Source of the DNA: Notolepis coatsorum
Lineage: Eukaryota; Chordata; Actinopteri; Aulopiformes; Paralepididae
Reading direction: 5' to 3'
Length of the DNA: 64,000 nucleotides
Assembly: GCA_963971535.1 (NCBI GenBank)
Contig: OZ020599.1
Span: 99,599,713 to 99,663,712, forward strand
Shown here: piece after piece, positions 1-64,000 of the stretch
How positions within the stretch are numbered: position 1 is the stretch's first letter
Layout: each line of letters opens with the position of its first letter
Notes under the pieces: generated by a model
What the model saw: the letters and a program-made list of their open reading frames with translations, nothing else
The model's database searches: none
What the model was told of the DNA's origin: nothing
Position numbers and translations under genes: made by a program

Positions 1-2
1 AC

Positions 3-194
3 AGGCAACGGCATACTGACTCCTCCTCCACAGCGGTGAGCTCAGACGAGGCGCCCTCTCAGCCGGGCAGATACCCACTCCGAAGCCAGTCTGTTTTTCG
101 CGGCGAGCAGGACGCTCAGCTTCCTCCCCGACCGGAGAGAGAACCCATAGGAAGACGAGGCGGAGCCAGAGGAAGAAACCCACGGTTCCGGTGA
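3..194 (+). pseudogene. Upstream open frame of Penelope-like element (partial)
   Basis: An open frame runs from the window edge to a TGA at 192-194. It encodes about 63 residues rich in Arg, Gly, Ser and Pro and has no domain I recognise. The TGA overlaps the ATG of the reverse transcriptase frame (TGATG, 192-196). This arrangement is known for coupled re-initiation in some non-LTR elements, so the fragment may be the end of a first protein of the element. It may equally be the 5' part of a single protein separated by a frameshift. The true start lies outside the window. Confidence 0.35.
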
Positions 195-2113
195 TGAGCA
201 TTACGTCCAATATTGTCAACATTTCTGATGCACTATTGAGTGACCCACACCACAATATCCTTTCTAAAGGTTTATCGTTTGTCCCGGCCCGCAAGGTGGA
301 CGCATTTACTACCAAGGTAGAGCTATTTAAGTTTTTTAGAAACATTAAGTTGAAAGCATTTTATGCCAGAGGGTTTGATAAGAGAACTCAATATGTTGCT
401 AATAAAAATGTGCTTATAAGTGATGATGTTGATGTTGATGCTAGGCCTGAGACAGAGCCAGACACCTCTAAAAGAAAAGTATTTAAACCCCGTAGCCTGT
501 TTACTCCCCATCTCAACCCTCCCTCAGTTGAAACTTTCTGCAGATTGGTACAAAATGATGTCCTTAAGTTATGTGAGACCAGTCACAAAGCCCATCTTTA
601 CCCAAATGTACTTGAATCAGAGTCTGCAGCACTCATGAAGAAAGATGATTTAATTTTTAGAAAAGCTGACAAGGGTTCTGGTATCGTGCTCCAAAATAAG
701 AGCTTGTATGTATCTGAGATAAACAGACAATTGAACGAGATTGAGGTATATACCCTTTTAAATTCAGACCCTGTGTTTAGATTTTCGACGGAAATCAAAA
801 CGGTCATTAAAAGCCTGAGATTGTCAGAGGCAATTACAGAAAATGTATTTAAGTTTATGTTTGTAGAGTACCCAGTTAACCCTATTATTTACACTTTACC
901 TAAAATCCACAAGGATCTGATTAACCCTCCTGGTAGACCTATTGTTTCCGGTATTGGCTCTGCCACAGAAAAAATATCTCAGTTCATTGATGCGCATATT
1001 AAGGATTTGGCCTCTTCTCAGCGTGGTTACTTGAAAGATACTACTACTTTTTTGAACAGGCTTTCGACCTGCAACATTAGTCCTACAGACTTACTAGTTA
1101 CCATAGATGTAGTCAGTCTTTACCCCAGCATTCCACATGCTGACGCACTTGATGCTCTGAGTTTTTATTTAAACTCGAGGGAAGTATTACTCCCCCCAAC
1201 AGAAGCGCTAGTTAGTTTAACCGACCTAGTTCTAACTAGAAATTATTTTAGATTCCAAGATAAATACTATTTGCAAAACAGAGGCCTCAGCATGGGCTCT
1301 CCAGCCGCTGTGAACCTAGCCAATCTTTATATGTCCAAATATGAAGTAGATCATATCTTTAATAATAACCCGTTTGAGAAATGTGTCAAATCTTATATGC
1401 GCTATATTGACGATCTGTTTTTTATTTGGTCTGGTTCAGCATCTGATCTTTTTGCCTTCCTTGAGTACCTGAACACCTGTAGAAGAACGATAAAGTTTAC
1501 ATTGAAGTTTGATATGCATAATTTACCCTTCCTCAATGTTCTGATCAAGAAAGCCCCTAATGGCATCTCATTACACACAGAGGTTTTTAAAAAGGAGACA
1601 GACCGTAACTCGTTCTTGCATTATTCCAGTTATCACACCCCAGCCTTGAAGAACAGTCTTCCTTATAGCCAAATACTTCGTTATAAGAGAATATGTGATA
1701 CTGACGATAGATTTATGTCACAAGCAGAGGTCCTCCGTGGCAGTTTCCACGAGAGAGGCTACAGTGCCGATTTGACACTCAAAGCCCTGAACAAAACCAA
1801 ACATATCGACAGGGCCACGTTGTTCACCCCCAGAAAGAAAGAAGATAAAACAGACAAAGTATCTTTTGTGTCTACTTACAGCCCTATCACGAGAGACACA
1901 CGGAGTATTGTCAATAAACATTGGCATATTCTGCAGTCCGACCCTCTTATAGGGACAGCGTTTCAGCATTCGCCTAACTATTTTTATAAGAGACAAGCGA
2001 ATTTATCTAATCTCCTAGTCAAAACTGATTTGCCCTTAAAGAAACCTTCTCATTTTATGTCCAATATCCAATTTTTCCTGCCAATCGTGTGTACAGTGCC
2101 AGGGCATGATTAA
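194..2113 (+). CDS. Penelope-like element reverse transcriptase (RT part)
   Basis: This 639-residue frame encodes the reverse transcriptase of a Penelope-like retroelement (PLE), a retroelement class related to telomerase. Seen directly: the LPKIHK motif near residue 238, motif A with Asp305 in IDVVSLYPSIP, motif B NRGLSMGSPA, and the catalytic YIDD at residues 404-407. A GTG lies in frame at 191, but the ATG at 194 is preferred. Upstream is a short Arg/Gly-rich frame overlapping by TGATG. The frame stops at 2111-2113 exactly where the linker to the GIY-YIG endonuclease should begin, and that linker continues in another frame from 2109. This implies a small indel, so the element is no longer able to make the full RT-endonuclease protein. 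The RT part itself shows no internal stop. A fish Neptune/Poseidon-like lineage is likely but not resolved by eye. Confidence 0.9.
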   Translation: MSITSNIVNISDALLSDPHHNILSKGLSFVPARKVDAFTTKVELFKFFRNIKLKAFYARGFDKRTQYVANKNVLISDDVDVDARPETEPDTSKRKVFKPRSLFTPHLNPPSVETFCRLVQNDVLKLCETSHKAHLYPNVLESESAALMKKDDLIFRKADKGSGIVLQNKSLYVSEINRQLNEIEVYTLLNSDPVFRFSTEIKTVIKSLRLSEAITENVFKFMFVEYPVNPIIYTLPKIHKDLINPPGRPIVSGIGSATEKISQFIDAHIKDLASSQRGYLKDTTTFLNRLSTCNISPTDLLVTIDVVSLYPSIPHADALDALSFYLNSREVLLPPTEALVSLTDLVLTRNYFRFQDKYYLQNRGLSMGSPAAVNLANLYMSKYEVDHIFNNNPFEKCVKSYMRYIDDLFFIWSGSASDLFAFLEYLNTCRRTIKFTLKFDMHNLPFLNVLIKKAPNGISLHTEVFKKETDRNSFLHYSSYHTPALKNSLPYSQILRYKRICDTDDRFMSQAEVLRGSFHERGYSADLTLKALNKTKHIDRATLFTPRKKEDKTDKVSFVSTYSPITRDTRSIVNKHWHILQSDPLIGTAFQHSPNYFYKRQANLSNLLVKTDLPLKKPSHFMSNIQFFLPIVCTVPGHD

Positions 2114-2240
2114 AGATACATTTTTCGCACATCCTAAAACGGGGAAAAATATACCAGTCAAAGGACGGATTACGTGTAATTCGTCTAATCTGGTGTATTT
2201 GCTAAAATGTCCTTGTAATTTTTCTTATGTGGGCAAAACA
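2109..2240 (+). pseudogene. PLE GIY-YIG endonuclease, N-terminal half
   Basis: Continuing in a different frame from the RT, this stretch encodes the linker and the first strand of a GIY-YIG endonuclease. The segment NLVYLLKCPCNFSYVGKT carries the VYLL...YVG core. The frame runs into the minisatellite at about 2241 and stops inside it. The second half of the domain resumes at 2521. Confidence 0.75.
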
Positions 2241-2520
2241 GATGGTGTAGTGTGGTTGTGAAAGGGTTACCATTCTGTAGTGTGGTTGTGAAAGGATTAA
2301 CCAACTGTAGTGTGGTTGTGAACAGGTTAACCTTATGTAGTGTGGTTGTGAAAGGGTTAACCGTATGCAGTGTGGTTGTGAAAGGGTTAACCGTCTGTAG
2401 TGAGGTTGTGAACGGGTTAACCTTCTGTAGTGTGGTTGTGAAAGGGTTAACCTTCTGTAGTGTGGTTGTAAAAGGGTTAACATTCGGTAGTGTGGTTGTG
2501 AAAGGGTTAACATTTTGTAC
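2241..2520 (+). repeat. 30-bp minisatellite inserted in PLE endonuclease
   Basis: About nine tandem units of 30 bp, each holding GTAGTGTGGTTGTGAAAGGG then TTAACC. The unit is the reverse complement of the arrays at 37310-37460 and 60020-61735. It separates the two halves of the GIY-YIG domain. Confidence 0.9.
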
Positions 2521-2780
2521 ACTTTAAATCACGAATCAGTGAACACAAATGTGCTTTGAGAAATTCAGATGTCAAGTCGTCGGTAGCTCGACATTTCTCT
2601 AAGTGTAAACATACCGTCAACGATCTCAAATATATGGGACTAGAGTTAGTACTCAGGCCAGCGCGAGGTGGAGACAGACACAAGTTGCTGTTGCAACGTG
2701 AATGTTATTATATCCACCTGTTCAATTGCATCGAACCTAGAGGAATGAATGAAGAGAACGTTTTAACCTGTTTCCTCTAA
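2521..2780 (+). pseudogene. PLE GIY-YIG endonuclease, C-terminal half
   Basis: The frame resumes with KSRISEHK, the Arg-bearing helix that follows the YVG strand in GIY-YIG nucleases. It continues with RHFSKCKHTVNDL and ends with a natural-looking C-terminus (LQRECYYIHLFNCIEPRGMN) and a TAA at 2778-2780. It is in the same frame as the 2109-2240 half, so the two halves form one domain split by the minisatellite. Confidence 0.75.
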
Positions 2781-3350
2781 CCTCCTTACACCTACAGTGT
2801 TATTTCTGGTTTTATTAAAAAATAGTTGTTTGTTGCTAAACAAGAGGCATGTTTCACAAGGATGCCCAATGTATAATTTGAAACTATTTAATTAAATATG
2901 TAAAGGGGCTCAATTAGCCCTAGAAATTAATGGGCATGTTATATGTTATAATATCAAGTTTCTGGTAATTTTGTAATTTTGTTTTGGTTTTGTATTGTTT
3001 ATAATATAGATTGTTAGATATAGATATATCTATATGTATAATTTATGATTGGACTCTACTTTGATAGGTCATCCCTTTGGTCACATTGCACCGGCACACC
3101 TGCGTTGTGATGTAATTTCCTGCCGTGTCATGTCATGTAATTACCTGCCAGGTGTATTTAACTACCATCTTGATTGTATTTCCATTACTAGCCATATCAC
3201 TGAAGAAGGACATTGTCCGAAACATGTCTGCTATCCATTCAGGCTGCCATTAAAAACATTGAAACTGAGAGTGCTGGTCTGGCTACCCTGCTTTTTGATA
3301 TACTGAACTTTATGGGATTGCAGCACCCAGTGTGAGAACTTGTGAGCGCG
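2781..3350 (+). mobile_element. PLE 3' noncoding region
   Basis: AT-rich sequence after the PLE stop codon, followed by a conserved-looking segment that includes a hammerhead-like core at 3193-3236 and a tail ending near 3350, where a SINE begins. No coding frame is seen. Confidence 0.55.
3193..3236 (+). ncRNA. Candidate minimal hammerhead ribozyme of PLE
   Basis: Core boxes are present in type I order: CTGAAGA (3200-3206, fits CUGANGA), stem II GGAC/GTCC with an ATT loop (3208-3218), GAAA (3219-3222), and a two-base-pair stem III (A3222-T3227, C3223-G3226) closing on GTC with the cleavage site after C3228. Stem I pairs ATATCA (3194-3199) with TGCTAT (3229-3234), five of six pairs. One extra A at 3207 weakens the fit. 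PLEs are known to carry such minimal hammerheads in their terminal regions. Confidence 0.5.
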
Positions 3351-3359
3351 GTCTAACTT

Positions 3360-3768
3360 GACTACATGCAAACGACACACACATGCGAGGGGCGGCACAC
3401 ACACACAGGAACACACACATGCAATTTTCTTGTGTCGCCTAATGCGATTGAGTCTCTGCACTTGACCCATCCCGTCATCCTTCCCCCCATGGGCCGCCGG
3501 GAGCGGATAGGGCGTCGACGTGAGCCGCGCCCCCGGGGACCAATCCAAGTGCTCCTGCCTGTCTTTGTCAAGGACGCCACAGCGTTAGCGTTCTGTTGTT
3601 GTGCATGTTTTTCCATTGGGTTTATCTTATCGCGGGGGGGGAACCCTTGCGAGCACGGGGAGAACATGCAAACTCCACACAGAAAGGCCCGGGAGATACC
3701 CCACCTGGGTAACTGGCATCATAGAAACCGGTCCCCAAGTGGGAATCGATCCCTGGACCTTCTTGCTG
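3360..3768 (-). mobile_element. tRNA-derived SINE, DANA/HE1-like, head truncated
   Basis: Reverse-strand copy of the repeat that is more complete at 28081-28525 and 56072-56528. Shared blocks are the start of the tRNA-like head (here only CAGCAAGAAGGTCCAGG then GATCGATTCCC), the GGCCTTTCTGTGTGGAGTTT block and a GT-rich tail. The copy is cut at 3768, just before the rest of the head, by the adjoining LINE. Confidence 0.75.
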
Positions 3769-4195
3769 TGAATTATCTTTTTATTATCAAAAAATTATCA
3801 GTTTACATTTTATGCATTTCTATATATATACACACTATATTATTTCAATTTCTTACTCACATTTCCCAGGCATAGCCCACCCCCTTCTTTTGCGTTTCCC
3901 TAAATCAACCAACACAAAAGAAAAAAAACAGAACAAGCCACAAAGAAAACAGTGTTATATATACTTATTTCCAATACAACAAATCAAGCATAACCAAAAA
4001 CCTCCCCTATCCCACCCAAACAAACCCAAAAAAAACCTATCCAAAACCAAACTCTACTTTACCTTTTTCAAACTTAACACATTTACCACTGTTAATGAAC
4101 CATCTCTTAAATATCTCCTTACTCAGCAATTTCTCTGTCAACATAACATCCCTTTTCATTAAATTCAAAAACATTTGCCATACTTCCACCTTTCT

Positions 4196-4754
4196 CTACT
4201 CGGAAAAAGCAATTCGCCTTCTCAAGACAACCGCATACCTGGCATGACTCAATACATAATTGATGAGGTTTCTCTCCTCCTTCTTTCCATCTAATTCACC
4301 AAACAAAAAATATCTCTTCCAATCTGTATATTTGATTATTCCCCAGCTCGCCCTCATGCCCTCTTTCAGCTCTGCATGGAAGCCCTGCAGGCCTTCACAC
4401 TCAATGAACATGTGCATACAACTTTCATCTTTTAATTTGCACACATCGCATGTTCTACTTATCTGTGTATCTATATGATGTAACACTGTTTTTGTATAGA
4501 CCCTATTCTGTCTTACCATAAAATCATTACGATCACATTCGATATTATTAAACTTTATATTCACATTTTCCAATATTTATTCTCCCACCAACCCCGGAAA
4601 CACTTTCTCCCACACCTGTTCCGATGCTGGCACCCTTCTTTCTCTTGTTACAATTTTTTTTATAAATATCTTTACTCCTCACACTTTCCAAACCCTTCTG
4701 CTCATTCCCCTTTCCTACCTTTAATTCTGGAAGACTACAGCTCCTATTCTCCAC
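4196..4754 (-). pseudogene. Tx1-like LINE C-terminal region, frameshifted
   Basis: Two overlapping frames. One (4548-4754) holds SKDIYKKN and GRINIGKCEYKV. The second (4196-4573) continues with NRVYTKTVLHHIDTQISRTC and the terminal zinc-knuckle-like CDVC...MHMFIEC. This is the usual C-terminal order of Tx1-group ORF2 and confirms orientation and degradation by frameshifts. Confidence 0.75.
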
Positions 4755-5010
4755 ACACTCTCTCTATATTATCTCTCTCCATTCCTTCGGCAAGCCAGTT
4801 TAAATTGTTTCAAAATTTTACACGACAGTTGCAAAACGATATTCATCGTCCACCTCGATTACATTGTCATAAATGGCCTGCACCGGGAGGAAACCTGGCA
4901 CATACTCATATACAAAATCCTTTATCTGTGTCATCCCTGCTCTCAGGAAGATTTTATTATGTATACATTGTTATTGTGGCATATCCTGGGGTTCAGGAAT
5001 ACTGGCTGAT

Positions 5011-5877
5011 TTAAAACCATATCCAGTCCCACACAATCATATACAATGTTGGGCAGGTACTCGCCCCATGCCTGTAGTACCTCTCTATACTGTACATCTC
5101 CGGTATATTTTCCGTCATTAAAGGCTTAAAGCCCATAAATAAGCTATTGTCACCACACCTACCTACCTGCTCTAGGCTCTCTTTAAAAAAACACTTCCAT
5201 CCGTATTTGGTCTCATCGTAAATATATTTCTGTACACATTTCAATCTTACAGTTTTCTTCCTTACCTTTATGTCAATAAAATTCAAACCACCCTCATTAC
5301 ACTTACCTATTAAGACTTTGTGGGCGATTTTTGGTGACTTCCCCCACCACAGAAAGTCCACCACAACCCTATTAATCTCATTTTCTATTGCCTCTGGCAT
5401 ATCCAAGGCACCTAACACATATGTCAGTTTAGACATCAATAAGCTATTTATCACCACAATCGTACCCTTCAATTTTAGTGTGCGTTGCTTCCAAAATTGG
5501 AGCACTTGTTTAATCTTATTAATTATACCTACCCACGTTAAATCCCTCTCCTCTTTCTCCTCTATCCCTATCCACACACCCAATATCTTTATGTGCCCCT
5601 CTGCTTTTTTCAGCGGAACCACACAATCACTCATTTTTACTTTACCTACACACAATAACTCAGTCTTATCAACATACATTTTGGCTCCAGATGCCTTACC
5701 ATATACCTCTAAGCACTTCATAATTCTATTTATGCTCTCCATGTCTCTCACCGTAAAGGTAGTGTCATCCGCATATTGGTGGATCAAACTCTGCTCCCCG
5801 TAGGGTATTCCTATTCCAATTATTTCCTTATTACACCACCGTGCCGCGTCGGTAATCGTAGTGTTGCTATAACTCAT
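5011..5877 (-). pseudogene. Tx1-like LINE reverse transcriptase fragment
   Basis: A 288-residue open piece of LINE ORF2. It starts just before the RT active-site block: QYADDTTFTV holds the catalytic YADD. It runs through the thumb/connection region, with LKCVQKYIYDETKYGWKCF further on. The pattern (WKQRTLKLKGTIVVINSLL, NRVVVDFLWWG, GGLNFIDIK) is that of the Tx1/L1 group. The frame is lost downstream, and the rest continues in other frames at 4548-4754 and 4196-4573. The Met at its start is internal to the family protein and is not a real start. Confidence 0.85.
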
Positions 5878-5880
5878 ACA

Positions 5881-6520
5881 GAGTAGTTTTATTTACACAA
5901 TCGCACAGAAAAGGTTATGGTTGTTTGCTATCTGCAGTTGAGGGGTACGGCTTGGGCAGATGAGGGGTACAGCGGGGACAAAACCCGGGAGTCACTCAAT
6001 TATCACAAAACACCATTAGCTTGCAAAAGTACTAATCATTTGACACAGCAGGCATTAAACGCATCCATAATTCAGATGACTCTTTAATCTTTCTCACCAA
6101 ACTCCTCTGGAAGGTGGGAAGAGGTGTCTTGGCTCTGCATACTGATTGTGGAGAGACACGCGGGAGTCTAGAAGAGCTTCATCCATCCTTACAGTAGTTC
6201 TGCATTTAGTTCTTAGCTGTCTGTCTAGTCATGATGTGCCACAGTGAGGTCAGTGGCTAATATAGGATTATGATGCTATAACCCATTCATGTCCACAGTG
6301 GAATTTTATAATTGCCGTTATAGCATGCCGTACTATAGCTGAGCTGACAAAAGATCAGTTGAAATGTTCAAAGTATGAGGTTACAGCGTTAACATCCATT
6401 TTTGTACGTTTTGAATGGGTTGTCTATGAGTTTCATACATTAATGACTAATGAATATTAGAATGTATTGTATCCTTAAGAGAAATTAAGGAAAAGCCCCA
6501 CATAATTGTTTCTCTTAAAT
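5881..6520. other. Intergenic/intronic stretch, nothing recognised
   Basis: No open frame above background, no tandem repeat and no transposon end that I could identify. Confidence 0.4.
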
Positions 6521-6528
6521 GGCTAATG

Positions 6529-6722
6529 GTAAATGGCTGCATTTATAAAGCGCTTTACAATTTGTTCCTCACATTTTACCCATTCACTCACACATTCACA
6601 CAATTCGGGGTTAAGTGTCCTGCTCAAGGACACTTTGACACGATGCCCGGGAGGAGCAGGAATCGACCCGGGAACCTTCAGATTACCAGATGACTGCTCT
6701 ACCTCCCGAGCCACTACCCCTC
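6529..6722 (-). mobile_element. tRNA-derived SINE, family 2
   Basis: Minus-strand copy with A box (TGGCTCGGGAGG-like), B box GGTTCGATTCC in reading orientation, the block GTCCTTGAGCAGGACACTTA, and an end with AAAGCGCTTTATAAATGC. Other copies: 7377-7632, 53889-53985 and 62241-62418. Confidence 0.8.
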
Positions 6723-7376
6723 TTAGAGGTAGAAACACAAAATATGATGAACTGTCAATGTGGCTACGCAAGACAAAAATAAATAGATGTTTATGTATGC
6801 CTCATTTGGTAGACAAATTTGAATGCTTAAAAATAAATGAAATATCCGATTTGCATTGGATCAAAGCACATATTATTAAAATTAAGCTTGTTCTGAATTT
6901 GATATAACTCATCATAGTTTTTGAGATACAGTAAACATATAAACAATTTTTTTTTATAAATAAATAAAAAGAAAACAATTCTGCTGGGCTTTTCCTCAAC
7001 ATACTAAATATAGTCGTTAGTCATTAGCGGGTTAATTGTAAACCTTGCTCGGTGATTAACACATTAAAGCATTAGGAAGACCCCAGCTATGATTAATACA
7101 TACCTGCCATGATTAATTACATTAATACTGAAGAATGATTAGGCCCGTCTTGCTCTGTCTTCTCCTTCTCCTCTGCCACTCGATCTATCAGCCTCTCGGT
7201 TCTTGATTAATAGACGGAGGTGTGAGGTTGTGTGAGGATGGATGAGCGGTGGGCGATCAGACAAACACAACCTGGTGGTCGGTGCTCTTTTCTTTTGTCT
7301 CACCCTCAATCTGCCGGATTTCCAAATTGGTCTTTGCCCTGCCGCGACTAAACCTTTTGTTCGGTTCGACAGCAAT

Positions 7377-7632
7377 AATGGTAAATGGTAAATGGGTGCA
7401 TTTATATAGCAGCTTTCATCCAAAGCGCTTTACAATTTTGTTCCTCACATTTTACCCGTTCCCTCACACATTCACACACCGACGGCGGAGGCGACCATGC
7501 AAGGTGCCAACCTGCACATCGGTAGCAGTTAAGGGTTAAGTGTCTGGCTCAAGGTCACTTTGACGAGCTGCCCGGGGAGGAGCGGGAATCGAGCAGGGAA
7601 CCTCAGGATTACCAGACAACTGCTCTAACTAT
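7377..7632 (-). mobile_element. tRNA-derived SINE, family 2
   Basis: Longer copy of the same family as 6529-6722, about 250 bp. It retains the pol III head near 7600, the middle block with ACCTTGAGCCAGACACTTA and the tail with AAAGCGCTTTGGATGAAAG. Confidence 0.8.
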
Positions 7633-7633
7633 A

Positions 7634-7735
7634 CCTAACGGTATAGGTTAAAGTAATGTCACATCTTACCTGTGCAACTGTATAGGTTAAAATAATGTCA
7701 CGTCTTACCTGTGCAACGGTATAGGTTAACATGAT
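7634..7735 (+). repeat. Short tandem repeat, unit about 52 bp
   Basis: Two and a bit copies of a unit containing ACGGTATAGGTTAAA, AATGTCAC and TCTTACCTGTGCAAC. Confidence 0.75.
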
Positions 7736-7739
7736 GCTG

Positions 7740-7965
7740 TCACACCACTTTTACATGTTTTTTTATGTGTCTGATGTCATGTGTCTTTACGATGTCTGTA
7801 TGATGCATGTCTGAACACTTCGTTCCCCTCCCCCCTACAAGGACCCCAATGGAAATAAGCTCTGAGCTTTTTGTGTCTATCCTTGGCAGTATGCCACACT
7901 GTGCTTCTGTCACATGTTTTGTATATATTGTCAGATAAAATCAATCAATCAATACATCCCGAGCC
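7740..7965 (+). mobile_element. Non-LTR retrotransposon 3' end
   Basis: T-rich, noncoding sequence ending in GATAAAATCAATCAATCAAT, the tail style of fish LINE 3' ends. The body of the element is missing. The family was not resolved. Confidence 0.4.
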
Positions 7966-8479
7966 ACTATTGCCCCCCACAAACCACATGAACCCCCCCC
8001 ACAAAAAATATCAAATGGTATATAAAGAAATACAGAGGTTGTTTGTTGACGAAAGGCTGAGATGAGAATGTGTGATTATTATCTAACAAAATCACATTGT
8101 TGAAAAATCTGAAGTGGATCTACTCAATAATCAGTGAAACAAACATGGACCATCACAGGAGACGCAGCAGAAGAAGCCAATTTGGATTCAGTGTACAGAG
8201 GTTGTCTGATTGATGTGTAGAATAAATAGCACCTAATTGGCAGTTAGCATGTGTGCCAAACTCCAAATAGATTAAATATGACGGGGGGAGGATGGATTTA
8301 CAATTCTGTAATCAGACACTTGAAATGCTATATCATTTGCTTGATTTCACATTTCCAGCGACCATTGTTCAACCCTTGTACTCATTGATTAATTGTTGCA
8401 TTTTACAGCTTTTTTTCCCTTCTTGTTTTCAGTATTCCATCTATTTACCAGTACATTAAATTGACTTCTCACGAGGTTG

Positions 8480-8590
8480 TCCATGTCTGTAACTAAATAT
8501 TATTCATGTCTGTAACTAAAGATAGTTCATGTCTATAACTAAAGATTGTTCATGTCTGTAACTAAAAATTGTCCATGTCTGTAACTAAGC
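8480..8590 (+). repeat. Tandem repeat, unit about 23-26 bp
   Basis: About five units of CATGTCTGTAACTAAA plus a variable spacer. Confidence 0.85.
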
Positions 8591-8856
8591 TATCTGTTGC
8601 AGCTGTACTGTTTTCCATGAAAATACCATATTTGGATAAGTTTGACCATTTCTCAAAATCTGAAAATCATTATTTAATAAAACCAGAAAAGGATCACCAA
8701 GTTACTCTGGATAAAAAAAAATGTTACAGACAACATTGAGACAAAGCTTACTGACACATCTCCATCCAAACTCTTGGAAGAACTCATTGAAATATCATCT
8801 GATACCACCTGAGAGCTCGTTTCAGAGTGTTGAGCTGAGTACCAAGTATCTCATGA

Positions 8857-9488
8857 TGCAGCAGTTAAGGTGTTGATACCATTCAGCACCACATATCTGC
8901 GTGAAGCTGGCTTTTCATCCATGACAGCTCTTTTTTGATCCACTTTTTCTATTTTTCTCCCATCCCAATTTCGTATCATCCAATTCTACCCTCCCCTATC
9001 TCAAACGCTGTTTCATGCCTCCCACAAGTTGGCTGTAATGTGGACAAAGCCATACATTGCACGAGTCCCCTCCGGTACTCGAGGTAGCAGCCGTCGCATC
9101 TTTTCACCTGCGCAGCGCAATCTCTCAGCGTCAGGGGTCTGCGCTTTGGAGGGACGCCGCCCCCGTCGCTTCCTGATTCTACTGCGCAGGCGCACCAACC
9201 GACCTGTAGGAGTCGCTGTCCACAACGTCCGATCCCCACCCATCAGTTTTCCCACCCTCTAATACTGCCAATTGTATTAGTACGGACGACCAGCCAAACT
9301 GAAAACAATGTGGAGAGCTGGGCTCGAACCCAGCGTCTCCAGCATTGGTGGTGAGTGCCTTGCCCACTGCACCACCTAGCCGCCCCCATCCATGACAGCT
9401 CTGAAAACAAAATATAGGGCCAAGTTGAGCCTTGAGGATGATGCGTGTTGCCTTGTCAAAGATCTCCCCACGTATTCACCGTATTATT
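8857..9488 (+). pseudogene. hAT transposase dimerisation-region fragment, split by SINE
   Basis: One frame encodes VKVLIPFSTTYLREAGFSSM. After the SINE and one copy of its target duplication are skipped, it continues with KTKYRAKLSLEDDACCLVKD. This matches the conserved C-terminal dimerisation block of hAT transposases and of domesticated relatives of the ZBED5/FAM200 type. It ends at a TAG near 9488. Only this block survives and the catalytic core is not seen. It is a relic. Confidence 0.7.
8932..9386 (-). mobile_element. tRNA-derived SINE, family 3, with 16-bp target duplication
   Basis: The minus-strand head has A box TGGTGCAGTGGG and B box GGTTCGAGCCC. The other end is T-rich on the plus strand (A-rich tail). 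It is flanked by a perfect 16-bp direct repeat CATCCATGACAGCTCT at 8916-8931 and 9387-9402. It interrupts the hAT relic. Confidence 0.9.
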
Positions 9489-10059
9489 AGCCAGCAGCAG
9501 CAGACCTCGCATTGAGCTAGAAATGTCCACTGAGTGAACGAGTGCTTATTTTCTGTATTTATTTATATTTTTTGAGAAATGGTAACTTGGTGATCCTTTT
9601 CTGTGAAATGGTCACACTTATCCAAATATGCAATTTTTATGGAGAACAGTGCAGCTGCAACAGATAGCACTTTAGTGATCCTTTTCGGTATTTAACAAAA
9701 AATACATGATTTTCAGTTTTTGAGAAATGGTCACACTTATCCAAATATGCTATATTTATGGAAAAGAGTGCAGCTGCAACAGATAGCACTTTAGTGATAA
9801 TTTTCTGTAATTTTATTTAAAGAAATATGCTATTTGATTTACTACTACAAGCAGTGTAATGTCATCAGTACTAAGCCTTTTAGACCTGAAACACCTGTTA
9901 ATAATGCATTATATACACACAAATGTGTTTCCCGGTTTCTTAAATAAACATTATTTTGAAAACAAGCACTTTTGTCATCATTGTAGCAAAAAAGACAGGA
10001 ACGGAAAACGTCTTTATCGTATGTAGGGGTGCCCTGGAATATTTGACTGAACACAGGGG

Positions 10060-10481
10060 TGTTACGATTCTGGTTCCTGACTACGGTCGGGAACCACCCA
10101 CCTTCTCTGTCATCTGTCACCTGACTGCTGTCACTTGTTTTTCCCTGTCATTTAGTGCTGTCACTTAGGGGTTGGCTTCTGATTGGCTGTCACGGGGGTG
10201 TGTGTGGAATGTTGGTATTTGGTGGCTATTTAACATTCCTTTCCTCTGCTTGTCATTCGTCAGGTCTTCACTATAGGCGTTCGGAGATAACGCGGCCGGT
10301 TCCAGTTCTGGACCACCACTAAGCTCCATTATCTATTATCTTGTTCCTTTGCCCTTGGCATAGTATCCTAGTATTACTCTTTGTGTTCTTTACTATTAAA
10401 GTCGAACCTGTTCAAGAGTATACCTTCTCCGTCTCTGTGATTGCCTACAACAATTGGAACTCACCTACCTCCATCCTGACA
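10060..10481. mobile_element. Solo LTR
   Basis: A 422-bp segment begins TGTTACG and ends CCTGACA. It is flanked by a 6-bp direct repeat CAGGGG (10054-10059 and 10482-10487). It contains a TATA-like CTATTTAAC near 10225 and ATTAAAG near 10396. No internal region or partner LTR is seen, so it is read as a solo LTR. Gypsy-like is my best guess. Confidence 0.65.
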
Positions 10482-10523
10482 CAGGGGTGCCTTGGCAGCT
10501 GAAAGGTTGAGAACCTGGACTAG

Positions 10524-11411
10524 AGGGGTTCGCAAACTTTTCAGGCCGCGACCCAAAAATAACGGGGTCAGAGAGCCGCGACCCCCACTATTATAGGAGG
10601 GGGAACATTTTTTATTAAATCTTTTTTGTTATATATATTTTTTTATAAATGGAAATGTATGGTTGAAACATGCACACGTTCAAACGCACACACACTAATA
10701 AGCATTGGAGGCTTTTAACCTGGGCCGGACTGGGGAAATCATTCAGGCCAGGAAATATAGTGCAAAATATAGCCCCAGTCAGGCCACTTTTTAAGCAGGG
10801 GGCTGGGGGCTAGCATAATTATGATTAGCAACAACACTGATTTTGATGGATTTTCAGTTTTTTTGTAATATCAGATTGAAAATAATACAATATTTTATTC
10901 AACTTCAGCCCTGATCATAACACCACATATTAATTTTATAATTCTAACCCTTTAAATGCCAGTGTGTGTGATGGCATATATTTGCAATATATCAAATGCA
11001 AAGTAGATTTTTCTGGGGGGGATTATTACAGGCTAGCATGTGTCAATGATTAGCAACAACAGTTTTTTTGTAAGGGTCCCGCCTCCACCAATCACATGCG
11101 GCTCCTTTTGTGTGTGTGTGTGAGAGCAAGAGAGAGACCCAATCCATTATTATTATTATTATAGAGAGAGAGAGAGATAGTTCTCCAACTTGTGTGAGTT
11201 GCAGTGATCTCCTGGTTGTTCCCCACCTAGGTTATCTAACTATTGCGCTGCTGCAACTAGAAACACTGTCCTGGCCTGCTTCTAAGTTCAGTGGCCTGAC
11301 AAAAAAAAAAAAAAAAGTATTTTCTTTTATTTTTATTTTTTTAAATCATCTGGCGACCCCCCCGCGGCGGCTCGCGACCCTCCTTTGGGTCGCGACCCCG
11401 AACACAGCTCT
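10524..11411. mobile_element. Non-autonomous hAT-like repeat
   Basis: The left end, AGGGGTTCGCAAACTT then GGCCGCGACCC, and the right end, GGGTCGCGACCCCGAACACA, are roughly inverted. Ends of this CGCGACCC style are common in Charlie-like hAT MITEs. The flanks share only a short ACTAG, so the boundaries are approximate. The interior is AT-rich and noncoding. Confidence 0.5.
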
Positions 11412-11655
11412 AACTAGCAGTGCACTTATGAACACAAAATGTATTAAAGACAGGAAGAATCTCCGGTAATTCAATTGGTGGTTTTAACAGTTTGCACCAT
11501 GCAACCACAACACTTAACTCAGCACCTCTCATACCCAACCCAACCCTCCCCCCCAAGAAATCCCCAGATATTTACAGAGATGTACCCGTCCCATCTGGTG
11601 CAACCAACAGGGCTTAATTACATGGGCCATATGTTTCTTGTTTGTTTTCTTCCAG

Positions 11656-11856
11656 ACCACGAGCGGATTGGGAAAGATTCCTCCTATGAACAGGAGGGGA
11701 AGGTGCAGTTCGTGATTGATGCTGTTTACGCCATGGCTCACGCTCTGCACAACATGCATAAAGATCTCTGTCCCGGCAAGGTCGGCCTCTGCGCCAAGAT
11801 GGAGGCCATCAACGGAACACTGTTGCTCAAGTACATCCGCAATGTCAACTTCTCAG
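11656..11856 (+). CDS. grm4: Group III mGluR exon, end of ligand-binding domain
   Basis: A 201-nt exon of a class C G-protein-coupled glutamate receptor. It has an acceptor TTCTTCCAG at 11655 and a donor G|GTGTGT at 11857. Its 67 codons enter and leave in phase 1. It encodes the last part of the extracellular Venus-flytrap domain: [20 protein letters not shown], then [17 protein letters not shown] and [11 protein letters not shown]. The YEQEG and [12 protein letters not shown] wording is closest to GRM4 among the group III paralogues as I recall them (GRM6, 7 and 8 differ here). It joins in phase to 57904, 46 kb downstream. Upstream exons with the start codon are outside the window or not visible. 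In vertebrates the product is a presynaptic glutamate autoreceptor coupled to Gi/o. Confidence 0.88.
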
Positions 11857-11941
11857 GTGTGTATTCTTGATACATGTATACACTGTACCACTATGGGCAA
11901 GAATGCATACATACATACATACATACTGTACATACACACAT

Positions 11942-12306
11942 TAGGGGTGTAAAGGTACACGTATCCGTACCGAACCGAACCATTTCAGTGTGTACCGTAC
12001 CGTACCGAATGGCTGTGTAGTGTACCGAACGAATACAACGGTATGTTAACCACTAACGACCGCCCACTGGGGGCTGTTTTTTTTCACAATCAAATGTTTC
12101 TTTTTTTACAAGTCCATTATTAATTTCAATATAGAATATTCATTGACAGCCCTACAAGTACAATTAGTTACTGCACATTACATCACCCCTGAGTGGAACA
12201 TGGAAAGCCAAACTTTCCCCCACTGTACCGAAAACCCGTACCGAACCTTGACTTCAAAACCGAGGTACGTACCGTACCGTGGTTTTTGTGTACCGTTACA
12301 CCCCTA
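11942..12306. mobile_element. hAT MITE, 365 bp
   Basis: Terminal inverted repeats TAGGGGTGTAAAGGTACAC (left) and its match TAGGGGTGTAACGGTACAC (right, reverse complement). The flanks ACACACAT and ATACACAT agree at 7 of 8 positions, as an aged 8-bp duplication. The interior is rich in GTACCG motifs and noncoding. Confidence 0.8.
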
Positions 12307-12321
12307 ATACACATACCTGTA

Positions 12322-12710
12322 TGTAACGGATTGGTTGTGAAGTGACTGCACTTCACGGTACCATCTGTTATCCAAATTCACCTCTTGGTATAGCGGTACC
12401 TGGGTTCGAAACTCCCTCAGGGCATCGGAGTTTAAGGTGACGATGTCACAACCGTTACATTGGTGCCGACTGACCCGGATGCCTTGGGTGGAGTGGAGTG
12501 AGTTTAAGGAGGGTGAGTGTAACGGATGGTACCGCGAAGCGCAGTCACGATGGACTTCAGACGTTGTGAAAAGCCACATAGACACGTTACAAAGCAGTGA
12601 ATTCACCTCTTGGTATAGCGGTCTGTGCTGTTGCTCGCGGCGTGGGAGACCCGGGTTCGAAACTCCCTCTGGGCATTGAAGTTTGAGGTGACAATGTCAC
12701 AACCGTTACA
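12322..12710 (+). mobile_element. TRIM-like miniature LTR element with tRNA-like LTRs
   Basis: Two direct repeats begin TGTAACGG and end CAACCGTTACA: 12322-12459 (138 bp) and 12518-12710 (193 bp). Directly after the first lies TTGGTGCCGACTGACCCGGA, which looks like a primer-binding site for a tRNA ending CGGCACCA. Directly before the second lies a purine tract, AAGGAGGGTGAG. The internal part is only 58 bp. Both repeats hold a tRNA-like block; it is complete in the second copy. The element has no coding capacity and would depend on another LTR element. No clear target duplication is seen because the flanks are CATA repeats. Confidence 0.6.
12603..12675 (+). promoter_or_regulatory. tRNA-like pol III promoter block inside the TRIM LTR
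   Basis: A box TGGTATAGCGG (fits TRGYNNARNNG) and B box GGTTCGAAACTCC (fits GWTCRANNC) are about 35 bp apart, with stem-like CCTCT...CTGGG ends. The 5' repeat keeps both boxes at 12385-12415 but has lost about 30 bp between them. Confidence 0.6.
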
Positions 12711-12711
12711 C

Positions 12712-12754
<43 letters not shown>

Positions 12755-12755
12755 C
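12711..12755 (+). repeat. CATA/TA microsatellite
   Basis: CATACATACATA followed by about 14 TA units. Confidence 0.9.
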
Positions 12756-12937
12756 TAGGAGTGTCCGGATACGTCATTATATGTATCTATATCTGTTCAA
12801 CGTACATAATTATCTGTATATATATTCGGATAGAAGACCAGAAGTGGGCGTGGTTTATTGGGCCATATTACTGGGAATCTAGGTGCAGGTGTACTGCAGC
12901 TATTCCCAAACTGTGGTACGTGCAATGACATCAGATA

Positions 12938-13175
12938 AAAGGCCGTTTCACATGGGGAGTGATAATCCGCATGCGTTCTGATCAGGGGAAACGCACCGCG
13001 TCTCATATGAATAGCCTACACAAAAACACAATCGAGAAAACGCAGGCCGATAATTTCACGGGACCGCGCCCGGCCGCCCGCTTGCCACTCCACCCCTCAG
13101 ATTGTCCTTGCCTCCAAAATATTCACTGGCCTCTCATTTAAAAAGAATTACCGCTCCCAGTGTAAAACGGCCTTT
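12938..13175. mobile_element. MITE with AAAGGCCGTTT ends
   Basis: The left end AAAGGCCGTTTCACATGGGG and the right end AAAGGCCGTTTTACACTGGG (reverse complement) form imperfect inverted repeats of about 30 bp around a short GC-rich noncoding core. No clear target duplication. Confidence 0.6.
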
Positions 13176-13815
13176 ACATTCAATCAGAAGCCACTGCCAG
13201 ATTTCTGGATAGTGTTGCGCGCAGAGCACCCTGCCTTGGGAAATCGTGCTGTCAAGACTTTAATCCCCTTTGCAACAACATCAACCTTTATTTATTCTCG
13301 AAAAGACAATTGAGGTCACCCTCATTTTCAATGTCGTCGAGACTTTACAGACATTTCAATGCACACATTTCCACAATATAACAATAATAAATATGAATAA
13401 CTATCTATACCACAGTCCAGAGTGCACCACAGCAATTAGTATGAAATTAACATAAGAATTTGGCATAAAATCAGCACACAAATTGACATAATAAAAAAAC
13501 AATGGATAAATTGCAGACATAAGAATAGGTATAAAAGACGATATAATATACACTATAAGACTGAAACTCTCTCCTATACAACCCGACAACATTGCAGAGT
13601 TGTGCGTATCATGTCAAGCACACCCTTCTCATTGATCTGGTGAGTCAATCACAAATTGAGCAAATGATGTGCAAATAACATGTTTGATGTGTGAGAGGAC
13701 TTTTACAAGGCTAAATAAAGAGCAACTTTATTGATAACTCACTCTTATAATATAATAATTATATTATATGCATATTATTGCTAGAGGGGGTACTCAGCGG
13801 GAGGTTTTCATCTAC
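13176..13815. other. Intronic stretch, nothing recognised
   Basis: AT-rich unique-looking sequence. No credible coding frame or transposon end was seen. Confidence 0.35.
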
Positions 13816-13817
13816 GG

Positions 13818-14302
<485 letters not shown>

Positions 14303-14639
14303 CACACTCAATGTATCACTCCCCTTTCTCTCTGGTGTCTGCACAGCATGGTCTTACTGAGGTTAGTGTCAGTCGTTATACTAGGTTGAGCTAATTATAT
14401 ACAAGACGAGTGGATCAGAATGACGTTTATGCAATCAGGCAGAATGCATTAAGAGCACACTTTGACATGACCACAGCTCAGCTGCACCCTCACTGGCAAT
14501 TACACAGTAATGGATATCCTACCTGGGTGTCAGTTGAAGAGAGTGACTATTACTTTGTAGACGTACGAGTTCAGAAGGACCCAGCAGGAGTCACTTAACA
14601 TCACGGTGACAAATCGCAGCCACTCTTATTGTCTGGGAC

Positions 14640-15125
14640 CAAATACGGCCACGCCCCATTCCCAGTAAAAAGTGGGAATCTCTAGAATGGGTTTCGGGCG
14701 ACACTGTATACGGAAGTGACGATAGACAACACTTTCTGTTGTCAGTAGATGGCAGCATTGGTTTAAAATTAAAAGGTGAAAATGTTGAAAACTACATGAA
14801 TACATTTCCCAAGATCCTTAGCACAGTTCACAGGTGACTGGAATGTGTCTATTCTTCGCCGTGATCTGAACAGCAGTAAACTATTACTGCGACCTCGGTA
14901 TAGCGACTGCAAATGGTAAACTAATTATCTTAACAAAAGTGCGCTGGTAGCGTTACATATGTTGTCTAAAGGGGGACATTAAGATTTGAATGATAATCGG
15001 CATATAAAGGACAACATAAAGCATTGTTAATTTGTAAGAAACCTCAATGAAAACGGTAATATTCGCTATTGTTATGAAAATGTGCTAGAATCCTATAAAA
15101 ATGTGGACGCATTTGGTCTACGTTC
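14640..15125 (+). repeat. Dispersed repeat, inverted copy at 33655-34150
   Basis: About 490 bp matching the reverse complement of 33655-34150. Shared landmarks are GTGGGAATCTCTAGAATG, GATGGCAGCATTGGTTTAAA and TTTGTAAGAAACCTCAATGA. Noncoding. Probably a non-autonomous transposon body whose ends I could not fix. Confidence 0.7.
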
Positions 15126-15189
15126 CATTACAGTAAAAGCTGTAAGGGCATGAAGTAGTTTCACTCGAGGATATCTAGCTATACTCTTC

Positions 15190-15535
15190 AAAAAGATGGG
15201 TTGAAATTACACAGGATGCAGTATAATAGATTATATTCAAATGTATTGTCATCATACAGCACAAGTACAGTACAACCAAAATAAGTTTGGCATCCAACCA
15301 GTGTCCAGGGGAGGGGGGGGGGGTATAGGTGTGGGCAGGGTAATAGTAGAAAGACATAGATATAGGCAGTACAATTAGATCAGAATATAAAAATATGAGA
15401 AAAATAAACAGTGTAAACAAAGGTGCAGATGAGGGTCTGTATTGGTTATGTTACAATACAACTTGGCAATAAATAATTTTAATATACAGTATACAGTACT
15501 ATGAGTAAGAGTAAAAGTAAATAGTAAACAGACTT
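15190..15535 (-). mobile_element. Rex1-like LINE 3' tail fragment
   Basis: Matches the noncoding tail at 59371-59645 through TATAGGCAG.ACAATTAGATC, AATAAACAGTGTAAACAAAG and GAGGGTCTGTAT. It contains a G10 run. No coding part. Confidence 0.6.
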
Positions 15536-15793
15536 CAACTAGGCTTGCCTAGTCTTGCTTCAATACATTCCTTATGTGATTAATCAGGGACAACACACGC
15601 TGTGTTATTTTATACATATTTTTAAGAGTGTACAATTACCAAATGCATAAAGTAGGAGAGTCACTCCTATAGGAACAAAGAGAACACAGATTGTTATGTA
15701 ACTGGCATCTCAGTTGACGACTGAGTCTGTAATATTGTATATGAGTTGAGACGAGAGGCAGCAGCGCAGTGCAGCTTTCCTCATGAAGATTAG

Positions 15794-16145
15794 CAGGGCC
15801 GGCCGGACCTACAGGCCATACAGGCGGTCGCCTAGGGCCCCCGAAAGGGGGGGAGGGGGGGGGGGAACTCATATAATTTTTTTTTTTATATGCAGTATAT
15901 CATTTTACAATAATACTATGCTTGGGCCCCCCCCCCCCCCCCCCCCCCCCGCCCCATTGCTCAATGTCCGAGAGAAACACTGAAATGAGGCATCTGCAAA
16001 GATGGTTGAATGTAGTTTGGTGAATAAATGTCACCAGTTACTGTGTTTCTCTCGGATTATAATTATTATAATTGTTTACTACAAGGGGGGGGGGGGGGGG
16101 TTCAGTATCTCGCCTAGGGCCCAACAGACCCACGGGCCGGCCCTG
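15794..16145. mobile_element. hAT MITE with CAGGGCCGGCC ends
   Basis: Ends are CAGGGCCGGCC and GGCCGGCCCTG. The flanks AAGATTAG and GAGATTAG agree at 7 of 8 positions, as an 8-bp duplication. Inner inverted blocks CGCCTAGGGCCC flank poly-G and poly-C runs (C22 near 15928, G18 near 16086) that could pair. Confidence 0.8.
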
Positions 16146-16149
16146 GAGA

Positions 16150-17072
<923 letters not shown>

Positions 17073-19094
17073 ATGGGAGATATTTTTTTGGAGATATTTG
17101 TATTTCTAATCAAGTACTTTGGTGGAGAGAGAGCATTATGGCTACAATACAGAGGCTTTCAAGTTGCCTTCAAAATGTTTAAGTTAGAGGCCAGTTGCAC
17201 AACAACAGATGTCTATTGTCATGGGTGTTTATATAAAACACTGTGATGTTTCTGTTCAATGATTTTGACTGCTTTGTGTTGGTTGGTTCTTTGCTACCGA
17301 ATGGTCCATTATTTGTCAGTTGTTTTTTACACAAGGCTTGTTGTGCATCATCCCATAGGCTAGTAAGGAGGAGTGGTCATCTGACGCTCGTGCGTAAAAA
17401 GTTGCACGCCTGACATATCGTCATGGAACTTGAGAACCGAGGCACGGATTTGGTCGATTGAGGTGGCGTTCGAATGGCAACAGATAGAGCTTTAATTCGC
17501 TAGACGCTCGCGAAGTGCCGTGACTTTCGTCTGTTCCACCGGCAGGGTCGTATGTTAAGAGGTTAATACCTCTGAGGCAAACTCGGCCCCCCACCTGACA
17601 TGAAGCAGAGAGCGACTTGCCCCCACAGAGTCTATTAAAACTCTTCACATGGACACCTTGGAGGGTACTGTACTATCTTTCCACTTTAAACGTAAACTAA
17701 AATAAAGTCAAAGATAAAAAAGATAAAATAGACTGTTTGCTTATCTCTCCTAAGCATGAAATGCGTTTTGAACTTTTTGTCAACATTTAGCAAGATATTC
17801 CATTTGCAACTCTCAATACCTTATTGTTAGGGAGCCTGATGCCTCTTCTGAATCTGAATAATTATTCACACAGGCCATGGTAGATTAACTGTTTTTTTAC
17901 AGTCTGCAGAGCACACTTTAATTACAGAGTTGGCAAACATAATATACTCTAAATACCCCCCCCCCCCCCCCCCTCCACATGACTTGGCAACTAGGAAAAT
18001 TTTCTTGGATAAAATACAGCTTGGAACACAATAGGGCGGTATCTCTGCACTCAGTGTCACAGAAAAGACGAGTGGGAAGAAAGCATAAAAGATAATCAGC
18101 CCCCACGGTTTGCCCTTAACTCTGCTCAGTTGGGCAACTAATTACCATGGAAGGCTTGGCCTCTATTATCTTAACAGCAGCCATACATTTGAGTCTGTGA
18201 CAGGACCGGGGTGGCGATATTTTCAAAGCCACGGTCTGGCATTTACAAGGAAAATGGTAGTGATTTTGTTATCGTTTCACTTCAATTGTCATTGTTGTGT
18301 TGGTTGTTGTGTTGGTTTCTACATTGGGGGGAACCATTTAAACAGGGCTCTGGTCCGGTCCTCCCCCAGGTGTCAGACACATCTCCTGCATTCTGGTGTA
18401 CTTTCATTGAGAGGCACGTCTGCGCGGTTGAGATGGTACGGTCCTGTAGGGGTGTCTGCAATTGTTTGTGGGGAATGGGTTGTCTTTCATATTAGCTATA
18501 TTTTTTGAGGGGGACCAATTTCCCTCTTCTCAATATTGAGGGGGACATGTCCCCTGCAACCCGCCTATGCAGGAGGACAGTTTGATCATTAACAAGAACA
18601 AGCACCACTCTTTCCTGAAGCTAGAAATCACAAAGAGAACCTTTGATTTCATGACATCACCCGGATGTCAAATGTAGGACTGATCCATATGAAAGGGGCA
18701 CTGACTCTGTAGAGCCATACATGCCAGGTAAGAGCTTACACACAAGCCCCTTTTACACAGCTTGTTCATTCTGCCTCATCGTTCTGTGTAAAAAGGCCAT
18801 TCTGTTTGATGGTGAGCATGACGGTGGTGTCGATTTCAAAATGCCACCACGGGAAGTACTTCTATTCGCCACCGAAAGGCCAAAAAATACACTCTTTTAG
18901 CCAAATTTGACCAGCATTTGGCGGGTGGTGGTGGTAATGTCAAGCCCTGCATAGCTTTTTAATTCTAGGTTCAGAGAATCGGGACCCGAGTGTAATCTTC
19001 AAGTGCATGGTGCTCAGTTTTGACAAAGTTGTCCAAATAATACAAATAAATGTTAAAGATAAGACCATCAAATTGTTGAAAACAAAAACAATCA
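17073..19094. other. Intronic stretch with minor repeats only
   Basis: Mostly unrecognised. Small items: a C17 run near 17957; a short inverted pair CCCCTTTTACACAG and CTGTGTAAAAAGGCC at 18748-18802, which resembles a tiny MITE; and a GAGGGGGACATGTCCCC palindrome near 18536. Confidence 0.4.
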
Positions 19095-19712
19095 TTAACA
19101 CTTTGGGTGCCTAGAAACGATTTACAACGTCTTTCCCGGCCATGCTCAAGGTGCCGAGGACGCTGTACAGCGTCTTTGATCTGTTTACATCTTTTTTCGA
19201 TTTTCCCCGTCTGAACTTCACCGCCGAGCTTTTGGAAGAAAATTTTAACCGGAAACTGCATTTCCTCTCAAATTTCACTAGGTGGCAGTGTCCCCCTATT
19301 TTCTAACACTATCACAATAGGGGGAATATTGTACCCCACAATGAATCTGGGATTTGATTGGCCAGCATACCTGGCCAATGTAACCACAGGTATAAAACGT
19401 TAGCGCGATCCCAGAATCTACGAGGTTTTGGAGGAGAGAGAGAGAGAGAGATAGATAGAGCGATAGAGAGAGAGAGAGAGATTGAGAGAGAGATTTGAAT
19501 TGAGATCAGCCTATAGTCTATATTTATAGTGTTATACAGTATAGTGGTAGTATCAGACTAATTGTAAGGTTTCAGCTGTGCTTTAGAAAGTACTTAGTCG
19601 TGCTAAGTAGTAGTACTATTCGAGGGATTAGTGTGTAGTCTAGGTAGTATATTTCAGTAGTAGTAATAGTAGTTTGATCAGTTAGTAGTTTCATTTAGAT
19701 TATTAGATCAGT

Positions 19713-20037
19713 ATGAAGAGACGTAGTGTAGGAAAGCGAGGGGACAATCCGGCGGCGGGTCGCTTTGTTCAGACGAAGCTGGCGTTTGGACCCGCGGTTG
19801 TTCAAGCAGCAGCAGCACCAACAGCACCAACGTCTTTGGTAGCTCCGATCGGAGAGAGCCGTGAGACCGTTGCTGGGCCCAGTAACGCGTCTCGCCCCGG
19901 GACCGGGAGCGGCTCTACCCGACGCAGTTCGAGGAAGAGGAAGGCTGCCGCTGTGGTCATAGCTTCTTCATGCGAGTCAGGGGACAGCGATTCGACCGCC
20001 CACGAATCTGATGGGAGCGCCGATTGGGAACCACCAG
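19713..20037 (+). CDS. piggyBac transposase, exon 1
   Basis: Starts at ATG 19713 (MKRRSVGKRGDN) and encodes a basic then Ala/Ser-rich N-terminus with an RRSSRKRK basic patch, a likely nuclear localisation signal. It ends in an acidic Ser/Asp stretch. The donor is CAG|GTAATT at 20038, leaving phase 1. The upstream leader 19430-19712 is GA-rich and then AT-rich. Confidence 0.75.
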
Positions 20038-20077
20038 GTAATTACACGGTCTTATATATATATATATATGTGTGTGT

Positions 20078-20340
20078 GTGAAACGTGTATTTGATGATTT
20101 ACATACTGTGACTATGTAACGTTAGTTCGACAAACCAACGGCGATATGCATGTGATTGTGTGTGTGTGTGAAACGTGTATTTGATGATTTACATACTGTG
20201 ACTATGTAACGTTAGTTCGACAAACCAACGCCGGCGATATGCATGTGATTGTGTGTGTGTGAAACGTGTATTTGATGATTTACCTACCGCTTATTCTGTG
20301 ACTATGTAACGTTAGTTTGCCAAACCTAACGCTGATATGC
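20078..20340 (+). repeat. 84-bp tandem repeat in piggyBac intron 1
   Basis: Three copies of a unit with GAAACGTGTATTTGATGATT and TATGTAACGTTAGTT. Confidence 0.9.
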
Positions 20341-20356
20341 ATTTATTATATTCTAG

Positions 20357-20464
20357 CTCCGGAATCATCTGACGATGATCTCGGCTTGGGTCGGAGGTAT
20401 GAGTCTGATTCATCGCACGATTCAGACGTGGGAGTCGGACACGGTGGTGGTCGACGGGGCAACG
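20357..20464 (+). CDS. piggyBac transposase, exon 2
   Basis: 108 nt, acceptor TTCTAG, donor G|GTACGT, phase 1 to 1. Encodes PESSDDDLGLGRRYESDSSH followed by a Gly-rich end. Its 3' end and donor are echoed in the 251-bp repeats that follow. Confidence 0.7.
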
Positions 20465-20483
20465 GTACGTCATGTTTACTAAT

Positions 20484-21056
20484 GCAATGTGAATATTGTT
20501 TTGTGCATGTTCAAATCGATAGTTGAATGATATAGGATATAGTAGGCATGTAGTACAGGCCACGCGACCATGTGCTACAGTTAGGTTGTCTTGTGTGCGT
20601 GTGTGTGTGTGTGTGCATGTGCACGCCCTTTGAAGTGGCTCTTTGAAGTGTGTAGCTATCATGTAAGTGATAATAGTTGCATGCTGGGCATGATACGACG
20701 TGGTGGTGGTGGTCGACGTGGTAATTGGTATGTTGCAATGTGAATATTGTTTTGTGCATGTTCAAATCGATAGTTGAATGATATAGGATATAGTAGGCAT
20801 GTAGTACAGGCCACGCTACCATGTGCTACAGTTAGGTTGTCTTGTGTGCGTGTGTGTGTGTGTGTGCATGTGCACGCCCTTTGAAGTGGCTCTTTGAAGT
20901 GTGTAGCTATCATGTAAGTGATAATAGTTGCATGCTGGGCATGATACGACGTGGTGGTGGTGGTCGACGTGGTAATTGGTATGTTGCAATGTGAATATTG
21001 TTTTGTGCATGTTCAAATCGATAGTTGAATGATATAGGATATAGTAGGCATGTACA
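20484..21056 (+). repeat. 251-bp tandem repeat in piggyBac intron 2
   Basis: Two full copies (20484-20734, 20735-20985) and a partial third, starting GCAATGTGAATATTGTTTTG. The unit ends with GTGGTGGTGGTCGACGTGG, a decayed copy of the end of exon 2. It includes GT microsatellites. Confidence 0.9.
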
Positions 21057-21416
21057 GGCCACTACATTTAGTTACATGGATGTGTGTGTGTGTGTGTGTG
21101 TGTAGATGCCTCACCCCATGCCATTTGATGTGTGTGTGTATGTGTGTGTGTGTGTGTGCAGTGTGTGTACACACACACACACACACAAGATCAAAAGACA
21201 TGCATCCTCTCCAACACCTTTGAACTTCGCAGTACATGGTGAGGCCTCTATATGCAAATTCCATTGATTACAGCACACACATACACAATGGCATGGGCAC
21301 ATGGCGAGGCCTATATTTAAATGCATGGTTGTGTACCATATGTAAAATTCCATTGATTACAACACACACACATGTACATGCTTTGATGGCCGCTGATTTA
21401 TTTTGTGTTCACACAG

Positions 21417-21464
21417 CAGAACACTCCGAAACCGAATCCGGGGCCAATACACAAACATGCTTGG
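21417..21464 (+). CDS. piggyBac transposase, exon 3
   Basis: 48 nt, acceptor CACACAG, donor G|GTATGT, phase 1 to 1. Encodes EHSETESGANTQTCL. Its short size makes it less certain than the others, but the phase fits exactly. Confidence 0.6.
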
Positions 21465-21553
21465 GTATGTACTAACTACATTTATGTATGTGTAAATGTA
21501 TTACTATTGTGTTTTGTGAGACTTACTTACTGAATGAATTTAATCCAATTCAG

Positions 21554-21625
21554 ATTCTGGCGCAGACCCTGCAGATAGTGATGCTGAGACTGGCAACGAC
21601 ATAGGATCACATTCTACTCCTGCAG
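21554..21625 (+). CDS. piggyBac transposase, exon 4
   Basis: 72 nt, acceptor AATTCAG, donor G|GTAATT, phase 1 to 1. Encodes DSGADPADSDAETGNDIGSH and a short tail, acidic like exon 2. Confidence 0.65.
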
Positions 21626-21640
21626 GTAATTGTACATGGT

Positions 21641-21838
21641 GGTGACTGGCTGCTGCTAGAGCCTGGGCCTGGTGGTAGCTGGCTGCTGCTAGAGCCTGGG
21701 CCTGGTGGTGACTGGCTGCTGCTAGAGCCTGGGCCTGGTGGTGACTGGCTGCTGCAGGGCCTGGGCCTGGTGGTGACTGGCTGCTGCAGGGCCTGGGCCT
21801 GGTGGTGACTGGCTGCTGCAGGGCCTGGTCTGGTGGTG
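21641..21838 (+). repeat. 30/33-bp minisatellite in piggyBac intron 4
   Basis: About six units with TGGTGGTGACTGGCTGCTGC and GCCTGGGCC, alternating between 33 and 30 bp. Confidence 0.9.
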
Positions 21839-21901
21839 ATGGTGGTAAATACAATGACAATGCGTTGCCCTAGTGTAATGTATTACATCATGTGATTCTA
21901 G

Positions 21902-21964
21902 AACTGGATGCTAGTCTGGACATGCCGGAACCCGTTGCAGGGCGGAAACGCACATCTAAGAGCG
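21902..21964 (+). CDS. piggyBac transposase, exon 5
   Basis: 63 nt, acceptor GATTCTAG, donor G|GTAAGT, phase 1 to 1. Encodes ELDASLDMPEPVAGRKRTSK, ending in a basic patch that continues into exon 6. Confidence 0.65.
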
Positions 21965-22140
21965 GTAAGTTGGCCTCACTCTGCACACCACTTCCAGCTC
22001 TGACCTCTGACCCCCACACCACGTCCAGCTCTGACATCTGAACCCCACACACACTCACTCATTCACTCACACAGTTTGTAACTACGTGGCATATGAATGT
22101 CTACAGTAGGGGTGTTATAGTATATTTGTATAATTGACAG

Positions 22141-23828
22141 GTCGTGGAGGAGCGAAGAGCAGGGCTGCGATCCGCCAGGAAGAGGAGAATGCCTGGTCTC
22201 ATGAGGGCTGGGTGCCTCAAAGGATCCCCTTCACAGCCCAACCGGGGTTGCTCCAGGACGCCAAGGCACTCAGATCTTACCGGCCTGCGAAATGGATGGA
22301 TCTGTTCCTGACAGATGCTTTTCTGAACTCTATTGTTGCCCAGTCCAACCTCTACGCTGAGCAGTCCATTGCCCGGCTGGACCCCACGCTAACCAGTAGC
22401 AGGGCACTGCTTTGGAAGCCCCTCACATTGAAGGAGCTGAAGAAGTTCCTCGGACTCCATTTCCATAGCAGTGTCCTGCGGAAGCCTCGCGTGGACCAGA
22501 TGTGGACCACTGACGACATGATGTACACACCGTACTACTCTGATACCATGCCACGCAACAGGTTCCAATTGATCTGGCGATTCCTCCACTTTGCGGACAA
22601 TACTTCCCTGGAGGTTAGAGACAAATTGTGCAAAGTACGCCCTGTAGTCGACCATGTAAACGCGAGGTGCAAGGAGCTGTACCAGCCTGAACGCGAGCTC
22701 GCCATTGACGAGGGGGTGATGGCATGGCGAGGCCGCCTGACCTTCCGGGTCTACAACCCCAACAAGCCCACCCGCTATGGCATCAAGTCCTACTTCCTGT
22801 GCGAATCACGCACAGGATATTGCTTTTCATTTAAGCCATATTGTCGGGAAGGCTCGCTCCTGGGGGACACGGTCGTCGGTCTGCTTGGACGTCTGTCTGG
22901 GGCCGGCTATACGCTCTTCATGGACAACTTCTACAACTCGGTACGTATGTCCGCCAGGCTCCGACAGTTGAGGACCGACGTCTGTGGTACCCTCAGGAAG
23001 CACCGGGGCGAGCCAGCCATCATCAAGAACATTACCAAACGTGACATCGGTGTGGGGGAGCGCATTGCGGTCAACAACAAGGAGGTCCTGATCGTGGCAT
23101 GGCGCGATAAGAGAATCGTGAAGACCATCAGCAGCTTCCACGAGGACACCATGGAAAAGGCGATGGTGTGGAAGAAGCAGAAGAAGGGCAAAGCGCTGAG
23201 GGTGGAGATGCTCAAGCCATCATCAATCCTGGAGTACAATAAATTCATGAACGGCGTCGATCAGCTGGATCAGAATATATCGTACTATCCGGTTACACGT
23301 AAGACTGGAAAGTGGACCAAAAAGTTTGTGATGTATCTGATCCAAATATGTATCTTCAACGCTTTTGTCTTGTACAAAAAAAAGCACCCACAAGGGCATT
23401 ACTCCAACCTCTTCCGGTTCACCAGGGCTGTGGCGCGGACCTACACAGACGGTAAGGAGAAGAAGATTCCTGGGGTGACAGCGGAGATGGAGGCGGAGGC
23501 GGAGGCAGGGGAGGAGGCAGGGGAGGAGGCAGGGGAGGAGGCAGGGGGTGGGGATGAGGAGGAGGCAGGGGCTGAGCAGGTGGGGCGTGTCGACCCTAGG
23601 GCCCCACTGGGGGACCCGCAGAGCAGATTAGTGGGTGGCTTTGTGAAGCATGTAATGGTTGCATACAAAGCCACCCCGAAGAAAAAGCTACCGTGTAGGA
23701 AATGTCGTGTCTGCAGTAGGCGTGGCGTCAGGAGTGAGACCAGATATTTTTGCACATCGTGCAAAGTCCCCCTGCATCGTGACAAATGCTTCGCTCTGTA
23801 CCACACAAAGAGGGATTTCTCTAAATAG
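22141..23828 (+). CDS. piggyBac transposase, exon 6 (catalytic domain)
   Basis: This exon carries the whole catalytic core of a PGBD4-like piggyBac transposase, which excises and inserts DNA at TTAA in the nucleus. With exons 1-5 it gives a continuous 767-residue protein (2304 nt including the TAG at 23826). The three catalytic acidic residues are present: Asp395 in ELAIDEGVMAWRGR, Asp467 in LFMDNFYNS and Asp579 in NKFMNGVDQLDQN. Typical blocks FRVYNPNKPTRYGIKSY and RKTGKWTKKF surround them. A Glu-rich low-complexity spacer (EAEAGEEAGEEAG) precedes the C-terminal cysteine-rich zinc domain (CRKCRVC...CTSCKVPLHRDKC). An upstream TTG would extend the frame, but the acceptor AATTGACAG at 22140 fits phase 1 from exon 5. 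Domestication is unlikely because intact TIRs flank the gene. Confidence 0.9.
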
Positions 23829-23959
23829 TTTCTTTATTAGTTGTCATACAGAAGTACAGACTACTTCTAAATAATCCGGCACACAGAAGTACAGATTACT
23901 TCTAAATAATCCATCATTGTGTGATACAGACAGAACCATGTGTACCGGTACATAGTATA

Positions 23960-24040
23960 GCTAGCTGAGTGTAGTATAGTATAGTGTAGTATAGTATAGT
24001 ATAGTATATTGTAGTATAGTATAGTATAGTATAGTGTATG
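23960..24040 (+). repeat. TATAG microsatellite
   Basis: About 14 units of TATAG with GTGTAG variants, 130 bp after the transposase stop codon. Confidence 0.9.
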
Positions 24041-24477
24041 GGTAGTTGCACTGTTTTCTGTACAAGACAAATGCGTTGAACACATGTATTTGGGCCACGG
24101 TTGTCGATATTGCATAGGCATGTTTGGACCACTTGCAGATGAGACGTTATGTTAGCGATCTAGCTGTATCGACTCCATTCATAATTTGCATTGTGTGTGT
24201 ATATAGTTTTTTTTTATTTATCTTTTTCCCCCCTCATTTTTACCGTTTGCACAGAACCAATGGTTGCTGACAGTCACCCAGTTTAAAAAAGTATATACTG
24301 TAGGTAACATACCACACTTTTCTAATGCAGTCCATTGGCCTATTATTTATATACTTTGGAAGCATGTATTGGATATTTTTTGGTCCACAGATCATCTGGC
24401 GCTTCATCCATTTATCAATGGACAATGCAGTCATCGATGCGAGAGACCAAGTAAGATATGCCCTGTAGTTCATGTGA

Positions 24478-26228
24478 CGTGAATGTTACCAGCAAACTTC
24501 TAAATGCACTGAAACAATGGTTGGTTATCCTCCAGTGTTCACTTTTTATAAGGTATTGTCTTTGTAAATTACCATAATCCTATACTGTGAATGTTACCAA
24601 CAAACTCCTAAATGCACTGACACAATGGTTGGTTATCATCAGCCAGTGTTCACTTTTTATAAGGTATTGTCTTGGTAAATTACCATAATCCTATACTGTG
24701 AATGTTACCAACAAACTCCTAAATGCACTGAAACAATGGTTGATTATCCTCCAGTGTTCACTTTTTATAAAGTATTGTATTGGTAAATGACCATAATCCT
24801 ATACTGTGAATGTTACCAACAAACTCCTAAATGCACTGAAACAATGGTTGATTATCCTCCAGTGTTCACTTTTTATAAGGTATTGTCTTGGTAAATTACC
24901 ATAATCCTATACTGTGAATGTTACCAACAAACTCCTAAATGCACTGAAACAATGGTTGATTATCCTCCAGTGTTCACTTTTTATAAGGTATTGTCTTGGT
25001 AAATTACCATAATCCTATACTGTGAATGTTACCAACAAACTCCTAAATGCACTGAAACAATGGTTGGTTATCATCACAGTGTTCACTTTTTATAAGGTAT
25101 TGTCTTGGTAAATTACCATAATCCTATACTGTGAATGTTACCAACAAACTCCTAAATGCACTGAAACAATGGTTGATTATCCTCCAGTGTTCACTTTTTA
25201 TAAGGTATTGTATTGGTAAATTACCATAATCCTATACTGTGAATGTTACCAACAAACTCCTAAATGCACTGAAACAATGGTTGATTATCCTCCAGTGTTC
25301 ACTTTTTATAAGGTATTGTCTTGGTAAATTACCATAATCCTATACTGTGAATGTTACCAACAAACTCCTAAATGCACTGAAACAATGGTTGATTATCCTC
25401 CAGTGTTCACTTTTTATAAGGTATTGTCTTGGTAAATTACCATAATCCTATACTGTGAATGTTACCAACAAACTCCTAAATGCACTGACACAATGGTTGG
25501 TTATCATCAGCCAGTGTTCACTTTTTATAAGGTATTGTCTTGGTAAATTACCATAATCCTATACTGTGAATGTTACCAACAAACTCCTAAATGCACTGAA
25601 ACAATGGTTGATTATCCTCCAGTGTTCACTTTTTATAAGGTATTGTATTGGTAAATTACCATAATCCTATACTGTGAATGTTACCAACAAACTCCTAAAT
25701 GCACTGAAACAATGGTTGATTATCCTCCAGTGTTCACTTTTTATAAGGTATTGTCTTGGTAAATTACCATAATCCTATACTGTGAATGTTACCAACAAAC
25801 TCCTAAATGCACTGAAACAATGGTTGATTATCCTCCAGTGTTCACTTTTTATAAGGTATTGTCTTGGTAAATTACCATAATCCTATACTGTGAATGTTAC
25901 CAACAAACTCCTAAATGCACTGAAACAATGGTTGGTTATCATCACAGTGTTCACTTTTTATAAGGTATTGTCTTGGTAAATTACCATAATCCTATACTGT
26001 GAATGTTACCAACAAACTCCTAAATGCACTGAAACAATGGTTGATTATCCTCCAGTGTTCACTTTTTATAAGGTATTGTATTGGTAAATTACCATAATCC
26101 TATACTGTGAATGTTACCAACAAACTCCTAAATGCACTGAAACAATGGTTGATTATCCTCCAGTGTTCACTTTTTATAAGGTATTGTCTTGGTAAATTAC
26201 CATAATCCTATACTGTGAATGTTACCAG
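24478..26228 (+). repeat. 108-bp satellite with higher-order structure
   Basis: About 16 head-to-tail monomers of 108 bp (111 in some), each with GTGAATGTTACCAACAAACT, ACAATGGTTG and CACTTTTTATAAGGTATTGT. Diagnostic variants recur every 4 monomers (about 434 bp), with an alternating pair every 8 (868 bp). Lies in the 3' part of the piggyBac element, upstream of an AATAAA at 26296. Confidence 0.95.
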
Positions 26229-26425
26229 CATATAATGCACAGCAACAATGGTTGGTACTGATGACTTGTCACCCAGTTTATTGAACATATTTTACAATAA
26301 AAATGTTCATGGCATCAAAGTTTCAAGTTTTTTGCATTGTAAAGTATTCTGTATTTTATAATAATGTTGTCTGGACCTACACCAGTAGTTATAAAACTTA
26401 CTTGTTCATTAGCGCCAGGCATATC

Positions 26426-26805
26426 AATCAAATGACCAACAAAGTAATCAATCAATCAAACAAATCAATCTATGAATCAAACTATCAACAAAACAATCAA
26501 ACATTCTATCAAGCAAATAACCAACAAAGTAATCAATCAATCAAACCAATCAATCTATGAATCAAACTATCAACAAAACAATCAAACATTCTATCAAGCA
26601 AACTATCAACAAAACAATCAAACATTCTATCAAGCAAACTATCAACAAAACAATCAAACATTCTATCAATCAAATGACCAACAAAGTAATCAATCAATCA
26701 AACAAATCAATCTATGAATCAAACTATCAACAAAATAATAAAACATTCTATCAATCAAACCAATAAAACAATCTGTCAAACAATCAATCAATCAAACCAT
26801 CCATC
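26426..26805 (+). repeat. ATCAA-rich compound minisatellite
   Basis: Tandem blocks of AATCAAACTATCAACAAAAC and CAATCAAACATTCTATCAA with ATCA microsatellite links. Open frames here (QNNQTFYQ repeats) are a by-product. Confidence 0.9.
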
Positions 26806-27329
26806 CATCCATCCCAGTCTAAATTGCTTTATAACACGTTCAGTACCTATTATCACCCCGCCGGCACACCTTTCATAAAAGTGCCTGTAACTTCTGTTCT
26901 AAATAATTTACCTCCACTTTTATCTTTTGTTGACGTTTTTTAACTTGTAATTGTGAACGAACGAAGACATGCAGAAACAAACGTTTTTTTGCATTGTGTA
27001 CATCAACTTGTCGTCTTCAAATGAGCCCAACCATTTCCCCATAGTTATAATATAAAATATAGAAATAGCTCCGCTAAGATCATGAGATATGCTAGAATCG
27101 TCCAGGAATCCTGGCAACCCACAGTCATTTTCCGGATTTTTGGCCGGCACCCAAAGTGTTAACATAAGCAACAACGGCCTTGAAAAAACACTGACAATCA
27201 GAAGTTTGAATAAAATAGTCCTCAGCTGCGTTTTAAAAGGCATCAACAGACTGCAGAACGTATGTCTATAGGATCTTAATATGTAGACAGGTATACAGTA
27301 TGTGAAAACAAGTACATTAACTCATTCAG

Positions 27330-27395
27330 CGCCAAACACATAATATTACGTGCTTCCTGACCAACGCTTGAGCGCCAAACACGTAATAATACGTT
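27330..27395 (+). repeat. piggyBac-type end fragment
   Basis: TTAACTCATTCAGCGCCAAA followed by a second GAGCGCCAAACACGTAAT. It resembles one terminus of a TTAA element. No partner was found. Confidence 0.4.
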
Positions 27396-28080
27396 TTTAG
27401 GAAGAGTGTTCCACAATGTCAGAGCCATACACACAATCACCTTTTATTTTAATTGTAGAGTGAGGGACAACCAGTAAGCCCTGATCAGAAGACCTAAGTG
27501 ACCTACTGGTGATTAATAATGATTAATATGTACACAGGTGAAAACATGTACATTAAAATTCATCCTAAACGTAGTGGGAAGCCAGTGTAAAGAATATATG
27601 ATGGGTGTGATGTGAGCCGACCTACTGGACCTGGTCAATAGTCTTGCAGCAGCGTTCTGGACCATTTATAGACGGTTCAGGGACGACTTGCTGAGGCAGG
27701 TGAAAAGGGAATTGCAGTAGTCCAGCCGGGATGATATAAACGTGTGAATGATCATCTCTAGCTCAAGTTGTGAGACAGTTTGGCAATGTTTCTTAAATGG
27801 AAGGAAGAAGTATGGGTCAACGCTCTGATATGTTGATAGAAGTACATAGTCTGATAAAATATGCTGTAACCTTAGAGATGTCTAAGGTTAGACCATACAG
27901 CGGAAGAAAGGGACCCAATTCACTGAGCAACCTTGAAAGCTATGCTCTCTGAAGCAATAATAAGGACCACAGTCTTTTCTGCATTTAGCCGTAAAAAGCT
28001 GTCCTTCGTGGCAGTCAGTCAATTGTGCAAAAAAAAATGATCAGGTTCAAAAGAGACACACAGCTGAATATAAATGGTGG

Positions 28081-28525
28081 TGTACATTGTGTAGTGGTTA
28101 ACACTGTCGCTTTACAGCTAGAAGGTTGTGGGTTCGATGCCCGCGTGGGGACTAGGTTGCCGTGTTGTGTGGGGTATCTCCCGGGCCTTTCTGTGTGGAG
28201 TTTGCATCTTATCCCTGTGCAGGCAAAGGTTCCCCCTCCCGATAAGATAAACCCAATGGAAAAAATTGGACAACAGATCGCTAATGCTGTCGCGTCCCTG
28301 ATGAAGACGGACAGGAGCACTTAGATTGATTCCCGGGTGTGGCGCTCGCCACAGCACTTGTCTGCTCCCGGCTACCCTTGGGGGGAAGGACGACAGGATG
28401 GGAGGTGCAGAGAACATTTCGTCAGCGACTCAGTGCATGTGTGTGTGTGTTCATGTGGGTCACCCATCGCATGTGTGTGTGTGTGTGTTAATCTGATGAC
28501 AAATAAAGACTTATACTTATACAGT
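28081..28525 (+). mobile_element. tRNA-derived SINE, DANA/HE1-like, full copy
   Basis: The head has GTGTAGTGGTTAACACTG (A box region) and B box GGTTCGATGCC, then GGCCTTTCTGTGTGGAGTTT, a variable body, GT repeats and the tail AAATAAAGACTTATACTTAT. The best-preserved copy in the window. Confidence 0.85.
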
Positions 28526-30047
28526 GATATGAGATACCTTTCCATTTTCTAATAATATGACCTAAGGGAAGCATATACAAGGCAAATAGTATAGGACCCA
28601 AGACAGATCCCAGAGGCACACCACAGGAAAGAGCAGCAGTTCCATGTAGGGGCCAAGTGACACAGAAAAGTAGTCATGGGGACTTTCCCAGAGACACCCG
28701 CCCACACAGTCAGGATCAAAAGCTGTGCTAAGATCCAGAAGCAACTAAAGAGAGCATTCACAGAAGCCATCATTTGAGCCTCTAAGAAGAGCGGTTTCAG
28801 TTGAATAGTTGTGATGGAAACCCAAATTGGTAGTTATCTAAAATGTTGTATGCAATCAAGACAGCTGCAAGCTTTATCTACATTTTCTTTTTAATAAAAG
28901 GCAGCTTAGATATATGCCTATAGTTTGTTGGAAGGGGTGGATCAAGGTTAGCTGCATGTTTAAAGTATGCTGGGACACTCCCTAACCAGATTGCAGGGAG
29001 TTATTTATAATAGAGACCAGGCATGGACCTATAGACCCAAGTACATTTTTAAGCATATAGAGGTTGATAAAATGTCTACAGGGCTTTGAGGAAGGTTTCA
29101 TACTGCCCACCAGATCACTGAGGTCTTGCAGGGAAATGGGAGAGAAACAGTCCAAAATTGATGGCCGAATTGGATATGCACAAAAGGGAGTAGAAAAGGG
29201 GATGATGCTACAGTAGCCCTGACATCTCTCATTTTAGAACGAAAATGTTCTACAAGAGAGTTTAGTAGAAAATTACCTGCACTGCTGCCTCTCGTCTCCA
29301 CTGAGAAACAATATTACATCAGCTGAGATGCCAATTATGTAACAATCCATATTTTCTTCATTCTTGTGAACCTTTGGAAGGATTTGGTAATTGTACACTA
29401 TACATTACATTTCGATTCAGTAATTTAGCTGATGCTTTTATCCAAAGCAACTTACAAGTTCTGTACAACAACAAGTCAGTAGGAAGGGAACTGTACAACT
29501 CTGGCAGCTAAGGGTAAGTGATACTGTTAATCAAACAGTGTTGATCTTGAGTCCATAGTAGTAGTATAGACATATTAGCATAGTAGGTAGTTAGTTACTT
29601 AGTAGCAAGTACATAATAAAAGACAGTAAGATGTGTATAAGCAGATATCTGTATTTCTATGGAGCACCACAGTCAGCCCTTGTTTGAAAAGACACAGCAC
29701 ATCAGGAGGTGCAGGAGTGACAATGTTATCGATGGTGTCAAACAAACATTAGGGTTTGAGTTTATTGGAGGAAATTAGGTTGGCAAAGTAAGAAGCCCTC
29801 GCATCATTAACCATGTTGTTGAAATCAATTAAAAGGTCTTTGTTATAGAGACGTGAACCTGGAGCTTGGGGGATTTCCACACTCATTATACCCCCCCCCC
29901 AACATTTATGCCGGAAACAACAAATAGAGTCACTTATCCAGGGGGTCGAATTGACTGAGGGAACAAGTCTCATTCCCCTGGGAGCCCCTTTATCCAAAAC
30001 GGTGGACCAGTGTGTCTGAAAAGAGTGGAGCAGATAGTCGACGTCAG

Positions 30048-30048
<1 letters not shown>

Positions 30049-30104
<56 letters not shown>
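30049..30104 (+). repeat. GTAA tetranucleotide array
   Basis: Fourteen perfect GTAA units, which reads as GTAAGT repeated. It leads into AACGTTATTTATATAGCGCC, an L2-type LINE tail on the minus strand. Confidence 0.95.
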
Positions 30105-30106
<2 letters not shown>

Positions 30107-31104
30107 CGTTATTTATATAGCGCCCCTTGTGAACCACAGTGCTTTACAAAAGTAATATATAATATAAAATACAGTAAGGGGAAACATTTGAAGAAAATAA
30201 TAAAACATAAAATCAACTAAAACAACAGAATAGACAACAAAAAACTAAAAACAAAAAGACGGAAGGTAGGATGGGGGTGATGTGACATGATTTTTTTGAC
30301 CTAGTGAGTAGCCTGGCAGCATCATTTTGGACCAACTGAAGTTGATCCATGGATGTTTTATTTAGGCAGATGAATAGTGAGTTGCAATAGTGTGAGAAGA
30401 CAGCACTGCGCTAGGGTCAAAAACGGCTGAAAATGTGTCACCTGAGAGACGATTCATGCAGCGCTCGTTTCCCTATGCTTTTTCTTCTTATGTACCTCAG
30501 TTGCTATTGCATGTACATATGTGTGTTTTATTACACGTATATGTATATACATACCAACTATTCGGCTGTTTTATTCTCCTCCCATCGATCATCCATAGCA
30601 ACACTATTATCACCGACATCCAAGTTGGGGGATCCCCCCTTGAACAGCCCATCTAAGGTTTACCTCTTTAGTGAGTTTTTTCCTTACCTTCGTTGTGGAA
30701 TGTGTTGCATATTTGGATTTTATGGTGGATTTTGTTCTTGATTTATTGTGATGTTTCTTCTTGACTTGTTCAAGAAGACTTGTACAGCCCATGGGGACAC
30801 TACCTTGTGATTTACATTTGATTTTGACAGGTCGAACAAAACACATTCATGCTCAGTAACATGCAGCTCCTCGAGCAAATAGAATGAATATTTAAACCAG
30901 GCGTAACAACAAGGTCCAAGGTATGACCCCTGATGTGTGTGGGACCAGACACATTTTGAATCAAATGAAAAGACTCATTAAGAAATGTGACATTAAGAAA
31001 ATCAGCAGCTAAACTACAAGAAATGTCATCGACATGAATGTTAAAATCACCAACCATAACAACTATGTCCGACCTAATGATCAGGATAAAACATGTATTC
31101 AGAC

Positions 31105-31445
31105 TAGGGATGCTCGATATTGGCTTTTTTACCGATACCGATATTGTCCAACTCTTAATTTCCGATACCGATATCAACCGATACCGACATATCCAGAAAA
31201 CTGAATAATTTCAGGTAATTAACATTACATATGTCTTGTTGTGGAATTAACATAACATTATGCATACTTTTGACAATATATAAAATCAGAATTTGTTCTT
31301 ACTTGCTTGCCTGGGTAAATAAAGGTTATAGAAATGTAAAATAAAAAAATAAAAAATAAAATAAAAATTGAAAACCGATAACGATATTTTCCGATATCAC
31401 ATTTTAATGCCAATATCGGTAGGCCGATAATATCGGACATCCCTA
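31105..31445. mobile_element. hAT MITE, 341 bp, perfect target duplication
   Basis: Ends TAGGGATG and CATCCCTA, with internal CCGATACCGATAT motifs. Exact 8-bp duplication ATTCAGAC at 31097-31104 and 31446-31453. Same family as 49312-50187. Confidence 0.93.
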
Positions 31446-31453
31446 ATTCAGAC

Positions 31454-31977
31454 ATAAAATAACTATTAGGAGACCAGGGGGTCTATACATTTAAATACTC
31501 GAAAACATATTTGAATGACCAACTGTAGTTCAATTGAGGAGAAAGCCCCAGTGCTCACCTTCAGGGAGTACCCCGACCTGAGGTCCTGGGAGTGCAGATA
31601 CAAGTATAATCTGATGGACACGGTTCAATTAGAGGGCCGTACTCGCTATGGATGTTCCCCGTGTTGACACTTCCTTTGGTCAATCCTCCTTCCAATTTGC
31701 TGATGCCAGCAGTTGGAACAAGAATCAACAGAGTTGTTTACACACACCTGCAACTGTCACCCAGCCGTGTAACTGTAATGTGTCTGTTCTGCTTCATGTA
31801 TCACATACATTGCCATTTTATTTGGTTGTTGGTTTGATGTGTTTTAATTATTATCCTTACCTCTGTGATGTACTGTATGTATTGTCTGTCTATTTTCTGT
31901 AAAGATTGTCACCTTTCCCTGTTACCCTTCGAGAGGCCCTTTTGGGTCATTGTAAATAACAATTTGTTCTTAACCTC
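31454..31977. other. Remainder of L2-like relic and unassigned sequence
   Basis: No coding frame. Ends with TGTAAATAACAATTTGTTCT just before the TTAA of the next element. Confidence 0.35.
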
Positions 31978-32285
31978 TTAACACTAGAACAGCCATGTAG
32001 AAAATTTCACTGATTCCCGCCGGAAGGGGTCAGATGACCCCACAGCTTATATGAGAAATATGAGAAAAATAAACAGTGTAAACAGACCAGGCTGCAGAAA
32101 CAAATGAGTGGGGGGGCATAACATTTTCTCGGGGGGGCACAATGGTTTTTCAACACAGGTTCCCTTTTATACGTTTCAGCTGGGACAACGGCGCTGTGGC
32201 TTGCTTGGCACTGCCCACGGTGCTGAACTAAACAGCAGAGAGGCAATTGAAAAATCTAATTTCTCTCTATCTTAAGAACATTCAC

Positions 32286-32895
32286 TTATACAAAAACAGA
32301 CTGAACGGATATATATAACAGACCTGCTGGGGCAGCGAACTGAGAGCAGGGGACACAAACAGGCTGGATAAGATGGTCAGGAAGGCCAGTAGCGTGGTTG
32401 GGGTGGAGCTGGACTCTAGCGAGGGTGGCGGAGAGGAGGAACCTTGCTAAGCTCCAGGCCATCAGGGAAAACCCCTCCCACCCACTATACACAGACTTGG
32501 CTGACAGGAGGAGCATGTTATAGGCTCACACTACCTAAATGCAGCACTGAACGGCACAGGAAGTCCTTCATTCCGACAGCCATCAAACTATACAATGCAT
32601 CACTGTGCCTCACTGCATCACTGAGCACAGAGTGACAGTTACCATCTTCCTGGACTCTTACTTTTTAAACAGCACTGGGCAATATTACACCTACTGTAGA
32701 CTTCAGTATATTTGTACTGTATTTATTTACTGAATCTTTTATTCAATTTTTATTCTATTTCATTTTATTCTATTCTTAGGCCATTTGTTTTGTTATTCTT
32801 ATTCGTGACTTGTTCTGTCTAAATGTTTAATGTTGAGTGATTTGCAATGTCAAATTTCCCTCAGGATAATACATTTCTATTCTATTCTATATCTT
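32286..32895 (+). pseudogene. LINE ORF2 C-terminal fragment and 3' tail
   Basis: A short frame ends with STERHRKSFIPTAIKLYNAS, the end-of-ORF2 pattern of Rex1/RTE-type LINEs. A T-rich 3' region with TTCTA repeats follows. 5' truncated and degraded. Confidence 0.55.
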
Positions 32896-33654
32896 TGAAA
32901 AGTCTCCATTTATTCTACACTTCTGAATTCACTGACAAATTGAACTGAACTGACAAAAATAAGGTGCATAAAAAAGCAAACAAAATTCCTCCACAGGCTA
33001 CTCACCATCATTAGTAGAGTGGCAAGCAGCGTTTGGGGACAGAGTGAAATCTTCTTAAAACACTGCCCCTCCACTCATTCCTGAACTTTTTTGTTAAGTC
33101 CTTCTCAAATGCCAACTGAATTAAATTGGCCTTGCGTCGATGAAGCATACTAAGGCGATGTTCTGTAAAGACGTTCTTGAGGGTAGAAAACTAATTCTCA
33201 CAGACTGCCGTGCTAGCTTCAGTAGTGTTGCTGTTGACATCAGTGCCCACTAGGGCTGTCCCCGACTAAGGATTTGGATAGTTGAGCTAGTAGTAGTTGG
33301 ATAGTAGTTTGATTGACAAATTTTTTTTTTTTTTTTTTTTACCAGGGTGGGCACAGCTGACTCAGTGGGCGAGCCCGGCCCCCTAATGCCCGCCCATGGC
33401 GCCGGGTCTGAGTGTAAACTATATAATTACCTCTTAATATAAAAATATGAGGTTTACCACAGGTTTGAGTAAAAAAATATATAATAATAATAATAATAAT
33501 AATAAATAAAAATATTATAATTTTTATTTTATTTATTTTTTATGGAAGAGCCACACATTGATGGGCAAAGAGCCACATGCGGCTTGCGAGCCATGGGTTG
33601 GCCACCCCTGCGCTAGATGCTCGCAAAGTGCTGTGACTTTCCAAATATACAGTA

Positions 33655-34150
33655 TATAACGTCTCATGACCAAATGCGTCGACATTTTTATAGGATTCTA
33701 TCACATTTTCATAACAATAGCGAATATAACTTACCCTGCGCCGTCTTCATTGAGGTTTCTTACAAATTAACAATGTTTTATTTGTCCTTTATATGCGGAT
33801 AACATTTAAAATCTTAAATTGTACCATTATGTTTCCCTTTAGACAACAAACATAATGCTAATGATGCACTTTTGTTAAGATAATTAGGTGACCATTCTCG
33901 GTCACTGTACTGAGGTCGCATTAATAGTTTAACGCTCCCGTGTTCAGATCGCGTTTTCCTCACCTTTAATCTGGTGCTGACCTGTGAACTAAGGTGACAA
34001 AGGTCTTAGGACTTGTAGTCGTTTTGTTTTGACATACCATTTTCACCTTTTAAACCAATGCTGCCATCTAATGACAACAGAAAGATAGTGTACATAACGT
34101 TAGACCCCCGTCGCCCAAAACACATTCTAGAGATTCCCACTTCTTACTGG
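33655..34150 (-). repeat. Dispersed repeat, inverted copy of 14640-15125
   Basis: See the partner copy. It lies inside the 31982-34547 element. Confidence 0.7.
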
Positions 34151-34719
34151 TAACATGCGTTCATATCTAATAGTCTTTAGATGACTAAATATAGATGAAT
34201 ACTCGTGGAATTTGATATATATACTCTAAAATAAGTATTATTTCACATCACCTACCTTTCGACATCAAAATCCGACTGGGCTTTGAGTAAAGCCCCAGAA
34301 TGCCACGCAAAAGGGGGCGTGACCGAATTTGGATAGGTTGGTTCTGAGTGGACGATAATGGCTTACGTTCCGTTATATGTGGAATAACGTTCTAATTACA
34401 TTTTCCTGAAGTCATTTTGAAATTTCAGAAACCGTGTACTTTTAGGAAAAGTCATTGAGTGACAGAGCTGGAGCTCGACCGAGTGACGAGGATACATTTA
34501 TTGAAAATGCCTAGGGGTCATTTGACCCCTTGTCGGCTGTGCTAGTGTTAAGCCCCGGCCATATTTTCAGAAAATCTGCCTAAAAGTACATACCTAAGTA
34601 AATGGAAGATTGCTCCACTTCTACAAGGTCCATTTGCTTGACCATAGGGACATCTATGGACCTCAAGGAATGTATTCCCAGTGTCGGAAATTTGTGTCCA
34701 TTACCATGCTTGAGTAAAT

Positions 34720-35100
34720 TGCACATTGCACCAGTTCAGCACCTTCTTGAGATCAAGTGTACAAAAGATCTAAAAAAATTAATAAAGGGCAGATGATTTA
34801 CATGGGTTTTTGTAGCAAGTACTTAATTTTGCCATTTCTGAATATAGAATATAGAATATCAGGCATTTAAATTACATTATTATGGCCAAGTCATACATAC
34901 GGATCTATGGATCGGACCAAATCTCCTCTTTCCAGTTTCAATCTGGATCTAGATGTTCACAGAAAGGTAAAGAAACAAACTATGTTCTATTTTATGGCAA
35001 TAACGTTCAGGTTTGTTCGACCCTTGAGATATAATCACAAAAAACAACGTTTCCGACTCAATGTGTGGAGACTTCTATAAACTCATATTTAGCTAATAAC
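34720..35100 (+). repeat. Dispersed repeat, direct copy at 37900-38400
   Basis: Shared blocks CAGCACCTTCTTGAGATCA, TTAATAAAGGGC.GATGATTTAC, GGACCAAATCTCCTCTTTCC and CACAGAAAGGTAAAGAAACA in the same order. Confidence 0.75.
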
Positions 35101-35618
35101 ACTTCAAATCATTGGTAAACAAACGTAGTGCTGAAAATATACGCTTTGACTGCTGTTTTGATAGGGTTAGGGTCTTTACTCTTTGCTACATTTGAAAAAA
35201 ATAATGCTACTGTGGTGACTCACTTATCACGCACAATGGTTACATACATTCACTGGACTTTAGGAGTGGAGTGAGGGCTCTTTTAAGACTCGGGATTCTG
35301 GGAAACGGGGGGTGTGTGTTATTGTGTACATAATAATGTCAGCTGTCAGCTGGCTGCTGTCACTACTACTACTAACGTCAACGTCTTTGCACTGAGTATG
35401 TAAATGTATGTTGGGAAGTAAAGGAAATAACTCGACCACCATCTGCTGTTTCATCCTTCTTGCACTCCCACACAACATTAATTAATACTAGGGCTGTCTT
35501 AAAAGCTTCGAAGCTTCATTCGATGGGCATGGGATTCGAATGGGAAAATAAAATTAGAATATATAATTTTATTTTTTTTATGATTTCTTTTTTGCAAAAT
35601 CAACTCTGCCTCTCGTTG
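35101..35618. other. Intronic stretch, nothing recognised
   Basis: No convincing feature. A short CACTACTACTACTAACG repeat lies near 35362. Confidence 0.3.
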
Positions 35619-35755
35619 TTAACCCTTTCTCCGCCGATGACGTGTTTACACGTCTTTCCTCGCCATGCGTAATCTGCCAATGACGGGTTACGGCGTCTTT
35701 GAGATCAATATTTCATATTTTCGTCATGGTATTCACATTTCACCCACGGAGTCTT

Positions 35756-36600
35756 TGCTGGCCTCTACTTCCTAAGGAAGTTCCAAGTCAGTCAGAAGAT
35801 CCTTAAGAACTTCTACTCATGTACAGTAGAGAGCATCCTGACTGGCAACATCACCTCCTGGTTTGGGAATAGCACTGCACAAGACCAAAGCAGACTACAA
35901 AGAGTGACACGTTCAGCCGAACACACAATTGGAGGGGGGCTCCCCACCCTCCAGAACATTTACAACAAGCGGTGCAGGGGCAAGGCTAAGAGAATCATTA
36001 AGGACTCCAGCCACCCGAACAACTGCCTCTTTGAACTGCTGCGGTCAGGCAAGCGATACCAGAGTCTCAAGGCGAGCACAGAAAGACTCAGAAGAAGCTT
36101 CTATCCCCAGGCCATCAGGCTGCTCAACGAACAATGAACACTACACAACAACCATCAAACGCACATAGCACACACATCCACACGCACACACTCACTTTAA
36201 ACAAACACTGTAGCACCAACTCCCCACACTTTATATTTATTGATAAAGGATTTGCACTACAACTCGTACACCTTACTGTAAATTGTACCTAAATTGTACC
36301 TCATCCCATTTCTGCTTTGCACTATATAGTATTGTATATTAGTACACTGCATAGGATATTGTATATTATATGGTAACTCAGTTATGTCTATTCTGCATCG
36401 AACATTGTACATATGTCTATACTGAACATTGTGACCTCATTTTCTACTCCTAATTTACATGCTATACTATGTTATTTGATACTTATCTTGTCTAGCACAG
36501 TCTCTGGAGCGTAACAGTAAGAAGCATTTTGTATAAAAGTATTCTGTACTTCTGTATGACAACTATTAAAGAAACTTGAACTTGAAACTTGAAACTCAAG
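35756..36600 (+). pseudogene. Rex1-like LINE, 3' part (5' truncated)
   Basis: Frames encode FYSCTVESILTGNITSWFGN and then IYNKRCRGKAKRIIKDSSHP, ending with RSFYPQAIRLLNEQ and a stop at 36135. A 460-bp noncoding tail follows, ending in ACTTGAA repeats. Same family as 38905-40045. Confidence 0.8.
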
Positions 36601-37300
36601 TCCAAGTCAAGTCACACTCCTGAAAATCAGTCCAGGACTCGAGTACTACAACACTCACGTCCTGGACTGAGCCATGATGCTTGGACCCCTGCTAATTTTT
36701 TTCGAAAAACGCTTGCCTTCCCTGTCTGCCCCACACCCAGGAGAAAAAATCCTTTACAGACTGGGCAGTGTTCCTGGATCCAAAAAGCTCAGCTAATTGA
36801 TTAATTGCTTGTGTTCCCCATGTGACATCACAAATGGCAATGATTCTGAACAGCTTGTTTAGGCCTGTTTAATCTGAAGACTTTGAACCCAGGCCAAATG
36901 GCATCGAGTACCTAGTCATTTCCCCCCGGCACCTAAATAACATTTCAGCCTGCCAAATCCATACAAAGACTAGGCAAAAACCCATTCCCCATACTATGTC
37001 CCCTTTAATACCTTTCCAGTACATTTTCAATTCAATACTTGCACAAGCAGCAATATATTTAATAGTTATGATTAATATGTTGTAGGGAGAAATAATGAGG
37101 AATGAAGCTCCACAGCCATAAGTCATTATTAATGATGACCCGGCATGTCATCCAGAGACCCCCCCCTATCTCCCTGCTCCTCCCTCTGAGTCATGGGCCG
37201 CATACTGTAGAGAAACCTTTCATTTAAATCCACATCCATGACTGACGTAGCAAAGATAATCGTTTCCAAAGGCTTCCCAAATCATAATGAATTGTGACAA
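36600..37300. other. Intronic stretch, nothing recognised
   Basis: No convincing gene or repeat boundary seen. Confidence 0.3.
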
Positions 37301-37309
37301 GTGAAAACC

Positions 37310-37462
37310 TTTCAATAACCCTTTCACTACCACACTACAGAAGGTTGACCCTTTCACTACCACACTACAGAAGATTAACCCTTTCACTACCACACTACAG
37401 AAGGTTAACCCTTTCACTGCCACACTACAGAAGATTAACCATTTCACTACCACACAGAAGGT
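37310..37462 (+). repeat. 30-bp minisatellite, short array
   Basis: Five units of ACCCTTTCACTACCACACTA plus CAGAAG. Same consensus and orientation as 60020-61735 and opposite to 2241-2520. Confidence 0.93.
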
Positions 37463-37899
37463 CATGTCAGTAACAGATTTCTAACCCAAATGGCCGTTGT
37501 GGTGTCTCCACTTCGAGCAGTGGATTTGACTCTGCCAGACTGGTTGAAGTCAGAGTGAGGGCCGACTCCAGGAATCATGCACCGCTATCTGAAGTGGAGG
37601 CTCAACAAAATAGTATTTGTTGTTATGTTATGTTAGCAATTCAATCACCTCTTAAAAGGGCTGTAAGTGGTATTTTCTGTTTGAAGATAAGTGGATAAAT
37701 AATATCTCTACACTCTGACAGCCATCACTGATATAGAGTGTTTGGTCAGTAAACAGTCCCTCCCGCTCTGCAGTAAACACAAAATAGATATACTTACTGG
37801 TATCCCTTTTCCACTTTATCCAATCAGGAGAGAGAACTCCACACTAATAGTATATATTTTTTTCATCTTTGACGGTGAATAACACCATGCTACACATTG

Positions 37900-38410
37900 A
37901 CCAGACATGAAAAATTGGCCACTGAGCTCATGCAGCACCTTCTTGAGATCACGTGTACTAAAAATCTAAGCAAATTAATAAAGGGCTGATGATTTACAGG
38001 GGGTTTTGTAGATACCCAAATTACTTTGGGTAATTGAAAAGCGCTATACAAAATAAATGAATTATTATTATTATTTATACAGTACTGCATTTTGCCATGC
38101 GGACCCATGCAATTTGAAATATGAATATAGAATATCAGGCCTATAAATGACCTTTTTATGGCCATCTATGGATCGGGCCAAATCTCCTCTTTCCAATGGC
38201 AGAGTTAAATCTGGATTTAGTACCACAAGGCACCCGTTACAGGTTACTTTTGTATAATGTCCATAGCTCCGCCATTTTTCACCAGATTGCGACGTGTTTT
38301 TCTTTCTAGACTTTCACAGAAAGGTAAAGAAACAATAATATGTTGTATTTTATCGCAATAACGGTTTGTTTGACATGTGAGATATAATCACGAAAATAAT
38401 GCCAATCATT
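37900..38410 (+). repeat. Dispersed repeat, direct copy of 34720-35100
   Basis: Longer copy, with an inserted GAAAAGCGCTATACAAAATA plus ATT microsatellite. A TTAACCCTTTCTCTGCC end follows at 38557. Confidence 0.7.
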
Positions 38411-38904
38411 CATTCAGATCAGCCGGCTTTAGCTTTGACAGCGGCTGGTGTGAGCTGGGTAGTGTAGTTTTATGAAATGTCGACGTCCATCAACAAGCCA
38501 GTGTGTGGGGGGAGTCAACTACACATAGAGAGATCCTGTATGTCCACGTTGCTACTTTAACCCTTTCTCTGCCACGCTTATGTACATCCTTATACCATCC
38601 TCTGCCAGCTCTATTTGTTAAATTGACATTACTATGGCCCATTCAACGTCAATTATCTATCGTTTAGGAAGTAGCAACGTTCTACTTTTTCATTCACATA
38701 TTCATACTAAAATACGGTCTAAAGTATAAATATGTTTTTATCGTTTTCTGCAGCATTCTGCAGAACGTGATTTATAGCCCTAAATGCATTATATTGATGA
38801 TCAAATACAGTTTGATAGCGATCGGCGCCAGATAAAAAATTTCAAATGGACGTGCTTCTAGAAGTTACTACTCATCATCTGATGTTGACCGTATGGGGGG
38901 GTGT

Positions 38905-40062
38905 CAAGTCAAGTCAAGTCAAGTCAAGTCAAGAGTTTTAATTGTCACGGCATACAGGTATACAATGAAATGCGGCTGGTCTTGCCCGCGACGATGTGCA
39001 ATACAGTGGTACAACATATAATAGAATCCAATAAAAATACAGTGGTACAGCATATAATAGAATCCAATAAAAACAACAGTGCAATAAACAGGTAACATGG
39101 TGTGCCATCTCGATATCTGTACATAGTATTTACAGAGCATATAGGACATGCTAGGTAGCTTTAGTAGTGCAATACACTGTTCCTGTTGTTTTACTAATTT
39201 AAAGTGGCCTTTCCTCTGGCCATAAGTGTGCGTGTGTGCGGCATGAGTGTTAAAGTGGCTGCTAGTGTGTGAGCGTGCTCAGCGTGCGTGTCGTGTGTGT
39301 GCTTGTGTGTGCTTGTGTGTGGATAGTTCAGTTTCTGTGTCTCTCAATGTTCATTGTTCAAGGCTCTGATGGCCTGGGGGAAGAAGCTTAGCCTAAGCCT
39401 CTCCGTCCTAGTAGCTGGGGTTCGCAGGCGTCTGCCTGACCTCAGCAGCTGGAACAGGCTGTTATTGGGGTGGTGGGGGTCTTTCATTATCCTGCAGGCT
39501 CTGGATTTGCACCTCTTGTTGTATAGAGCCTGCAGGGGAGGTAGCGCAATACCCGTGGTACGCTCGGCTGAGCGCACCACTCTCTGTAGGGCCTTCTTGT
39601 CCTGTGCCGTGCTGTTCCCATACCAGGCAGTGATGTTTCCGGTCAAGATGCTCTCTACAGCTCCTGAGTAGAAGGACTGGAGTATCTTCCCCGATACTCT
39701 GAACTTCCTTAACTGTCTCAGGTGGTAGAGGCGCTGCTTCGCTTTCTTTACTACTGTGTCTATGTGTGTTGACCATGTCAGATCCTCTGAGATGTGGACC
39801 CCCAGGTACTTGAAGCTGCTCACCCTGTCCACGGTAGCCCCGTTGATCATCAGTGGTGGGTGTGTCTCCTGCTGTCCTCTCCTATAATCCACGATCAGCT
39901 CCTTGGTTTTACCAATGTTCAGGAGCAGGCTGTTGTCCTGGCACCAACGTTCCAGTACCTCAACCTCCTCCCGGTAGGCCTTCTCGTCGTTTATAATTCC
40001 GTGGCCAACGTTAGATGATTCATGTAGTGTGGGTGATATGATCATCAGAGCAGTTTGTATCG
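38905..40062 (-). mobile_element. Rex1-like LINE, 3' part
   Basis: Minus-strand element: ORF2 C-terminal half (39344-40045), about 440 bp of 3' sequence (TTTTAATTGTCACGGCATAC on the plus strand), and a TCAAG pentanucleotide tail at 38905-38933. 5' truncated. Confidence 0.8.
39344..40045 (-). pseudogene. Rex1-like LINE ORF2 C-terminal half
   Basis: 233 open residues covering the RT thumb and C-terminus: LNIGKTKELIVDYRRGQQET, SSFKYLGVHISEDLTWSTHI, ESILTGNITAWYGNSTAQD, ALYNKRCKSRACRIMKDPHH and the end SFFPQAIRALNNEH. The catalytic palm is missing through 5' truncation. No internal stops, so the insertion is fairly young. Confidence 0.85.
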
Positions 40063-40698
40063 AACACGGTCATAATAAACGCTGAAACTTACCCCAGTCT
40101 CCTCGGGCCGTTGGGCGATGAGCGTGGAGCAAAAAGATTGCTATTATAATAATAATAATAATAACTTTATTTGTATAGCACTTTTCATACAGAGGTTGCA
40201 GTTCAAAGTGCTTCACAACAGTAAAGAATACAGGCATAAGCGGGCATAAAAAAGATAGACAGGTAGCAAGGTATGGCAAATCACAGTGTTTCACATTAGG
40301 ATCTAGCATCCCAATAGGCTCTCCGCTTACAGTTTTCAATAATACAAATAATAAAAATAGTTTAAAATGATTCAGTTTAAAAATTGTCTAAAAATTATAA
40401 AATAGAACGGACATAATAAATACAGGCATGAGCGAGTATAGCAAGGTATGGTAAATCACAGTGTTTCACATTAGGATCTAGCATCCTAATAGGCTCTCTA
40501 TTCAGTAATACAAATAATCACAGTGTTTCACATTTGGAAAAATAGTCATCAGTAAGAAGTAAAAAGTGCGATAACCGACACATGAATTTGATAGGCAGTG
40601 TATAAGAGTAGGCAGGGTAAGAATAGTGCAGGTAAGTACAAGTTGTGTCAGGATATCCCTGATGTTTCCTCTTGCCACTAGGTGGTAGCAGATATCTA

Positions 40699-42003
40699 TC
40701 AGTGAAATGCCTGAGCAAAGAGATAGGTTTTAAGCTGTCTTTTAAAGATGTCTAGCGAGTTGGCTTCTCTCATGTTTTGGGGTAGTTTGTTCCATAGTTT
40801 TGGTGCATAGTTGATAAAAGCTGCATTACCAATCCTCTTTTGACTGCTTCTGGGAGCCTCTAGTAGTCCAGCAGCTGATGATCGCAGTGTTCTTGCTGGT
40901 GTGTAATTTATTCGAGTGTTGGCGATGTAGCTAGGTCCCTGTCCATTTAGAGCTTTGTATGTAAGGAGAAGGACCTTAAAGTCAATTCTAAATGTTACAG
41001 GAAGCCAGTGTAAAGCAGCTAAGACTGGACTAATGTGCTCTCTCCTTTTGGTTCTAGTTAGCAGTCGGGCTGCAGAGTTTTGGATTAGCTGAAGCCTCTC
41101 TGTGGTTTTCTTAGGGAGACCTGTGAAAAGTGCATTACAGTAGTCTAACCGGCTAGATATGAATGCATGAATTAGCTTCTCAGCATCGTTCTGATTAATA
41201 AATGGTCGTACTTTTGCTATATTTCTGAGATGGAAGAACGATGTTTTCGTCACTTTGCTAATATGAGAATTGAAGTTCAGTTCTGAATCTATGATAAACC
41301 CGAGACTAGTGACCTCAGATTTGATCCAAGGGGTTAGTCCCCCCAGGTTCTTTATTAATGTTTCTTTTTTAGTTTTGGAGCCGATAATTAGAATTTCAGT
41401 TTTGTTCTCGTTTAGTTTCAGGAAGTTCTTACTCATCCATTTATTTATTGCCAGTAAGCAGTCTGTAATGGAGCTAATCGCGGTATCATTTGGTTCAGCA
41501 GATATGTACAGTTGTGTATCATCCGCATAGCTATGGAAATCTACATTATGTTCTCTGATGATATCACCCAGCGGTAACATGTAAAGGGAGAAGAGTAAAG
41601 GACCTAAGCAACTCCCTTGTGCAACTCCATAGTTGTTGTCGTATATATCAGACATGTGATCTCCTAGTTTAACATAGAATTTCCTCCCTCTGATGTATGT
41701 TTTAAACCAGCCTAGCACATGTTCTGAGAAACCGACATGGTTTTCAAGACGATCGATTAGAATATCGTGATCGATTGTATTAAATGCTGCACTGAGATCT
41801 AGCAGGATAAGGATGGAGATCTTATTCTCGTCAGAGTTTAGTCTGAGGTCACTGATTATTTTGGTGAGGGCAGTTTCAGTGCTATGATATTTTCTGAATC
41901 CCGACTGAAATTCTTCTAAGATGTTGTTTTCTTCAAGAAAGGAATTTATTTGAACTGAAACTATCTTTTCAAGTACTTTACTAATGAATGGTAGGTAGGA
42001 TAT
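40699..42003 (-). pseudogene. L2-like LINE reverse transcriptase, catalytic part
   Basis: From the hAT insertion point at 42003 the frame is open to 40699. It encodes ISYLPFISKVLEKIVS, LLDLSAAFNTIDH (motif A), GVAQGSCLGPLLFSLYM, YADDTQLYIS (catalytic YADD), SRLDYCNALFTGLPKKT, LAALHWLPVTFRIDFKVLLL and the end FKRQLKTYLFAQAFH. The latter blocks are hallmarks of vertebrate L2 elements. Removing 740 bp (hAT plus one target copy) restores the frame to the upstream part. Confidence 0.9.
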
Positions 42004-42735
42004 CAGGCCACGTGAGCGGATCGGCGCGGCCGAGAAATCCGCTCTTCGCTCTTTAAAGCTTGGTCCGCTCCGCTAGTCGCTCATGTTGACCCCGCCCCCA
42101 AGTCGCTCTCCGCTCCCTCACCGCTCACCTTGAATCGAGCGATCCCCGCTCCCCGCGCCAGATCGCTCTGCTTTTTTTTTTCTTCTTTTTTTCTTTTTGG
42201 AGCATGGTGTAAATTAGCTCAAACTACAACAGTCTACATCCCCTGGGCCCCTTAACAATTGTTTGTATTGAGCCGCATTGTAATTGTACCCATTCTGCAA
42301 TGTTAAATAACGTTGTTTATCCATTCACTAGCTCTATTAAGCGATGATAGTTAGCCGAGCCACAATGCTATGGTCGCTGCCATTAACGTTAGCATGTAAG
42401 CTAACAACAACAACAATGGCGTCGATACTTTTCTAACATCCTGTGAGTGACAAAGCCTGAACAGGATATCACAGGTTCACCCTTCTCAATTCTCATTGGT
42501 TGAAAATGGCCTTCATGTTTGTACATCGCCATCTGTTGCTTTGGCATTGTACTACATGTATATTATTACATCAGTGTTAAACCACTGTGTGAGCGGCCCG
42601 GAGTGGATTGGAGCGGAGGAGAACTCTCGCTCCGGACGTCGCGCCGACCCATTTTAAAACCCACTCCTCGCTCACGTCAAAACCGCCCGCTCCGCTCCCC
42701 GCGCCGCTCACGCTCCGATCCGCTCACATGGCCTG
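42004..42735. mobile_element. hAT MITE inserted in L2 ORF2, 732 bp
   Basis: Ends CAGGCCACGTGAGCGGATCG and CAGGCCATGTGAGCGGATCG (reverse complement), one mismatch. Perfect 8-bp target duplication TAGGATAT at 41996-42003 and 42736-42743. Subterminal regions are rich in GAGCGGAGCG-type motifs. Noncoding. Confidence 0.97.
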
Positions 42736-43943
42736 TAGGATATTGGACGATAATTTGCCATTTCATTACTATCCAAGTTAGGTTTTTTTAGTAATGGCTT
42801 TACAACTGCTGTTTTAAAGGCATCTGGGAAAAGACCAGTCCTAAGGGAAGTGTTTATGATATCTAGCACAGGGCTTGAAACACTATTAAACACCCGTTTG
42901 AAGAAGGCTGTAGGTATAGGGTCAATGTCTGAGGTGGAGGAGATACATTCTGAGACAGTTTTGCAGAGTACATCTAATGTGATGCATGTGAAACTTCTCA
43001 TGGTTACATTGCACGGTTTGCCGCAATCAGCTTTATTTCCATCATGAGTAATGCTGGCCCTGATCAAGGTTATTTTGTTGTTAAAGAATAGTGCAAGTTC
43101 TTCACACTTAACCGTTGATGGCTGAGGAGGTGTAGGGGCAGTGTTGAGTAGTACATTAATAGTGGAAAAAAGGATTCTGGAGTTTCCAGCATTTTCTGTA
43201 ATGATTTTAGAGAAGTAATCTTTCCTTGCTAAGCGGATGGTTTTATTATAAACAGTTAAAGCATCTTTGTATATATCACAGCATATGGTGGTTTTAGTTT
43301 TTCTCCATTTTCGCTCCGCTGCACGACATTTCCTTTTTTCTTCGTTGACCGTATTATAGTTCAACCAGGGCAAGGCTCTAGTTTTCTTCTTTTTCATTTT
43401 TAATGGGGCGACAGAATTTAATATAGATGACATTGCATCATTGAGATTTTCTACCATTTCATTTAGAGAGCTGTCATGATTGTGTGGTTCATGTAGTCTG
43501 ATAAGATCAATGAACTTTGATTCAGCCTTGTCGTTTAGGAGTCTCTTTTGAACTATGATTTCTTTTTTTGTTTTAGTAAGGGTTATTTGAGTATAAAAAA
43601 ATATACAGTGATGGTCGGAGAGAGGTAATTCAGTTATTGAGATATTTGTTATGCTTAGCCCAGTTGTTGTTATAACTAAGTCTAGTGTATTCCCAAGCCT
43701 GTGAGTTGCATTTGTTATATGCTGTATTAGGTCAAAGCTATCCAGTAGATTTTTTAGTTCTATAGTTTTGGAGTCTGTTTTCTTATTAAAATGGATGTTC
43801 AAGTCTCCATTTAGGATCACCTTATCATATCCGGTAACACATAGTGAGATCAGTTCAGAGAGCTCCTGTATAAATATTGGTGAGTGTCTAGGCGGGCGGT
43901 ATATTGTGACGAATAGTTGATTCTGTTTTGAGCTCAATGGCAA
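42736..43943 (-). pseudogene. L2-like LINE ORF2: end of endonuclease and start of RT
   Basis: Encodes FVTIYRPPRHSPIFIQELSE, ILNGDLNIHFNKK (catalytic GDLN), LPLSDHHCIFF (catalytic SDH), a linker with LARKDYFSKIITENAGNSRI, and RT entry NEMANYRPISY. Interrupted there by the hAT MITE. The 5' portion of the endonuclease lies in another frame (43888-44295). Confidence 0.85.
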
Positions 43944-44295
43944 GATATTCCATCGACATGAACTCGCCTAGTTCTGTGATTCTAAACAAGAGTTTTGAGG
44001 AGAAGATTGCTGCAACTCCTCCCGCTCTTGTATTTTTTCTGGGTATTTGAAAAAAGTTATAGTCTGGTGGACAAGCTTCTATCATTATTGATGTAGCTGT
44101 GTCATTATTTAGCCATGTCTCTACTAGGCAGATGCAATCTAAGTTATTTTCTTTAATCAGATCATTTACTAAGAATGTTTTATTATTCAGTGATCTGACA
44201 TTTAGGAGGGCTAATTTTATTTGTTGGACTTCTTTAGAGGAGGTCTGCTTTGGCTTGACCTTGATGGCCCTGAGGTTAATAGCAGGTAAACGCAT
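43888..44295 (-). pseudogene. L2-like LINE ORF2: N-terminal endonuclease part
   Basis: Encodes KLALLNVRSLNNKTFLVNDL (catalytic Asn), CICLVETWLNN (catalytic Glu) and GGVAAIFSSKL. It overlaps the next frame near 43930, where a one-base shift separates the halves. Confidence 0.85.
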
Positions 44296-44419
44296 TGATG
44301 GCGTATATTTTTCACCATGCCATTGGCTGGTTATGATTACCGGTATGTTTTGAGAGATGGCATGGCAATTGTGCTATACTGCACCGTACTGACTGTACTG
44401 TGCTTTCGGGGACATTTGA

Positions 44420-45043
44420 TCAGACGAGATGGCCTTGTGTGATATGGGGGGGGGGGGGGGGGGGGACGCCTTGTGCTGCTGCTGCACCTCGTGGCGAGAT
44501 TGTGTCCTTCGTGATTATCTCTAGTACTGGTATGAGTTTGATATTCGTGGAGGCCATTAAGGCATGACGCATGTTTGCTGCTAGAAACCTCGAACCTAAG
44601 CGATTTGGGAAGAAGCCATTTCTTTGAAAACTTTCTGGGTTATTCCAGAAAACATTGAAGTTGTTAATGAATTTCAGGCCGTGTATAAGACATGCAGACC
44701 CTAACCATGAATTAAAATGTAGGAGTCGACTAAAGGCTTCTTGTCCTCTGCGAAAGCATGCAATTGGTCCACTGATGGACACATCAGTGTCTATGTACAC
44801 AGACTGATGTTTGTCTAGTGTGTTCATTAAAGGTGTGAAATCGGCTTTCAAAGTCTCTGTGCCAGTCTTCTTTCGCAGGATGTCAAACGATCCAGAGTGA
44901 ATGACAATTTTTGTTATGCCCGGTCTGATTAGTGTTGGAAGTATTTCGGCCAGCTCTTTCACAGATGTGTTGTCTAGACAGATATGTTCTGTGTTTGCCA
45001 TCTCCACATACCTTGTTGTGGAATCTCCAATCAGTATGCAGTC
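44420..45043 (-). pseudogene. L2-like LINE ORF1: esterase domain
   Basis: Begins with ILIGDSTTRYVEM (the GDS block of SGNH esterases, just outside the Met-initiated frame) and continues with GITKIVIHSGSFDIL, DVSISGPIACFRRGQEAFSR, NFNVFWNNPE and NGFFPNRLGSRFLAANMRH. Esterase-type ORF1 is known in CR1/L2 LINEs. A frameshift at about 45031-45043 separates it from the N-terminal part. Confidence 0.75.
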
Positions 45044-45891
45044 TGTTTTCTGTGTGAGGTTAGCATTTTTCTTTCCAACAGTTTTGGGGCCGTTTGTTTT
45101 TGGGCTAGGCCTAGCCTGCCGGTTCTTACCACAGTCCTGGGGCCTTGGTGAAGCCTCGCTAGCCTTCTCAATAGCCGCATGTTAACGCTGGTCCCGTACC
45201 TTCGGCGTTGGCTACCACAACGTTCTCCTTGGCGCATGGTAGTCTCTTCGCTGTTAGCCGTTAGCTCAGTCTGGGTCGTGTTTGCTAGCCGTGTCGCGCG
45301 TGGCTCTGTTTTCCTCGTCGTCTCGTCGTTAGCGTGTGCTCCGATGTGCCGGCTGTTAGCTTCGCTAGCATTAGCGTGAGCTCCGGCATACAAGCTGTTT
45401 GCTTCGCTAGTGTTAGCGTGAGCTCCGGTATTCCTGCTATTAGCATCGTTAGCGTGAGCTCCGTTCCGCTCGCTGTTTGCTTCGCTAGCGTCGTTAGCCA
45501 CGCTTCTATGTCTCTTTGCTTTTGGTGTTGATATGCGTGTTTCCGAGAGTAGGTTGAAACTATTTACTGGCGGTACCGGGGGCGAGGTAATAGTCGTGTT
45601 TCTGGTTCGTTTATTTCTCCTTTTATCCTTGACGGTGGTCCACTGCTTTGGTCTAGCTCCTTGCTTGTGCCAGGGACCGTCTTTTGGGTGGTGCTGTTCT
45701 GTAACTCGCCTAGGCCAGGTCTCAATCATGGTAGCATTGGCTATATTTGTAGTAGCTTCAAAAATAGAGTCAATGAGTCGCTCATCCTGTTGGATTTGGT
45801 GCAGGATAGTAACTCGAGCCTCCAGCTCTACAATCCTTTTACTCATCCTCATGCAGCTAGTACATTCTGTGGGAGAGCCGAGTCCCGGCAT
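45031..45891 (-). pseudogene. L2-like LINE ORF1: N-terminal part
   Basis: 286 residues starting MPGLGSPTECTSCMRMSKRI. It has a short coiled-coil-like stretch (IVELEARVTILHQIQQDERL), a basic region and an internal 14-residue repeat (SEANS....GAHAN, about four copies, near 45335-45480). It ends in a TGA caused by the frameshift before the GDS block. Confidence 0.75.
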
Positions 45892-46627
45892 CTTCCCTTA
45901 TTAATTGTCTTTTTAGGTTAGGCTAAACTGAAGCTAAGCTAAGTACTTAGCTGGTGATGGTGGGTCTTGTTTTCTTTCAGCCGGGGTCTTTATGAAGTAT
46001 TCTCGCCTTTCATAAATATCTTCGCCTTCAGCAGTTCCCGATATAGTCCTTTGTGTGTAGCTGACAAGACGGAGACTTCTTCATCTCGCTGGTCCTCCCA
46101 CGGAGAGATCTCGCTACTCTCCTTTCGGCGAAGTACTGTGGTCATAAATCTAAATAAATAAATTCACAGTTCTGGGGAAGTACCATAGGAACAGGGAGTT
46201 AACATACAGAGTATTTAGAGTTGAAATTATCGGATGTTGAAATATGCGATCCATTTCCAGGTTGTATAATAGTATATACGTCCAAATCATGTTGTTTATC
46301 GAGTTATTGGTAACGGATCGCTATCCATTGTGTCGAGCTCGAGTCCCGGGAGCTATAGCGAGTGGTCGGACCGAATTTGGATGAGCACCAGTTTCCGTTT
46401 CCGGTTTGCTGTTTGGGCGATCCGCCGATCGGCCACCAGATGGCGCTCTTGAACCGTTGGAGAGTTGAGAGGAGATCAACAGTAGATCTCAAGTTTCCGC
46501 GGGAGAAATATGATTGCCATCACAGATTTTTGAAATATTGATCTCAATGACGTGTTACGGCGTCATTGGCAGATTAAGCATGGCGAGCAATGACGTGTTA
46601 CGGCGTCCTTGGGGATTAAAGGGTTAA

Positions 46628-47030
46628 TATATGTCTATATATATAATATGACAGTTCTCAGAGCAAATTCTGTCTTTCTACCCCCCAAAAAATTACCAAG
46701 ATTACAGCATGAAATAATCTAGACTATAATCTCAGTTTCAGGCAGTTGGACAATTATAATCCTGGCACAGCTGTGATGTGTGGTTCCACATCCCACACAA
46801 AAACTGTAAACAAAGCCACCAGTACCATGTCACCTTTTGCCTAGAGTTCTCTGTTGTTTGACAACATTATCTTTAAAAGAAAGTATACAAATTAATATCA
46901 GTTCACGCACACATTCCTTTTCCCCATTATTTTTAATTGTCATTTTCAGAGTTTCAGTATTTCACCCTCTTCTCTCTCTCTCTCATATGGCGTGAAGGCT
47001 ATACAGTATGTTTTCCATAGTACACATGCA
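46628..47030. other. Intronic stretch, nothing recognised
   Basis: AT-rich with no identified feature. Confidence 0.3.
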
Positions 47031-47035
47031 TGCAG

Positions 47036-47817
<782 letters not shown>

Positions 47818-47829
47818 ATTCAATATGTT

Positions 47830-49160
47830 TTTTTTTTGACCAAATCTTTTTATTTTCATATTTTCAAACAAGAAACAACACAGCACAATAATGACAATAT
47901 TACATAACAGACATCCAAGAACACAAAGTAACACAACAATGACTAGACAATAAATTAGACCTATTATATATCGGATACACAACCAGTCAATACAAGTTGT
48001 CACAAAGAAAAGGATAACAAAATAAAATCTTTACTATAAAAAGTGCTTACCGAGCCCCCTCCACCTCCAGGTCCAGCAACCGCAAGCCACAGTCCCGGAG
48101 GACCCACAGCCCGGCCCCCCGCGAGCCAAAGCACCATGCCTCTTTAGCGCCTCAACCCGCAGAGACCCCGAACCGCGGCCCACCCCAGCCAGAGCCCACG
48201 ATCACCAGACCCAGATCAGAAGGGGGTCAGAAAATATACATAGGACCAATATTGAATGAAAAATAATAAACAAAACAAAATTAAAAATACAAAAACACCA
48301 TAACCATCAACGTACATGAATATTCGCTCTATCTCCCCCCCCCCTCCCCCCCCCCCCCCTCAGGACCCCAACGTGAGCCATCAATATAATACCTTATTCA
48401 GTACTTTCAGTACTTTCCAGAGTCATATGTGTTCTTTTAGTTTTTCCACCACGGCCCACCAGACCGCAATATTGGTCTAATTTTTTATCAATTTTTTCAT
48501 GAAAACAAGACAACACAATACAATAACCATAATAACAAGACTAACCATAATAACAAGACTAACATAAACACAAAACTTCACAGGGAGATAACAGAGCAAT
48601 AATAATAAAAGAAATAACAATTTATAAAAACAGAGTACAACATTTTAATTTAAAGGGGTACTATCTTACAATTGGCCTTTCCCAGTATTCAGTACCGTTT
48701 CCCGGCCGTGTGGCTCTATATCAATAAGACTTATGTCTCTAATTCTCATATTGGCGCACTCTTCCAATTCCCCTCACAACCCTCACCCTCACCAATCTGA
48801 GTCATCTCAAAACGTGCATATCAGTGATGTCAGAGATTCCCAGCTGCATAACAGCCTCAAAACGGCTTAAGATCCTGAGGTAGAAAAAACGCTGCCCTTG
48901 AGTACTCGACCAGAAATACAAAACAATGAACCTTTTCGAAAAACAAAAACCTACAGAGTGTTCCATAGACTCACAGGAACCGTGCAAAAGTGCCCAAACA
49001 GTGAAGAAATAGCAAAATAGCAAAATAGCTCCCCCCCAATAAAATTCCCCCAGTTATTCCCCCATTTAAAGTTAAGAAGGACAAGACAAAAGACAAGACA
49101 GACAAGACATTTCCTCCTCCCCCTCCCACGAGACCGCCGGACTCCCCCGAACAAATATGT
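47830..49160 (-). mobile_element. Retrotransposed element with 12-bp target duplication
   Basis: Flanked by ATTCAATATGTT at 47818-47829 and 49161-49172. The plus strand starts with a T run and CTTTTTATTTTCAT, i.e. a poly-A tail with AATAAA-like signal on the minus strand. A GC-rich segment (48060-48200) and C-rich runs (48331-48360) occur. No protein recognised. Probably a 5'-truncated LINE 3' region. Confidence 0.7.
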
Positions 49161-49311
49161 ATTCAATATGTTAATGAAAATAATATGTAGCACCGGTTTG
49201 TTTACTCGCTCTTTGGGCAGAGATGTCTGACAGTGGAACTGCGTAGGAGTGTGGTCTGGAGTTGCTGCATTGGCAATGAACGGGAGACTGATTTTGTGGA
49301 TCCATAGAAAC

Positions 49312-50187
49312 TAGGGATGTTTGATATTGGCTTTTTCACCGATACCGATATACCGATATTGTCCAACTCTTAATTTCCGATACCGATATCAACCGATACC
49401 GATATATGCAGGGTTTCCCCCCCCCCCCCCCCAAAAAAACGGAATAATTTCAGGTAATTAACATTACTTATTACATGGCGTTTTCACATTCGCCGAAATG
49501 CTTGCTTGTGATTGGTCAATAGCGCGCGTCAGAGGTCAGTTATCAGACAATAATGACCACTGTGGGACAATAATGACCGCTGTGCGCAGCTGTTCGCAAT
49601 CAAGCCCACAATAATGACCGCTGTGCGCAGCTGTTCGCAATCAAGCCCACTGACATCAGTGCAAACTGCCGGCTGCCGGGGAAGCTGCTGGGGGGCGGAG
49701 CGACGAGCACTCAGCGGAGCCAGAACCAGTGTTACTGTTGCGAGTCGATGTAAAATGAATTAGGTATATTGTTAGTAAGTTAGCCATGTAATAAGCGGGA
49801 TAATGTATAGCTATACTCGATCATTGTCGCAAAATAATTGACCTTCACTGACGTTTAAAACACCTCGCCGAGGCGGCTCGGTATTTTAAACTCTGTGTCG
49901 GTCAATTATTTTGCGACAATGACCTCGTAGCTATACATTATCCCTTACATATCTCGTGACGTGGAATTAACATTATGCATACTTTTGACTATAAATAAAA
50001 TCAGAATTTGTTCTTACTTGCTTGCCTTGGTAAATAAAGGTTAAATAAATGTAAAAAAAAATTATAATAATATATATATATTTTTTATTATTATTATTTT
50101 AAACCGATACCGATAATTTCCGATATCACATTTTAATGCCAATATCAGCCGATAATATCGGTAGGCCGATAATATCGGACATCCCTA
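49312..50187. mobile_element. hAT MITE, long copy
   Basis: Same ends as 31105-31445 (TAGGGATG and CATCCCTA with CCGATACCGATA motifs). The 8-bp flanks ATAGAAAC and ATAGAATC agree at 7 of 8. It carries about 500 bp more than the short copy, including a 43-bp direct duplication (about 49568-49650) and a hairpin (49797-49946). Confidence 0.85.
49797..49946. repeat. Long hairpin (inverted repeat) inside the hAT MITE
   Basis: GGGATAATGTATAGCTA on the left pairs with TAGCTATACATTATCCC on the right, and inner arms ATTGTCGCAAAATAATTGAC pair with GTCAATTATTTTGCGACAAT. The loop centre is CCTCGCCGAGGCGG. Confidence 0.9.
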
Positions 50188-50364
50188 ATAGAATCGTTTA
50201 GTGTGTGTAGCGTTGGCAAAATGTGCCCTTGTACCATACCTGACAAATCATCCTGGATCATCTCACTGTCACCATCTCCTCATGCTCTGCCTGTGGCACA
50301 GCTCCAGACATCACATATAGGTTAAAGTCCAAGTTCTCCGGTTTGGGGGAATAGTTGCTCATGT

Positions 50365-50543
50365 TAATAATAATAATAATAATTTCCTGGATTTATATAG
50401 CGCCTTTCATGAGACCCTAAGAGGAAGGAGATCAGAGGGACAATTAAGTAAAAAAAGAAAAAGAAAAGAAAAGAGGGAAATCAGGCGTCATTAATACATT
50501 TTGTGAAGAGGTGAGATTTGAGTTGAGATTTGAAAGAGTCCAG
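50365..50543 (-). mobile_element. L2-like LINE 3' end (first part)
   Basis: AAT repeats then TTTATATAGCGCCTTTCATG, the minus-strand 3' end of an L2-type LINE. It continues at 52018 after the inserted element. Confidence 0.7.
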
Positions 50544-52017
50544 GGCCCTCATTCATCAACGTGGCGTAGAAAATGTTCTATTTCCACACGTAAGCACAGA
50601 ATGTAGAATCAGTGCACGCACAGAAAGAACGGGATTCACCACACGTGCATACGCAGGTTCTACGCACACCTGTCATGATGAATATGACTTTGATCCTACG
50701 TTTGAGCTTGTGCACTGTTTTAAGTATTTGCATACCAGAACCGCCCCGATTAACCATATACGGTAATGGAATACCCCCATGAAATGTGGAAAAATGGACT
50801 AAGCCGAGGGAAGCGTGTTATGAGACAGGCTGACAGACGTGTACACTTACGGTGATGTCGGATATGATATCTATTAACCATTGCTGCCTGGGCAGCGCAA
50901 ACACTAATAAAGACCGTGCTGGAATATGACTGCCTTTTCCCGTGTTGTTTGATTAATACCCAGGGATTAAAGTTCTCCTCAATTTTATTCCAAATCGCGA
51001 TGGATCTTCCGTCAATTTTCTACCTGCTGCATATGATTTCTAGAGGCATACTACAATCTATTTTGATGTCAGTATTGGGTAGCCTATATAAACAATAATA
51101 CGAGAGCATATACAAGAACAATGAATCTCACTGCATGTATGATGTAGCCTGCCTTTCAATACATGAACTTGAATTCCATCATGTTTGTGTGCGGGACTCA
51201 CAAGGCTGTTGTCACAATGGGTGGTACCGGTACAGTAATAACAGTCTACACAATATCACGATGGACCATGCCATAGCCTATGTTCTATTATGACATGATC
51301 TGTGAGACAAATGTTCTAGAATGTTTGATTAAGATATCATACTCTGACAGCATGCCTATGATCAACAAAAACGCGAACTTGAATCCCATCATCATATTTA
51401 CATAGTCTGTCCACTATCTGGTGTCATTGCAATGCGTTTTTTATTCTTTCTTATACAGTAAAAAGGGGGAAGAACACTATATCGTGGGTGTTCATATGAC
51501 TTGTATTCTGCTTACAGCTTCGAAATTCCACTTGTTTCGTTTAACGTAAAGCCTTTTAAATATAATCAAAACGTTCCCGTGTTTCTGCGGTCTGTGCGCA
51601 AAATAATAACGAGTTGAGCTACGCGGAGCGCAGTCAGTCAGTACACCCCGTATATTCCGATAACGCTATATAAACCATGCTGCATTCATTCTGAGAGAAA
51701 GATCTATTATTCCAAATGCTATTTATAGGGTTTTGACCATAATTACACTACTGTTGCTATTTTACAATGAACTATAATGAATTACGGTTCATACAGAACA
51801 TGCCAGTGTTGAAACTAATGCACAGAAGCTCATTTCCTTGTTGTAATAATATATTCTACCACTGGGCGTCAGCTAAGTGTGCTCCGAGCTGTGCGTACAC
51901 ATAAGCACGAAGTCAAGTTCAAGTTGAAATTGATGAATCCCACTCTTTGCTTAGAAATGGTCGTACGCACAGGTTAAGCACATATCTGTGCGTAAGACAC
52001 GTTGATGAATGAGGGCC
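50544..52017. mobile_element. DNA transposon with GGCCCTCATTCATCAACGTG ends
   Basis: Perfect inverted ends of about 20 bp (GGCCCTCATTCATCAACGTG) bound 1474 bp of noncoding DNA. It splits an L2-like relic cleanly. The flanking duplication is CAG (3 bp) or CCAGG (5 bp). The palindromic GGGCCC makes this ambiguous; a 3-bp duplication would suggest PIF/Harbinger. No transposase seen. Confidence 0.8.
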
Positions 52018-52920
52018 CAGGGATGTAGCACTGCGGATGTTTGGAGGGAGGGAGTTCCAGAGGGTGGGTGCGGCAACAGAGAAGGCTCTGGGACCTACAG
52101 TGCACAGGTTGGTGGAGGGGATGGAGAGGAGACCGGAGTCAGAGGCCCGCAGCCTCCGGTGTGGGATGTAGGGATGGAGGAGGTCAGCTAGGTACCGGGG
52201 GGCAAGGGAGTGAAGGGATTTGTAGGTGATGAGGAGGATCTTAAAATGTATACAGGACTTGACTGGAAGCCAGTGGAGGTGGATGAGGGTGATGTGGTGC
52301 CAGGACTTGGTGCGGGTGAGAACCCTAGCACCAGAATTCTGGACATACTGCAGCCTGTTTAGGGCATTGCTGGGTAGCCCTGCAAGAAGAGAGTTTGCGT
52401 AGTCCAGACGAGAGGTGACGAAGGAGTGTATCTGCTACGGAGTCAGGGAGAGATGGCTGGAGTCTGGATATGTTCCTGAGATGTTAAAAAGCAAATTTGG
52501 TTATTGTTTTGATGTGAGAATGAAAAGAGAGGGTGGAGTCCAGTATGACACCCAGGTTGCGGACTTCTGGGGAAGGGTGGATTGAGCAGACTTCTAGGAG
52601 GAGATCTCCAACCTTCTCGAGCAGTGACTGCTTGGCCACAGCCATGAGCTCTGTCTTCTTGCTATTGAGTTTCAAGCAATTGGATGACATCCAGGCCTTG
52701 ATGTCAAGGAGGCAGTTGACGAGGTGCTGTGGGGGGAGAGGAGTGGAAGTGAGGTGCTGATGTAGAGCTGAGTGTCAGCAGCAGATTGGAAATTGAGACC
52801 GTGTTTTCAGATGATGTGATCAAGGGGGAGCATGTAAATAGTGAAGAGGAGTGGACCAAGAACGGAACCCTGAGGCACGCCTTGGTTGACTGGGGCAGGG
52901 GTGGAGGTCGAGTTCATGAA
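52018..52920 (-). pseudogene. L2-like LINE relic, RT region
   Basis: Minus strand. Encodes the RT connection region SSNCLKLNSKKTELMAVAKQ and VRNLGVILDSTLSFHSHIKT (52484-52690), preceded by a degraded palm (near 52800-52870) and followed by C-terminal remnants. Multiple frame breaks. Confidence 0.75.
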
Positions 52921-52985
52921 TATTGATTAGACTGTCCTCAAAAGGAAATGTCATCTATTTTAAGAATTCACATATATTAATCCAA

Positions 52986-53160
52986 TGCCCCAGGATAGTT
53001 CATTCAATATTTGCGAGCATGCACCGCTCTCTCCCAATGCTGGCAATCATGTGTCATGTCAAATCTGTCAAACACTGCTCCATAGACAATGAATACGGGA
53101 GTGGATGTTTGGGAGAGAGCGGTGCATGCTCGCAAATATTGAATGAACTATCCTGGGGCA
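52986..53160. mobile_element. Short MITE with 52-bp perfect inverted arms
   Basis: Left arm TGCCCCAGGATAGTTCATTC and onward to CTCTCTCCCAA is exactly complementary to the right arm over 52 bp, around a 71-bp loop. No flanking duplication recognised. Confidence 0.93.
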
Positions 53161-53888
53161 GTGGATTTTCTTTGTGTGAGCACGTACTGTACACCCATAC
53201 GAGGTGTACATTGAAGTACATTACAGTGAAATGCTTGGTTGTGTATGAGCGCCCTGAGAATGTGCTTTATTCAGTAAAAATAAAAAGAACAAAGTCCAAA
53301 ATATACATTATACAATATACAAACTAAAGTACAATCTACATGTAAAGTACAAAATGAGGTGTGTGAAGTGTCTGACGGTCATATACATTAAATGCACTAG
53401 CAGTTGGTGCATAAAAAACACGTAAAACTATTACAATTTACCAAATCAAGCACAATCTCGACGGAGCGCATAGAGAGGCGGCCGGACGGTGCGGCGCCGC
53501 CTTTTGGTATGGGGTGTAGATGCAACGGTTGTACTATAGCCAGAACCCAGGTGCAGATACAAACAGGCAGAGACAATGTTGAATCAGAGAAAACCCAAAC
53601 TGCGGTTATATTTATTAGGAAAAGGGAGAATACGGTGCAGAATCAGACAGTCCAGGGAGTAGGCGAGTAGCAGGGTAGTTAGACAAGCAGGGGAGTCGTA
53701 GCCGGGATCGGGTTCTCAGAAAGTCCAGGAGGTTCACACGGAGAAGAGTAGTCGAGCAGGCGAAGGTCATACCACAGGGATCCAGGAAGCGGGAGCAGGG
53801 TGTGGAGCCAGGTAGAGGACTTTGAGCAAAGGAGGACAAGACAAGTTAGGCAAAGCAAACAAACAAAGACTGACATGTTCGGGGGACA
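53161..53888. other. Intronic stretch, possible old retroelement
   Basis: Short open frames only. The AGGAAAAGGGAGAATACGG to CAGGGTGTGGAGCC region (53610-53810) is GA-rich and resembles noncoding repeat DNA, but I could not assign it. Confidence 0.3.
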
Positions 53889-53985
53889 CTTTATTTCAAG
53901 GACACTTTGACACACTGCCAGGAGGAGCTGGAGCCGGAATCGAGCCGGGAACCTTCCCGATTACCAGACGACTGCTCCCCTGTCA
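53889..53985 (-). mobile_element. SINE family 2 fragment
   Basis: Contains CAAGGACACTTTGACACACT and the B-box side GGAATCGAGCCGGGAACCTT, as in 6529-6722. Confidence 0.75.
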
Positions 53986-54574
53986 CCCCCAAGTATCCCC
54001 CAGCATTCTTCAACACACCGTGCAGTACCGTACAGATACAAGGCCCATGGATGGGTTCATTCAGAAGTCGAGGGATTGTGTTACACAGTGCAAAGGAAGA
54101 AAAGATGGGGGTGTGGAGAGGGGAAATAGATGGTAAGAAAAGCAAGTGATATCAAAACATCTTTCCTTTAGAGAGTTCTAGAGAGCTCTGCCAGGCACTC
54201 AGCGCTAAAGCACTGTCAGTCCCCGCCCACGCACCCCCATCCACTTTTTGATGACAAGAAGGAGGGAGAGATGAACCTCAGAGTGGTGATCAGCAGATCT
54301 GCACTGTCGTTCGTTAGCACTCCAAGAGGGGAGTTGGAGGGCAACAGGCAGAAATGAAATGTGTGAAATGATATGGAAACTGGAGGAGACAGCAGCCCCA
54401 AAGGCCCTGGGCAGCGTGGCTGTCAGCTTTAATGTCTCAGTAGAGCAGTATTGGCTAGTGGCGGGAACCAGTCAAATCGGGAAAAGAAAAATAAGAGAGG
54501 AATAAAATAAAATAAAATACAATTTGAATATTGTGTTTCACGAAAATAACAAGTGTTGGGGATTTGTCATCAGG

Positions 54575-54785
<211 letters not shown>

Positions 54786-55450
54786 AAACCACTACTGAGT
54801 TATGTACATTACTACTGGCCATACAGTACACATGTATATGAGATGAACACCCCCACAATAACACGGCTTCACAAGAAATACTGTTTAGAAGAATATTTAT
54901 TAGAAGAGCACGAAGATTATCTTACATTACTTATCAAGATTGAGAGTTGCGCTTGTAAGGCGAAGAATGTGCATGAATAGGTCAAGAGCGTAAGTCCATG
55001 AGCATATTACGCAGGAGATAATTAATACCACCTGTATCATAAGAATTATATATGGTACACTAGTAGGTCAGCTGGAGATACTAAGGGGGTTCCCTCCGGT
55101 TGTAAGCCAGCAGGGGGAGAGGATTTGTCGGTAGCAGAGTCTTGGTCAACGAGGAATAAGGAGACTCCAGGTACAGGAGACAGTGCAATAATCCCTTGAT
55201 CCGTAGACAAACAACAGCTATTCTCCGGTATGCAGTGCCGCATGGAGGAAAGCTAGCCAGCCTCAGGGTCCGAGAGGCGGGCTCGACGGTGCTCCTTACA
55301 GGGTAAATCCCACACAGTAGTGGGTGTAGACGATTCTCCGCTCCAACAGCTACAGGACCAAAGCAAATATAATCCAGCCGAAAAGGGCTCTGTAGTCGTC
55401 GGTGTAGGTTATCCAGTGTACATATCCACACGGTTCTCGTCTAGGGCTCC
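54786..55450 (-). other. Possible internal or flanking part of an LTR element
   Basis: A 116-residue minus-strand frame (55081-55431) lies directly downstream of the putative primer-binding site. It has no recognisable domain. No second LTR is seen. Confidence 0.25.
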
Positions 55451-55466
55451 TCGGATGACGGCACCA

Positions 55467-56068
55467 GGTTAGGCCGCCCAGCCTGGATAAGCACACTAGC
55501 TCGGTACGATGAAACGTTGGTAATGCTGGTCACTGTAGAACGGTAGCCGCACGATACACTATACATAATAGACTATTACTTAATAATAGAATAGGTCGAA
55601 CTCGACGATACAGCGTTAAACTCTGACACTTCAGCTATCAATTCGCACGCGGTCTCAAGGCTCTATTTCGGGGCAAAACGGGCCCACTTCACAGCACGTT
55701 GTATCGTGGTGTGAGGCTTCAACTTGTTACTAAGATTACTGCTGTATCCACCTGCGCCGTATTTATACGTAAGGTGAACAATCTAGTACCAGCCTTATTT
55801 CTGTCTCGTATTCTTGCGCAGAACCGGGCATGTCCAGGCATGTCTTAGCGGTGACTTTGAACTAGACATTGGGGGTATGGCCGTGGCGCCTAGGGGATCG
55901 CTGTCCAATAGGAGAACGAATATTATGGTCTGGCCTGTACTAGGTAAAGGGATATTCCGTGTATATGTACAAAGAATATACAAGGGATATCAGACGATAT
56001 ACAAATACTATACAATATATCTCAAGTAATAAATATATATATTCGGTTTAATCTGACCCTTTGTAACA
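55467..56068 (-). mobile_element. Candidate LTR with TATA box and primer-binding site
   Basis: On the minus strand the block starts TGTTACAAAGGGTCAG at 56068, has CGTATAAATACGGCGCAG as a TATA-like core near 55765, and is followed at 55466-55451 by TGGTGCCGTCATCCGA, which looks like a tRNA primer-binding site. The last bases before it are CCTAACC and not the usual CA, and no partner LTR is seen. Confidence 0.4.
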
Positions 56069-56071
56069 ATA

Positions 56072-56528
56072 ATAATAATAACTGGACTTTGGAGAAGTCT
56101 TTATTCGGCATGACACACATGCGATGGGCGGCACACACACAAATGCAATTAGTTGGGTTGCCGATGCGATTGAGTCTCTTCACTTTACCCATCCCGTCGT
56201 CCTCCCCCCCCCCAAGGGTAGCCGGGAGCAGATAGGGGCGTCAGCGAGGGGCTGCGCCCCGGGGACCAATCCAAGTGCTCCTGTCCATCTTCGTCAGGGA
56301 CACGACAGCGTTAGCGATCTGTTGTGCATGTTTTTCCATTGGGTTTATCTTATCGGGGGAGGGGGACCCTTGCGAGCACGGGGAGAACATGCAAACTCCA
56401 CACAGAAAGGCCTGGGAGATACCCCACCTGGGTACCTGGCAATGCGGAAACCTGGTCCCCAAGCGGGAATCGAACCCTGGACCTTCTTGCTGTGAGGTGA
56501 CAGTGTTAACCACTACACCACGTACGTC
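56072..56528 (-). mobile_element. tRNA-derived SINE, DANA/HE1-like
   Basis: Full minus-strand copy. Head on the minus strand: TGGTGTAGTGG (A box) and GGTTCGATTCCC (B box); CCTTTCTGTGTGGAGTTT; GT repeats; tail AATAAAGACTTCTCC. AAT repeats sit at the tail end. Confidence 0.85.
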
Positions 56529-57015
56529 CACCACCAGTGTGGACGTATGTACGGCTGGTTCGCTTTTACGCACAGTGATCAACTTTAGCCAATACTTTAA
56601 CAGGGGCATGACAGCTCATCTATCCACAGTACACGGATCAGGCCTGCACTCTGGCTTCACCTAATTGTCCAATAGACATATCAAAATATATTATGTCGAA
56701 CTATAACAAATGTTGTGAATTATAACCCTAGTTATATGAATGCTGGCAAAGCATCTTGCATTTTGTTCCCTGTTGTCCCAGGTTTGCATGAAGGAAGCCA
56801 CAGAAGGACTTTTCATGCCATTTCCCTGCTTATAATACTAGCAGGGGGGCGTGGCCCTGGTCAATGATTCTTTAGCAGGCGAGCTATTGGCGCACGGGAT
56901 AGTCTAATGGACGAAGCACGATGCATATAGCTAAGGTTATAATACATAACCGTTGTTAATTTTTGCCATAAGCAAAATAAATTGCAGCTTTCTCATTTTT
57001 ATTTAGTTTTTGTTT
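56529..57015. other. Intronic stretch, nothing recognised
   Basis: No convincing feature. Confidence 0.3.
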
Positions 57016-57098
57016 TTTTCTCTCAAAATGATCAAAGTTTGTCAGAGGAAAGCAACAGTTGTGATTAGAGGATCAAGAGAAGAGGGCGGGTTTGAGAT
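57016..57098 (+). repeat. Half copy of hairpin MITE
   Basis: GTTTGTCAGAGGAAAGCAAC and GAGGATCAAGAGAAGAGGGC match the right arm of the MITE at 58081-58184. Confidence 0.75.
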
Positions 57099-57118
57099 GA
57101 GTCCATTTAATACTGATG

Positions 57119-57873
<755 letters not shown>

Positions 57874-57903
57874 TACTGATGTGATATTCTTTTTCCTCTT
57901 CAG

Positions 57904-58040
57904 GTATCGCAGGAACTCCGGTGATCTTCAACGTGAACGGAGACGCTCCCGGTCGATACGAGATCTACCAATACCAGATGACCAACAACTCCACCGAATA
58001 CAAAATCATCGGCCACTGGACAGACCAGCTCCACCTGGAT
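57904..58040 (+). CDS. grm4: Group III mGluR exon, linker to cysteine-rich domain
   Basis: 137 nt, acceptor TTTTTCCTCTTCAG at 57903, donor GAT|GTACGA at 58041. With the G left by 11656-11856 it encodes [20 protein letters not shown], then [20 protein letters not shown] and DQLHLD. This is the last strand region of the ligand-binding domain in group III receptors. NNS and NST glycosylation sequons overlap. It ends on a codon boundary (phase 0). The exon lies only 30 bp after one transposon and 40 bp before another. Confidence 0.92.
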
Positions 58041-58080
58041 GTACGACTGTCTCTCAATATGTAACACCCTGAATGACCCG

Positions 58081-58184
58081 TCTCAAACCCCGCCCTCATT
58101 TATTGGTCCTCCAATTGCAACTGTTTGTCAGGGGGAAAGCAACAGTTACGATTGGAGGATCAAGAAAAGAGGGCGGGTTTGAGA
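58081..58184. mobile_element. Hairpin MITE, 104 bp
   Basis: Arms TCTCAAACCCCGCCCTC and GAGGGCGGGTTTGAGA, with inner ATCCTCCAATCGTAACTG pairing to the left half. Begins 40 bp after the exon donor. Confidence 0.85.
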
Positions 58185-58260
58185 TATGTCAATTATTTCT
58201 TATTCACTTGAGTTTCATGAGAATACAGTATGTGAGCTAAGGTGAAAGGTGCACTGGTAG

Positions 58261-59300
58261 ATAAGATAAGATATTCCTTTATTGATCCCCTTGGGGAAAT
58301 TCAGGCAACATAGCAGCATGGGGGAAGGGGGGGGGGGGTACAGGTAGTAAAAACAACACAAGCAGTGTAAACAAATAGGTCAATATAATTTACTATCTAA
58401 CTAACTGAAATATATATTCACAGTATTCACAGTGTTCACAAGCTTGTTGAGCTTGTTGGTGTCCCTTGAGTTGATGTAGCCTCCCCATCATGCCACAGCA
58501 TAGAAGAGGACGCTGGCCACTACAGACTGGTAAAATGACTGCAGCAGTCTATTGCACACGTTGAAGGACCTGAGTCTCCTCAGGAAGAACAGCCTGCTCT
58601 GTCCCTTCCTGTAGAGGGCCTCTGTGTTATCCGACCAGTCCAGTTTATTGTTCAGGTGTACCCCAAGGAACTTATATGAGTCCACCACCTCCACCTCCTC
58701 CCCTCGGATGGTGATGGGAATCGGGGGGGGGGCTCTTCTTGCCCCTCCGGAAGTCCACCACCAGCTCTCCTTGGTCTTACTGGTGTTGAGTTGGAGGTGG
58801 TTGCTGTCGCTCCACCCCACAAAGCTCTCCACCAGGGCTCTGTACTCCTCCTCATCATCGTCGGTGATGTAGCTTACGATGGAGGAGTCGTCTGAGAACC
58901 TCTGCAGGTGGCACCCGCTTGAGTTGCGGCAGAAGTCTGAGGTATAGAGGGTGAAGAGGAAGGGTGACAGCACAGTTCCTTGGGGGGCGCCGGTGTTGCT
59001 CACCAGTACGTCAGACTGACTGTCCTTTAGTCTGACGTACTGCAGTCTCTCAGTGAGGTAGTCCTTGATCCAGGCCACCAAGCCGTGCTCCAGCTGCATC
59101 GCAGAGAGCTTCTCCGCTAGCAGTGACGGCTGGATGGTGTTGAAGGCGCTGGAGAAATCAAAGAACATAATCCTCACTGAGCTGCGCGGCTTCTCCAGGT
59201 GCATGTATGCTATGTGGAGCATGTAGATGATGGCGTCCTCCACCCCAATGTTTGCCTGGTATGCAAACTGCAGGGGGTCGAGGGAGTCACACACCAGATG
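58261..59300 (-). mobile_element. Rex1-like LINE, 5' truncated
   Basis: Minus strand: RT palm to C-terminus (58488-59294) and a 230-bp 3' end with GATATTCCTTTATTGATCCC (plus strand) at 58270 and a G10 run. No target duplication found. Confidence 0.85.
58488..59294 (-). pseudogene. Rex1-like LINE reverse transcriptase fragment
   Basis: 268 residues: DPLQFAYQANIGVEDAIIYM, IMFFDFSSAFNTIQPSLLAE (motif A), NTGAPQGTVLSPFLFTLYTS (motif B), LQRFSDDSSIVSY (catalytic FSDD), SNHLQLNTSKTKE, and YKFLGVHLNNKLDW. These blocks are typical of Rex1, a CR1-related fish LINE. A frame disturbance follows KTKESWW (PPPI region, near 58728). The N-terminal endonuclease is absent. Confidence 0.88.
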
Positions 59301-59370
59301 TAGAAGATGTACTATGTTATAATCACAGTGTTGGCTTTGTTAAAATATGTCGTTGCTTATTGTAAGATAC

Positions 59371-59645
59371 GATAATATAAGATATTCCTTTATTGCTCCC
59401 TTTGGGGAAATTCAGGCGTCATAGCAGCATGAGGTAGGGGGGGAGGGGGGTACAGGTATAGGCAGGGTAACAGTAGAATACATAATATAGGCAATACAAT
59501 TAGATCTGAATATAAAAATAATGAGAAACAAATAAACGGTGTAAACAAAGGTACATATGAGGGTCTGTATGCCCTATGGGTTATATATTATATGTTACAA
59601 TAAATATAGGCAATAAAGAATTTGAATATACTATGAGTAAGAGTA
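59371..59645 (-). mobile_element. Rex1-like LINE 3' tail fragment
   Basis: GATATTCCTTTATTGCTCCC then GGCAGGGTAACAGTAGAATA, matching both 58270 and the fragment at 15190-15535. Confidence 0.7.
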
Positions 59646-59649
59646 AAGA

Positions 59650-59825
59650 TAAACAGTATCTGCTCCCGGTTGCCCATGGGGGGAAGGACGACGGGATGGG
59701 TCAAGTGCAGAGCATCGGTGACCCAACAATTGCATGTGTGTTCCTGTGTGTGTGCCCGCCCATCACATGCGTGTGTCACTGCATGCCAAATAAAGACTTC
59801 TCCAAAGTCCAGTTATTATTATTAT
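59650..59825 (+). mobile_element. DANA/HE1-like SINE, 5' truncated
   Basis: Contains GGGGGGAAGGACGACGGGAT, GT-rich blocks and the tail AAATAAAGACTTCTCCAAAG followed by ATT repeats. The pol III head is missing. Confidence 0.8.
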
Positions 59826-60017
59826 AAACACAAGGTACCCTAACTGGCATGGTACGTTGTAGTCTGTGCAATTTACTTCACAGCATAACTCCTCATGCCG
59901 CCTCTCAGCTGGTCACTTCACCATCTCAGTATTCATCTTCTCCCAAAACACCTACTGTAGGTGGATATCAGGCTGCTGCTGAGAGACAGAGGCTACAGCC
60001 AGCCGTCCCCTGGCAGG

Positions 60018-61735
60018 GTTAACCCTCTCACTACCACACTATGGAGGGTTAACCCTTTCACTAACACACTACGGATGGTTAACCCTTTCACTATGGATGG
60101 TTAACCCTTTCACTACGGAGGGTTAACCCTTTCACTACAACACTACATAGGGTTAACCCTTTCACCAACTCACTACATATGTATTTAACCCTTTCACTAC
60201 CACACTATAGAGGTCTTTAACGTGTTCACTACCACACTACAGAAGGTTAACCTTTCACTACCACACTACAGAGGGTTAACCTTTCACTACCACACTACAG
60301 AAGGTTAACCTTTCACTACCACACTACAGAGGGTTAACCTTTCACTACCACACTACATATGGTTAACCTTTCACTACCACACTACAGAGGGTTAACCTTT
60401 CACTACCACACTACAGAAGGTTAACCTTTCACTACCACACTACAGAGGGTTAACCTTTCACTACCACACTACAGAGGGTTAACCTTTCACTACCACACTA
60501 CAGAGGGTTAACCTTTCACTACCACACTACAGAGGGTTAACCTTTCACTACCACACTACAGAAGGTTAACATTTCACTACCACACTACAGAAGGTTAACC
60601 TTTCACTACCACACTACATAGGGTTAACCTTTCACTACCACACTACAGAGGGTTAACCTTTCACTACCACACTACAGAAGGTTAACCTTTCACTACCACA
60701 CTACAGACGGTTAACCTTTCACTACCACACTACAGAGGGTTAACCTTTCACTACCACACTACAGAGACCTTTCACTACCACACTACAGATGGTTAACCTT
60801 TCACTACCACACTACAGAGGGTTAACCTTTCACTACCACACTACAGAGGGTTAACCTTTCACTACCACACTACAGAAGGTTAACCTTTCACTACCACACT
60901 ACAGAGGGTTAACCTTTCACTACCACACTACAGAGGGTTAACCTTTCACTACCACACTACAGAAGGTTAACTCTTTCACTACCACACTACAGAAGGTTAA
61001 CCTTTCACTGCCACACTACAAATGGTTAACCCTTTCACTACCACACGACACAAGGTTAACCTTTCACTACCACACTACAGACGGTTAACCTTTCACTACC
61101 ACACTACAGAAGGTTAACCTTTCACTACCACACTACAGACGGTTTAACCCTTTCACTACCACACTACAGAAGGTGAACCTTTCACTACCACACTACAGAA
61201 GGTTAACCTTTCACTACCACACTACAGAAGGTTAACCTTTCACTACCACACTACAGATGGTTTAACCCTTTCACTACCACACTACAGAGGGTTAACCTTT
61301 CACTGCCACACTACAAAGGGTTAACCCTTTCACTACCACACGACACAAGGTTAACCTTTCACTACCACACTACAGACGGTTAACCTTTCACTACCACACT
61401 ACAGAAGGTTAACCTTTCACTACCACACTACAGACGGTTTAACCCTTTCACTACCACACTACAGAAGGTTAACCTTTCACTACCACACTACAGAAGGTTA
61501 ACCTTTCACTACCTCACTACAGAAGGTTAACCTTTCACTACCACACTACAGATGGTTTAACCCGTTCACCTCCACACTACAGAGGGTTAACCTTTCACTG
61601 CCACTCTACAATGGGTTAACCTTTCACTACCACACTACAGACGGTTAACCTTTCACTACCACACTACAGAAGGTTAACCTTTCACTACCACACTACAGAT
61701 GGTTAACCCTTTCACTACCACACTACAGATGGTTA
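60018..61735 (+). repeat. 28-30-bp minisatellite, about 60 units
   Basis: Tandem TTAACCTTTCACTACC plus ACACTACAGAAGG, with edge units of the longer TTAACCCTTTC form. Variants differ mainly at the AGAAGG/AGAGGG/AGACGG/AGATGG position. Lies in the intron between 58040 and 62478. Confidence 0.97.
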
Positions 61736-62240
61736 ACCGTCAGAAGGTAAACACTGCAGCCGTGTTTAGTCATCTCTTTTCATTTAGGCTGAAAGTGCTT
61801 TCTGAGTGGTTGAACAGTGAGGTGTTCGCCCGCTGTGGTTTGATGCTTTCATGAGTTGGTCTTTTGACTACTTGATGTGTTAAAATGTGGCGTCTTGTTA
61901 AGTCCAACACCAGCCTTTAATGCAGCGCCTGCTCCCGCCGCTCCAGCTATCGCTTTCTTTTTGCATTTTAATTCTAATCTACCAACAGGTAATTGAATTG
62001 CGTCTTCATGCATAATGCACTGTACTGTTTAATATGGAACAACGGAAATTACTTTTGTTTTCATGAAGAATCAACATAAATTTACATCAAAAAGTGTTCG
62101 ATTATAAGACACTTTTTTTTTATCCAAATTGTTTTTGTTCTGTGTGTAATTTTACTGAAGAAGCTGAGATGTTTACTAAAAATGAAGGATGAATATCAAT
62201 AAGGCGCTTTTTTAGTAACAATCAACAGTAATACTGATCA
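61736..62240. other. Intronic stretch, nothing recognised
   Basis: No convincing feature. Confidence 0.3.
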
Positions 62241-62418
62241 GGGGCGACAGTGGCTCAGGAGGTAGAGTGGTCGTCTGGTGGTCCGAAGGTTCCCCCGGTT
62301 CGATTCCCGCTCCCGATGGCACCTTGCATGGTTGCCTCTGCCATCGGTGTGAGTGAATGGGTCAAACTGTGAGGAACAAACATTGTGGATAAACGTGCTA
62401 TATAAATTCACCATTTAA
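62241..62418 (+). mobile_element. tRNA-derived SINE, family 2, upstream of exon
   Basis: Head GGGGCGACAGTGGCTCAGGA with A box TGGCTCAGGAG and B box GGTTCGATTCC. It ends with a GCTATATAAATTCACCATTT tail, 60 bp before the next acceptor. Confidence 0.85.
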
Positions 62419-62477
62419 TACATGAATGTCGTCTATTTCCCTCCTCCTCTCACACACACATCCCCTCCCCTCCCCAG

Positions 62478-63413
62478 ACGAAGGAGATGCAGTGGCCCGG
62501 CGGGGGTCCGGAGGTCCCCTCCTCTATCTGCAGTCAGCCCTGCCGACCCGGCCAGCGCAAGAAAACGGTCAAGGGCATCCCGTGCTGCTGGCACTGCGAG
62601 AGCTGCGACGGCTACCAGTACCAGGCGGACACCACCACCTGCAAGATGTGCCGCTTCGACCTGCGGCCCAACCCCAACCACACCGCCTGCGACCCCATCC
62701 CCATCGTCAAGCTGGAGTGGAGCTCCCCGTGGGCCGTCATCCCCGTCCTCATCTCCGTCTTCGGCATCATGGCCACCCTGTTCGTGGTGGTCACGTTCGT
62801 GCGCTACAACGACACGCCCATCGTGAAGGCGTCCGGCCGGGAGCTCAGCTATGTCCTCCTGACGGGCATCTTCCTGTGCTACGCCACCACGTTCCTCATG
62901 ATCTCCGCGCCGGACATCGGCATCTGCTCCCTGCGGAGGATCTTCCTGGGCCTGGGGATGAGCATCAGCTACGCGGCGCTGCTCACCAAGACCAACCGCA
63001 TCTACCGCATCTTCGAGCAGGGCAAGATGTCGGTGAGCGCCCCGCGTTTCATCTCGCCCGCCTCCCAGCTGGTGCTCACGTTCACGCTGATCTCGGTGCA
63101 GCTGCTCGGCGTGTGCATCTGGTTCGGCGTGGACCCGTCGCGGGCCATCATCGACTACGAGGACCAGCGCACGGCCAACCCGGAGACGGCGCGGGGCGTC
63201 CTGAAGTGCGACATCTCAGACCTGTCCCTGATCTGCCTGCTGGGCTACAGCATGCTGCTCATGGTCACCTGCACCGTGTACGCCATCAAGACCCGAGGGG
63301 TGCCGGAGACCTTCAACGAGGCCAAGCCCATCGGGTTCACCATGTACACCACCTGCATCGTGTGGCTGGCCTTCATCCCCATCTTCTTCGGGACCTCACA
63401 GTCGGCAGAGAAG
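62478..63413 (+). CDS. grm4: Group III mGluR exon, cysteine-rich domain and TM1-TM6
   Basis: 936 nt, exactly 312 codons, acceptor CCCTCCCCAG at 62477, donor AAG|GTAAAT at 63414. Residues 18-71 hold the nine cysteines of the cysteine-rich domain (C18, 22, 36, 37, 40, 43, 55, 58, 71), which passes the ligand signal to the membrane part. An NHT sequon is at 67. TM1 is near 85-108, TM2 121-142, TM3 152-173, TM4 196-217, TM5 249-271 and TM6 284-305. Cys150 and Cys244 are the pair expected to tie TM3 to loop 2. [18 protein letters not shown] is the second intracellular loop. The wording ([59 protein letters not shown]) is nearest GRM4. TM7 and the C-tail lie beyond the window. Third codon positions are almost all G or C, unlike exon 11656-11856. 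Confidence 0.95.
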
Positions 63414-64000
63414 GTAAATGTGTTTTATTTTATTTATTTATTTTTACGTTCATGGAAAGTGCTAATTGGGAGGTGCTCTTATTATGAAACGATGCTGTTG
63501 TGCTTTTTGTGGAGTTGTGCAAGTGCCAACTCCAAATCAAATGATATTCGACATGACCAGGAGAGATTTGGCTAAGTTGCACTTTCTTTTTTTGTGAAGA
63601 TTGTGCACGGAGATTTCTGTAACGATGTACAGTATAAGTATAGTATGTGCAACCATGACGTTGTGCTAATTAAATTCACTTGTGCACACATGGAAACTAA
63701 CTGTCAGCTTTTTACATCTCCTGTGCTGCTGGAAAATAGCCACTCAAACGGCCCTCGTTGCATATACAGTAGCATCACGGTCTCTTGTGTTTGCGGATTG
63801 CCACCGCTATTCATCACGGGATGATGTGCCTTGTGTTCCACCCTGGGGATTATTATAGGGCCGTGTCGAGAGTTTACTTGACTGTGGATAATTCATTTCA
63901 ACTCAATTTGGTTTAGATGCCTTTTGTTTGTCTGTGTTTCTGTGTGGGTTCGATTCAGCATTTTTTTACGGACTGAGGATGCCGAGTGTTCAATCATTGC
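63414..64000. other. Start of the next intron of the receptor gene
   Basis: No further exon of the receptor is visible before the window ends. No repeat was recognised. Confidence 0.6.

Follow-up and report, generated by a model that had tools for sequence, protein, structure and literature searches.

The 64-kb window of the Notolepis coatsorum genome analysed here contains a piggyBac-type transposon of 8.1 kb (19095-27162; Table 1), an intact-looking cut-and-paste element. It is of a known kind and resides in a vertebrate. The original prediction had described TTAA flanks and perfect 13-bp inverted ends; we located both, and the terminal repeats match at 13 of 13 bp. TTAA at both ends and terminal inverted repeats place the element in the piggyBac superfamily, and because all piggyBac ends adjoin TTAA, the flanking pair is not proof of a single insertion: one insertion and two merged insertions look alike by TTAA. 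With up to two mismatches allowed, the end 13-mer occurs at just two sites in the window, both perfect, with about 1.5 expected by chance. Searches with blastn (E up to 0.01) found no further copy of the element within the window, where nothing outside it matched except 43 bp at 36534-36576, and the longest match between the interiors of the left and right ends is just 6 bp.

Table 1. Features of the Notolepis piggyBac-type element (window positions; LE and RE, left and right end)
Feature	Position	Strand	Remarks
Left target tetranucleotide TTAA	19095-19098		
Left terminal inverted repeat, 13 bp, CACTTTGGGTGCC	19099-19111	+	
Predicted transposase site 1: GCCTAG (LE bp 11-16) and imperfect palindrome AACGATTTACAACGTC (bp 18-33)	19109-19131	+	5/8 pairs
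Predicted transposase site 2: GCCGAG (LE bp 55-60) and perfect 16-bp palindrome GACGCTGTACAGCGTC (bp 61-76)	19153-19174	+	8/8 pairs
TATAAA box, candidate promoter	19391-19396	+	
Exon 1	19713-20037	+	residues 1-108
Exon 2, 108 nt, acidic	20357-20464	+	acceptor uncertain, 20426 scores better
251-bp tandem repeat, intron 2	20483-21054		bears copies of exon 2 end and donor site
Exon 3, 48 nt, acidic	21417-21464	+	
Exon 4, 72 nt, acidic	21554-21625	+	acceptor uncertain, 21566 and 21575 score better
Exon 5, 63 nt	21902-21964	+	
Exon 6: whole DDE transposase core, acidic linker, cysteine-rich domain	22141-23828	+	
Segment aligned to piggyBat Differential Binding Loop (DBL)	23151-23219	+	residues 543-565
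Coding minisatellite, 12-bp unit; acidic linker joining core to cysteine-rich domain	23489-23571	+	
Putative relic of second piggyBac transposase, C-terminal piece	23908-23943	-	
Putative relic of second piggyBac transposase, antisense to gene	24051-24093	-	84% identity over 43 nt
Putative relic of second piggyBac transposase, core piece	24394-24469	+	
108-bp minisatellite, 1.75 kb	24479-26227		16 copies, higher-order unit 433 bp
Candidate polyadenylation signal, first AATAAA or ATTAAA past stop codon	26296-26301	+	
Right-end GCCAGG (RE bp 44-49), overlapping palindrome CCAGGATTCCTGG (bp 45-57)	27102-27115	-	
Right-end GCCGGC (RE bp 11-16)	27143-27148	-	
Right terminal inverted repeat, 13 bp, exact reverse complement of CACTTTGGGTGCC	27146-27158	-	
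Right target tetranucleotide TTAA	27159-27162		

Removal of five GT-AG introns, all in phase 1, joins six predicted exons of 325, 108, 48, 72, 63 and 1688 nt into 2304 nt encoding 767 residues with a single terminal stop, reproducing the uninterrupted frame that had been proposed. An upstream exon is needed, since the first methionine of exon 6 alone is residue 258, within the transposase domain. No ATG lies between the TATA box and the start codon, a property equalled in 12 of 1000 shuffles. Pfam assigns residues 256-614 to DDE_Tnp_1_7 (PF13843; 5.6e-79) and residues 719-760 to zf-Tnp_2 (PF13842; 25.8 bits against a cut-off of 24), and the N-terminal 236 residues match no Pfam family at E up to 1. 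The three catalytic aspartates (D395, D467 and D579) and the cysteine-rich C-terminus were found as foreseen, and D582 is also present. Only two distinct solved sequences were matched, the nearer being piggyBat (1.9e-101 versus 9.5e-34 for Trichoplusia ni piggyBac). Frame, Pfam domain, piggyBat match and catalytic residues together support the original prediction: a piggyBac transposon whose transposase frame is intact and spread over several exons.

Five cysteines and three histidines of the cysteine-rich domain are conserved with piggyBat, counts that would suit a Cys3His1 plus a Cys2His2 set of zinc ligands. The Differential Binding Loop of piggyBat, as defined in a passage of PMC13405395, aligns with a segment that is five residues longer than piggyBat 382-399 and carries K551 in place of R390; the gap of this alignment was shifted by hand. 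Counterparts could be assigned for four piggyBat core residues that read the motif: R185 is unchanged, and D186, R189 and K134 are replaced by N, Q and R, respectively.

The ends of the element follow the piggyBat plan of motif plus palindrome. Passages of PMC11707139 and PMC13405395 place piggyBat motifs at LE bp 11-16, 55-60 and 99-104 and at RE bp 12-15 and 44-48, and describe left-end DNA bending near bp 25 and 69. The Notolepis ends match at LE 11-16 and 55-60 and at RE approximately 12-15 and 44-48, and the left-end palindromes have their centres at 25.5 and 68.5; the motifs are 44 bp apart at the left end and 33 bp apart at the right, versus 32 by the piggyBat coordinates in those passages. 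The repeated left-end unit, whose motif letters GCCKAG were picked after looking at the sequence, scores 26, a value reached by none of 2000 mononucleotide shuffles (best, 24). Among the 125 16-mers of LE bp 1-140, at least five of eight palindromic pairs form only at starts bp 18 and 61. Across 200,000 shuffles, the frequency was 0.00057 for GCCNAG at LE 55, 0.0057 for GCC at RE 44 and 0.00024 for a palindrome of at least 14 bp near bp 69. Two GCCNAG motifs separated by 38 bp occur once in the window, both strands counted, and that occurrence is this left end.

Other parts of the plan differ. There is no counterpart of the third left site, as LE 99-104 reads TCGATT and LE 107-120 forms 0 of 7 pairs, and inverted right-end motifs are not evident (ATCCGG at RE 22-27, TCTAGC at RE 63-68); in the passages cited, the third site and the inverted motifs are known as features of piggyBat itself. 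The second palindrome sits 1 bp off the position predicted from the 44-bp period of piggyBat, bp 63-76, where 2 of 7 pairs form, and extra GCC trinucleotides occur within the first 200 bp at LE 41, LE 125 and RE 15. The ends, the frame, the catalytic and conserved Cys/His residues and the motif positions are established by the sequence. We consider the element likely to be a member of the piggyBat group within the piggyBac superfamily, a DNA transposon that looks autonomous and would assemble in a piggyBat-like way; it is perhaps still mobile.

Within the 3' third, both strands carry what read as degraded fragments of a second piggyBac transposase (23908-24469). These pieces are absent from the original prediction. 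Over the whole region 23829-24478, the best relic match on each strand was reached in 0 of 500 shuffles; the three stretches that were shuffled separately had been selected after a first homology search. The two minus-strand pieces match by blastn at 1.6e-06 and 0.010. The relic reading is weakened by tblastn E-values of only 0.094, 0.21 and 9.3, and by the lack of a Pfam match for any of the three pieces at E up to 1. The antisense piece, in the 3' UTR, has a predicted duplex with the coding sequence of -40.6 kcal/mol. The description of the element as complete and intact thus holds for the gene and the ends but not for the 3' region.

We give somewhat less than even weight to the reading that the element is an immobile fossil, once active, with its 3' half rebuilt by insertions so that its ends stem from different insertions or are too altered to function, which is compatible with membership in the piggyBat group. 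The relics point this way, as do the 1.75-kb minisatellite, the 43-bp stretch shared with 36534-36576, which starts at the stop codon, and the distance of 2.47 kb from the stop to the first AATAAA or ATTAAA; merged neighbouring insertions would likewise show TTAA at both outer ends. Against it, the 767-residue frame is uninterrupted with all catalytic and shared Cys/His residues kept, and the ends match perfectly and both contain ordered motifs.

It is rather unlikely that exons 2-5 are partly not real as drawn, with exon 1 spliced directly to exon 6 to give 670 residues or with alternative acceptors in use. Exons 1 and 6 do join in frame, both junctions being phase 1, and a simple matrix gives low scores to the acceptors of exons 2, 4 and 5 (-3.9, -4.2 and -5.2); in-frame acceptors that score higher lie at 20426 for the exon 2 donor and, for the exon 4 donor, at 21566 and 21575. 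However, predicted exons 2, 3, 4 and 5 rank 9, 1, 8 and 6 among 116 in-frame candidates, and their GC content (0.51-0.58) exceeds that of the introns (0.27-0.47) except intron 4 (0.59). Residues 109-208 also contain 9 CK2-like sites versus 4.3 expected (48 of 5000 shuffles). Over residues 1-205 the count is 11 versus 6.6 expected, 11 being reached in 153 of 5000 shuffles, and three of the four mini-exons bear such sites. The claim of an acidic N-terminus survives for exons 2-4 (net charge -4, -3 and -6) but not for exon 1 (+5) or exon 5 (0). As had been noted, exons 2-5 are multiples of three in phase 1, and the predicted skipping of each in frame is possible on arithmetic alone. Tandem arrays make up 1106 of the 1812 intron bases. 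An origin of the introns by tandem duplication of a splice-site pair was rejected, as the donor and acceptor flanks of each intron are unlike (scores reached in 351, 508, 768, 106 and 145 of 1000 shuffles).

No intron interrupts the transposase domain, which sits wholly in one exon; all five precede it. A passage of PMC3902484 (2013) gives a one-exon domain for all piggyBacs except PGBD5 and the ciliate piggyMacs, so the introns, originally called unusual, are a milder oddity: only the part preceding the domain is split, and the domain itself is whole as in most piggyBacs. Among the matches listed, titles and the starts of abstracts contained no mobile piggyBac with a split N-terminus, in a search whose scope excluded Repbase and most subscription papers, and we claim no novelty for this feature. 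A domesticated piggyBac-derived host gene, retained for its N-terminal exons, is very improbable: the multi-exon structure is typical of PGBD5 according to a passage of PMC3902484, but the Notolepis element shows none of the PGBD5-type traits (loss of the ends, introns within the domain, loss of catalytic residues), with inverted ends and TTAA intact, the domain unsplit and, unlike PGBD5 as described there, all catalytic aspartates kept.

For the favoured reading of a piggyBat-group transposon, we infer transposase binding, end assembly, splicing and mobility as follows. The left-end TATA promoter would drive a spliced transposase mRNA, and transposase dimers would bind the two tandem left-end sites, the core on GCC[T/G]AG and two cysteine-rich domains on the palindrome. 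The transposase would also bind the two GCC motifs of the differently built right end, synapse the unlike ends, excise the element at TTAA via a hairpin and reinsert it at TTAA. The split serine/acid-rich N-terminus may be a disordered autoinhibitory region. This piggyBat-like end layout gives a testable idea of how transposase assembles on the ends.

In the passages of PMC11707139 and PMC13405395, such end geometry is reported for piggyBat alone. A core identity of 39% with the same motif coordinates and different letters would suggest that members of the group share an asymmetric two-dimer assembly, and the element would supply a natural left end without the inhibitory third site. If it is spliced as predicted, the skippable N-terminal exons would allow a direct test of splicing control in a DNA transposon. 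One can speculate further that phase-1 mini-exons, kept or skipped in frame, act as a splicing dial yielding isoforms with graded phospho-inhibition, for example a transposase less inhibited in the germ line; that the 44-bp left and 33-bp right motif spacings reflect an asymmetric piggyBat tetramer design across the group; and that the antisense 3' UTR relic could add RNA-level self-silencing. The joint reading of a self-carried splicing dial, a group-wide tetramer design and antisense self-silencing is a long shot.

Among known systems, piggyBat of Myotis lucifugus (PDB 9c0f) resembles the element in sequence, with 150 of 387 core residues (38.8%) and 33 of 74 residues of the C-terminal domain identical, in the common Cys/His pattern, in an insert at the DBL position and in the placing of G-type motifs, which in element numbering occupy bp 11-16 and 55-60 of the left end and bp 11-16 and 44-49 of the right. 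It differs in its motif (GCGGGA versus GCC[T/G]AG), in having the third left site at bp 99-104, which the element lacks, and in its second palindrome, which in the element lies 1 bp nearer the tip; by the published passages it has 572 residues in one ORF versus 767 in six exons, and a length computed at approximately 2.6 kb (586 bp, 572 codons and 324 bp) versus 8.1 kb. T. ni piggyBac (PDB 6x67/6x68) shares the superfamily domain, TTAA and DDD residues, but its match is far weaker, with the C-terminal domain unaligned in the structure-relative search and gaps at the DBL insert. A scan of viral contigs with the exon 6 protein, which catches close relatives only, gave no match. PGBD5, in the passage of PMC3902484, is likewise a piggyBac-derived gene with introns, and in lancelet it has tandem repeats copying splice sites, likened there to 'mirages'; its introns cut the domain, three of four catalytic aspartates are lost and inverted ends are absent, whereas the Notolepis element has a one-exon domain and keeps aspartates and ends. 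PGBD3 in CSB, as far as the source describes it, also splices upstream exons to a one-piece transposase domain, but its upstream exons come from the host gene CSB, whereas those of the Notolepis element lie inside the transposon.

The original prediction placed a complete piggyBac transposon with a six-exon transposase gene at 19095-27162; its gene and ends are indeed intact, but the 3' region is cluttered. TTAA lies on both sides, followed inwards by CACTTTGGGTGCC at each end (13 of 13 positions identical), and searching the window for this 13-mer with at most two mismatches returned two sites, both perfect, which are the element ends. The predicted exons join into a 2304-nt frame for 767 residues whose only stop is the last codon, and the claimed introns are all GT-AG and phase 1 (5/5 each). 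Pfam identified DDE_Tnp_1_7 in residues 256-614 (5.6e-79) and zf-Tnp_2 in residues 719-760 (1.6e-05). Judged by sequence and predicted splicing, this is a piggyBat-group piggyBac transposon with intact gene and ends, adding one more member to an already known kind.

A search of the whole PDB with the exon 6 protein (E up to 0.001) matched two distinct sequences, the closest being the transposase of piggyBat from Myotis lucifugus (9c0f, 1.9e-101), with T. ni piggyBac at 9.5e-34 (6x67). Identity to piggyBat is 150/387 in the aligned core and 33/74 in the C-terminal domain. D395, D467 and D579 align with D237, D309 and D413, the piggyBat active-site residues in the available text of PMC11707139. 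Eight C-terminal residues are common to both proteins (H709, C727, C730, C743, C746, H751, C755 and H760), and these five Cys and three His are as many as Cys3His1 plus Cys2His2 would require. The Differential Binding Loop of piggyBat, M382-P399 in the accessible part of PMC13405395, has its aligned counterpart at residues 543-565, a segment over which T. ni piggyBac is gapped. Among the motif-reading core residues of piggyBat, R185 is kept, D186 is replaced by N, R189 by Q and K134 by R; for the motif-reading residue R497 no position could be assigned in the alignment. Motif position 13, contacted by D186 in piggyBat, is C in all four motifs here and G in piggyBat, and the two replacements could represent a co-change, in a single case.

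The transposase domain is entirely within exon 6, whose first in-frame Met, residue 258, already lies inside the domain, so an upstream exon is needed. Exon 1 begins at the first ATG downstream of a TATAAA box at 19391, and the ATG-free stretch between them recurred in 12 of 1000 dinucleotide shuffles. When 116 in-frame internal-exon candidates were ranked with a simple splice matrix, exons 2, 3, 4 and 5 came 9th, 1st, 8th and 6th; ranks 2 to 5 were candidates sharing the predicted donors with different acceptors, and the matrix gives low scores to the predicted acceptors of exons 2, 4 and 5. Exons 1 to 6 hold 2, 3, 2, 4, 0 and 8 CK2-like sites, with 11 in residues 1-205 (6.6 expected; 153/5000 shuffles) and 9 in residues 109-208 (4.3 expected; 48/5000). 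Removing N-terminal CK2-like sites raises the activity of piggyBac and piggyBat (PMC11707139, in part). On the boldest reading of these predicted exons, autoinhibition of the transposase may be under splicing control. According to the available portion of PMC3902484, the transposase domain is one uninterrupted ORF in all piggyBacs except PGBD5 and the ciliate piggyMacs; because its introns lie outside the domain, the element agrees with this rule, unlike PGBD5.

On the introns and MINISATELLITES: five tandem arrays cover 1106 of 1812 intron bases, and the 89-bp intron 3 contains no array. The 251-bp repeat of intron 2 contains two copies of the exon 2 end with its donor site (29 aligned columns, 0/300 shuffles). 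In its duplicated splice-site sequence it resembles the 'mirages' of lancelet genes, with which repeats of lancelet PGBD5 have been compared (PMC3902484, as far as available).

Three decayed fragments of another piggyBac transposase, in opposite orientations, lie between the stop codon and the right end. When the stretch of each fragment was shuffled 1000 times, no shuffle reached its score, and across the whole region 23829-24478 the best match per strand exceeded all 500 shuffles. Judged by protein alone, they match poorly (tblastn E 0.094, 0.21 and 9.3), and Pfam returned no match to them. The computed pairing of the antisense piece with the coding sequence, -40.6 kcal/mol (shuffled mean -10.4, 0/1000), follows from the piece's origin and is no evidence of function. 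Among ten variant polyadenylation hexamers sought up to 24480, AAAAAG at 24286 alone was present. A 43-bp stretch from the stop codon, 23827-23869, recurs at 36534-36576 (93%); we take it to resemble a LINE 3' end.

Coordinates of features within the element and elsewhere in the window
Feature	Position	Strand	Details
251-bp tandem repeat, intron 2	20483-21054		duplicated 5' splice sites
Second-piggyBac piece	23908-23943	minus	81% over 36 nt
Second-piggyBac piece	24051-24093	minus	84% over 43 nt
Second-piggyBac piece	24394-24469	plus	
108-bp minisatellite	24479-26227		16 copies
First AATAAA or ATTAAA past stop codon	26296		
Reverse-transcriptase ORF	191-2113	plus	640 residues; RVT_1 24.7 bits, below cut-off of 29.6
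Minisatellites, 22 to 30 bp	2246-2519, 37316-37455, 60067-61738		140 bp to 1.7 kb long
Non-LTR retrotransposon pieces	39344-45891, 58488-59294	minus	endonuclease and RVT_1 matches
Pfam ALKBH8_N label	39347-40045, 58491-59294		on or beside reverse-transcriptase-like ORFs
Metabotropic glutamate receptor exon	62487-63449	plus	at window end

Elsewhere the window holds several reverse-transcriptase ORFs, and the 640-residue one with a weak RVT_1 match is presumably Penelope-type. The ALKBH8_N label is probably a misnamed LINE motif. By eye, the three short-unit minisatellites look like one unit, CACTAC... with GGTTAACC. For the glutamate receptor exon the nearest solved structure is mGluR4 (E 8.2e-179), and the third-position GC of the exon is 0.93. 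From this exon and the several reverse-transcriptase ORFs we infer that the host is a vertebrate.

The ends were compared with those of piggyBat, numbering bp inwards from each tip (left-end bp 1 is the C after TTAA). A repeated unit occupies the left end, as GGTGCCTAG-A-AACGATTTACAACGTCTTT at bp 8-36 and GGTGCCGAG-GACGCTGTACAGCGTCTTT at bp 52-79; its score of 26 was reached in 0/2000 mononucleotide shuffles (best 24). Within the second unit, bp 61-76 form a perfect 16-bp palindrome, one of 19 in the 64-kb window, 5 of which use all four bases. The first holds an imperfect one at bp 18-33 (5/8 pairs), and these two are the only 16-mers of 125 in left-end bp 1-140 with at least 5 pairs. GCCTAG and GCCGAG lie at left-end bp 11-16 and 55-60, GCCGGC and GCCAGG at right-end bp 11-16 and 44-49.

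Several features do not fit piggyBat. Its third left-end site is absent at bp 99-104, bp 107-120 show 0/7 palindromic pairs, and its inverted right-end motifs are not evident in the right end here. Further GCC occur in the first 200 bp at left-end 41 and 125 and right-end 15. The palindrome scan strengthened the palindrome evidence and also revealed a one-bp offset: spacing is 43 bp here versus 44 bp in piggyBat, and bp 63-76, where a 44-bp period would put the second palindrome, match at 2/7 pairs. As the third piggyBat site reduces activity in human cells (available text of PMC11707139), we infer that the left end here would resemble the more active, shortened piggyBat version.

In that text, the piggyBat core-bound motif occupies left-end bp 11-16, 55-60 and 99-104, each followed three bp downstream by an imperfect palindrome, with truncated motifs at right-end bp 12-15 and 44-48. 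The first two left-end positions are the same here, and the right-end sites are at 11-16 and 44-49 versus 12-15 and 44-48. Our palindrome centres are 25.5 and 68.5; a later transpososome preprint (PMC13405395, in part) describes bends in the piggyBat left end near bp 25 and bp 69. In 200,000 shuffles of each 140-bp end with bp 1-16 fixed, GCCNAG at left-end 55 had a frequency of 0.00057, GCC at right-end 44 of 0.0057, both together of zero, and a palindrome of at least 14 bp near bp 69 of 0.00024, values that are somewhat flattering because the motif letters were picked after inspection, the positions coming from published work. The end geometry common to this element and piggyBat is the most useful result.
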